Origin: a virus
Strand: one strand, 5' to 3'
Length of the DNA: 35,408 nucleotides
IMG/VR virus record: IMGVR_UViG_3300037427_003262
Coordinates: 1-35,408 of that record
Shown: positions 1-35,408 of the stretch, piece by piece
How positions within the stretch are numbered: position 1 is the first letter of the stretch
How the letters are laid out: each line of letters starts with the position of its first letter
Notes under the pieces: generated by a model
The model's input: only the letters and a program-made list of their open reading frames with translations
Told to the model about the DNA's origin: nothing
The model's database searches: none
Program-made: the position numbers and the translations under genes

Positions 1-135
1 CCAACTCCAACCCCGACACCAACTCCAACTCCAACCCCGACACCAACTCCAACTCCAACCCCGACACCAACTCCAACTCCAACTCCAACTCCAACCCCAC
101 CTCCCCCACCCCCACCAACCCACACACCTACCCCA
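1..135 (+). repeat. Pro-Thr-encoding tandem repeat (tract 1)
   Basis: Tandem hexamers of the type CCAACT/CCAACC, with CCGACA interspersed, read in frame as (Pro-Thr)n. They degrade at the 3' end into Pro-rich codons. The tract is cut by the window edge, so its full length is unknown. The six-base unit means gain or loss of units keeps the frame. Similar tracts occur at 2138-2305 and 6563-6790. Confidence 0.9.
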
Positions 136-1293
136 AAAACTTATGATGGGAACATCAAGTTCTTTCTGGCAGGACAGGGAAAATCCGATCCACTCTTTAC
201 CATCGATGTTAATAATGTACCGATAGAGAGGTTTGACGATGACTATATATTATATGTGGATGAAGAGGCAACTACTACGGATGTTATAAATCTTGCTTCG
301 GTGGATGCGAGTATTGTGGAGTATGATCCAAATCAAGAAAATTTAATCGCATACTTTCAAACAACTGAGTCATATACTGAGTGTGATTGCCCCGGATTTA
401 GATCAGGTATTTTGCAAAATTCATATGATATATTTGAGATAACAACAGAGTTACAGGATAATTCAAGTGAAATAACACGTGTCACCACACAGATAACTTC
501 ATATAATGGTAGAAATCAGCAAATCCATACAATAGAAGTACAATCAACCACCAATTTTGAGGTCAATGATTTTATTCATATAAACTCAAACCACCCCTCG
601 GTTAGAATTATAGAAGTTTTTGGCAACACCATACGTTTTTCTAGTATCAACCAGACCCCAACGCAACCTGGGTTGATAATTGAAAATCTTTCACGATTTA
701 AAATACAAGAAACTGACGTGGATAAATTTGTTTCAGGGTGCAGTGTACAGGTTGAGGGTGTTACATATGATAATGTTACCATTGACGAGGTGGAATCTAC
801 GATATTACTTGATACTAACACCACACTACCAACGAGTGTTAATAACGGAGATGTGGTTTCAAACTTTACCGATGGTCATTATGTTAAAGTTTTGACAAAT
901 ACCACCCACACATACAATGTCGACCAATATGTTGTATTTGACGTGGTGTGTTTGGGAAAAGTGTGGACAATTAAAAAGATATCATCGTCCGAAACTGAAA
1001 ATTCATTTTATATATCTCCAGAGGACGATTCTGATGAAATTAGTTTGACAAACGAATCAAATACACAACTTGTCCGTGAACCAACGGTTGTTTCGTTAAA
1101 CCAAGAATCTAGAACAAATGACCGAGTGGATTTGACAATATCGGATAAAAATCGGGTCATAGAGTTTGGAAATGTCGGAGATGATACCACGGCAGTAAAT
1201 ACGGATGGATACGCATTTGGTTCAACCAACGTCTTCGGCCATAAACGACTTGATTATATCAAGGTAACATGGAGTGAATTTTTAGATGAGTGA
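1..1293 (+). CDS. Pro-Thr-repeat virion/tail-associated protein, 5' end outside window
   Basis: The reading frame is open from base 1, so this is the C-terminal 430 residues of a larger protein. The in-frame GTG at 256 is an internal valine codon and not a start. The visible part opens with about 45 residues of Pro-Thr repeats (bases 1-135), then about 385 residues rich in Thr, Ser, Asn, Asp and beta-prone stretches, with one CDC motif near residue 135 and no membrane segment. I do not recognise a family. Low-complexity Pro-Thr linkers in front of a beta-rich domain are typical of extended surface or adhesion proteins. The next gene overlaps it by 8 nt (ATGAGTGA) and also carries a Pro-Thr tract, so the two are probably co-translated and both in the virion. 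The structural role is inferred from neighbours and composition. Confidence 0.6.
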
Positions 1294-2605
1294 ATTTGAA
1301 TACAACCCAGATTGCGAGTGTTGTGATTGCGACTATAATTGCTCAGGTGACTTAAATGTATATGACAGTGGTTTGTATAGAGCATGGACAAATCATGCCA
1401 ATTCTCCAGAAACCTTACCACCGTTTGACACAAAATATTCAGAACTTAAGTCCCTAGAACAGGGGTGGTTGCCAACAACTCCCTCAAAAGTTCCTACACA
1501 CATTTGCTCTGATTACAATGAAGACGGATGTTTAACCGAAGTCGATTCTTCGATTCACACGGCATATACTCATATATCGGAATCAATTAGTATATCTGAT
1601 ATGAATTCATATTATGAAAACTTGATTGCATCCGGGATATCCGCACCATATCCCTGGTCATCTGGAGAAGTTAAACATCTACCGGTTGGCCAAGGAAGTT
1701 ATGAAGGTTGTCCGAATTTATCTTTGTCATTTGAATGCATAGGTGATTCACAAACCCCCACTCTTAGGTTTAAGATAACGAACGATGGGTGCAAGATTCG
1801 TTGTTCTTATATAAAGGCAGAAATTGTAAAACATTCGTTTGGTGGAGTTGATTCAAACATTCTCAATGACTCTGAGATATGCTCTGGTTGGACACCTTAC
1901 AACGATGCGTGGTGGACTTCAAGTGGATGTTCTGACACCCAATGGTTGAAGTCTGATGGAATTATATATTATGATATTGTCGTGGATTGTGAATCCGATG
2001 ATCATCTTACCGATACATACGAACTTAAGATTACTGATGCGTATGGAACTTCGTGTGCCGACCTGCACCCTGCTGATGGGGTTCTTGAGTATGAGTCATA
2101 CGAAAACTTGGATTCTGGAGAATTTGCGTGTTGCGATACACCAACTCCGACTCCAACCCCGACCCCGACGCCAACACCGACCCCGACTCCGACCCAAACA
2201 CCGACTCCGACTCCAACTCCGACTCCAACCCCGACCCCGACGCCAACACCGACTCCGACTCCGACCCAAACACCGACTCCGACTCCGACCCAAACCCCGA
2301 CTCCAAGTTGTGAATATGGTGAAATATGTGAACAATATTGCGATTGTGGAGAAGAGCAACCGGCATCCAGTACAAATGATGTATTAGTAACAACACTAAC
2401 CAATATGTCTTCCGGAGACCTGATGCAACGATTGGAACAATATAAACAAGGATTTCCGTTTGATGGATTTGCAAACCCATGTGCATATTCCACGGGCAAT
2501 TCTGGTTATGATGGTCCGTGTGACTATTATTGGAGAGAGACCGACGTGGGTATTTGGGACCTGATATTGTGTTGTGAAGAATATGGAGAATTGATTGAGG
2601 GTTAA
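1286..2605 (+). CDS. Cys-rich Pro-Thr-repeat protein with dockerin-like calcium-loop pair
   Basis: 439 residues; the ATG overlaps the previous stop by 8 nt. Two segments resemble type I dockerin repeats: residues 16-38, opening [12 protein letters not shown], and 76-98, opening [12 protein letters not shown]. Both match the D-x-N-x-(D/S)-G-x(5)-D pattern, followed by a helix-like stretch. Residues about 100-280 are a beta-prone domain with several Cys. A Pro-Thr (plus PTQT) linker of about 56 residues follows (bases 2138-2305), then a Cys-rich C-terminal domain ([16 protein letters not shown]). The many Cys pairs suggest a disulfide-linked or metal-binding extracellular particle protein. Its position between another Pro-Thr protein and a glycosyltransferase suggests a decorated tail or fibre component. 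The dockerin call rests on the motif only, and the loops are degenerate. The exact function is unknown. Confidence 0.6.
2138..2305 (+). repeat. Pro-Thr-encoding tandem repeat (tract 2)
   Basis: About 28 hexamers (CCAACT, CCGACT, CCGACC, CCGACG), with CAAAC variants giving PTQT, translate as a continuous Pro-Thr linker inside the Cys-rich protein. Longer blocks of about 60-70 bp are themselves repeated within it, which suggests growth by slippage or unequal recombination. The reverse strand reads as Gly-Val or Ser-Glu low-complexity shadows that are not genes. Confidence 0.9.
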
Positions 2606-2617
2606 CCGGTTATTCGG

Positions 2618-3976
2618 ATGGACTCACTGAGTGTTATATTTCCGGTATATGATCTGGGTGGTGACAGATTAAACAACTTCTGTTATGTCTTACGTCAGTT
2701 GTGCGATTTAAGTTTGTGTGACATCATAGTTGCAGAACAACTCAGTCAAAACACGAATATACAAACGGTGTTACAACGACATACTAATGTACGATATATA
2801 CCAGTACCCATTGAAGGTCACACATTTAATAAATCCAAGATAATAAATCAAGCAACGTCCCACACAACTGCGGATTACATTTGGATAATAGATAGTGATT
2901 TTTATACAGATTTTGGATTTGTTATCGCAAGCATAACAAATGAACAAGACTTCATCCGACCATTCAACCGGGTGGTTATGTTGAGTGCAGATGAAACGGA
3001 TACATTGCAGGAAACCGACAATGTGTTAATTAACAGAGAACAATATGAAACAAACTCAGCAGATGGTAAGTATAGTTTTATTGTGAAACGGAGTGTTTTT
3101 ATCGAAAGTGGAATGATGAATGAAGATTTCCACGGTTGGGGATTTCAAGACTTGGACTTTGTAAATAACCGACTGGTGAATTGTAGTAAAACATATGTGG
3201 ATACGTTTGGATTTCATATGTATCATAGTCCTGCTAGTCGGAAATATGTAAACAGAAACAAAAGATTGTATATGAACCTATCATCGGAGGACAATCCACC
3301 AAAATACGAAAATGAAATGCAGACTACTGATGTATGTATACACAAAACTCCAACAGAGACCACAGAGAATATAGAACTGGATATTAAACTAACAAACGAG
3401 CAAACGAAAAACATCTCAGAACCCAACCCAGTCAACGCACATAAAGTGACTAACACTACACACGTATATCATATGACTAAAAAAATCCCTGCGTTTCCTG
3501 ATAAAATGTGTTCACATATACTAAAAACTAAAGCACACTATCTGTCTGCATATATCGGATACATTATAGATAACTATGATAAACTTGACGGTGGGTATGT
3601 ATTTTCATCCGACTTATTGTCCGACACCCCAAAAGTTTACGGAGAGTTTACATCAAATCGTATATCGGATATACTTGAAAGTGGGAGTTCAAGTTTTAGG
3701 TGGGTTTCGGTGCAAACAAGATTAAGGTTAAAATCAGGCCACACGACCACCCCAGTCCAAAGTGAGTATGAATATGATTATTGGGTAGAACTTTACACCG
3801 GCCTGGGTGCCAAGCACTTACCCAAATATTCACTGGCAGGTGTGTTTTACGTAAACGCAACCGATATTAAGAAATATCCTGTAGAGTTTTATATACGAAT
3901 ATCCGATAGGATGTGTATTTGGGTTGATGAGGATTATGTATTTTTTCTAGCTACACTTGAAAATATTTTTACTTGA
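2618..3976 (+). CDS. Two-part family-2 (GT-A) glycosyltransferase
   Basis: 452 residues. The N-terminal part (about 1-220) looks like a GT-A nucleotide-sugar transferase. It opens with a beta strand (SLSVIFPVYDLGGDR), has a DSD motif at residues 92-94 (the usual metal/UDP-sugar DXD), and has NEDFHGWGFQDLDF at 168-181. That last motif resembles the acceptor/base motif (W-G-x-E/D-D-x-D) of galactosyltransferase or chondroitin-polymerase-like enzymes. Residues about 225-270 are a polar linker. Residues about 275-452 form a second domain that I cannot place with certainty; a segment near 405-430 (AGVFYVNATDIKKYPVEFY) recalls DUF3431-type transferases. Likely role: adding sugars to a phage or host surface molecule, or to virion proteins such as the Pro-Thr-rich neighbours. 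Substrate and target are unknown. It starts 12 nt after the previous stop and so is probably in the same operon. Confidence 0.7.
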   Translation: MDSLSVIFPVYDLGGDRLNNFCYVLRQLCDLSLCDIIVAEQLSQNTNIQTVLQRHTNVRYIPVPIEGHTFNKSKIINQATSHTTADYIWIIDSDFYTDFGFVIASITNEQDFIRPFNRVVMLSADETDTLQETDNVLINREQYETNSADGKYSFIVKRSVFIESGMMNEDFHGWGFQDLDFVNNRLVNCSKTYVDTFGFHMYHSPASRKYVNRNKRLYMNLSSEDNPPKYENEMQTTDVCIHKTPTETTENIELDIKLTNEQTKNISEPNPVNAHKVTNTTHVYHMTKKIPAFPDKMCSHILKTKAHYLSAYIGYIIDNYDKLDGGYVFSSDLLSDTPKVYGEFTSNRISDILESGSSSFRWVSVQTRLRLKSGHTTTPVQSEYEYDYWVELYTGLGAKHLPKYSLAGVFYVNATDIKKYPVEFYIRISDRMCIWVDEDYVFFLATLENIFT

Positions 3977-4009
3977 CACCAGATGTAGTATATAATATAG
4001 TCTGTATAT

Positions 4010-4678
4010 ATGAAAAATTATACGGAAAAACAACTGGAAGAAAATTATTCCAACTTTATACAATACATTTCGGAAACGTATGAGGGTGACCGACGTGACA
4101 AACTGCTACATATGTATGGTACGGATGAGGGGTGTCTTGGCCTGCGAGCTTTAGTGGCCCCTGCAAGTGGAAAAATCCAATACCACAACGCATATTCCGG
4201 TGGGTATATTGATCATGTTATGAATGTATGTCGTTCCTGTCAGGGCATGGCATTGTTGTTTACTAAGATGGGTGGATCGGTAGATTTCACCGAAGAGGAA
4301 CTCATGTTTGCGGCCTTGAACCACGATCTCGGAAAACTTGGAGACTTGGAGGGGGATTATTATTTACCTGAGGAAAGTGATTGGCACAGAAAAAACCAAG
4401 GCAGTATGTTTAAAATAAATCCGGACATTCAAAACATGACAGTTCCGGATAGAGCAATTTTCCTACTACAACACTTTGGTATATCAATTACCCAAAAAGA
4501 ATATTTGGGCATTAAGTTGGCAGATGGTATGTATGATGAAGCTTCTGCTCATTATTTAAAGTCATACCGACTTGGTGGTGAATTGAAAACATTGTTGCCA
4601 AAGATATTGCACTGGGCAGATCATATGGCAACGACAATTGAATATTGTGATTTCTTAGAATCCAAGGAGTTGTTGTAG
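4010..4678 (+). CDS. HD-domain metal-dependent phosphohydrolase
   Basis: 222 residues. The HD-superfamily ligands are visible: a histidine in YHNAYSGGYIDHV (about 58-70), the HD pair in NHDLGK (104-109), and a C-terminal aspartate in HWADHMA (about 201-207). The layout (a GG-x-x-x-H segment, then HD-x-GK) recalls YhaM-type HD nucleases and phosphohydrolases, but there is no OB-fold in front, so the hydrolase domain stands alone. Possible substrates are nucleotides or nucleic acids, and the sequence does not decide between them. It starts 33 nt after the glycosyltransferase stop. The start is preceded by an AT-rich stretch containing TATAAT (3991-3996), with no clear Shine-Dalgarno sequence. 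Confidence 0.75.
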   Translation: MKNYTEKQLEENYSNFIQYISETYEGDRRDKLLHMYGTDEGCLGLRALVAPASGKIQYHNAYSGGYIDHVMNVCRSCQGMALLFTKMGGSVDFTEEELMFAALNHDLGKLGDLEGDYYLPEESDWHRKNQGSMFKINPDIQNMTVPDRAIFLLQHFGISITQKEYLGIKLADGMYDEASAHYLKSYRLGGELKTLLPKILHWADHMATTIEYCDFLESKELL

Positions 4679-4705
4679 TTGGTGGGGTTAAAACCAAGTA
4701 CACTT

Positions 4706-4715
4706 TATATTTATA
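4706..4715 (+). promoter_or_regulatory. Candidate late promoter box TATATTTATA (HSP20 unit)
   Basis: Intergenic copy of the WATATTTATA box, 78 nt upstream of the heat shock ATG at 4794. It is followed by a small perfect inverted repeat, GAGCA/TGCTC (4722-4732), in the presumed leader. The promoter role is inferred from recurrence before other units and from the gp55-like sigma gene in this window. Confidence 0.45.
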
Positions 4716-4793
4716 GTTTAAGAGCAATGCTCAAATGAGGTTGTTCGGCGGATGCCCAACTTGGGGTTCGTAACTAAAATAGGAAAAAATAAA

Positions 4794-5291
4794 ATGAAAA
4801 ACTACGGATTAAGTAAGTCCAACGGAACAGGATTAAATAAACACGTTCCATCTATGCGAGATGAATTTTTGACACCATTCGACTCGTTGTTCGACAAGGT
4901 AATCAGTCAAGCATTCCCCAACTTCGGACAGGAGTTCGGTGTGAACTTCTTTGGAAACAGTTCGTATCCAAGAGTAAATGTTGCGGATACATCAAACTCA
5001 ATACTTATTGAGGCAGAAATTGCCGGATTAACTAAGGAAGACGTCTCGGTTGAATATGAAGACGGATTGCTTACAATTTCTGGGGAAAAACAATCCGATG
5101 CCGAAGAACCTAGTATAAAATATGTATACAAGGAACTTAAGAGGTCTTCGTTTAAGCGATCTTTTAAGGTCGATGATTCAAGTCTTGAAGTTGATAAAAT
5201 TTCTGCCAAATTTGACAACGGAATATTAAATGTAGTTATTCCTAAGAAAAAGGTAGTAGAAACTAAGACTAAGAAGGTTAAAATTCTTTAA
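4794..5291 (+). CDS. hsp20: Small heat shock protein (HSP20/alpha-crystallin family)
   Basis: 165 residues from the ATG at 4794, which has an AGGA at 4781-4784 with 9-nt spacing. An in-frame ATG at 4752 would add 14 residues but lacks as good a ribosome site. The alpha-crystallin domain spans about residues 60-150: PRVNVADTSNSILIEAEIAG begins it, and GILNVVIPKK is the classic C-terminal G-x-L-x-V/I motif of the domain. It is an ATP-independent holdase chaperone that would bind unfolding host or virion proteins in the cytoplasm. HSP20 genes are a known feature of marine T4-like phages. It appears to be a unit of its own, with a candidate promoter box upstream and an intrinsic terminator downstream. 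Confidence 0.92.
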   Translation: MKNYGLSKSNGTGLNKHVPSMRDEFLTPFDSLFDKVISQAFPNFGQEFGVNFFGNSSYPRVNVADTSNSILIEAEIAGLTKEDVSVEYEDGLLTISGEKQSDAEEPSIKYVYKELKRSSFKRSFKVDDSSLEVDKISAKFDNGILNVVIPKKKVVETKTKKVKIL

Positions 5292-5320
5292 TGTAAATTT
5301 AAAATAACTTTAATTAATTA

Positions 5321-5350
5321 AGAGGGTAAATTTTTTTACCCTCTTTTTTT
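5321..5350 (+). terminator. Rho-independent terminator after HSP20
   Basis: A 10-bp perfect stem, AGAGGGTAAA (5321-5330) paired with TTTACCCTCT (5335-5344), with a TTTT loop and a run of T to 5350. It lies 30 nt past the HSP20 stop and just before the next promoter box. It is the clearest terminator in the window. Confidence 0.92.
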
Positions 5351-5360
5351 ATAACTATAT

Positions 5361-5370
5361 TATATTTATA
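5361..5370 (+). promoter_or_regulatory. Candidate late promoter box TATATTTATA (membrane-protein unit)
   Basis: Second intergenic box, directly after the HSP20 terminator and 47 nt before the ATG at 5418. The leader holds two Shine-Dalgarno-like purine runs, GGGAGG (about 5381-5386) and AAGGAGA (5400-5406). The terminator-then-box arrangement supports a true transcription start here. Confidence 0.5.
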
Positions 5371-5417
5371 CATATTACGAGGGAGGTGTAAACTAAAAGA
5401 AGGAGATATGTATTAGT

Positions 5418-6512
5418 ATGAGGATATTTACTGCAATCATTGGGGGATTGGCACTTGCAGTCGCAGGTACGGCCGCATTCTTTTCGGTGCGTGGTATTGG
5501 TTTACTATTTGCAGGTGCGGCTATTGCAGCTATGGTAATGGCGGGTGTCTTAGAGGCGGGTAAACTTGCCATGACTTCATTTTTATATCGTTATTGGGAA
5601 AGAATTCCAAGAATGTTGAAGTGGTACTGCACAATAGCAGTTGTTGTTCTGATAGGAATAACTTCTCTTGGTATTTATGGATTTTTAAGTGATGCGTATG
5701 ATGATACCCGTTCCAAGGTGGAATTGCATGAAAATAACATAGAAACCCTGAACAAAGAGATAGTTGTAATAGAAACTGAAATCAAGACACTACAAAACAC
5801 AGATGTAACCGTTGAAGACAAAAAGACGGAAACGATTGCAGGGTTTCAAAAAATTTATGATGATTATGTTGCAGACAGAAGAGCAAGACAAGATGCTTTA
5901 TCAACACGCAATAAATCAGACACCGAAGCACGAACTACTCGTAGACAACAATTACTTGATCGTCTTTCTGTATTAGATTCTGCAAAAACTGCACTTGAAG
6001 CAAAGGGTGGTGGGTTGTTTTCAAGCAACAAAAAGAAAATAGAAGAATTGCGAGTAGCACAACAACCAGAACGAGATTCGGTTGCATCTTCATTGGCATT
6101 AATATCAGAAGAAGAATCTACCGCAACAAAACGATACAATGATTCACTTGCAAAAATAGATGAAGAGATTACATCTGAATACGATAAATTTGTGGAAAAG
6201 GTAAATGGTCTTCGTGATACAACAAATGATTTAGACAATGTTTCCGTAATTGAAGACAAATATACAAAGATAAAAGCAAACCAAGCAGAGATATTGACCG
6301 AGAAGGAAGCAATCCGTGACACGGATATAGGAAGTTTCAGATTCATCGCGGAGTCGTTTAACACTCCAGTTGACCAAGTTGTGAAGTGGTTTATCATCAT
6401 AATTGTTTTGGTCTTTGATCCAGTTGCGGTGGCACTTGTTCTTGCGTATAACATAATGGTTGGTGGAAGAATGACTCTCGGTGAAGAGTTACCGAAAAAA
6501 AAAATTGGATAG
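5418..6512 (+). CDS. Membrane-anchored coiled-coil protein (0-frame product of a probable frameshift pair)
   Basis: 364 residues. There are hydrophobic segments near residues 5-25, 28-48 and 72-95, a long charged coiled coil of about 100-300 (many K/E/R/D, with a GGG hinge near 197), and a final strong membrane segment at about 325-350 (WFIIIIVLVFDPVAVALVL). The topology suggests an inner-membrane protein with a large helical domain between N- and C-terminal membrane anchors. I do not recognise a named family. The ATG at 5418 has AAGGAG 12 nt upstream; a nearer ATG at 5408 reads only two codons. The ORF ends at TAG 6510-6512, two codons after a run of ten A (6495-6504). The -1 frame then stays open to 7048 with no start codon, so this may be the short form of a 543-residue protein. 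Confidence 0.7.
   Translation: MRIFTAIIGGLALAVAGTAAFFSVRGIGLLFAGAAIAAMVMAGVLEAGKLAMTSFLYRYWERIPRMLKWYCTIAVVVLIGITSLGIYGFLSDAYDDTRSKVELHENNIETLNKEIVVIETEIKTLQNTDVTVEDKKTETIAGFQKIYDDYVADRRARQDALSTRNKSDTEARTTRRQQLLDRLSVLDSAKTALEAKGGGLFSSNKKKIEELRVAQQPERDSVASSLALISEEESTATKRYNDSLAKIDEEITSEYDKFVEKVNGLRDTTNDLDNVSVIEDKYTKIKANQAEILTEKEAIRDTDIGSFRFIAESFNTPVDQVVKWFIIIIVLVFDPVAVALVLAYNIMVGGRMTLGEELPKKKIG
6495..6504 (+). other. A10 slippery run, candidate -1 frameshift site
   Basis: Ten consecutive A residues are read in the 0 frame as three Lys codons (6495, 6498, 6501). This contains A-AAA-AAA, a known slippery heptamer. The 0-frame stop TAG follows at 6510. A one-base backward slip joins the membrane protein to the open frame that begins [10 protein letters not shown]. 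Either ribosomal or transcriptional slippage, or a homopolymer sequencing error, would explain the pattern. Confidence 0.6.
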
Positions 6513-7048
6513 ATAATCTTCCCTTTGCCGACAAACTTCAAAAGGAAGGTGATTTTGAGGAAACCCCAACTCCAACTCCGACTCCAGAAGAAACTCCAAC
6601 TCCAACCGAGACACCAACCCCAACTCCAACCGAGACACCAACTCCAACTCCAACTCCAACCGAGACACCAACTCCAACTCCAACTCCAACCGAGACACCA
6701 ACTCCAACTCCAACCGAGACACCAACTCCAACTCCAACCGAGACACCAACTCCAACTCCAACCGAGACACCAACTCCAACTCCGACACCTGTATTCCGGA
6801 AGCAAGAGTCGGTGGATGATAATGTTATATCAACTCCGATGTACGACACCGATGTGGAAAATTTGGGTCCATATTTTGTTCCCTGGAAAAAAAGTACGAT
6901 GGAATATTACAACAAAACAAGACCAAACGTTCCAGCAACCGCATCAACTCGGTATGTATCTGGATACATATCTGGTAGTTTTATAGGTAATGTTGGACCT
7001 GATGGTCTTGTTCAAGAAACACCAACCATAACCGAGAATAAAAAATAA
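6503..7048 (+). CDS. Frameshift-encoded Pro-Thr-rich C-terminal extension
   Basis: This frame is open from 6485 to the stop at 7046-7048 but has no ATG, GTG or TTG before 6812, so most of it can be translated only by a shift from the gene before. After the slip it reads about 20 residues ([19 protein letters not shown]), then about 76 residues of (PT)nE repeats, and then about 85 residues of ordinary sequence including [20 protein letters not shown] second reading, an independent short protein from ATG 6812 (78 residues), is possible but would leave the coding-like repeat unexplained. The joined product would be 543 residues, with the Pro-Thr tail after the last membrane segment. Function unknown. 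Confidence 0.55.
6563..6790 (+). repeat. Pro-Thr-Glu-encoding tandem repeat (tract 3)
   Basis: Hexamers CCAACT with regular CCGAGACA interruptions give PTPTPTET blocks; higher-order units of 18-30 bp recur about eight times. Reverse-frame and +1-frame readings (Leu-Glu-Leu, Gln-Leu-Gln-Pro) are artefacts of the repeat. It is related in sequence to tracts 1 and 2 but differs in carrying Glu rather than Gln. Confidence 0.9.
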
Positions 7049-7167
7049 TATTTTAATATATATAAGTTCCACCACGATATATTAAGTAATCGCAAATATG
7101 TTGGTTTTAGGTATTAATGAAATTATTGTCGTTGACATTACAACCCAGTTTATGTTAAATATATAAT

Positions 7168-7434
7168 ATGACAATCATGGGTGTTTATATTTTAATAGGG
7201 ATATTATCAGTATCTATTATATTATTGATGTATGTTATTCGAAACTTATATGTTAAGAATAAAATATACGAGACATGGATTGTGCAAACAAGAACCGAAG
7301 TAGAAACTCTACATACCAATATAACCGAAATCGACTCTGAACAACTGTTTGAAAAAGATGATGATGTTGGGGTGGTGTTTACTGGAATAAAAGAACTCAT
7401 CGGGAGTTTTAAACAAAGGGTAATCGACGAATAA
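7168..7434 (+). CDS. Small single-pass membrane protein with coiled-coil tail
   Basis: 88 residues. A strong hydrophobic segment at about 4-24 is followed by a basic stretch (RNLYVKNK) and then a charged helical region with heptad-like spacing (about 32-60). That is the pattern of an N-terminal membrane anchor with a cytoplasmic coiled coil. It starts directly after an AT-rich TATATAAT, with no Shine-Dalgarno sequence. Its stop overlaps the sigma-factor start (TAATG). No family is recognised. The overlap suggests it is co-translated with the sigma factor, though a functional link is not shown. Confidence 0.6.
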   Translation: MTIMGVYILIGILSVSIILLMYVIRNLYVKNKIYETWIVQTRTEVETLHTNITEIDSEQLFEKDDDVGVVFTGIKELIGSFKQRVIDE

Positions 7435-8222
7435 TGGCAAAGCAAAAAACAAAAGCAGATGCGGACAAACCACCTACAACAGGTCTACCGCACGGAATGA
7501 AACGAAAACGGAAGAAGAGAACTCCTAAGAATAAAATGTATTTCACCAAGGATACGGAGGATTCAATAGTATTATATAACGCATCGGATGATATCGTGGA
7601 ACGAAATAAAATATTCAACGAAGGAATAAAATATCCATTTGAAAAACTCGCAGAGAACATATTAAATACTTTTAAGTTTTCATACTTTCAGTGTAGTCAT
7701 GAGGAGGTACAGAAGGAGGTGGTAAGTAATCTTGTTAGTAATATGCACAAATATAAACAGGAGAACGGCAAGGCCTTTTCTTATTTTAGTATAATAGCTA
7801 AAAACTTTTTAATACTATATAATAACGGAAACTATAAGAAATTTAAAAGACACACAAGTGTTGATGATTCTGAGGTTGTATATGACCACAAGGAATTGAC
7901 AATATTTCCGAAGACAGAAACCAAACGTCGTGAGTTGGAGGAGTTCCTAACACTTATGATTGAGTTTTGGGATGAAAATTTGGGAAAATTGTTTAAGAAA
8001 GAAACGGAGTTTAAAATTGCCTCGGCCGTTGTTGAAATATTTAGAAAATGTTCATCTATTGAAAATTTTAACAAGAAGGCACTATATTTGTACATTCGAG
8101 AAATGACAAATTGCAAGACACAGAATATAACTAAAGTTATAAACAAGATGAAAGATACTCAGAAGAATATCCAAACTCAATATAGAAAGAATGGTTATAT
8201 TGATATGGATTTGCATAAGTGA
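7434..8222 (+). CDS. gp55: gp55-like late-transcription sigma factor
   Basis: 262 residues. A basic N-terminal tail (KRKRKKRTPKNK, about 23-34) precedes a helical domain. Residues about 112-133 read KAFSYFSIIAKNFLILYNN, which matches the conserved region-2-like block of T4-family late sigma factors (a-F-S-Y-F-x-x-I-A-K-N-x). The region just before it (YPFEKLAENILNTFKFSYF) fits the preceding sigma region-2 helices. In T4, gp55 binds host RNA polymerase core and reads a -10-like late promoter with help from the sliding clamp. The protein is longer than T4 gp55 by an N-terminal basic tail and a C-terminal helical segment. It sits just upstream of the baseplate block it would be expected to switch on. 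An alternative is a more generic sigma-70 region-2 protein. Confidence 0.7.
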   Translation: MAKQKTKADADKPPTTGLPHGMKRKRKKRTPKNKMYFTKDTEDSIVLYNASDDIVERNKIFNEGIKYPFEKLAENILNTFKFSYFQCSHEEVQKEVVSNLVSNMHKYKQENGKAFSYFSIIAKNFLILYNNGNYKKFKRHTSVDDSEVVYDHKELTIFPKTETKRRELEEFLTLMIEFWDENLGKLFKKETEFKIASAVVEIFRKCSSIENFNKKALYLYIREMTNCKTQNITKVINKMKDTQKNIQTQYRKNGYIDMDLHK

Positions 8223-8250
8223 TGCAAACTTGGAAAAAAATATATATGTC

Positions 8251-8260
8251 TATATTTATA
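8251..8260 (+). promoter_or_regulatory. Candidate late promoter box TATATTTATA (baseplate block)
   Basis: The box lies in the 42-nt gap after the sigma factor and ends only 4 nt before the ATG at 8265. A -10 element this close would give a transcript with almost no leader. No Shine-Dalgarno sequence is visible between box and start. Confidence 0.5.
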
Positions 8261-8264
8261 ATCT

Positions 8265-8678
8265 ATGGAAAAAGACATAGAAATCTTCGAGGGAAAAACC
8301 TTTTCATCGTTAGTTCGTGACATATATAATAATTCTTCTCACAAGAAGGATCAGATAAATCAAATTATTAAAGATCTACATTCTATGATAAAGGATGTGG
8401 GTGGTGCAACGGTAGTCGCACCAATGATAAAGGATTACCTTGATGTCAGTGTTAAAAACGATGACCAACTAATAAAACTCTCAGCAGTACTTCAGAGAGT
8501 AATGAACGGTGGTACGTCACAAGAGTCTTCCGGGGATTTTATATTAAGTGATGCGGAAAAACAACAATTGTATGATAGTATGCAAGACGAACTTACAGAC
8601 ATAAAAAAAACTGACAGGGATATTACTGATCAAATCGGAAAAATAACAGACACTATTAAGGAAGATGGCACACAGTAA
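8265..8678 (+). CDS. Small helical protein at the head of the baseplate operon
   Basis: 137 residues, mostly helical and acidic, with a C-terminal heptad-like region (about 98-137, DELTDIKKTDRDITDQIGKI) suggesting a coiled coil. No family is recognised. It overlaps the hub gene by 14 nt, so it is translationally coupled to it. Small coiled-coil proteins next to the hub gene could act as hub assembly factors or chaperones, but that is only inference from position. Confidence 0.6.
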   Translation: MEKDIEIFEGKTFSSLVRDIYNNSSHKKDQINQIIKDLHSMIKDVGGATVVAPMIKDYLDVSVKNDDQLIKLSAVLQRVMNGGTSQESSGDFILSDAEKQQLYDSMQDELTDIKKTDRDITDQIGKITDTIKEDGTQ

Positions 8679-11600
8679 ATACTATAAGAGGTCTGAGGAC
8701 AGAGACCTTGAAATACAATCGTTGATGACTCAACGACAGATATATACAAGAAAACCGGAAGGAATTTTGTTTTACGAACTTGAGCCAGCAGTTGTAATTG
8801 ATATTATAAGAGACGAAACCCACCCCGTTTTTAAAAAGGGAACGGAATCACCCCATGTAAGTAATAACGAATGGCCAACGGGATATAATGATACTGAACA
8901 TCTGGACTATTCGTGGGTAGGTCGGATTAAGGCAAGACAGATCAACAGCCAGGAGTCTGTTCCGGTATCTGAACTTGATTGGATAATTCCACTTGAATCC
9001 GGTCATGTGGAGTACCCACTTGTAAACGAATTGGTTGTGGTCGTTGAATATATGGGTTCAAAATACTACACACGTCGGTTAAATACTAGAAATTTCATAA
9101 ATAATTCTGCTGACTTTAGATATGAGCATAAATATGGCAAGAATGACGGAGTTACACAGGCAACAAGTGCGAATCTACTGGGTGCCAAAAACAAGTCAAA
9201 TATATCACCTGCGACATCTCCGTATGGTTCATTTCTTGGAAAGTATTTTAAGGCAAATAATAAAATCCGTCCACTAAAGCATTATGAAGGGGATACTATT
9301 CTTGAGAGCAGATTTGGTAGCAGTGTTCGTTTTGGTTGCTATGTTGACGATGCGGTGTATGATGTGGGAACGGGTAAGGGACACGGAGAGTCGTATGAAG
9401 GTAATTACGGAAATCCGATGATACTAATCAGAAATCGTCAACATATAACAACTGAAGATGAAACCAAGTTTCAATATAACATACTTGAGGACATTAATCG
9501 TGATGGTAGTTCTATTCACATAACTTCTGGAAACACCAAATCAGAATTTCTTTCTACCATAAACCACTCATATGATAATATTTGGTATGGTTGTCTGGGG
9601 TGTCGAATGGGTGGGTTTGGTGGGTTGTACGGACTTGCCAAGTCGGCCATTGGATCGAAAAAAATTCAAAGCATTGATGACTCGGATAAGAAACTTGGGT
9701 CATTTGGTGGAGTCGCAACACCAAACGAGGAGGACTTAAAAATATCAACTAAACTTGGTGCAGTTGGGGACACGTCAACCGGACTAAACCCATATTCAGA
9801 TATAACAAGTTCATTGAAAAATAATGATTTGGGGGGTGCGTTGGGTTCGGCAATGGGAACGGCCGTGGGTGGACCGATTGGGTCAAAGATTGGAAAGAGA
9901 CTTGGTAGTGTCGGTGCTGGATCAATTAAAAAGTTTATAAGTTCACCAGGGTCCCCGGGGTCATCAAAACCCTCGGAACGAAAGAAGTTTGCAAAGTCCA
10001 TTGCATCCGGTAATTTTTCGTTAAATCCTGAGTATGAACGTGGTGTTATTAAGTCGGTATCTTCTGCTAGAAAGTCCGGTAAAGATTCGTTGTTTGGTTC
10101 ATCGGTTGGGGGTGCTATCTCGGCTGCAACATCCCTCGGCATTGATATCCCAGGAACAGAGGGTTTGGGAATTTCATCAAACGATAGTCCGATGTTTAAG
10201 ATATTCAAATTGGCTTCGTTTGGGATAAAGGCCTTGTGTGCGTCTTTGCGAAAAAAACACGGAGGGGGGTATGGTTCAGGTACGGAAGAAAAACTTGGTT
10301 GGTTGTTATCAATTGGAATCGACTTATCACTACTTGCTATGCTGAAGGCATTATTTGACAGACTTCGTGGGTTGAAGTTTAACTTTGGCTCATTTGGTGC
10401 ATTCAATTTAAATAATCTTCTGTTTGATTTGTGTGATTGGATAAATCAAGTAGACCACAAGTCAAGTTTGGTGGACACCTTTCGGAACGAGTCTAATAAA
10501 TTTTTAAGTGATTCCGTATTAACACAACAACTTGGTGATAAGTTTACGAAGGAAGGCACGTATGGTGCGTATGCAAAAAACCACCCTTCGTTTGATATGA
10601 ATTACAGATCACTTGCAGGTGATGTGGATGCTATTAAAGATGCGTCTAAATCATTTGGACAAACTTCACTTTCGTTACAAAAGGGAGGAAAGGAAAAGGC
10701 ACAAGTAAAGTTTGATCCACTTACTGGATTATTTAGGGAAAAACAACCATCTGGCCAACGTGATCCACTAACAACCTCCGGAATTTCTTCATCCTTACCC
10801 AACTTTACATCAATGTTCTCCGGCCAACCACAATCAACTGGTCAAGTTGGACCTACCAATTCAACAACATCGGTTGGTGGGGGTGGTGGTATTACTGGAA
10901 TGGAATCTTTGTTAGGTGGTGTAAGTGAACCATATAAAACAGATCCCAGACCACTTGCAAACGCAACGGATGTAACGATATCCAAGACTACCGGAAATAT
11001 GTCAGTCAGTGGGGTTGACCTACCTGTGTCTCAGCAAGTAGTACAACCAAAATCAGGAACAAGTTCGGTGAATCCTGTGGTTTCTCCTGTTGAACCGTCT
11101 GCAACAAAGATTACTTCGTACATGAGTGGTAAAGAAATCACCCGGGACTCGTTGGTAGGTACACACTTGGAATCTGCGGATTTAAATGCAGTTGCCTTGT
11201 TAGATGAAGATGACTTAAATACATTAAAAGATACACCTTTGATGAATTCTGCAATAAGTTCTGCTCAAAAGAAGCACGATGAAACATTTGATAAGCAAAT
11301 GGACGATGTTGAAAAGTCTGTGTTAACTAAAACCGATGGAAATTCAATATATGGAAAGCAGTTACCAACACTAATTGGTAATCAAATAATACTAAACTCT
11401 GAACGTGTTTTAATTTCATCAAAAACCCAAGAGACTGGTATATTTTCAAAAAAGAAGTTTTTTGTTACGACTGATGATGAAATTACTATGGATGCGAAGG
11501 AACGAATTGTGATGAGAACCGATAGTCATGTCTCGTTGATTTCTCCGAGTGTGCATTTGGGTCTTTTTACAACACAATGCCACCCAACATTGAAGGGAGA

Positions 11601-11763
11601 TTGCACTACTGCGTGGTTGTCCGATTTATGTGGTTGGTTATCGTCACACGTCCACCACGACCCATATATTACAACATCAGTACCCGCACAACAGGGTTCG
11701 TTGGCAAGTTTACGTTCAAGATTGCCAACATTATTGAGTGAGAGAATATTTATATCTGGATAG
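8665..11763 (+). CDS. gp5/gpV-like baseplate hub and spike protein
   Basis: 1032 residues. The N-terminal region (about 35-155) is beta-rich and looks like the OB-fold found in gp5/gpV hub proteins (WVGRIKARQINSQ, then ELDWIIPLESGHVEYPLVNE). The middle (about 310-620) is Gly/Ser-rich with glycine-zipper stretches (ALGSAMGTAVGGPIGSKIG, about 392-412) and hydrophobic segments. A low-complexity Ser/Gly/Pro region follows (about 690-850). The last 130 residues form a repetitive beta stretch ending in SHVHHDPY (about 993-1000); a His-x-His near the tip is common in phage spike proteins, where it can bind metal. I see no lysozyme catalytic domain. It would form the central membrane-piercing spike. 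Gene order (hub, unknown, gp25, gp6) supports the call. Ribosome site AAGGAAG lies directly before the ATG. Confidence 0.55.
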   Translation: MAHSKYYKRSEDRDLEIQSLMTQRQIYTRKPEGILFYELEPAVVIDIIRDETHPVFKKGTESPHVSNNEWPTGYNDTEHLDYSWVGRIKARQINSQESVPVSELDWIIPLESGHVEYPLVNELVVVVEYMGSKYYTRRLNTRNFINNSADFRYEHKYGKNDGVTQATSANLLGAKNKSNISPATSPYGSFLGKYFKANNKIRPLKHYEGDTILESRFGSSVRFGCYVDDAVYDVGTGKGHGESYEGNYGNPMILIRNRQHITTEDETKFQYNILEDINRDGSSIHITSGNTKSEFLSTINHSYDNIWYGCLGCRMGGFGGLYGLAKSAIGSKKIQSIDDSDKKLGSFGGVATPNEEDLKISTKLGAVGDTSTGLNPYSDITSSLKNNDLGGALGSAMGTAVGGPIGSKIGKRLGSVGAGSIKKFISSPGSPGSSKPSERKKFAKSIASGNFSLNPEYERGVIKSVSSARKSGKDSLFGSSVGGAISAATSLGIDIPGTEGLGISSNDSPMFKIFKLASFGIKALCASLRKKHGGGYGSGTEEKLGWLLSIGIDLSLLAMLKALFDRLRGLKFNFGSFGAFNLNNLLFDLCDWINQVDHKSSLVDTFRNESNKFLSDSVLTQQLGDKFTKEGTYGAYAKNHPSFDMNYRSLAGDVDAIKDASKSFGQTSLSLQKGGKEKAQVKFDPLTGLFREKQPSGQRDPLTTSGISSSLPNFTSMFSGQPQSTGQVGPTNSTTSVGGGGGITGMESLLGGVSEPYKTDPRPLANATDVTISKTTGNMSVSGVDLPVSQQVVQPKSGTSSVNPVVSPVEPSATKITSYMSGKEITRDSLVGTHLESADLNAVALLDEDDLNTLKDTPLMNSAISSAQKKHDETFDKQMDDVEKSVLTKTDGNSIYGKQLPTLIGNQIILNSERVLISSKTQETGIFSKKKFFVTTDDEITMDAKERIVMRTDSHVSLISPSVHLGLFTTQCHPTLKGDCTTAWLSDLCGWLSSHVHHDPYITTSVPAQQGSLASLRSRLPTLLSERIFISG
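11745..11754 (+). promoter_or_regulatory. Candidate late promoter box AATATTTATA (inside the 3' end of the hub gene)
   Basis: The box overlaps codons for the last residues of the hub protein (RIFISG) and stands 31 nt before the ATG at 11786. It is the only copy I noticed inside a coding sequence, and even so it is placed just ahead of a gene start. It could give extra transcription of the wedge genes. Confidence 0.35.
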
Positions 11764-11785
11764 AAAGGTTAATAATTAAATAGTT

Positions 11786-12235
11786 ATGAAGAAAAAAGAG
11801 TTAATAGAAATTATACAACTTGCGGTAAGGAAAGAGTTACGTGCATCTCTCCCGGCAATTGTGAAAGAGTGTTTGTCGGAAACCCAAACCACAACCACAA
11901 AAAAACGTAAATCAGTTCCAACGGATCCCGTTGAACTTGCAAAACGAGCACTAATGTCGGAGAAGTCTACAACGATAAGTGCAGGTAAAAAGAAACCTAT
12001 GGTACAATATACAAAGAATTCTGCCATAAATGAAATTCTAAATAATACATCAGGTGGAATACCACAAGAGGGGTCTAGGGTAACCGGATCGTCCACCGAG
12101 ATGAGTGAAATGACTGATTTGAACGGAAATTCCGTGGATATGGATCAACTACCAGAGTCAGTTTCCTCTGCATTAACACGGGACTATACGGCTTTGCTAT
12201 CTGCTGTGGATAAGAAACGAGGAAAGACTTCATAG
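11786..12235 (+). CDS. Unknown baseplate-operon protein
   Basis: 149 residues. The N-terminal 35 residues look helical (MKKKELIEIIQLAVRKELR); then comes a basic Thr/Lys stretch (TTTTKKRKS) and a polar, probably disordered C-terminal half. No known family is recognised. It lies between hub and gp25, and its TAG stop shares a base with the GTG start of gp25 (TAGTG), so it is co-translated with a core wedge gene. A structural or assembly role is likely from position only. Confidence 0.6.
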   Translation: MKKKELIEIIQLAVRKELRASLPAIVKECLSETQTTTTKKRKSVPTDPVELAKRALMSEKSTTISAGKKKPMVQYTKNSAINEILNNTSGGIPQEGSRVTGSSTEMSEMTDLNGNSVDMDQLPESVSSALTRDYTALLSAVDKKRGKTS

Positions 12236-12624
12236 TGATTGAGTCAAAAATACCACTTGGAATAAAACTTCCGTATCGTAAAGGTCCGGGTGGGTATTTC
12301 TTGCAAACCCACTCCGACATGGAACGGGCCAGAAATAATTTGAAGATGCTATTGATGACCGCAAAGGGTGAACGACCACTCATGCCAACCTATGGAAGTG
12401 ACCTACATGAATTACTATTTGAACCCAACGTCGCAGATCATATGGATGATTTGTTCGAAGATGCGGTACGAGAAACGACTACAATTTGGATGCCAGAAGT
12501 TACCATAACATATGTTAAAGTCGAAAGAGATTTGATAAATACACCAAGCACCGCAACATTAAATATCGGATTTTCGATCACAAGCATCCCAAATTCTGAG
12601 CAAATTTTAATACTGGAGATATAA
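12235..12624 (+). CDS. gp25: Baseplate wedge protein gp25 (GPW/gp25 family)
   Basis: 129 residues, the normal length for the family. The signature runs from GYFLQTHSDMERARNNLKMLL (about residues 20-40) into TAKGERPLMPTYGSDLHELLFEP (about 42-64): the G-E-R-x-x-x-P-x-x-G-x-x-L-x-x-L-F-E-P motif of gp25/W proteins. In T4 it clamps the gp6 wedge and helps start sheath assembly. Start is GTG at 12235, overlapping the upstream TAG; the next ATG (12319) would delete the conserved N-terminus. The gp6-like gene starts 1 nt after its stop, a classical 25-6 order. Confidence 0.93.
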   Translation: MIESKIPLGIKLPYRKGPGGYFLQTHSDMERARNNLKMLLMTAKGERPLMPTYGSDLHELLFEPNVADHMDDLFEDAVRETTTIWMPEVTITYVKVERDLINTPSTATLNIGFSITSIPNSEQILILEI

Positions 12625-12625
12625 C

Positions 12626-14602
12626 ATGGCAGACGGAATCGACAACCCAGTCAAAACTACATCAAGAGATATAAACTATCTTGGCAAAGATTTCAACGCA
12701 TTCAGGCAAAACTTGATAAATTATGCGAAATCATATTTTCCACAAACATACAAGGACTTTAGTGAAAACTCCACGGGTATGATGTTTATTGAAATGGCAA
12801 GTTATGTTGGTGATGTTTTGTCGTATTATATAGACTATCAATTCAAGGAGGGTTTTATACAACACGCAGAAGAACGTAAAAATGTAGTAACACTTGCAAA
12901 TTATCTTGGATATACTCCCAAACCGGTTACATCTGCATCTACCGAACTTGAGGTCTTTCAACTTGTACCTGCAAAGACAAATCCCACAACCGGTGAGGTT
13001 GAACCAGATTACAAGTTTGCATTGAACATCTCAGCTGGTATGGAGGTCACATCGGCCGATGCAACACCAATTGTATTCAGAACACTGGATTCGGTAAATT
13101 TCACCGAAAACTCCGAATCAAATCCAATAAATGTTTCTGTGTTTGATAGAGACCCAACTACACAAGAACCGACATTTTATTTGCTGAAAAAGGTCACGAT
13201 GGTTTCTGCCGGAACATTGAAGACTCGGGAAATTTCCGTATCAACGGCAGAACCCTTCTATGAAATTGAGTTGATAGAACCAAATGTCCTTGAGATAGTT
13301 TCTATTAAAGATTCAAACGGGAATCAATATTACCATGTCCCAAATCTTGCACAAGACACGATTTTTGTAGAAGAACAAAATACAGATGCCAGAAATCCAT
13401 TCTATAGTAAGTTTTCAGAAACCGCACCATACGTGTTGAGGTTGATACGAACTTCAAGAAGATACATAACCAGGGTTAATTCCGATAACACGATGACAAT
13501 TGAGTTTGGTGCAGGAACCGACAAAATGGATGATGAGGTGATAATCCCTAACTTAAATAATGTGGGGAGATTGTTAAGCACACAACAGAGTTTTGAGGTT
13601 GCATATGATCCATCCAATTTTTTGAAAACTAAAAGTTATGGTGAAGCACCCTCAAATACAACACTTACTGTACAATATTATGTTGGTGGTGGTATATCAT
13701 CAAACGTATCATCAAATACACTAAACAACATATCACTTATAAACTTTGAAGATCAAAGTGAATACCTAACTGCACAGGAATCTACTATATTAAACACAAT
13801 TAGAAGTAGTATCCGAGTTAATAACCCAGACCCCGCACTTGGTGGAAAAAATGCAGAGTCAACTGACGAGATTCGGTTAAATTCTCTTGCATACTTTTCT
13901 GCCCAAAACCGAGCAGTGACTCGGGAAGATTATGTTGTACGGGCATACTCTATGCCAAATAAATTTGGAAGTGTAGCAAAAGCATTTGTAACTCCAGATG
14001 GAATTTTAGATTCAATGACTCAGTTATCATTGATAAAGTCACTCGATGAACAACCCACAAAGGTGAGTCCAAGTGGACTCACTCAGGTATATGGAGAGGT
14101 AAACAATCCGTTTGCAGTTAATATGTATGTATTGAGTTATGATAAAGATAAGCATTTAGTTTCTCCCAACGAACTTATATTGAAAAATCTTAGAACATAC
14201 TTGGGTCAATATAAGATGCTCACGGATGGAGTAAACATAACCAATGCGTTTATTATAAATGTCGGAGTTGACCTTGAAATCTCGGTGTTTCAAAACTACA
14301 ACAAGATTGACGTTTTAGCAAGTGCAATTCAGTCTGTGAAAAAATTCTTTGACATTGATAGGTGGCAAATTTCCCAACCAATTGAAATGGGTGACCTTGA
14401 ACTTGAGATTGCAAAAATAAATGGAGTTAAGTCGGTTACTAATTTACGAGTTTATAATAAAACTATTGAGGACGGAAACTATTCATCTAATGTATATGAT
14501 ATGGAATCTGCAACTTTTAATAAAGTTGTATACCCTTCAATGGACCCGTCTATATTTGAATTGAAATTCCCATCACGGGATATTGTGGGGAGGGTTGTGT
14601 AG
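12626..14602 (+). CDS. gp6: Baseplate wedge protein gp6-like (baseplate J family)
   Basis: 658 residues, very close to T4 gp6 length. The N-terminal region (DINYLGKDFNAFRQNLINYAKSYFP and FSENSTGMMFIEMASYVGDVLSYYIDY, about residues 15-73) is a hallmark of gp6-like wedge proteins in T4-type phages. The C-terminal third (about 400-560), with NRAVTREDYVVRAYSMP, matches the baseplate-J core. In the particle, dimers of this protein form the ring that joins the wedges around the hub. It directly follows gp25 and its stop shares a base with the next start (TAGTG). Confidence 0.9.
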   Translation: MADGIDNPVKTTSRDINYLGKDFNAFRQNLINYAKSYFPQTYKDFSENSTGMMFIEMASYVGDVLSYYIDYQFKEGFIQHAEERKNVVTLANYLGYTPKPVTSASTELEVFQLVPAKTNPTTGEVEPDYKFALNISAGMEVTSADATPIVFRTLDSVNFTENSESNPINVSVFDRDPTTQEPTFYLLKKVTMVSAGTLKTREISVSTAEPFYEIELIEPNVLEIVSIKDSNGNQYYHVPNLAQDTIFVEEQNTDARNPFYSKFSETAPYVLRLIRTSRRYITRVNSDNTMTIEFGAGTDKMDDEVIIPNLNNVGRLLSTQQSFEVAYDPSNFLKTKSYGEAPSNTTLTVQYYVGGGISSNVSSNTLNNISLINFEDQSEYLTAQESTILNTIRSSIRVNNPDPALGGKNAESTDEIRLNSLAYFSAQNRAVTREDYVVRAYSMPNKFGSVAKAFVTPDGILDSMTQLSLIKSLDEQPTKVSPSGLTQVYGEVNNPFAVNMYVLSYDKDKHLVSPNELILKNLRTYLGQYKMLTDGVNITNAFIINVGVDLEISVFQNYNKIDVLASAIQSVKKFFDIDRWQISQPIEMGDLELEIAKINGVKSVTNLRVYNKTIEDGNYSSNVYDMESATFNKVVYPSMDPSIFELKFPSRDIVGRVV

Positions 14603-15942
14603 TGAATGTATTTTTATACGCATCGGCAGATTCGGTAGTATCCAGACATAAAAGTGTAGTGGATGTCAACATGGGATTTGATGAGGTGTTGGATGTTGAG
14701 AATGTGTATGATGAGAACGTGGGTCACCATGTGTCTAGGTTTTTAATGCAGTTTGACCTCGAAGGATCGGGAATATCAGACTCGGTTTTAACTTCGGCCG
14801 AATACTTTTTGAACTTAAAAATAACCGAGTCCTCTGAACTATTACACAAAAGTTTCTTGCAGATATTTCCAGTATCCAGTCGGTGGACCGAAGGTCCAGG
14901 TAGACGATACGATGTTAATACATTATATAAGGGTGTAACTTGGAATGTGCGACACGATGCATCAACTCCGTGGGAAGAACCTGGTGGAGATATAATTCGT
15001 TATATTGAAAATGAACATGGACTAACTGAGGAACTTGTGTGTGAATACGAATTCGGAAGGCGCACTTCGGATGTGTCGGTTAACATAACCAAGATAGTTG
15101 AAAAATGGATATCCGGAGAGATTGAAAACAACGGGATTCTTGTGAAGTTTAAGGATGAGACGATTTTGTCCGAGGGTCGGGTGTCATTCTTTTCCAAGGA
15201 CACCAACACCATATACAGTCCATATATCAGAATTGCATATAATGATTATTATTTTAACCCATGTGAATGCTTATCAACCGAGACATTGTCATGTGATCAG
15301 ACCGAGTCTGATGATATAACTGATATAGATACTATAATAAGTGGTAGTCTGATAAGTGGTAGTCTGATAAGTGGAAGTATATTAAGTGGTAGCCTGATAA
15401 GTGGTAGTCTGATAAGTGGAAGTATGTTAAGTGGTAGTCTGATAAGTGGAAGTATGTTAAGTGGTAGTCTGATAAGTGGAAGCACATATATTGATCCGGT
15501 GGAACCTGATGTGGATTGTTTATCTGTTTTAAATAGAACTACAACACACACACCACCGAATATAAATCACATATCATCTGAGGATGTTAATGTGAATATA
15601 AAAAACATTCGTCAAGAATACTCGGTTGCGGAAGATATTCGCATGAGAGTTGGAGTTCGTGAGTTATATCCAAAAAAGACATTTTCTCAAAAATCGGACT
15701 ATTTGCTTAATAATTATGTCGACTATCCAATGTATTATTCTGTACGGGATGCCGACACACATGAGGTTAGAATCCCGTGGGATGCATATTCAAGAATAAA
15801 TTGTGATGCACTTGGTCACTATTTCGATATTGATTTTGGGTGCTTGAGTGTTGGTAGAATATACGAGTTTATGATACGAGTCGAATCACCAAATCAAACT
15901 AAAGTTGTCACAATAAAGACTAAATTTATGGTTGGTAAATAA
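14602..15942 (+). CDS. DNRLRE/CBM96-like baseplate-associated protein with SGS tandem repeat
   Basis: 446 residues from a GTG overlapping the gp6 stop; GGGGAGGG at 14587-14594 is a strong ribosome site. Residues about 10-215 resemble a DNRLRE-type beta domain: a strand with RFLMQFDL, then SSRWTEGPGR, TPWEEPGGD, a VNITKIVEKWISGE helix/strand, and a closing PYIRIAY. These domains occur on secreted surface and carbohydrate-related proteins. A short Cys-containing linker leads into ten pentapeptides of the type ISGSL at residues 246-295. A second domain of about 150 residues follows (300-446). I infer a baseplate or fibre-attachment protein whose repeat is a spacer between two folded domains. The family assignment is by eye. 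Confidence 0.55.
   Translation: MNVFLYASADSVVSRHKSVVDVNMGFDEVLDVENVYDENVGHHVSRFLMQFDLEGSGISDSVLTSAEYFLNLKITESSELLHKSFLQIFPVSSRWTEGPGRRYDVNTLYKGVTWNVRHDASTPWEEPGGDIIRYIENEHGLTEELVCEYEFGRRTSDVSVNITKIVEKWISGEIENNGILVKFKDETILSEGRVSFFSKDTNTIYSPYIRIAYNDYYFNPCECLSTETLSCDQTESDDITDIDTIISGSLISGSLISGSILSGSLISGSLISGSMLSGSLISGSMLSGSLISGSTYIDPVEPDVDCLSVLNRTTTHTPPNINHISSEDVNVNIKNIRQEYSVAEDIRMRVGVRELYPKKTFSQKSDYLLNNYVDYPMYYSVRDADTHEVRIPWDAYSRINCDALGHYFDIDFGCLSVGRIYEFMIRVESPNQTKVVTIKTKFMVGK
15337..15486 (+). repeat. 15-bp tandem repeat encoding (I/L)SGS(L/M/I)
   Basis: Ten copies of a 15-bp unit close to ATAAGTGGTAGTCTG, in frame with the surrounding gene. Variants (GGAAGTATG, TTAAGTGGT) alternate, so a 30-bp pattern is visible in the second half. 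It encodes a regular pentapeptide that could form a beta-solenoid or elastic spacer. Copy number could vary between related phages. Confidence 0.92.
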
Positions 15943-15943
15943 C

Positions 15944-16540
15944 ATGGATAAGTTTGTTCCAAAGTATATAGAGCAATACGACTTTAACCAAGAGGCATAT
16001 GATTCATTTGTTAAGTCTCCTGTGGATGGTAGTCAACTCGATGAATATAATAATTTGATAATGAGTTCTAATATAAATGAGAAATCCATTGCCGAAGTTG
16101 ACCAATTTTTATGGAAAATAACTCCCAGAAAGAACACATTCTCACAGGTACAAGTTGAAAACTTTTTTGATACGGATATATCGGAATTTCCGGAGGTCGA
16201 GACAAGAGACTCCGGCCTCGCAACGGACATGACGGTTTCCGAATTTGCCGATGAGATCGATGCCGAACTAGGAGAGCAACTTGCAAACGAGAAAATATTG
16301 CAAACGCAGATTGAAGAGTTATCCGATACTCTTGATGTTGAGATAGAGAAGGGTGTGAAGTTCAAGGAAGATGCAACGGAGACGTTTCAAGCAGCCAGAG
16401 ATTTAATCGTGTCACAACGCATATCTGCCGGTGAGGGATTAACTGATGTGGATTTTAGTAACAAATTTCCGTTCCTACCAATATCAGAGTCTGATGAAGA
16501 AACTTCCGGTGATAAGTTTCCATTTATGAAATCACCCTAA
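15944..16540 (+). CDS. Acidic small baseplate-region protein
   Basis: 198 residues from the ATG at 15944, 1 nt after the previous stop; an in-frame TTG at 15932 is less likely. The protein is acidic. Its middle (about 95-150) is a helical, coiled-coil-like stretch (EQLANEKILQTQIEELSDTL), and the C-terminus is polar with two similar segments (NKFPFLPISESDEE and DKFPFMKSP). No family is recognised. Its place between the DNRLRE-like gene and the giant gp7-like gene suggests a wedge accessory or linker protein. Confidence 0.6.
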   Translation: MDKFVPKYIEQYDFNQEAYDSFVKSPVDGSQLDEYNNLIMSSNINEKSIAEVDQFLWKITPRKNTFSQVQVENFFDTDISEFPEVETRDSGLATDMTVSEFADEIDAELGEQLANEKILQTQIEELSDTLDVEIEKGVKFKEDATETFQAARDLIVSQRISAGEGLTDVDFSNKFPFLPISESDEETSGDKFPFMKSP

Positions 16541-16559
16541 TATCTGAGTTTAATTGGTT

Positions 16560-19500
16560 ATGAAAAAATATCATAAATATGTAAAGGAGGCCCCGACTAA
16601 TATGGATTTTGATTATCCACGTGGGTCTCCCGTGGATGCATCCATGTTTGACATACTAACAGGTGACTCACCTGAACAAGCACCACTGGAGTTTGGTAGG
16701 TCTCCGAAAGATATAATTGAATTTTCTGTATATACCCAAGAAAACGAAGTCTTACAATCCAAGTTAATTGATAGGGATGATAGTTTTTTAGAACGCAAAT
16801 ACGACTTTATCGACTATAATGGTGAACACCGAATGGGCACGTTACATACGTTTGACAGGAATTACCAAGTTTCTGAATCGGGTGACGTGATTATATCACC
16901 CACACACGAACTTAGTGAACTCGGATATACAGACGGAACACATAAAATTGGTGTCTCTTTTAGAAACGATATTATTGGATCTGCTGAATCAACTGCAAAG
17001 TTGATGGTAGTTGGTATATCACCCTCTCGGATGGAAGTCAAGATTGTCCCATCTGGACTAAAGACATCCAAGAAACCACTGGAGGTGTCTTTAAACTTTG
17101 AATATGATAATTTTTTCAACAAACGATTGTTGGTTGCCAACATATACAACGAAACATTTAAGTTTATTCGTACCGAGGGTTTGCCTGCATATATCAACCG
17201 AGTTATAGAGGACAACGAGATAGAGGGGTATCACGATTCAGTTTTACAGATAGTTGAGTTATTTGGTATGAGTTCACACCAAGATTTTATCAAAGATTGT
17301 AGTGGATTACATGAACAAATTACATCTCTGTATTTCAATATTATGTTGTGGAAGTACAATGATGTATTTTCGGAAAGTGATTTCGCAAGAGAATATGTGA
17401 GGTGTGTGGATAGAATACTTGATACAAGTTCAAGATTTTCCAATAAAGATAGAGATGAATCTTTAATAGAACCACATGACATATACAGAAAGACCTTGTT
17501 GGCACAATATAACTCCAAACGAGTAACCGATATATATAATGCCAAATTTACATCATATTTTTCAAATGTATTGAATTTTTCCGATGGGTCTATAGTACCG
17601 TTCGTTAATGTTGTTCGTGGAACAGAGAATGCCGATGATTCACGGAAGCACCGTCCGTTGGTGGTAAAGTTGATAGATCCACTTCCTACTGACGTGTCAG
17701 TTGGACAAAAATTGCATATGTCGAACGTAGCTTACTCGGACGATATAATACAGACAACCGTTTTATATAAACGATCAAAACCAGAATTGTATAAAATGCG
17801 TGGGCCGAATATGTCGTTTACTTCACCCGGGGGTTCTGCACAATATACACTTGAAAAACTCGAAAGCACAAAGCACGAACAAAATAGAAATGCGTTACTT
17901 GACTCCGAGGATGAATTAACAGACTCGTTGAAGGAACGACTTTCCGACATTGAGCAGGAGTGGAGGGAGGAGTTATACGGAACACCATTACAAATATCCG
18001 ATGAGATTTCGAGATATTTCCAGTCAAACATCGAGGATACATATTTAACTACCGACTATTCTGATTTTTCAAAGTTTGTTAGGTATTCTTCGGCAAGAAA
18101 ACGACTAGATGTTTTTATATATAAACTAGCAAAGATATCGGAGTTTGACCGGCAGATGGAAAGTATTCGTCGTGCATGGAGAACATCCACGGCGGAACAA
18201 TTCGGCAGGATGTCATATGATGACCAAATGCAGAAACTGCGTACTGAGAAGAATAAAATGCTTAGTGGGTTCGATGGGTATGAGAGATTTTTGTATTTTG
18301 AGGATATTGTACAATTAACAGAGACTGCAAAAGACTTACAAGACCAGATTGATAAGATAACTCTGTCAATGGAACGTAGAGGAGAAACTGTATCTGAACT
18401 TGAGCAAATTGCTGACTTGGAACGCAGATTGACATATGTGTATGTTAGTTGGCCAAGGCAGGATTTTGAATGTGATAGTGTGGATGATTGGTCTGAGAAT
18501 GTTTCTGATTATGTATATGGTGAAGCAGTGATGTATGATGATTCGGTTTGGATAGTATCGGAAAACGCAACTCCACAACCAACTGACATACCAGGAACAA
18601 CAAACGCATGGCAGTTTTTTTGTAAATGTGGGGAGTGTGTTGGTAAAAAAATTCCAATGACCACATCATCGTATACATTTTTATCCGCACGAACATATTA
18701 TAGACCAGAACCAATTCCACCTACAATGGAGGAGTTTTCCAAAAGTCAGGCATACTCTTGGTATTCTTTGAAGGCCAAGGAAGCAGACTTTTACGATAAG
18801 CACAATGACAACTCAATGTTGAGCAACACCCCTGAGTTTATAACCAGAGATGATGATAATTCTGATTATTTTGATTTTTTGAACTTCATCGGACATCAAT
18901 TTGATTTGATTCATTTATATGTCGAGGGAATTGGTTCTATAAAACAACCCCTAAACAATCCAGATAAGGGTATTCCAAATGAGATGGTATCTCATATGTT
19001 AAATTATTTTGGAGGTGGGTTTGTTGGGTATGATGATGGTGAGGTAAGTGCATTGATGAACCAAGTAACTACGAAGTCACACATTGAGTTCATTAATAAA
19101 TTCAAAGAGAGAAAGAATATAATCTGGAGACGAATATTAAATAATCTTCCACAGATGTTAAAGGCGGTGGGAACGGAGCAATCTGTCCGAATCATGTTTA
19201 GATGTTATGGTGTACCTGATTATTTGTTCAGAATTAGAGAGTTTGGTGGTGTTGAATATAACACCGACTTGAGTGACGAGGCAGTTTATAGTTTTGACAC
19301 ATTTGACTATTATTTGAATATCTCTGGGGGCAATCAATATGTGGAGTTGGATTGGGGGAATTCATCGTATGATATTAATACACTTGAGTTTAGATTTGGA
19401 TTTGCCGAACATGGCATTGATGTTGAAAGCAACCCACATATAGTAGTTGCGTCATCTCCTGGAAAGTGGGAATTTGGATATGAACCGTCCGAGGAGAACT

Positions 19501-22500
19501 TGGAACAGATATACGGTAGGTTTTACTTTTCCATACATGATGCAAGTGGAACACCCACAAAAACATATTTTAGAGACACACACACTGGAAGTGAGTGGGT
19601 TCATCCATTTAAGGGATCGTTATATGATATATTAATAAGAAGGCAATCAGGTGAGTTGGATACGGAGAGACGTGGGTTGCAACTATATGCTAAACGGGTT
19701 GAGCAATATGAGGTGGTGTATAATTCATATGCAGAAATATCAACAACTGATCATGCGTATAAAATGTTTCACGATAAGTCAACGTCATCTACAATTACAT
19801 TTGGAAACTACACTCATTCAAACTTTGCCGGGAGGATTGACAGATTACGCATATACCAACACGTATTACCAGAGCATAGATTTGAAAACCATATATTATT
19901 TAATCAATCATATGATACGGATGATCCAACAACCATTGATGAGACACTAATCTTCAAAGCAAATTTTGACTACCCATACGACCTAAGAAGTTCGGGTGAG
20001 AACAACTACGGTATCATCGAAAACACCGCATTCAGACAAGACGCACCTCAATCCGCCCGTTGCTACAATTTTGTCAAGGGTGACTATCCGTATGACTTTT
20101 CTGGTGAACCCGTTAGGCATTATTCCAAACTTCCATCGTATGGTTCTCAGGTATTCAATAATAATAAAATTAGATTGGAAACACAAGAACTTATAACACA
20201 ATTGTCGGTGTCGGACAGGTCAACACTAAAGAGTAATGATAGACTAACCGCAGATACGAATACGGTGGGGGTGTATTTCAGTTCAAGTGATTTGATAAAT
20301 CACGAAATAATACGATTTTTCGGAAATTTTAAATTGGGTGATTATATCGGAAATCCAGATGATTTGTACAAAAGTGTTTATGGAGAATTTGATGCGTTGA
20401 GGCATACTTTTTATAAGCATGGTTTCGGCAAGTTGGACTTTTCTACATATCTGAATGTAGTTGAATCGTATGTCGACCCATCGTTATTTGACAATATAAA
20501 GAAACTTGTTCCGGCAAGAACCCGATTAATTTCAGGCCTCGTAGTTGAACCAACATTGTTGGAACGACCTAAATTAAAAAGACGTCCACTGCAAAATGAG
20601 ATTATCAAACTTGATGATATTAATTTCAACCTAAAACCGGATTGTTCCAATCTAGTATCACCGGCAAACCGAAGGCACTATGTAAATCCCACCGACCAGA
20701 GTGAACTAACGGGTTATGATTTTAACGCAGTTCATTCGGCGAGGGTATCCAACTGGTATCCAACGGAGTATAATATGAACTCGGTTAGAGATATACCAAA
20801 TGAACTTATGTACGGAATCAGTGCATATCAAGGCACATCATCTGGGTATAAAATAGAAACACTTTCACCAACATACTCACGATACAATGTAAGTCGTGAT
20901 TCTGGTAGAACATATGGTGCGATAAAGATGAGTGGCACTATAATAGAAGGATCTACATTCAATTGTGTTATGTATGGTCGTTTTGGTTCTGCAATTAAAA
21001 CTAAAAATTATATCAAGAAGTTTGTCGGTTGGATTCATCGTGACACAACTATAAATGGTGAGATTCCAACTATTGTGGGTGGGTATGGTGCAAACGGATT
21101 TGCCAAATTTTCATATGTTTTTAATGGTCATCGTGTGGTCGGTAAGTTACAGGGTGACTTCGTAGGACAGATGCAGGAAGGGACGGTTAGGAAACTACAA
21201 GTTCTTGGAAAATTCGGTGGACAGATATATGACGAATGTTCATCGGAGTATATATCAGGAACTATACTAAGTGATTTAATCGAAGGTTTTAAATTTAATA
21301 AATCTGCCAATATGACCGGACAGGATAACCGAACATCTATACAGGTGGTGGAAACCAAGTTTACAGACGGTGATATTAACGCAGTGGAGTTACCCAAGAC
21401 CATACGGAAGAAAGTTCCGATTGAAATTGAGTATGATGTAACATATAAATTGCAAAATGTCGATTCTGGTGTATCAAGGGTTTCCGGAAATTATGATGGA
21501 ACACTTTCACTGGATATCTCTGCGGTTTTTATACCACCTGATGTAGTAACATATCATGTTGAGTGGGAACGTGGCAGGGTTATCGTGGATGAAAACGGCA
21601 TGAACGTGTTTGATAGTGTGGAAACTTTACTTAACATACAACGTTCGTCACATGACTATGTGCATAATATTAAACGTAAAGAGTATGATGTAAATCAACT
21701 AGTTTCATCCGATGATCTTATATTGAAACCCAAATATGTTTCGGATGTAAATGTTGACAGAAAGTCGGAGCAGGAAAACATATTGAATAGTTTGAAGAAT
21801 CGTGCGTGTGATTCTTCCAAACTTTCCAAATATATCGAAACACTCAAAACGTTGGAGAACATATCCGTCAGATATGAATTGACCGGAGACGCATTCATGA
21901 ATGGGTATGACGGACACACATTCTACGTGTCGGTCAAACCTCCTGTACACCTCAAGGTCGGGGACCGTGTATATATGCAGGGGGTTGTTATGCAATATGA
22001 CAATTGTGAATATACTGCCGATTATATAGACTTTAATGATGCTTATTATACAATAACAAAGGTATCACACAATGATTCTACTGGTAATGTTGATATCGAA
22101 TTCCCACACGAAAAGACGAACTTTTCCACTGAGTGTGGTGGGACATATGCATACGGTGGGAGTATTGGAATGGCACCCGAACTGTCAAATATAACAGACG
22201 AGGTCTATGATATTGGTGTATATGAAATGTTTTATGATTATGATATACCTTTTAATTTTATTCAAAAACTTCGCACACCTGTGGTGGATACAAACGAAGA
22301 TGGTGTATATGATACTCTCCGTGATGATATACCATTGTCAATTTCATGTGAAAATGGAGAGTTTAGTGCAAGGTGGGTAGACAATACACAGACAGATTCT
22401 TCTGGAAGTAAATTAACCGGAGAGATTAAACTTGGATTTTCCGATGATCCTGATGTTCGGGGAGTGAAGAAGCAAACTGCATCGGAATGGTATTTTGGAA

Positions 22501-24341
22501 ACGATATTAACACGGAAGACGGGTTACCCGACCAAACTTGCAATGACATTTATAGATTGAAGATTAGTGTGAATGTAAGTAGACCTGAACGGGTGGTTAC
22601 AAAACCAATGATAATTGATGAGAATATTAGTATTGGTGATGTGGTGGAGGTGGTATTCCGTAAGGGTTCATATTTATGGCATCCGTCCACAAAGGGACTT
22701 GAGGTGTCAACTGGGATTGTTACCAACTTGGAGTCAGACAAAGATGCCAACATGACGATATCGGTAAAGAATTCAACAGGGGTCGTGGATTCATTTCCAT
22801 TAAATGAAACTCATGTATATAGTGTGCGAATAGTTACCTCAAGTGATACAACATCCACAAAGGAGATACCATTTTCGGATAAATATTCAGAGACACTGCG
22901 TGGTACATCTCCTGATGAGCAACGATATTATCCAGACAAGGATTCGGTCACACTTCCCATTAAGATTAAAAGTTCGTCATTTGTGGTTGTTGAGAAACCA
23001 TATGAGTTTTATAATATAGTTGATATAGGAAACCCAAACTTTAAGATATGGGATGGAAGGTTTCCACAACACAAGGGATTGCATAGGAATGTTTTTTCAA
23101 AGACCAACAAACGCAGAGGAAACTTATATTGTAGACGATCAGTTAGTTCCGTCAATACTACAGTAAGTGGTGATACTGGTTCACCAGATTATACACCACC
23201 GATTGTGCGTACACGAAAAACTGCAATACAAGATTCAGTTGGGGATTCTTTTTGGTATCTTGATGATACACCAGTTACACAACCTGTGGGGTGTGGTATT
23301 GAAGGCCATTCATCGCAACAAATACCCACATCACCCTGCGACATACCTCCAACAGAAACTGAAACGCAGACCGATGTGGATGTGTCTGCAACCGACCCAC
23401 TTGAATTAGAATCATTGATGTTACACTACACATTTGAATCAGACCCAACTACTAATATCGTAGAGGATTCTTCCGGTAATGGCAGAACTGGGACATTGCA
23501 CAACTCCATAATTCGTGATGGTGGAGTTTCCCGAAGATATAGGAAAATTTTGGAACTCGACAACGATGTGCATACTGATCCAGATAACACACAGAGTTAT
23601 CTCGGTGTGAACAACATACCATTTAGCACATCGGCACTAACCATTGGGTTTTGGATTAGACCGGTTGGGGTTAGTGCTGATGATGTGGGTATAATACTAA
23701 ACAACTCGGCCGAACCCAATTCACGTCATGGTATAATAATGAACCCCAACGGGAATCAATATGCACTTGGATATTCGTGGAATGATAATGAAAATTCTCA
23801 TAATGTTGATTTGGGTGCTAATTTAGTACATGATTCGTGGAGTTATGTGGTAATATTATTATATCCAGGTGGATTTGTACGAACGTTTATCAATAACTGG
23901 TTTATATCAAATTATGATCTTGGTGTGAGGCATGAGAATGTTTCGTTTGATAACCTAGAGGTGGGTAGATTTTCTGGAATGATAGATGATATTAGGATAT
24001 ATAACGAGATACTCGATTATGGTAATGTTCCACTTGCAAAGGAAGCAACGGGTACGGTTGCGAGACTATACAACTCCACCCGACAACCACCACAGAACAC
24101 CACACATGATCCGGAGTATTGTGATTTACACCAATACGATTTCAGATATTATCAACATCCAGATTTCATAATTGCAAATAAAATGTATGATTTGCACCCC
24201 GGAAGTGACCCCGTATCTGATCCGGAAGTAGAGTCAAAGAGAAAATTTGATATACGGGGTGGTGCAAATGATGGACAAAAACGCAACGCAACTACTGAAT
24301 TTATGGGGAGATTGTGTGGAAGTCTCAAAGAGATCAGTTGA
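16560..24341 (+). CDS. Giant tail/baseplate protein with two LamG-like domains (gp7-like position)
   Basis: 2593 residues from the ATG at 16560 (a TTG at 16554 is the other option). The N-terminal 600 residues are mixed, with coiled-coil stretches. Residues about 725-900 contain DYFDFLNFIGHQFDLIHLYVEG, NLPQMLKAVGTEQSVRIMFRCYGVP and RIREFGG, which I recognise as a pattern of large wedge/gp7-like and tail proteins of T4-type marine phages. Residues about 918-1105 look like a LamG/concanavalin-like jelly roll (FAGRIDRLRIYQHVLP closes it). About 1315-1350 carries DNIKKLVPARTRLISGLVVEP, typical of the same group. A second LamG-like domain spans about 2286-2486 (MLHYTFES, SSGNGRTGTL, IDDIRIYNE). 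LamG folds bind glycans, so it probably both builds the baseplate and contacts the host. Its position after gp6 fits gp7. Confidence 0.6.
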   Translation: MKKYHKYVKEAPTNMDFDYPRGSPVDASMFDILTGDSPEQAPLEFGRSPKDIIEFSVYTQENEVLQSKLIDRDDSFLERKYDFIDYNGEHRMGTLHTFDRNYQVSESGDVIISPTHELSELGYTDGTHKIGVSFRNDIIGSAESTAKLMVVGISPSRMEVKIVPSGLKTSKKPLEVSLNFEYDNFFNKRLLVANIYNETFKFIRTEGLPAYINRVIEDNEIEGYHDSVLQIVELFGMSSHQDFIKDCSGLHEQITSLYFNIMLWKYNDVFSESDFAREYVRCVDRILDTSSRFSNKDRDESLIEPHDIYRKTLLAQYNSKRVTDIYNAKFTSYFSNVLNFSDGSIVPFVNVVRGTENADDSRKHRPLVVKLIDPLPTDVSVGQKLHMSNVAYSDDIIQTTVLYKRSKPELYKMRGPNMSFTSPGGSAQYTLEKLESTKHEQNRNALLDSEDELTDSLKERLSDIEQEWREELYGTPLQISDEISRYFQSNIEDTYLTTDYSDFSKFVRYSSARKRLDVFIYKLAKISEFDRQMESIRRAWRTSTAEQFGRMSYDDQMQKLRTEKNKMLSGFDGYERFLYFEDIVQLTETAKDLQDQIDKITLSMERRGETVSELEQIADLERRLTYVYVSWPRQDFECDSVDDWSENVSDYVYGEAVMYDDSVWIVSENATPQPTDIPGTTNAWQFFCKCGECVGKKIPMTTSSYTFLSARTYYRPEPIPPTMEEFSKSQAYSWYSLKAKEADFYDKHNDNSMLSNTPEFITRDDDNSDYFDFLNFIGHQFDLIHLYVEGIGSIKQPLNNPDKGIPNEMVSHMLNYFGGGFVGYDDGEVSALMNQVTTKSHIEFINKFKERKNIIWRRILNNLPQMLKAVGTEQSVRIMFRCYGVPDYLFRIREFGGVEYNTDLSDEAVYSFDTFDYYLNISGGNQYVELDWGNSSYDINTLEFRFGFAEHGIDVESNPHIVVASSPGKWEFGYEPSEENLEQIYGRFYFSIHDASGTPTKTYFRDTHTGSEWVHPFKGSLYDILIRRQSGELDTERRGLQLYAKRVEQYEVVYNSYAEISTTDHAYKMFHDKSTSSTITFGNYTHSNFAGRIDRLRIYQHVLPEHRFENHILFNQSYDTDDPTTIDETLIFKANFDYPYDLRSSGENNYGIIENTAFRQDAPQSARCYNFVKGDYPYDFSGEPVRHYSKLPSYGSQVFNNNKIRLETQELITQLSVSDRSTLKSNDRLTADTNTVGVYFSSSDLINHEIIRFFGNFKLGDYIGNPDDLYKSVYGEFDALRHTFYKHGFGKLDFSTYLNVVESYVDPSLFDNIKKLVPARTRLISGLVVEPTLLERPKLKRRPLQNEIIKLDDINFNLKPDCSNLVSPANRRHYVNPTDQSELTGYDFNAVHSARVSNWYPTEYNMNSVRDIPNELMYGISAYQGTSSGYKIETLSPTYSRYNVSRDSGRTYGAIKMSGTIIEGSTFNCVMYGRFGSAIKTKNYIKKFVGWIHRDTTINGEIPTIVGGYGANGFAKFSYVFNGHRVVGKLQGDFVGQMQEGTVRKLQVLGKFGGQIYDECSSEYISGTILSDLIEGFKFNKSANMTGQDNRTSIQVVETKFTDGDINAVELPKTIRKKVPIEIEYDVTYKLQNVDSGVSRVSGNYDGTLSLDISAVFIPPDVVTYHVEWERGRVIVDENGMNVFDSVETLLNIQRSSHDYVHNIKRKEYDVNQLVSSDDLILKPKYVSDVNVDRKSEQENILNSLKNRACDSSKLSKYIETLKTLENISVRYELTGDAFMNGYDGHTFYVSVKPPVHLKVGDRVYMQGVVMQYDNCEYTADYIDFNDAYYTITKVSHNDSTGNVDIEFPHEKTNFSTECGGTYAYGGSIGMAPELSNITDEVYDIGVYEMFYDYDIPFNFIQKLRTPVVDTNEDGVYDTLRDDIPLSISCENGEFSARWVDNTQTDSSGSKLTGEIKLGFSDDPDVRGVKKQTASEWYFGNDINTEDGLPDQTCNDIYRLKISVNVSRPERVVTKPMIIDENISIGDVVEVVFRKGSYLWHPSTKGLEVSTGIVTNLESDKDANMTISVKNSTGVVDSFPLNETHVYSVRIVTSSDTTSTKEIPFSDKYSETLRGTSPDEQRYYPDKDSVTLPIKIKSSSFVVVEKPYEFYNIVDIGNPNFKIWDGRFPQHKGLHRNVFSKTNKRRGNLYCRRSVSSVNTTVSGDTGSPDYTPPIVRTRKTAIQDSVGDSFWYLDDTPVTQPVGCGIEGHSSQQIPTSPCDIPPTETETQTDVDVSATDPLELESLMLHYTFESDPTTNIVEDSSGNGRTGTLHNSIIRDGGVSRRYRKILELDNDVHTDPDNTQSYLGVNNIPFSTSALTIGFWIRPVGVSADDVGIILNNSAEPNSRHGIIMNPNGNQYALGYSWNDNENSHNVDLGANLVHDSWSYVVILLYPGGFVRTFINNWFISNYDLGVRHENVSFDNLEVGRFSGMIDDIRIYNEILDYGNVPLAKEATGTVARLYNSTRQPPQNTTHDPEYCDLHQYDFRYYQHPDFIIANKMYDLHPGSDPVSDPEVESKRKFDIRGGANDGQKRNATTEFMGRLCGSLKEIS

Positions 24342-24361
24342 TTTCAGTTAAAAATGCAGTA

Positions 24362-24375
24362 TATAAATATTTATA
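24362..24375 (+). promoter_or_regulatory. Palindromic promoter box TATAAATATTTATA
   Basis: A perfect 14-bp palindrome in the 75-nt gap after the giant gene, 41 nt before the ATG at 24417. It holds both the T4 late box TATAAATA (24362-24369) and the local form TATTTATA (24368-24375). A promoter for the following virion genes is inferred. Confidence 0.5.
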
Positions 24376-24416
24376 TTGTAAAAAGCAACTAAGCTAAATA
24401 TATATATTAAAGTGTT

Positions 24417-25079
24417 ATGGGATATCTCAACAACGAAACAATTACAGTAGAGGCCGTTCTAACAAAACGAGGACGGGAACTTCTTGCATCGGACAGTGGT
24501 CTGACTATAACGAGCTTCGCACTTGCGGACGATGAAATAGATTATACATTATATGATCCAAATCATCCAGACGGTTCACAATATTTTGACATGGCACTCA
24601 GAAATACTCCGGTGTTTGAACCATTGACTGACGAAACTCAGTCGTTGAAATATAAGTTAGTAACACTACCATCCGGTACAAAGCACATCCCGGTTATTAA
24701 ACTTGGTCAACAAAGTATAACATTAGACAAAGACTATAATGGTGTTGTTACACTAAATCCAACTACAAATCCTGTATACAATACACGAATGGGATATACT
24801 GCGGTTTTGTCAAATCGTGAAGTTGGAACTATAACTGGATCTGGTGTAGATGCTTCGGTTGGAGAGAATACTTCAATATTTCTTGGAGATACCGCAAGCA
24901 CCTTCGCACAAACCGCAGTTGGTTTGTCATTTGAATTTAGAGTGAATCCATCAATAACACGAAATGTTGGTGCAAACTTAACCATCATTGGAAACGAGAG
25001 TGGTGGTTCAATAACCATCCCGGTTAATGTACTCGCAGAACCACTTGAGGGGATTTCCGAGAGCGGAAATATAGGATAA
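24417..25079 (+). CDS. Virion structural protein, conserved marine-phage type
   Basis: 220 residues. The N-terminus, with MGYLNNETITVEAVLTKRG and ITSFALADDEIDYTLYDPNH (about 30-50), then TQSLKYKLVTLPSGT, is a block I recall from conserved structural proteins of marine myoviruses. The C-terminal half (about 110-210) reads like an Ig-like beta sandwich (TSIFLGDTASTFAQTAVG, SGGSITIPVNV). A tail, neck or baseplate-fibre role is likely. The exact T4 counterpart is not clear. It follows a palindromic promoter box and overlaps the next gene by 1 nt (TAATG). Confidence 0.6.
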   Translation: MGYLNNETITVEAVLTKRGRELLASDSGLTITSFALADDEIDYTLYDPNHPDGSQYFDMALRNTPVFEPLTDETQSLKYKLVTLPSGTKHIPVIKLGQQSITLDKDYNGVVTLNPTTNPVYNTRMGYTAVLSNREVGTITGSGVDASVGENTSIFLGDTASTFAQTAVGLSFEFRVNPSITRNVGANLTIIGNESGGSITIPVNVLAEPLEGISESGNIG

Positions 25080-26587
25080 TGATATTTAGGGAACTTGATA
25101 GTACGGATAAAGTCTCCGGTAGAGTAACATCAATACACGATGGGATGTTTTCTGGTGAACACCCAAGTGAACTTGACAGTTTCTACTATGACGAGGATGC
25201 CCATGCAAATACACCACTCTCACAGACACACGACACAATGGTTGATGCAATCAATCATATGACAGATAACTGGACACTTCCACAGAAAGAGGATTATTAT
25301 GCAGATATATACCACGAAGAGGTTTATATCGGGGGTCTATCCAACCAAGCAGCCGAACAACAATTTTCAGTAACATATGGACATATTGATGGATATGGTA
25401 GTCCGTTGTCACAAGCATTTGACTCAAAGAGTCCTAAAATAACAAAGGCAATTTATAGTCAATATAAAAATATTCTTTTAAATCCAGATGACAAAAAGTT
25501 CACATTTACTCAATCTATTGTAAGGAATGACGGAACGCAAGGATTCGTAGGATATAACTCGGATTCTATTTATGCTATCAATTTTTCAACTGCCCGTATG
25601 AAGGAACGTCTTGATGAGGGAAATTTTGTTGTAACTCTTGGTGTGACGGTAGATGGAAATCCGTCATCTGAGATCAACTACAGGGTATCATTTCAAGATA
25701 ACAGTGTATTTGGAACGGGTGTTAATTATATAGCATCATCTCCACAATTTGGTAGAGTGTTTGACTTGGTCAAGGTTGCACACTCGGATAGATATAATTC
25801 GGATTCCGAGGATGTGGCAAGGATGGTAAGCACTCCGGAAGATTTTGTTGATAACTCAGGAAGTGACATTAGATATTGTCCCAAATCAAATCTCAGTTTT
25901 GGTCTTGTGTATCCTGACTTAGGAGTTATTATTCTAAACCCCGTTGCGGTTGCCGAACAACTACAAAAAGGTCTACACCAGGCAGTGTTAAATGATACCG
26001 CAGAGGGTGACGGAAGTTCTTGGCCAATCGGATATTCTGAAGAAGAGAATGAAGGGGCAAAGTTTGCTTGGTTTGGTGAGGTAAATCCAAATTCTCACAG
26101 ACTTGGTGATGTATCTTCATTCAATGCACAAAGGGATAGACACTCAGAGATAGTTACAGATTCAAATACATGGAAGAGTTTGGAAGATTTATATCCAGCA
26201 GGAGGAGACCGAAATTATCAAAACTTTACTAAATTGGTAACTGCACTCCAAGTCGGAAAACGATTTGAGTGCAGAAATACGGAACTTATACCATCCAAGC
26301 ATTATTTTATTAGAATTAAAAATACTGATTTTAACTATAGTAATAATCCGTCATTTGTTTATCAAGGATATGAGGCAGATGTAGAGGCTCGCAAGGCCAA
26401 CGCATCCAAGGATGATTATATGGGTAGAGTTCGTTTTAACGATTTCATAAACGACCCCCGAGTATACATAACTACGATTGGGTTATACAACGAAGATAAT
26501 GAATTGGTTGCGGTTGCAAAGTTGAGTAAACCGATATTAAAAACTTTTGATTCCGAGGCATTGGTTAAAGTTAAATTGGACTTTTAG
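25079..26587 (+). CDS. Virion structural protein sharing terminal modules with the 1260-residue protein
   Basis: 502 residues. It starts on TAATG from the gene before. The N-terminus has LDSTDKVSGRV and the C-terminus ends with YITTIGLYNEDNELVAVAKLSKP (about 463-485). Both termini resemble those of the protein at 26640-30422 (LRSSDKIVRPF and VTTIGLYSGLDLIGVAKLAKP). The middle is mixed alpha/beta with no membrane segment (SPQFGRVFDLVKVAHSDRY at about 220-238). I infer a baseplate or fibre component in which the shared ends are docking modules. No T4 equivalent is identified. Confidence 0.6.
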   Translation: MIFRELDSTDKVSGRVTSIHDGMFSGEHPSELDSFYYDEDAHANTPLSQTHDTMVDAINHMTDNWTLPQKEDYYADIYHEEVYIGGLSNQAAEQQFSVTYGHIDGYGSPLSQAFDSKSPKITKAIYSQYKNILLNPDDKKFTFTQSIVRNDGTQGFVGYNSDSIYAINFSTARMKERLDEGNFVVTLGVTVDGNPSSEINYRVSFQDNSVFGTGVNYIASSPQFGRVFDLVKVAHSDRYNSDSEDVARMVSTPEDFVDNSGSDIRYCPKSNLSFGLVYPDLGVIILNPVAVAEQLQKGLHQAVLNDTAEGDGSSWPIGYSEEENEGAKFAWFGEVNPNSHRLGDVSSFNAQRDRHSEIVTDSNTWKSLEDLYPAGGDRNYQNFTKLVTALQVGKRFECRNTELIPSKHYFIRIKNTDFNYSNNPSFVYQGYEADVEARKANASKDDYMGRVRFNDFINDPRVYITTIGLYNEDNELVAVAKLSKPILKTFDSEALVKVKLDF

Positions 26588-26626
26588 TAGGTTAGTCCCG
26601 AAAGTCGTTTAGATTTTCGAAAAAAA

Positions 26627-26636
26627 TATATTTATA
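26627..26636 (+). promoter_or_regulatory. Candidate late promoter box TATATTTATA (adhesin gene)
   Basis: In the 52-nt gap after the 502-residue gene. It ends 3 nt before the ATG at 26640, so a transcript starting from it would be nearly leaderless. No Shine-Dalgarno sequence is visible. Confidence 0.45.
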
Positions 26637-26639
26637 TTT

Positions 26640-29600
26640 ATGATAAAACCACTACGGAGCTCAGATAAAATTGTCCGACCGTTTAAGACATTTAAGTCAT
26701 GGTCATATAAAAATACCGATCTATCGGATGTTATACTACTTGAGCATCTATATTACAGTACCATTGAGGGTGGAATGGTGGGTGAACCACCTTTACAAAC
26801 AAAAGTGCAGATAGAAGGTCAATGGTCGGAGTATTTTAGTGGCATAGAGTATGACATAAATCAATATACAGACGGTGGGGTGGGTTATATTGAAATATTG
26901 ACTGGTGATGTTGAACCTGTAATTGTTGCGAAATATCGTGAGGGTAACATATCAAACTCATTATTATATGAAAGTGGTAATGGTGCATCACCAGAGACAC
27001 ATGAGACCAACTTTGGTGAATTTGATCTTGTTGTAAAGCATGGTGAAAAAATAACCGGACCATTTTATCCAGTGGGTCACCGAAAATATAACAAAGAACG
27101 TGAACCAATGAACTACGATGGTTCATATCATAGAGTGGTGTATAACACCATAAAGCATTTATTCTATAATGATTATTTTGTAAGTCATTATGACTATAAT
27201 TCAAATAAAGAATTGGATATAAAAAATCCACATATGTTGTTTGGGGTGGAGAGTGCAGAATATCACGATCCAACTGTGTTGGACGATATTGACACAGGTG
27301 AATCATACACAAATAGACGAATAGAGAGACGTGTGATTGGTGATTCTATAAAAGTTCTTGAGATTTCAAGAAAACATTTTGGGGAAAAGATCAGACCAAA
27401 CTCCGTGAAGATAGTTGATTACAGTTCCGAGTTTGAGATAATAAACATAGTTGATGATGGGTATACAAATTTAATAACAACAGAAGGAACATTTGACAAT
27501 GTTCATAGAGTTGGTGTAACTTGGGCAGATCGAATTCTTGCATATGGAAAACCAGAACAATTATTCGATCCAACTGACTTTTCATTTGGAGAAAAGTTGG
27601 CGTCGAGTGGAATGTACTTTATCACCGGATGTCCAATGGAGTTTGATGAGTTATCCGAATCGCAGGCCGGAAGTGCATTTCTAAGCAAATACGACAAGAA
27701 CTCGGATTCATTTAAAACCATACGACCCTTTGCGTGTCCATTTACTCAAAACGGTCTGTCACTAGAGCAACGACATGATCACAACAATGTATTGTTAAGA
27801 CAGGTTGGTGATGTGGTACTTTCAAATGATTATTCATTGAATGACAATTTTGGAAATGCAGTTGAACTCACGGATTCATATTGTGCAATCGGTGCATCAA
27901 GGGCTCACATAAGGGGAGAGTCAGCTGAATCTCCCACCGGATATGCTTTTATATACGAAAGAAACAAGGGAGGGAATGATAATTGGGGTATGGTAAATAT
28001 CCTTGAAGGCCTACCTGGTTCTGAATTTGGTGCGTCAATATCTATCAGTGATGATATGATGGCAGTAGGTGCTCCTGGGGTATCTAATGGTTCTGGTGTG
28101 GTATATATTTTTAAACGAGAGTCTAGAACAATCAATAGTCCCTGGAACAGGATAACCGACGTGCCTGACGGATACACATGGCAATCAGAAACCAAAACAT
28201 TTGAAGGATATCCACATGGTCACGAACTTGAGGAGTTGAACCAATCAACCACACGTTGGAAAGTCAAATCAGTTATTCCAGATGGAAGCATATTAAATTG
28301 CTTCGTTGGTATAGGAACATTTGAGATTGAAGATGGGGCAGAAACAACTTCGGATATAGAATGTATGTGTGGGGTCTCAACCTTTGGTGGTGATGACATA
28401 ATTACACATGGCACTGTCAGGGAATCCGATGATGAATTTGATGCTGGATATAAACCACATACATATACCAAAAGTCCACAACAATCAATCGGGGACACAA
28501 ACTGGGTATTGGACTCGTATGTAGTGTTGGACAATTCTGAGAATTGTTCTATGTTTGGAGAGGAGGTTAAGTTGGTTGGCAATCGTTTATATGTATCCAC
28601 ACCATCATCCAAAACACAAACTTGCCATATATTTGAACGAACCCACTCCGAGTGTGACGGAATTGTGTGGACGGAGACTCATAACATAACCAGAGACAGA
28701 GTTCTTAACAAGTTATCAGGTGAGTATGTAGAACCGACACTTCCGAGTCGTGAATCTATGGTTAGTTTCCCATACGAGTATTCCGAACCAACATCACATA
28801 AATATGGAACATCAATAGATGCAAATGAAATGTACTTGGTAATTGGTGACTCGATGGATCGGGAATATTCAACGTCGGGGGACACATATACTTCTGGTGC
28901 CGTGTATGTATACCGAATTTCTGATGATATTGAGTTTGATTCTAAGTTATACGGAGAGTCCAGAATCGAAACACGATTTACATCCAAGTTTGGTCACTCC
29001 GTGTCTATTTTTGAAAATGACATTTTAATCGGATCTTATTGTCCAGATGTGAGCAAAATTGAAGTGAAGGACTCGACGATATATGTCGATGATTATTACA
29101 CGGGAACAAATGTATTGTCAGAGGAGACATATTACCACGGGTCTGAAATCAGGAATGCTATTGAGGGTGAGGCATTTTATTATAGACTCTCGTCCGATGC
29201 AGACCCGGAACTTCTCAAAAAAGTGAAGATGAATAAGAAAAAAAATTCGGTCAGACGTCAATATGCATACTCGGTATCGTTGAGCTCGGATTATATGTAT
29301 GTAGGGCTTCCCGTCATCGGAAGTTTCCCCTTCTCAGAACTATCCACATTTGATGGACATGACATGGCCACAGAATGTAGACCAAAAGAAAATCCACATG
29401 AGTCTAAAGTCCGTGAGGCACTGTTTATGTACTACGATAAGTTGAATGAGGTGGAATTGGAATCCGATGATAGAGACTTATCTGGAAATGTAATAGCATA
29501 TCGTGTAGACTCGGTGCGTGAAATGAAGAACCACCAGGTAGGTAACATTTTCTATAAAAATGGAATTGTTGTGATAACGGATGTTGCCAATCATCTGAAG

Positions 29601-30422
29601 AATATACTCAGTGGTTCATATAAAGATGGGTATGAGATAGATTTTGCTGGTACACACACTCTGTATGAGACAGAGATACTATGCACGGTAGAACCCAATG
29701 AATTTAATATGTCCACAAACCCAACTGCACTATTATCGGAGGATATTGTATATGATATTAATGGTGATGGTAAATTTGACATTTTGGATTTAATATTGAT
29801 ATATAAATTTTTAAAAGGACACACGGGTCCTTCATATGTATTTGATGACGAGGTGGCAGATGACGAGGTTCCCGGGGGAGTATCAGTTGAACAAGATACT
29901 ATGTGGCCAAATTCAGACATATTGTTAACCGAATCCGATGATGCGATTTTGATGTTTTTTGAGAGAGAGGCAGATAACTTGTCAGTTGGTGAATATAATA
30001 AAACACTTCCTGCACTGAAACGACTTAAGGATAATGGAGATTTTGATGTTGATGGTGATGGTATATCAGGTAGTGCCGATGCCAAACTAATAATTAGATA
30101 CTTCAAAGGAAACATCGGTCAAGATTTAACCCGTGGGTTGATAAATAAGAATTCAAAACGGAGGGTGTCTAGAGATATCGTTGAATTCCTGGACAAACGA
30201 ACCGGTAAGAGCAATGGAGTGGAGGTTTTACCTGAGTTTGAGAGATTTACTGATTTGGATAGGTTAATTTCGTGTGGAAAGTCTATGGACGCATTACATC
30301 CATATGTCACCACAATCGGTCTTTATAGTGGTCTTGACCTCATTGGTGTTGCAAAACTTGCAAAACCAACAAAGATAACACCAAGTTATCCAATAAATTT
30401 TTTAATAAAATATGATGGTTAA
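26640..30422 (+). CDS. Large virion adhesin-like protein: FG-GAP repeats plus dockerin-like region
   Basis: 1260 residues. The N-terminus (LRSSDKIVRPFK) and C-terminus (VTTIGLYSGLDLIGVAKLAKP) match the 502-residue neighbour. Between them, FG-GAP/integrin-type repeats recur at about residues 403, 462 (EFGASISISDDMMAVGAP, then GSGVVYIFKR), 637, 721 (YGTSIDANEMYLVIGDS, then SGAVYVYR), 784 (KFGHSVSIFENDILIGS) and 875, enough for a beta-propeller. Next come two calcium-loop repeats of dockerin type: DINGDGKFDILD plus helix (from 1039) and DVDGDGISGSAD plus helix (from 1136), about 75 residues apart rather than adjacent. FG-GAP propellers and dockerins mediate surface adhesion and protein docking in bacteria, so I infer a host-contact or fibre-docking role. 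A cohesin partner is not seen in this window. Confidence 0.65.
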   Translation: MIKPLRSSDKIVRPFKTFKSWSYKNTDLSDVILLEHLYYSTIEGGMVGEPPLQTKVQIEGQWSEYFSGIEYDINQYTDGGVGYIEILTGDVEPVIVAKYREGNISNSLLYESGNGASPETHETNFGEFDLVVKHGEKITGPFYPVGHRKYNKEREPMNYDGSYHRVVYNTIKHLFYNDYFVSHYDYNSNKELDIKNPHMLFGVESAEYHDPTVLDDIDTGESYTNRRIERRVIGDSIKVLEISRKHFGEKIRPNSVKIVDYSSEFEIINIVDDGYTNLITTEGTFDNVHRVGVTWADRILAYGKPEQLFDPTDFSFGEKLASSGMYFITGCPMEFDELSESQAGSAFLSKYDKNSDSFKTIRPFACPFTQNGLSLEQRHDHNNVLLRQVGDVVLSNDYSLNDNFGNAVELTDSYCAIGASRAHIRGESAESPTGYAFIYERNKGGNDNWGMVNILEGLPGSEFGASISISDDMMAVGAPGVSNGSGVVYIFKRESRTINSPWNRITDVPDGYTWQSETKTFEGYPHGHELEELNQSTTRWKVKSVIPDGSILNCFVGIGTFEIEDGAETTSDIECMCGVSTFGGDDIITHGTVRESDDEFDAGYKPHTYTKSPQQSIGDTNWVLDSYVVLDNSENCSMFGEEVKLVGNRLYVSTPSSKTQTCHIFERTHSECDGIVWTETHNITRDRVLNKLSGEYVEPTLPSRESMVSFPYEYSEPTSHKYGTSIDANEMYLVIGDSMDREYSTSGDTYTSGAVYVYRISDDIEFDSKLYGESRIETRFTSKFGHSVSIFENDILIGSYCPDVSKIEVKDSTIYVDDYYTGTNVLSEETYYHGSEIRNAIEGEAFYYRLSSDADPELLKKVKMNKKKNSVRRQYAYSVSLSSDYMYVGLPVIGSFPFSELSTFDGHDMATECRPKENPHESKVREALFMYYDKLNEVELESDDRDLSGNVIAYRVDSVREMKNHQVGNIFYKNGIVVITDVANHLKNILSGSYKDGYEIDFAGTHTLYETEILCTVEPNEFNMSTNPTALLSEDIVYDINGDGKFDILDLILIYKFLKGHTGPSYVFDDEVADDEVPGGVSVEQDTMWPNSDILLTESDDAILMFFEREADNLSVGEYNKTLPALKRLKDNGDFDVDGDGISGSADAKLIIRYFKGNIGQDLTRGLINKNSKRRVSRDIVEFLDKRTGKSNGVEVLPEFERFTDLDRLISCGKSMDALHPYVTTIGLYSGLDLIGVAKLAKPTKITPSYPINFLIKYDG

Positions 30423-30433
30423 TCGATTCATTT

Positions 30434-30443
30434 AATATTTATA
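30434..30443 (+). promoter_or_regulatory. Candidate late promoter box AATATTTATA (240-residue gene)
   Basis: In the 50-nt gap after the adhesin gene, 29 nt before the ATG at 30473. The leader contains a good ribosome site (TTAGGAGA, about 30459-30466). Confidence 0.5.
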
Positions 30444-30472
30444 GTAAATATAACATATTAGGAGACATAAAT

Positions 30473-31195
30473 ATGGCAGAAAAAAGAACAGATTTTAAAT
30501 CAGGAGCAGATAGAAATTCATTAACATGGGGTCTTGAAGAACGACTCGGTGCAAACGACTCTCTGTTTAGAAAGGGACCCACAATATCACTTGAATCTCA
30601 AAAGGGGACGGGAGTGGATTTCTTTAGTTATGGTGGAACACGCCAAGAGTTGGACGGAACTGTTAAGAAGGGTAACACCACAGGAGCAAACAGATATCGC
30701 ACAACAAATGAAGTGCAAGATGCGGTACAACAAGTAGACTCTACCATATATAGAAAAGGACCGGACGGCAAAGTAAACCCAACCACAGATATGGGTGTAA
30801 ACTTTATATCAGATTCTGGTTCAGGAGGCACAGCTGGGTTTCGTCAAAAGCAAGGGATGGATAACATCGCCAAGTATAATGGCCATGCAACCGAGTATAA
30901 TCCGGATAAGACTGTATTTAGAAAAGCAATGCCTGCCCCTGGTGGGTATTCGGCACCTGGTGTGGACTCAAGTGCAGGACGAGGACCTGGTTCTAACTTT
31001 ATGTCTGATCAAAAGGGAAGTGGAAAAAACCTACAAGGGTTTACACGAAGAGCAGACCAAGTGAACATCTCCGACTATGGTGGAAATGATCCGTTAAAGG
31101 CTGCTCAAGCAAGTGTTTATAGAAATTACATGGACACAACTAAATACCAATCCTCCTTCGGCATGAGTGAAATTGCCGGCACGGATGTATTTTAA
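30473..31195 (+). CDS. Glycine-rich repeat protein, probably structural
   Basis: 240 residues, rich in Gly, Ser, Lys and Asp and probably extended. Four copies of a loose unit of about 60 residues begin with (L/I/V)(F/Y)R(K/N) at residues 31, 92, 148 and 215. The first three are followed by G-(V/S)-(D/N)-F-x-S (GVDFFS, GVNFIS, GSNFMS). No family is recognised. AGGAGA 7 nt before the ATG is one of the best ribosome sites in the window, which together with its own promoter box suggests high late expression, as for an abundant virion or scaffold protein. That role is inference. Confidence 0.6.
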   Translation: MAEKRTDFKSGADRNSLTWGLEERLGANDSLFRKGPTISLESQKGTGVDFFSYGGTRQELDGTVKKGNTTGANRYRTTNEVQDAVQQVDSTIYRKGPDGKVNPTTDMGVNFISDSGSGGTAGFRQKQGMDNIAKYNGHATEYNPDKTVFRKAMPAPGGYSAPGVDSSAGRGPGSNFMSDQKGSGKNLQGFTRRADQVNISDYGGNDPLKAAQASVYRNYMDTTKYQSSFGMSEIAGTDVF

Positions 31196-31223
31196 GTTTA
31201 TTCTTGCAAATGTAGACAATTTC

Positions 31224-31244
31224 GCATAACATAATAAGTTATGC
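31224..31244 (+). promoter_or_regulatory. Inverted repeat enclosing the resolvase start codon
   Basis: GCATAAC (31224-31230) and GTTATGC (31238-31244) are perfect 7-base arms around ATAATAA. The right arm contains the ATG at 31241. Two more flanking pairs (TT/AA) extend the stem with one mismatch. In mRNA this hairpin would bury the start codon; no Shine-Dalgarno sequence precedes it. A translational switch or a protein-binding operator are both possible. Confidence 0.35.
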
Positions 31245-31762
31245 AAAATAAATCCTACTGTCTAGGATTAGATGTAAGTTCAACTGTAGTCGGTTACTGT
31301 GTATCTAGTTCCAAAAACGATATATTAGAGGCCGGATATGTTGATATTCATAAAGAAAAGAGTATCAAGGATAAAGCACATAAGGTTGCTAATCACTTAG
31401 ACCCCCATTCATTTGATCCATCAATCGTAATTGTTGAAGACTCGTTGAGTGGATTTGGGGGTGGTAGAACAAGTCAACAAACTATCGTGAAACTCGCAAA
31501 GTGCAATGCGGTAATAAGTTATGTCATAGAAGCATTGTATGAAATTGACATTGACCATGTAAATGTATCAACATTACGAAAAGCAGTTTTTGGCAAAAGT
31601 CGTGAAAAGGGGGTGGATAGTAAACAATTCGTACGTGAACAACTTGAGAATATGCTTGATTTATCTGAATTTATTGTCTATAATAAGAGAAATAATTATG
31701 ATAAGAAGAACTATGATATGTTGGATGCCACTGTAGCATCTCTTTATCACTGGTATAAGTAG
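31241..31762 (+). CDS. RuvC-like Holliday junction resolvase
   Basis: 173 residues, the usual RuvC length. The RNase H-like fold motifs are present: GLDVSSTVVGY with Asp11, IVIVEDSL with Glu66, and a C-terminal YDMLDATVASLYHW with Asp159/Asp162. These give the four acidic metal ligands of RuvC. It would cut four-way junctions made during recombination-dependent replication or packaging, taking the role that endonuclease VII (gp49) has in T4. It starts a run of replication/recombination genes with 2-nt gaps or overlaps. The start codon lies in an inverted repeat. Confidence 0.8.
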   Translation: MQNKSYCLGLDVSSTVVGYCVSSSKNDILEAGYVDIHKEKSIKDKAHKVANHLDPHSFDPSIVIVEDSLSGFGGGRTSQQTIVKLAKCNAVISYVIEALYEIDIDHVNVSTLRKAVFGKSREKGVDSKQFVREQLENMLDLSEFIVYNKRNNYDKKNYDMLDATVASLYHWYK

Positions 31763-31764
31763 AA

Positions 31765-32691
31765 ATGGGGATTTCCGAGCAGAAATTGCTTACCTTGTTA
31801 CAAAAAGTTTTAGGTGAAGGTAAGATTGTCTCAAAAGATGAGGCAATGTTCATGTGTCCGTTTTCCCATCACCGAAAACCAAAACTAGCAGTAAATCTAA
31901 CCACGCAGTATTGGCAGAGTTGGATTGACACCAATGCCAAGGGACGAAGCATCTTTTCGTTATTCAAGAGGTTACAGGTTCCAAGTAATTATTTTGCGGA
32001 ACTTTCTAAGATTGTAAAACTTCCAAAGAATACAACATTGTCGGATACTGAGAAGCAATATGTTTCATTGCCATATGAGTTTAAAAGATTGACTGAAACC
32101 CATAAAGATTTTTCTTATACAAAAGCAATGAACTATTTGAAAAATCGTGGCATTGAATTGTATGATATTGAAAGATACGACATAGGATATTGTTCCGATG
32201 GAGATTATGCAGGTAGAATTATAGTTCCGTCACTTGACGAGAATAATAAATTAAATTATTTTATTGCAAGGGATTTCACAGGTACGGCGTACTTGAAATA
32301 CAAAAATCCTCCGGTGAGCAAGGATGTTGTTGTATTTGAAAGTCAGATTGACTATTCAGAACCTTTAGTATTATGTGAAGGAGTATTTGACGCAATTGCA
32401 ATAAGACGAAATGCAGTTGCACTCTTGGGTAAAAACATCCCAAGTAAATTAAAAATGAAAATGATTGAAAACAAAGTTTCCGAAGTTTATGTAGTTCTTG
32501 ACGAAGATGCGGTCAAGAATGCTATTTCAATTACCGAGACATTGTTAAGTGAGGACATCAAAGTTAGATTCGTTAAAATGGGGGATAAAGACGCAGCCGA
32601 TGTTGGTTTTCGTGGTATGACTGAAAAACTTAGAAATACACCTTTAATGGGATTTGACACTTTGATGAAACAAAAGTTATGCATGAGTTAG
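31765..32691 (+). CDS. DnaG/gp61-type DNA primase with degenerate zinc ribbon
   Basis: 308 residues. A zinc-ribbon-like N-terminus (31-61) reads CPFSHHRKPKLAVN, then YWQSWIDTNAKGRSIFSLF. The framework matches phage primases, but the usual second, third and fourth ligands appear as Ser34, Ser52 and Asp55. A TOPRIM domain follows, with LVLCEGVFDA (Glu205) and VYVVLDEDA (Asp246, Asp248), the metal-binding acidic residues. Between them, YDIERYDIGYCSDGDYAGRIIVPS (about 131-155) fits the primase RNA-polymerase-core N-terminal part. It would make RNA primers for lagging-strand synthesis with a helicase encoded elsewhere. It starts 2 nt after the resolvase stop and overlaps the next gene by 13 nt. 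Confidence 0.8.
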   Translation: MGISEQKLLTLLQKVLGEGKIVSKDEAMFMCPFSHHRKPKLAVNLTTQYWQSWIDTNAKGRSIFSLFKRLQVPSNYFAELSKIVKLPKNTTLSDTEKQYVSLPYEFKRLTETHKDFSYTKAMNYLKNRGIELYDIERYDIGYCSDGDYAGRIIVPSLDENNKLNYFIARDFTGTAYLKYKNPPVSKDVVVFESQIDYSEPLVLCEGVFDAIAIRRNAVALLGKNIPSKLKMKMIENKVSEVYVVLDEDAVKNAISITETLLSEDIKVRFVKMGDKDAADVGFRGMTEKLRNTPLMGFDTLMKQKLCMS

Positions 32692-33383
32692 AATCGAAGA
32701 TTAAAAAAGTTGAGAAGATATATCATGTATCGGATATTCATTTACGGAATGTAAAAAGACACAAAGAATACCGAAGTGTATTTGAAAACTTTTATAAACA
32801 AGTAAAAGAAGACGCACTTGAGAACGCAATAATTTTTATCGGTGGTGATGTTGCTCATGCAAAAACGGAGATGAGTCCAGAACTAGTTGCTGAGATTGCC
32901 GACTTTTTTAATAAGTGTGCGGAGATACACCCAACCGTATTGATTGCGGGAAACCACGATTGCAATCTAAATAACCCGGATAGGTTGGATGTATTGACTC
33001 CTATTGTTGATATGCTTGGGCATGATAATTTGTTCTACCTACGAGACACGGGAGTATACAAACTTGGAGATGTTGCAATCAGTGTATTTGGTATATTTGA
33101 AGACCCAAGTGAATATGTCCGTGGAAAAGACATAACCGATAAATCAATTACAACAAAGATTGCAGTTTATCACGGAGCAATTAAACGAAGTAGAACTGAT
33201 GTCGGGTATGTCATCGTGGGTGGTGATGTACCGATGTATATGTTTGACGGATATGATATGGTGATGCTTGGGGATATTCATAAACATCAAATTTTACAAG
33301 AGCATCATACCGAGGCATTGTATGTACCCGAGTCTAAGGCAGACAAATATGTACTTGATGGTTGGGAGGTCTGTGATGACTAA
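32679..33383 (+). CDS. gp47: SbcD/gp47 nuclease core, split from its C-terminal part
   Basis: 234 residues. All metallophosphoesterase motifs are present: DIH (19-21), GGD (55-57), GNHD (90-93), YHG (163-165) and GDIHKH (197-202). The catalytic domain of the Mre11/SbcD/gp47 family is thus intact. The protein ends about 30 residues after the last motif, whereas family members continue with a capping segment opening with a strand such as IVYSGSMIQQ. That missing segment is found 0.9 kb downstream at the start of the SbcC-like ORF (34301 onward). With gp46/SbcC it would form the DNA end-processing nuclease. The last codons contain the ribosome site (GGGAGG, 33364-33369) and start of the inserted glycosyltransferase gene. 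The two halves probably associate as separate chains. Confidence 0.85.
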   Translation: MHELESKIKKVEKIYHVSDIHLRNVKRHKEYRSVFENFYKQVKEDALENAIIFIGGDVAHAKTEMSPELVAEIADFFNKCAEIHPTVLIAGNHDCNLNNPDRLDVLTPIVDMLGHDNLFYLRDTGVYKLGDVAISVFGIFEDPSEYVRGKDITDKSITTKIAVYHGAIKRSRTDVGYVIVGGDVPMYMFDGYDMVMLGDIHKHQILQEHHTEALYVPESKADKYVLDGWEVCDD

Positions 33384-34311
33384 TATACTTATTAAGTGTA
33401 GGAACATCCATATAGGTGATGTGATTTTTTGCAGTAGTGTCGCAAAGAAATTAAAGCAGAGAAATCCAGAGTGCATTGTCCATTATGATATTAACTATCT
33501 TCAACCAATGGAGTTGCTTATTAATAATCCTTATATTGATGAGGTTTACTATAAGGAGAATGCAAACATAGATTACGATGTAGTTTATCAGATAATGAAT
33601 GACGATGTGTCTACATTGAGTCCATATGAATCTGCGGTTTCGCAATTTCAACGAATGTGTGGCATTGAAGATTACGACGATACCTTTGAAGTTTTCACGA
33701 ACCCACAACTTGATTATTCTATACAAAGAAGCATGGAGCAATTAACTGAGATAGGTGATTGGGATACAGACTTGATAAAAATAGGATACCAAGTCGATTG
33801 GGATCGAAAGAGTTTTCTGTTTACTGAAGAAGAATATTATCGTGCAGAGGGTGGTGAAGATGGAACTGGATACGGAAGTGGAAAACGAAATGTGTTTGAT
33901 ATAATAAACTGCATGGAGATTTCTCCCAAAGTCATGTTGTTTGCACTCGGACAAGATGAGAAAGTTTCTCAAAATTATCCAAGTTTGAATTCAACAAGCA
34001 AGTTTTCATTTACTGCAAGTCTTATTAAAAATTGCGACTATGTCATTGGCAACGAGGGGTGTCTTACAAATATATCGTCTGTACTTGGGACTAGGACGAT
34101 TATCACCACAGATTATATCTACCAAATGTTCGGCCCAAAAGGAATTCGTTGGCAACAACAGGGTGGTGATTTAAATAACTTGGAAACAAGAAAAGCATTT
34201 TTAGGACCCAACTCATACTTCCCAGAACAGGGTCACACCGAGTTAAGTCCGTTTTTGACAGATAACCAAGTCGGTGAAGAAATTTTAAGGATAGTGCTTA
34301 ATGGAAACTGA
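33376..34311 (+). CDS. Family-9 (heptosyltransferase-like) glycosyltransferase inside the split sbcD locus
   Basis: 311 residues from the ATG at 33376, chosen because GGGAGG sits 6 nt upstream. The longer frame back to 33268 only shadows the nuclease gene. The N-terminus, LIKCRNIHIGDVIFCSSVAKKLK, followed by PYIDEVYY near residue 54, fits a GT9/GT-B fold (x-x-x-GD-x-x-x-x-x-x-x-x-x-L-K; N-P-x-I-D). The C-terminal part, CDYVIGNEGCLTNISSVLGTRTI (about 220-242), matches the donor-binding segment of heptosyltransferases. These enzymes add sugars to LPS core; here it might modify host surface or phage glycans. It overlaps the genes on both sides (8 and 11 nt) and lies exactly where SbcD would be continuous, so it looks like an insertion that kept the operon's translation intact. 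Confidence 0.7.
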   Translation: MTNILIKCRNIHIGDVIFCSSVAKKLKQRNPECIVHYDINYLQPMELLINNPYIDEVYYKENANIDYDVVYQIMNDDVSTLSPYESAVSQFQRMCGIEDYDDTFEVFTNPQLDYSIQRSMEQLTEIGDWDTDLIKIGYQVDWDRKSFLFTEEEYYRAEGGEDGTGYGSGKRNVFDIINCMEISPKVMLFALGQDEKVSQNYPSLNSTSKFSFTASLIKNCDYVIGNEGCLTNISSVLGTRTIITTDYIYQMFGPKGIRWQQQGGDLNNLETRKAFLGPNSYFPEQGHTELSPFLTDNQVGEEILRIVLNGN

Positions 34312-35408
34312 AAACGAAACTAAAGAAAAATACGTAAAGGTACGGAGACTCAATCCCAGCAAACCAATCGTGGTTTATTCCGGGAGCATGATTCAACAAA
34401 ATCACGGAGAACTACCCCGTGGCCACGGATATGTCCTATGGGATGTAAAGAATCGTAAACCAAAGCACGTTGAAGTTCACAATGATTATGGGTATTATAC
34501 CATAGTTGTTCGTGATGGTGCGTGTGTGAGTGACTTAAGTTTATTGCCGAAAAAGGCAAGACTGCGTGTTAAGGTATTTAACACTACTGCCGCCGAGACC
34601 AAAACGATACTTGCGGATATTCGCAAACATACAAGCATCACAGATTTAAATGTTACGAGGTGTGACGCAATCTCAGAAGCAAAGAAGTTTAATAGAGATA
34701 ATCAATTCAACTTCGGTGATATTACACAAACCTCTGTGCAGAATGATTTAATTGAAGATTATTTGACTCGCAACTTTGTGGTAGATGAAGAGCAAATAAA
34801 AACTGCCCTTGATATTAACAAGGAAGTAAACGGAAAACTCACGATTAAGGAGATACTTAGAAACTGTATTTGGAAACCAAAGAAGTTTGAGTTTGGAAAT
34901 ATGTTCAGTTACGGAGAAGGTAATGTTATTGATTTCTCAAATCTGAAAAGTGTTATGGGTTTATTTGCTTCAAACGCATCTGGTAAAAGTTCTATAATGA
35001 GTGCATTGAGTTTTTGTTTGTTTGATAAATGTGACAGAGCATTCAAAGCATCTCATGTTCTAAACACAACCTGCACAGACTTTACGTGTAAACTGAATTT
35101 TGAAATAGAAGGTGTTGATTATTTTATTGAACGAGTTGCTAAGACCAAGAAGAACGGTGATGTAACTGTTACTGTTGAATTCTGGAAACTTGATGGCAAC
35201 GGAGACACACTTTCCTTGAATGGAGAAATGCGTTCCGGTACAAACGCAATCATCCGCGATCATGTTGGTTCATACGATGACTTTGTTTTGACTACACTTA
35301 GTTTGCAAAATAACAATTCTATTTTTATAGATAAAAGTCAGAGTGAACGGAAAGACCTGCTTGCTCAATTCATGGGAATTGATATATTTGATAGACTTCA
35401 TTCAACTG
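34301..35408 (+). CDS. gp46/47: SbcD C-terminal cap fused to SbcC/gp46 ATPase N-terminus, 3' end outside window
   Basis: 369 residues visible, open to the window end. Residues about 18-75 (NPSKPIVVYSGSMIQQNHG, then HGYVLWDV and VHNDYGYYTIVV) are the beginning of the SbcD/gp47 C-terminal cap that is missing from the nuclease at 32679-33383. The cap runs to about residue 175. From about 190 the SbcC/gp46 ABC ATPase starts, with FEFGNMFSYGEGNVIDF and the Walker A motif GLFASNASGKSS at about 220-231 (Lys229), then FCLFDKC. Near the end, LSLQNNNSIFIDKSQSERK (about 332-350) matches the Q-loop region of the family. The stem coiled coil and Walker B lie beyond the window. In T4, gp47 and gp46 are separate proteins. 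The start overlaps the glycosyltransferase stop by 11 nt; AAGG is 10 nt upstream. Confidence 0.85.
   Translation, partial: METENETKEKYVKVRRLNPSKPIVVYSGSMIQQNHGELPRGHGYVLWDVKNRKPKHVEVHNDYGYYTIVVRDGACVSDLSLLPKKARLRVKVFNTTAAETKTILADIRKHTSITDLNVTRCDAISEAKKFNRDNQFNFGDITQTSVQNDLIEDYLTRNFVVDEEQIKTALDINKEVNGKLTIKEILRNCIWKPKKFEFGNMFSYGEGNVIDFSNLKSVMGLFASNASGKSSIMSALSFCLFDKCDRAFKASHVLNTTCTDFTCKLNFEIEGVDYFIERVAKTKKNGDVTVTVEFWKLDGNGDTLSLNGEMRSGTNAIIRDHVGSYDDFVLTTLSLQNNNSIFIDKSQSERKDLLAQFMGIDIFDRLHST

Follow-up and report, generated by a model that had tools for sequence, protein, structure and literature searches.

The DNA analysed here (the window) comprises positions 1 to 35,408 of the virus record IMGVR_UViG_3300037427_003262 and comes from a large uncultured tailed phage. 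The features that bear on the analysis, with the evidence for each in brackets, are as follows.

12235 to 14602, plus strand: gp25-like (12235-12624) and gp6-like (12626-14602) baseplate wedge genes (PHROGs)
24417 to 25079, plus strand: P0002, gene 1 of a conserved cassette (alignment; relatives in Flavobacterium and Microcystis phages)
25079 to 26587, plus strand: the neighbouring gene P0003, whose end is a paralogous copy of the C-terminal domain without dockerin (sequence; TBLASTN of the end to short-domain copies)
26640 to 30422, plus strand: P0001, a 1260-aa probable tail or baseplate adhesin, cassette gene 3 (ORF, FG-GAP_2, Dockerin_1, gene order)
27477 to 29537, plus strand: insertion 1, residues about 280-966, FG-GAP_2 repeats forming a predicted beta-propeller (Pfam; BLAST against the L059 ORF)
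29538 to 29732, plus strand: N-terminal half of the phage C-terminal domain, THTLYETEILCTVEPNEFNMSTNPT (alignments; IMG/VR relatives)
29733 to 30290, plus strand: insertion 2, the dockerin module, about 185 residues replacing a linker of 20-47 residues (spacing survey, alignment, Pfam Dockerin_1)
29754 to 29789, plus strand: calcium loop 1, DINGDGKFDILD, residues 1039-1050, with D, N, D, D and D at ligand positions 1, 3, 5, 9 and 12; predicted helix 1048-1058 comes next
29895 to 29969, plus strand: conserved inter-repeat segment QDTMWPNSDILLTESDDAILMFFER, residues 1086-1110, not a proven F-hand (protein identity to L001; repeat-HMM)
30045 to 30080, plus strand: calcium loop 2, DVDGDGISGSAD, residues 1136-1147, acidic at positions 1, 3, 5 and 12 and Gly at 9; predicted helix 1145-1156 comes next
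30168 to 30203, plus strand: predicted helix 1177-1188 past repeat 2, overlapping a conserved FLDxxTGKxN motif (model; alignment)
30291 to 30419, plus strand: C-terminal half of the phage C-terminal domain, PYVTTIGLYSGLDLIGVAKLAKPTK...INFLIKYDG (motif spacing survey, alignments)

The two baseplate wedge genes assigned by PHROGs lie upstream of P0001 and place the gene block. The cassette composed of P0002, P0003 and a third gene was found at about 60 loci, and parts of it occur in Flavobacterium phage immuto and Microcystis phage Mel-JY01; P0003-type proteins have ends that match phage immuto and also Rhodothermus phage RM378. In the related locus L124 the third gene carries Laminin_G_3 instead. 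The upstream baseplate genes, the recurring cassette and this Laminin_G_3 swap fit a third gene that would serve as an adhesin platform receiving domain insertions. The sequence-only reading had spoken of a virion protein; the baseplate genes and the conserved cassette agree with that description, and it is from gene order only that we infer P0001 to be located in the virion.

Several other proteins of this region and its relatives were recorded. A 2595-aa protein encoded after the baseplate genes (16554-24341) has Laminin_G_3 near its C-terminus, and P0005 (14602-15942) carries ISGSLISGS-type repeats; its Disaggr_repeat match stays below threshold (27.4 vs 33.9 bits). In L002 and L003 the P0001 orthologues contain inserted arrays of SGNFLSGCIESG, which resemble the P0005 repeats. 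At L012:1948-5270 the third gene is apparently split into ORFs of 679, 335 and 96 aa; the last of these is the C-terminal domain alone, and the 679-aa ORF gave a sub-threshold SprB-repeat match.

The sequences on both sides of the dockerin module belong to a phage domain family recognised by the motifs ENEFNxSxNPT and PYVTTIGLYN..LLAVAKL. P0001 has both half motifs of this 'TTIGLY' domain, with 21 residues from the last motif to the C-terminus. A regex survey, covering loci where the two motifs could both be identified, showed that the gap between them, counted between the search motifs, is 192 residues in P0001 but 20-22 residues elsewhere in phages, or 37-47 in a few, so that the other family members have just a short linker at the site of the module. 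The domain was confirmed by tblastn at no fewer than 140 IMG/VR loci, in some cases encoded by an ORF of about 96-120 aa and in others forming the end of a protein of 310-340 aa; the uncultured phage LR756508 has it too, and Microcystis phage Mel-JY01 gave partial matches. When P0001 was aligned by BLAST with the 317-aa L059 protein, three co-linear pieces were obtained (residues 160-279, 967-1031 and 1218-1259), and we therefore regard P0001 as a compact relative of this kind with two insertions, the FG-GAP propeller and the dockerin module. Pfam detected FG-GAP_2 in P0001 in four stretches over the cut-off (E 1.1e-17, 64.4 bits), and the short co-linear relatives (about 310-330 aa) have neither the propeller nor the dockerin module. 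The alignments show that the predicted dockerin-type loop-helix pair sits in one loop of a widespread phage domain. That the module is an insertion in such a domain, and that its repeats are split by a conserved segment, had been missed by the earlier reading.

Both calcium loops lie in frame in the ORF 26640-30422, where they had been placed. In a search of all six frames of the whole 35-kb window, the dockerin-repeat pattern was matched at two sites only, 29754 and 30045, and 20,000 shuffles of P0001 yielded 0.008 loose and no strict pattern matches per shuffle. The Pfam profile Dockerin_1 scored 21.1 bits against the whole of P0001, just below its cut-off of 22.9 bits, and 25.6 bits, above the cut-off, against the C-terminal region alone (residues 992-1260); the best score among the relatives was 40.2 bits (L117, E 3.9e-10). 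A profile built from 13 module sequences matched 22 distinct solved sequences in the PDB, with a best E of 2.3e-7. At least 19 of the 22, including all with E below 0.05, are named dockerins or cellulosomal enzymes, and the other matches (Amy12, 'C2 variant 3' and AaBgIC) are weak. Both repeats were matched in the Pfam and in the PDB profile alignments.

Type I dockerins are defined by duplicated calcium loops, with ligands at positions 1, 3, 5, 9 and 12, each ahead of a helix (PMC5590126). The module likewise has duplicated loops with a predicted helix after each, although position 9 of loop 2 is not acidic. The fit to the dockerin I pattern proposed from the sequence is thus borne out by Pfam, by the PDB profile search and by conservation in 12 other aligned sequences, and the evidence supports dockerin I-type loops in what is probably a virion protein of the phage. 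From the conserved ligand positions, the module is predicted to be calcium dependent.

In its spacing the module departs from solved dockerins. The loop starts are 97 residues apart vs 32-36 in solved dockerins (36 in 4fl4_A, 32 in 1daq), and the short inter-repeat linker of a compact type I module is absent. The distance of about 75 residues given earlier is correct when measured from where helix 1 ends to loop 2, but not between loop starts. Between the repeats, residues 1086-1110 form the best-conserved stretch of the module, being 100% identical in the window protein and L001 with synonymous sites near saturation. A degenerate third calcium loop had been suspected here. The candidate (W1089-PNSDILLTES-D1100) is strongly conserved but gave no consistent dockerin-repeat score: with the repeat-HMM it beat all shuffles in L002 and L003 only, was borderline in the window (8 of 200 shuffles) and did not rise above shuffles in L116-L118. 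A third loop is therefore not established.

Two AF2 models were made. The second, from 24 sequences and covering 29613-30419 of the window, had a mean pLDDT of 57.7 and was best in the repeats, where the 10-residue pLDDT means were about 68-77 near loop 1 and 73-86 near loop 2; the first was weaker (pLDDT 49.9). Helices run on from both loops (AF2 model positions 57-67 and 154-165, with 10-residue pLDDT means of about 67-86). Foldseek searches with both models against the PDB gave no significant match, the dockerin 6kgc_B being ranked 8 with an E of 8.7. By VIA-align three entries had Z over 2, and the top two were dockerins: 4fl4_A (67 of 68 residues, rmsd 3.3, Z 3.4) and 4uyq_B (71 of 73 residues, Z 2.5), both low Z values obtained with a model of pLDDT 57.7. 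The helices and the VIA-align matches are compatible with a dockerin fold, which the Foldseek search did not pick up, and the low Z values serve only as backing for the sequence result. The third VIA-align entry was a phage connector chain, from the Bas63 structure 9mt4 (chains K and L; Z 2.2, model range 11-269, Foldseek probability 0.20).

Full-length relatives of P0001 were found on three IMG/VR contigs, with best-segment identities of 81, 44 and 45%, and further scans added L095/L102-L107, L115-L118 and L121. Both loops are intact in the window protein, L001-L003, L116-L118 and L121. L102-L105 and L115 have lost the metal ligands of loop 1 and kept the loop 1 helix and loop 2; L106 and L107 are cut off ahead of loop 1. 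Loop 2 is intact in all 13 aligned dockerin-bearing sequences, in which D1, D5, G6 and D12 are kept. Identity to L002 is 56% in the module vs 43% in the propeller. Against L001 the dN/dS of the module was about 0.06, a rough ratio given the high synonymous divergence, and that of the propeller was similar (0.066). By these comparisons the module is apparently under purifying selection and kept better than the propeller across relatives. FG-GAP repeats were detected in all dockerin-bearing proteins tested, weakly in L116-L118 (L116 and L118 just below the cut-off), and four short forms tested had neither FG-GAP repeats nor dockerin; this co-occurrence may reflect common descent with no functional coupling.

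Outside this group, a scan of cellular genomes for relatives of the module returned 122 pattern matches, none of which was confirmed. A generic dockerin query, a consensus composed from general knowledge, retrieved only ten unannotated human-gut contigs from 50,697 phage records. The L003 contig also encodes, at L097:3593-5815, a 740-aa Thr/Pro/Ser-rich protein with one dockerin-like loop, DFNGDGKIDFVDWIIFSQWI, at its start; a frame search gave 12.8 bits there and a whole-protein Pfam scan found no Dockerin_1. Judged from this loop, the L003/L097 phage may carry a second, single-repeat dockerin module. On the L103 contig (G010), a 173-aa frame separate from the adhesin gene has another sub-threshold Dockerin_1 match, scoring 18 bits, at 8286-8372 on the minus strand.

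No cohesin was found by Pfam in the window, in agreement with the earlier reading, or in eight related phage contigs (nine contigs in all, all partial), and no cohesin was among the matches of a P0002 profile to solved structures. The wider scan for cohesins that had been proposed was thus negative in the phage contigs and positive elsewhere: the one metagenome-assembled genome (MAG) in which a related phage contig was located carries two cohesins and several dockerins that pass the cut-off, and 50 of 100 sampled genomes from its phylum have cohesins over the cut-off. The link to this MAG is one 6.7-kb contig, which may be mis-binned and whose phage has no dockerin, and we take the MAG as a lead only in the search for a host. 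The hosts of phages carrying related cassette genes are Flavobacterium, Microcystis and Rhodothermus.

The dockerin family itself is already known. The module shares with type I dockerins (PF00404; the GH9 dockerin 4fl4 of Clostridium thermocellum and CelS, 1daq/2mte) the same two D-x-N/D-x-D-G-x5-D loops with a helix each. It differs from them in a spacing of 97 rather than 32-36 residues, an extra conserved segment, its position as an internal insertion and the lack of any cohesin found; the split repeats and the insertion set the phage version apart. Non-cellulosomal dockerins of archaea and bacteria, for example those of ANME archaea, also occur outside cellulosomes, some on surface proteins, and the genomes concerned also encode cohesins (PMC9012536), whereas none was found in the nine partial phage contigs here. 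Among phage proteins, the lysin LysGH15 has an EF-hand-like calcium site (PMC4022735). It resembles P0001 in having a calcium loop in a phage protein, but the loop is in a lysin CHAP domain, with neither a dockerin nor a virion adhesin. Similarity to dockerin or cellulosome proteins is mentioned in passing for gene 40 of VvAW1 (PMC3558961) and for Gp02 of phage HSE2 (PMC5967307). Within the papers open to search, which leave out most subscription journals, no account of a phage virion protein bearing a dockerin turned up.

Since relatives differ less in the module than in the putative receptor-contact domain, a constant partner is suggested, the simplest of which would be a virion partner; this conservation suggests a constant virion-side role rather than a fast-changing host contact. 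The explanation we favour, tentatively and with slightly less than even confidence, is a calcium-rigidified docking or clamping module within the attachment domain of a baseplate- or tail-attached adhesin platform. Ca2+ bound in the two loops would fold the repeats into a rigid dockerin-like knob, which would project from, or brace, the C-terminal domain and make a fixed contact with a protein surface belonging to the virion itself, either the FG-GAP propeller in the same polypeptide or an adjacent virion protein. Such a knob would be a calcium-dependent clamp keeping the adhesin in shape or in place, not a fast-changing receptor contact. The preservation of loop 2 throughout the aligned set and the higher identity of module than propeller to L002 speak for a clamp. 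Against it, neither a candidate partner surface nor a cohesin-like protein was found, the AF2 model is mediocre and had no significant Foldseek match, and the degenerate loop 1 of L102-L105 and L115 implies that full calcium loading would not be essential in that clade. The same clade, having kept its loop 1 helix, would suit a pure fold stabiliser, in which the loops rigidify a long insertion and bind nothing while the inter-repeat and C-terminal helices are the functional parts, as would the fact that the best-conserved stretch is the non-dockerin segment 1086-1110. We consider this doubtful, given the four residues of loop 2 kept in every sequence; stabilisation and docking are hard to tell apart except by experiment.

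Alternatively, the module could mimic a host dockerin and plug the tail into cohesins of the host surface or S-layer as a calcium-dependent first step of attachment. The true dockerin signature and the insertion in a probable adhesin are in keeping with this, the lectin-like Laminin_G_3 of L124 and the sub-threshold SprB match of L012 fit surface recognition, and cohesins are present in the MAG and in half of the genomes sampled from its phylum. Nevertheless host docking seems unlikely to us: the single MAG contig could have been mis-binned and belongs to a phage without the dockerin, related cassette genes sit in Flavobacterium, Microcystis and Rhodothermus phages, and the module shows stronger conservation than the propeller, which is not the pattern of a typical receptor contact. 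Positions 10-11 of the loops, taken to be the cohesin-contact positions, also vary in the relatives (IL/SA, IF/RT, II/EV, IH/SL). DxDxDG loops that arose by chance or convergence, in a helical insertion unrelated to dockerins, would account for the failure of Foldseek, for a repeat spacing about three times the canonical one and for the uneven model confidence; with profile E values of 4e-10 (Pfam) and 2e-7 (PDB), both repeats matched and two dockerins aligned near full length by VIA-align, we hold this to be very improbable.

In cellulosomes, and in surface complexes of bacteria and archaea, dockerins serve as the plugs. A plug of the cellulosome dockerin-cohesin type in a virus particle, by which the tail adhesin would dock either to host cohesins or to an unrecognised cohesin-like virion protein, is in our estimate a somewhat improbable outcome. 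The C-terminal domain that receives the module is well defined and widespread in phages, has no Pfam match here, and has a loop that tolerates large insertions. A conserved dockerin in a phage tail adhesin, if true, would be a calcium-dependent connector for virion assembly or host attachment, and would offer a handle for finding phages of cohesin-bearing microbes.

Follow-up and report, generated by a model that had tools for sequence, protein, structure and literature searches.

In the window, i.e. the entire IMG/VR virus fragment IMGVR_UViG_3300037427_003262 (35,408 nucleotides), we found an SbcD-SbcC gene that descends from the Mre11/Rad50 fusion family and is no longer a single-chain member of it. 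The gene is broken in two at a point that structural modelling of a relative places inside the nuclease core, and a glycosyltransferase (GT) gene lies between the pieces. The explanation we favour, and hold to be rather probable, is that a homing-endonuclease-type insertion gave rise to a functional two-piece nuclease, and that a GT9-fold gene later replaced the endonuclease.

All features are on the plus strand. The SbcD/Mre11-like nuclease piece (N piece, 32679..33383, 234 aa) carries the phosphoesterase core as far as motif V, together with the strand QILQ. It is followed by the GT gene (33376..34311, 311 aa counted from the ATG), which begins in an 8-nt stop/start overlap (ATGACTAA, 33376..33383), and the C piece (34301..35408) begins in turn within the last 11 nt of the GT gene (34301..34311) and runs off the contig end. 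These positions, and the intactness of all frames, are as given in a preliminary description of this DNA. The three ORFs occupy three different frames. In nearly all members of the window's clade the first overlap is likewise 8 nt when the nearest start is taken, and the second is 8-20 nt in most; Shine-Dalgarno sites showed no conservation across the clade. A primase-like gene (31765..32691, PHROG DNA primase E=9.7e-37) lies directly upstream and overlaps the N piece by 13 nt, and a RuvC-like resolvase gene (31241..31762, PHROG RuvC-like E=1.8e-10) belongs to the same replication/recombination cluster. The primase is upstream of the fused gene in relatives as well, namely L077 and Microcystis phage Mel-JY01.

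The N piece matches Pfam Metallophos (E=2.1e-8) and PHROG SbcD (E=1.2e-14), and all five metallophosphoesterase motifs were located, i.e. SDIH (32730), GGDVAH (32841), GNHD (32949), YHG (33168) and GDIH (33270). Motifs II (GDxxH) and V (GDIH) are variants that also hold across the fused family, and both exchanges, with D replacing the first H of motif V, have been described in Mimivirus R555 (PMC3175470). The C-piece ORF alone matches both PHROG SbcC (E=5.4e-17) and SbcD (E=1.4e-5), and its Walker A region, ASNASGKSS (34967..34993), matches Pfam AAA_23 (E=4.4e-10). The suggestion that the segment IVVYSGSMIQQ (34367..34399) is a genuine SbcD continuation held up: the N piece covers the PHROG SbcD profile up to position 223 and the third ORF takes over at position 225, and alignments to fused relatives run across both pieces. 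Since the window is the entire fragment and its C piece is open, the C-terminal part was read in the relative L002, whose full-length C piece (869 aa) has the zinc hook, signature motif and Walker B. Among 31 complete split C pieces, Walker A and the signature were present in 30, and the zinc hook CxxC and Walker B in all 31.

The preliminary description placed the break between nuclease and cap. A model of the fused relative L156, which matches Mre11:Rad50 structures (E=2e-14) and shows the Mre11 fold including the cap, places it elsewhere: the split turn (211-219) lies between strands 207-210 and 220-223, and the counterpart of IVVYSGSMIQQ pairs with that of QILQ. On this model of a relative, as opposed to the split proteins themselves, the break falls in a beta-hairpin turn just past phosphoesterase motif V, inside the nuclease core, so that the C piece would supply the last core strands, the cap and linker, and the whole SbcC ATPase, whose N-terminal lobe lies in the window. 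In fused genes the stretch from GDIH to QQN is uninterrupted and 24-31 aa long.

The order N piece, GT, C piece recurs in 38 other viral contigs, 34 of them with the complete order. The possibility that the arrangement is an assembly join at 33376 or 34301 might be raised for a metagenomic contig that ends within the third ORF; it is refuted by these 34 independent contigs, with N-piece protein identities of 64-95%, and we regard its probability as negligible. Relatives with an uninterrupted gene, a search for which had been proposed, were found in abundance: 197 of 247 relative loci encode SbcD-SbcC as one ORF. These include the cultured Mel-JY01 and a 735-kb phage, and the protein is about 1040-1080 aa in more distant relatives. 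Because these more distant relatives encode one fused protein, we take the fused form as the older state. The window-clade phages are uncultured and probably, for the most part, aquatic.

The same turn is split on four separate branches of the tree, namely the window clade, L357, the L069 group and L168. The gap holds the GT gene in the window clade, an endonuclease-like gene in L357, and no gene in the L069 group and L168. A single vertical origin of all splits was rejected (delta lnL 461, p-AU 5e-46), N-only and C-only trees agree, and the split of the window clade has a single origin with support of 100/100. The earlier idea that a fused gene was split by insertion of a GT gene thus stands as regards an originally fused and later interrupted gene; the GT need not have been the cause, because two lineages have a split at this turn with no gene in the gap, and a third has one with an endonuclease-like gene. 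Searches with L168 (the third lineage) and L055 yielded no further split lineages. An alternative genetic code was considered for L092, whose three in-frame gap stops are all TGA, and was rejected, as TGA also terminates other long ORFs there.

The intervening gene was described as GT9-like, which agrees with its predicted fold. The AlphaFold2 model (pLDDT 84, pTM 0.84) is of the GT-B heptosyltransferase type, with the GT9 structure 3tov (E=7e-10), heptosyltransferase II 1psw and WaaC 2h1h as best Foldseek matches; for 3tov the probability was 1.00, though the TM-score was about 0.55. Like the GT9 heptosyltransferases (e.g. WaaC), it has a conserved G-D pair close to the N terminus, within the invariant I13-G14-D15; unlike them, it lacks a match to the Pfam GT9 family, with none among 28 GT members at E<=0.1. 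Each of the 37 GT homologue loci found sits between the two nuclease halves, which answers the proposed check for other relatives with the same gene in the gap; no other location was found in the collections searched, and the gene is absent from 17 fused-relative records. Two sources for it were considered and rejected, i.e. elsewhere in the same genome and bacteria: there was no second copy in 23 records, no match in INPHARED at E<=0.01, and none in GTDB contigs by pattern search.

L357 is the 484-kb huge phage LR756508.1, with the order N piece, endonuclease-like gene, C piece. Its gap gene, whose product has 305 aa, has a TnsA-type domain (Pfam TnsA-like N-terminal domain, E=5.8e-6) and a zinc-finger region, and matches a PHROG HNH endonuclease (E=3.5e-15). 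The presence of such a gene at the same spot in a distant phage suggests how the split arose. The N pieces of split forms, furthermore, share a C-terminal tail of 25-30 residues (in the window EHHTEALYVPESKADKYVLDGWEVCDD, 33300..33380) that fused forms lack; it is clear in three branches and weak in the fourth. The window-clade tail resembles that of L357 (z=8.5), with which it aligns free of gaps, and that of the L069 group (z=4.4). We found no match to the tail motif in any fused-gene record searched. As a known domain it had no convincing Pfam or PHROG match, and as a general endonuclease-associated motif it was rejected, since across 21 records confident matches occurred only at the split nuclease. 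Four observations weigh against the favoured explanation: an endonuclease-like gene at the split was found in one phage only, L357; that phage sits on a long branch; the empty splits hold no recognisable endonuclease remnant; and the extra head on the C piece (METENETKEKYVKVRRLNPSKP, 34301..34366, ahead of the conserved strand) shows no significant similarity between the window clade and the other lineages.

Alternatively, illegitimate recombination may have brought the GT gene itself into the fused gene, with no endonuclease involved, the tails being convergent or constrained by the loop and the pieces still cooperating. Such direct entry would fit a GT known at this site only, in a clade whose split has a single origin and which has no visible endonuclease gene; we nevertheless consider it doubtful, as the tail resembles that of the endonuclease-bearing split and its motif is unmatched in the fused records searched, while the same turn is split elsewhere without any GT.

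All pieces are under purifying selection, with dN/dS of about 0.09 for the N piece, 0.20 for the GT and 0.09 for the C piece, and within the latter about 0.05 for linker and ATPase and about 0.08 for the cap; the value is about 0.18 for the tail and 0.27 for the head. These figures bear on whether the pieces still work together. A split within a domain would be expected to inactivate most enzymes, and with the break inside the core the N piece might by now act on its own as a phosphoesterase, with the C piece acting as an ATPase, or the whole system might be in decay. We find this improbable in view of the selection on both pieces, strongest in linker-ATPase and cap, and of the intact motifs of the split proteins. 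The pieces are also always adjacent with overlapping ORFs, the N piece lacks core strands that only the C piece supplies, and six split records, 95-170 kb in size, yielded no second intact SbcCD copy, the split pieces being their sole SbcD/SbcC match. The natural expectation is a nuclease in two pieces. It is still less probable that a continuous SbcD-SbcC chain is still made, the GT region being taken out by RNA or protein splicing. Introns and inteins are known in conserved phage genes (PMC3322345, PMC11878797), but neither intron RNA structure nor a continuous frame with splice residues was found: Rfam gave no intron match for the window, nor for the insert at permissive thresholds, and three frames with overlapping stops and starts exclude a conventional intein. 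Tail and head, moreover, have dN/dS below 1, as translated ends would.

In the endonuclease-first explanation that we favour, the ancestor would have had a single fused SbcD-SbcC gene, and a free-standing homing-endonuclease-type gene would have invaded the DNA for the hairpin turn past motif V, where it may still be visible in LR756508.1. The invasion would leave two nuclease ORFs, one extended by a short tail and the other by a short head, and in the window clade a GT9-fold glycosyltransferase gene would have taken the place of the endonuclease. The three overlapping ORFs are probably translated by coupled termination-reinitiation, and the N and C proteins are predicted to assemble through strand pairing across the split hairpin. 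The N piece, which has every metal-binding motif, and the C piece, with the last core strands, cap and ATPase, would then form one ordinary SbcCD-like machine that may serve recombination-dependent replication. More tentatively, the split junction as a whole (tail, gap and head) could be a horizontally moving SbcD-SbcC allele whose cargo changes, i.e. an endonuclease, nothing (in two lineages) or a domesticated GT, with tail and head as the clasp by which a nuclease in two pieces becomes tolerable. If so, the splitting of a gene by a selfish element would be a route by which useful genes are installed inside replication genes.

Part of what first seemed odd here belongs to known classes. Mre11/Rad50 fusions, initially counted among the oddities, have been known since 2011 and were reported to be abundant in aquatic viromes (Yoshida et al. 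2011, PMC3175470). The window gene shares with Mimivirus R555 and its aquatic virome homologues the order nuclease, cap, ATPase and the same two motif exchanges, and R555-type homologues have phage primases on their metagenomic scaffolds (PMC3175470), as the window locus has a primase beside it; it differs in that it consists of two ORFs separated by a further gene, the break falling within the nuclease core. In the text of PMC3175470 the word "split" is absent. The named relative in Mel-JY01 (WWT39521.1, in PP395634.1) is a fused gene near a primase gene; the only annotation of its uninterrupted protein of 1066 aa is "AAA domain containing protein". The enzyme parts are the same in T4 gp47/gp46 and E. 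coli SbcD/SbcC, which are also two proteins, but in these the boundary falls between Mre11 and Rad50, whereas in the window it lies within the Mre11 core, with cap and ATPase on one chain.

Phage genes in pieces are likewise a known class, contrary to the initial impression of an unknown arrangement, with examples in nrdA of Aeromonas phage Aeh1 (mobE), T4 topoisomerase (mobA) and gene 43 of phages 25/44RR; the pieces of nrdA and gene 43 are reported to be active together (PMC2988022). In all of these, as in the window, a phage replication gene is cut into two ORFs by an intervening gene or sequence, and intact homologues of the window gene exist in relatives. Both the target, SbcD-SbcC, and the GT cargo in place of a homing endonuclease do appear to be new. 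SbcD-SbcC can thereby be added to the few phage replication enzymes for which encoding in pieces is known; its cut lies inside the nuclease core, and the intervening gene is metabolic and not an endonuclease. The SbcD-SbcC split further differs from the known cases in that it recurs at one turn with differing cargo or none. Together with the fused form, the splits with an endonuclease-like gene, with a GT and with an empty gap make up a natural series, in which one can ask how genes split, what keeps their pieces functional and how one cargo is exchanged for another.

The open reading frames of the window were laid out as in the preliminary description: an SbcD/Mre11-like nuclease gene of 234 aa (the N piece, 32679-33383) overlaps a glycosyltransferase (GT) gene of 311 aa (33376-34311) by 8 nt, and this overlaps by 11 nt a third ORF (the C piece), which starts at 34301 and leaves the contig at 35407. 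That the SbcD family continues in the third ORF and is followed there by SbcC was borne out by PHROG profile searches, with SbcD profile positions 19-223 falling in the first ORF and 225-375 in the third, which matches SbcC too. The window covers the whole of its IMG/VR fragment, so the remainder of the third gene was read in relatives; in viral locus L002 it reaches 869 aa, with the SbcC C-terminal lobe at its end.

Elsewhere in the window, T4-like baseplate wedge subunits are encoded at 12235-14602, and the largest ORF (2595 aa, 16554-24341) lies near these T4-like baseplate genes. An ORF of 1260 aa (26640-30422) contains FG-GAP repeats (Pfam E=1.1e-17); dockerin type I is matched weakly, just below cutoff (E=3.6e-4), and the product is perhaps an adhesin or tail protein. 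An Hsp20-like gene is found at 4752-5291 (PHROG E=9.7e-22), heat shock proteins being described as one of the features of aquatic 'moraphages' (PMC12619734). Finally, a second glycosyltransferase gene, GT2-like, occupies 2618-3976; it matches a galactosyl transferase in PHROG (E=3.1e-8), while its Pfam GT2 match stays below cutoff.

By searching viral contigs with the third ORF, we retrieved 80 loci, the 35 closest of which (79-94% identity) share the arrangement of the window, one of them (L026) on a contig that starts inside the GT. Of the remaining loci (50-55% identity), all except one have a single nuclease-cap-ATPase ORF, about 1040-1080 aa where complete. After further searches, the set comprised 247 loci, 197 with the fused and 49 with the split form, certain contigs contributing more than one locus. 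Both uninterrupted relatives and others with the same gene in the gap thus exist, and an assembly artefact can be dismissed, the arrangement being real and conserved. Fused versions include those of Microcystis phage Mel-JY01 (1066 aa, near a primase gene) and a 735-kb uncultured phage (1203 aa). The stretch from GDIH to QQN in fused proteins is short and variable (24-31 aa).

The position of the break was located on a structure model of a fused relative (L156, residues 1-560, mean pLDDT 81), which matches Mre11:Rad50 structures (3tho_B, E=2e-14). After motif V, the model has a strand at 207-210 (QILQ), a turn at 211-219 and a strand at 220-223 (IIVY). The N piece of the window acquires an extra tail just past QILQ and then ends, while the C piece begins with an extra head followed by IVVYSGS; on the model, the break therefore falls within the nuclease core, at the turn of a hairpin. 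In terms of this model, the C piece supplies the rest of the core strands, the cap and the ATPase.

In the L069 group of loci and in locus L168, the same turn is also the site of a split; the two ORFs are adjacent in the former (gap sizes -4, -14 or +51 nt) and 130 nt apart in the latter. The L168 gap (3871-4000) contains no recognisable gene, and its best match to the endonuclease-like gene of L357 (see below) is not significant; it may be what is left of a lost insert. Counting the window clade, the huge phage LR756508.1 (L357; 484 kb) makes a fourth split lineage, in which a 305-aa gene, overlapping the N piece by 11 nt, separates the pieces. Trees built on the N part, the C part or both require three or more transitions between the fused and the split state, and four once L357 is added. 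The window clade is monophyletic (support 100/100); a tree constrained to unite all splits in one clade was rejected. In locus L092, three in-frame stops, all TGA, lie between the N and C pieces (3947-4000); with TGA read as an amino acid the pieces would form one open frame of 1124 aa, and TGA also terminates other long ORFs of this locus.

The N-piece tails are alike between the window clade and L357 (z=8.5), the L069 group and L357 (z=8.5), and the window clade and the L069 group (z=4.4), with weaker likeness overall for L168 (z 2.5-4.7), as scored by column shuffling with only three core-strand residues cut off. In a pairwise alignment of the window N piece with that of L357, no gap occurs between motif V and a point close to the C terminus, the tail included. 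Among 21 phage records, a tail profile gave confident matches at split nucleases only and none in fused records. As for the heads, that of L168 is close to the L069-group head, while the window-clade head has no significant similarity to those of other lineages. Similar tails on separate branches are the pattern expected if a homing endonuclease had co-converted its flanking sequence; alternatively, they could have arisen by convergence. At its N terminus, the 305-aa protein of L357 has a TnsA-like endonuclease domain, with a Pfam match just above cutoff (E=5.8e-6), and it shares a region with one family of HNH endonucleases (E=3.5e-15). Such a domain content is expected of a free-standing homing endonuclease, which the protein may be. 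In its C-terminal part, this protein (gene at L357:2040-2957) is similar both to an endonuclease of Bacillus phage Moonbeam and to a head completion protein of cyanophages, the T4-like gp4 (27.5%, E about 6e-5).

The GT of the window gave a good structure model (pLDDT 84, pTM 0.84), which among solved structures lies closest to GT9 enzymes (3tov, heptosyltransferase II and WaaC); a profile search found no match to Pfam GT9. Each split record holds one copy, all 37 GT loci retrieved sit between two nuclease pieces, and the gene is absent from 17 of 17 fused-relative records. A GT subtype in L018, L019, L028, L036 and relatives is about 50% identical to the window GT and lacks residues around 155-170, with flanking nuclease pieces still about 68-82% identical; judged from sequence, it may have evolved faster or been exchanged.

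Motifs are intact in both nuclease pieces, and NG86 dN/dS values, rough as they come from pairs with dS below 2 and many near saturation, indicate purifying selection (N piece 0.09, C piece 0.09, GT 0.20, tail 0.18, head 0.27). Six split records (95-170 kb, possibly incomplete) contained no second SbcD or SbcC match. Stop/start overlaps occur at both junctions throughout the window clade and Shine-Dalgarno sites are not conserved in it, a combination consistent with coupled translation. From the motifs, the selection, the lack of another copy and the overlapping junctions, we infer that the two proteins would assemble into one SbcCD-like machine.

The preliminary description knew of no such arrangement. 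The fusion, however, is known: a 2011 study described Mimivirus R555 as an Mre11/Rad50 fusion, with two active-site exchanges identical to those in the present family, and reported fusions of this kind to be abundant in aquatic viral metagenomes (PMC3175470). Of the split with a GT, no description turned up in the open-licence papers searched. Precedents in which separately encoded pieces are reportedly active come from NrdA of phage Aeh1 and from gene 43 in phage 25 (PMC2988022). Among phage genes in pieces, the present one is a new case: SbcD-SbcC, a fused gene, is interrupted within the nuclease core, and the window clade carries a GT9-fold gene at the place where its distant relative L357 has an endonuclease-like gene.
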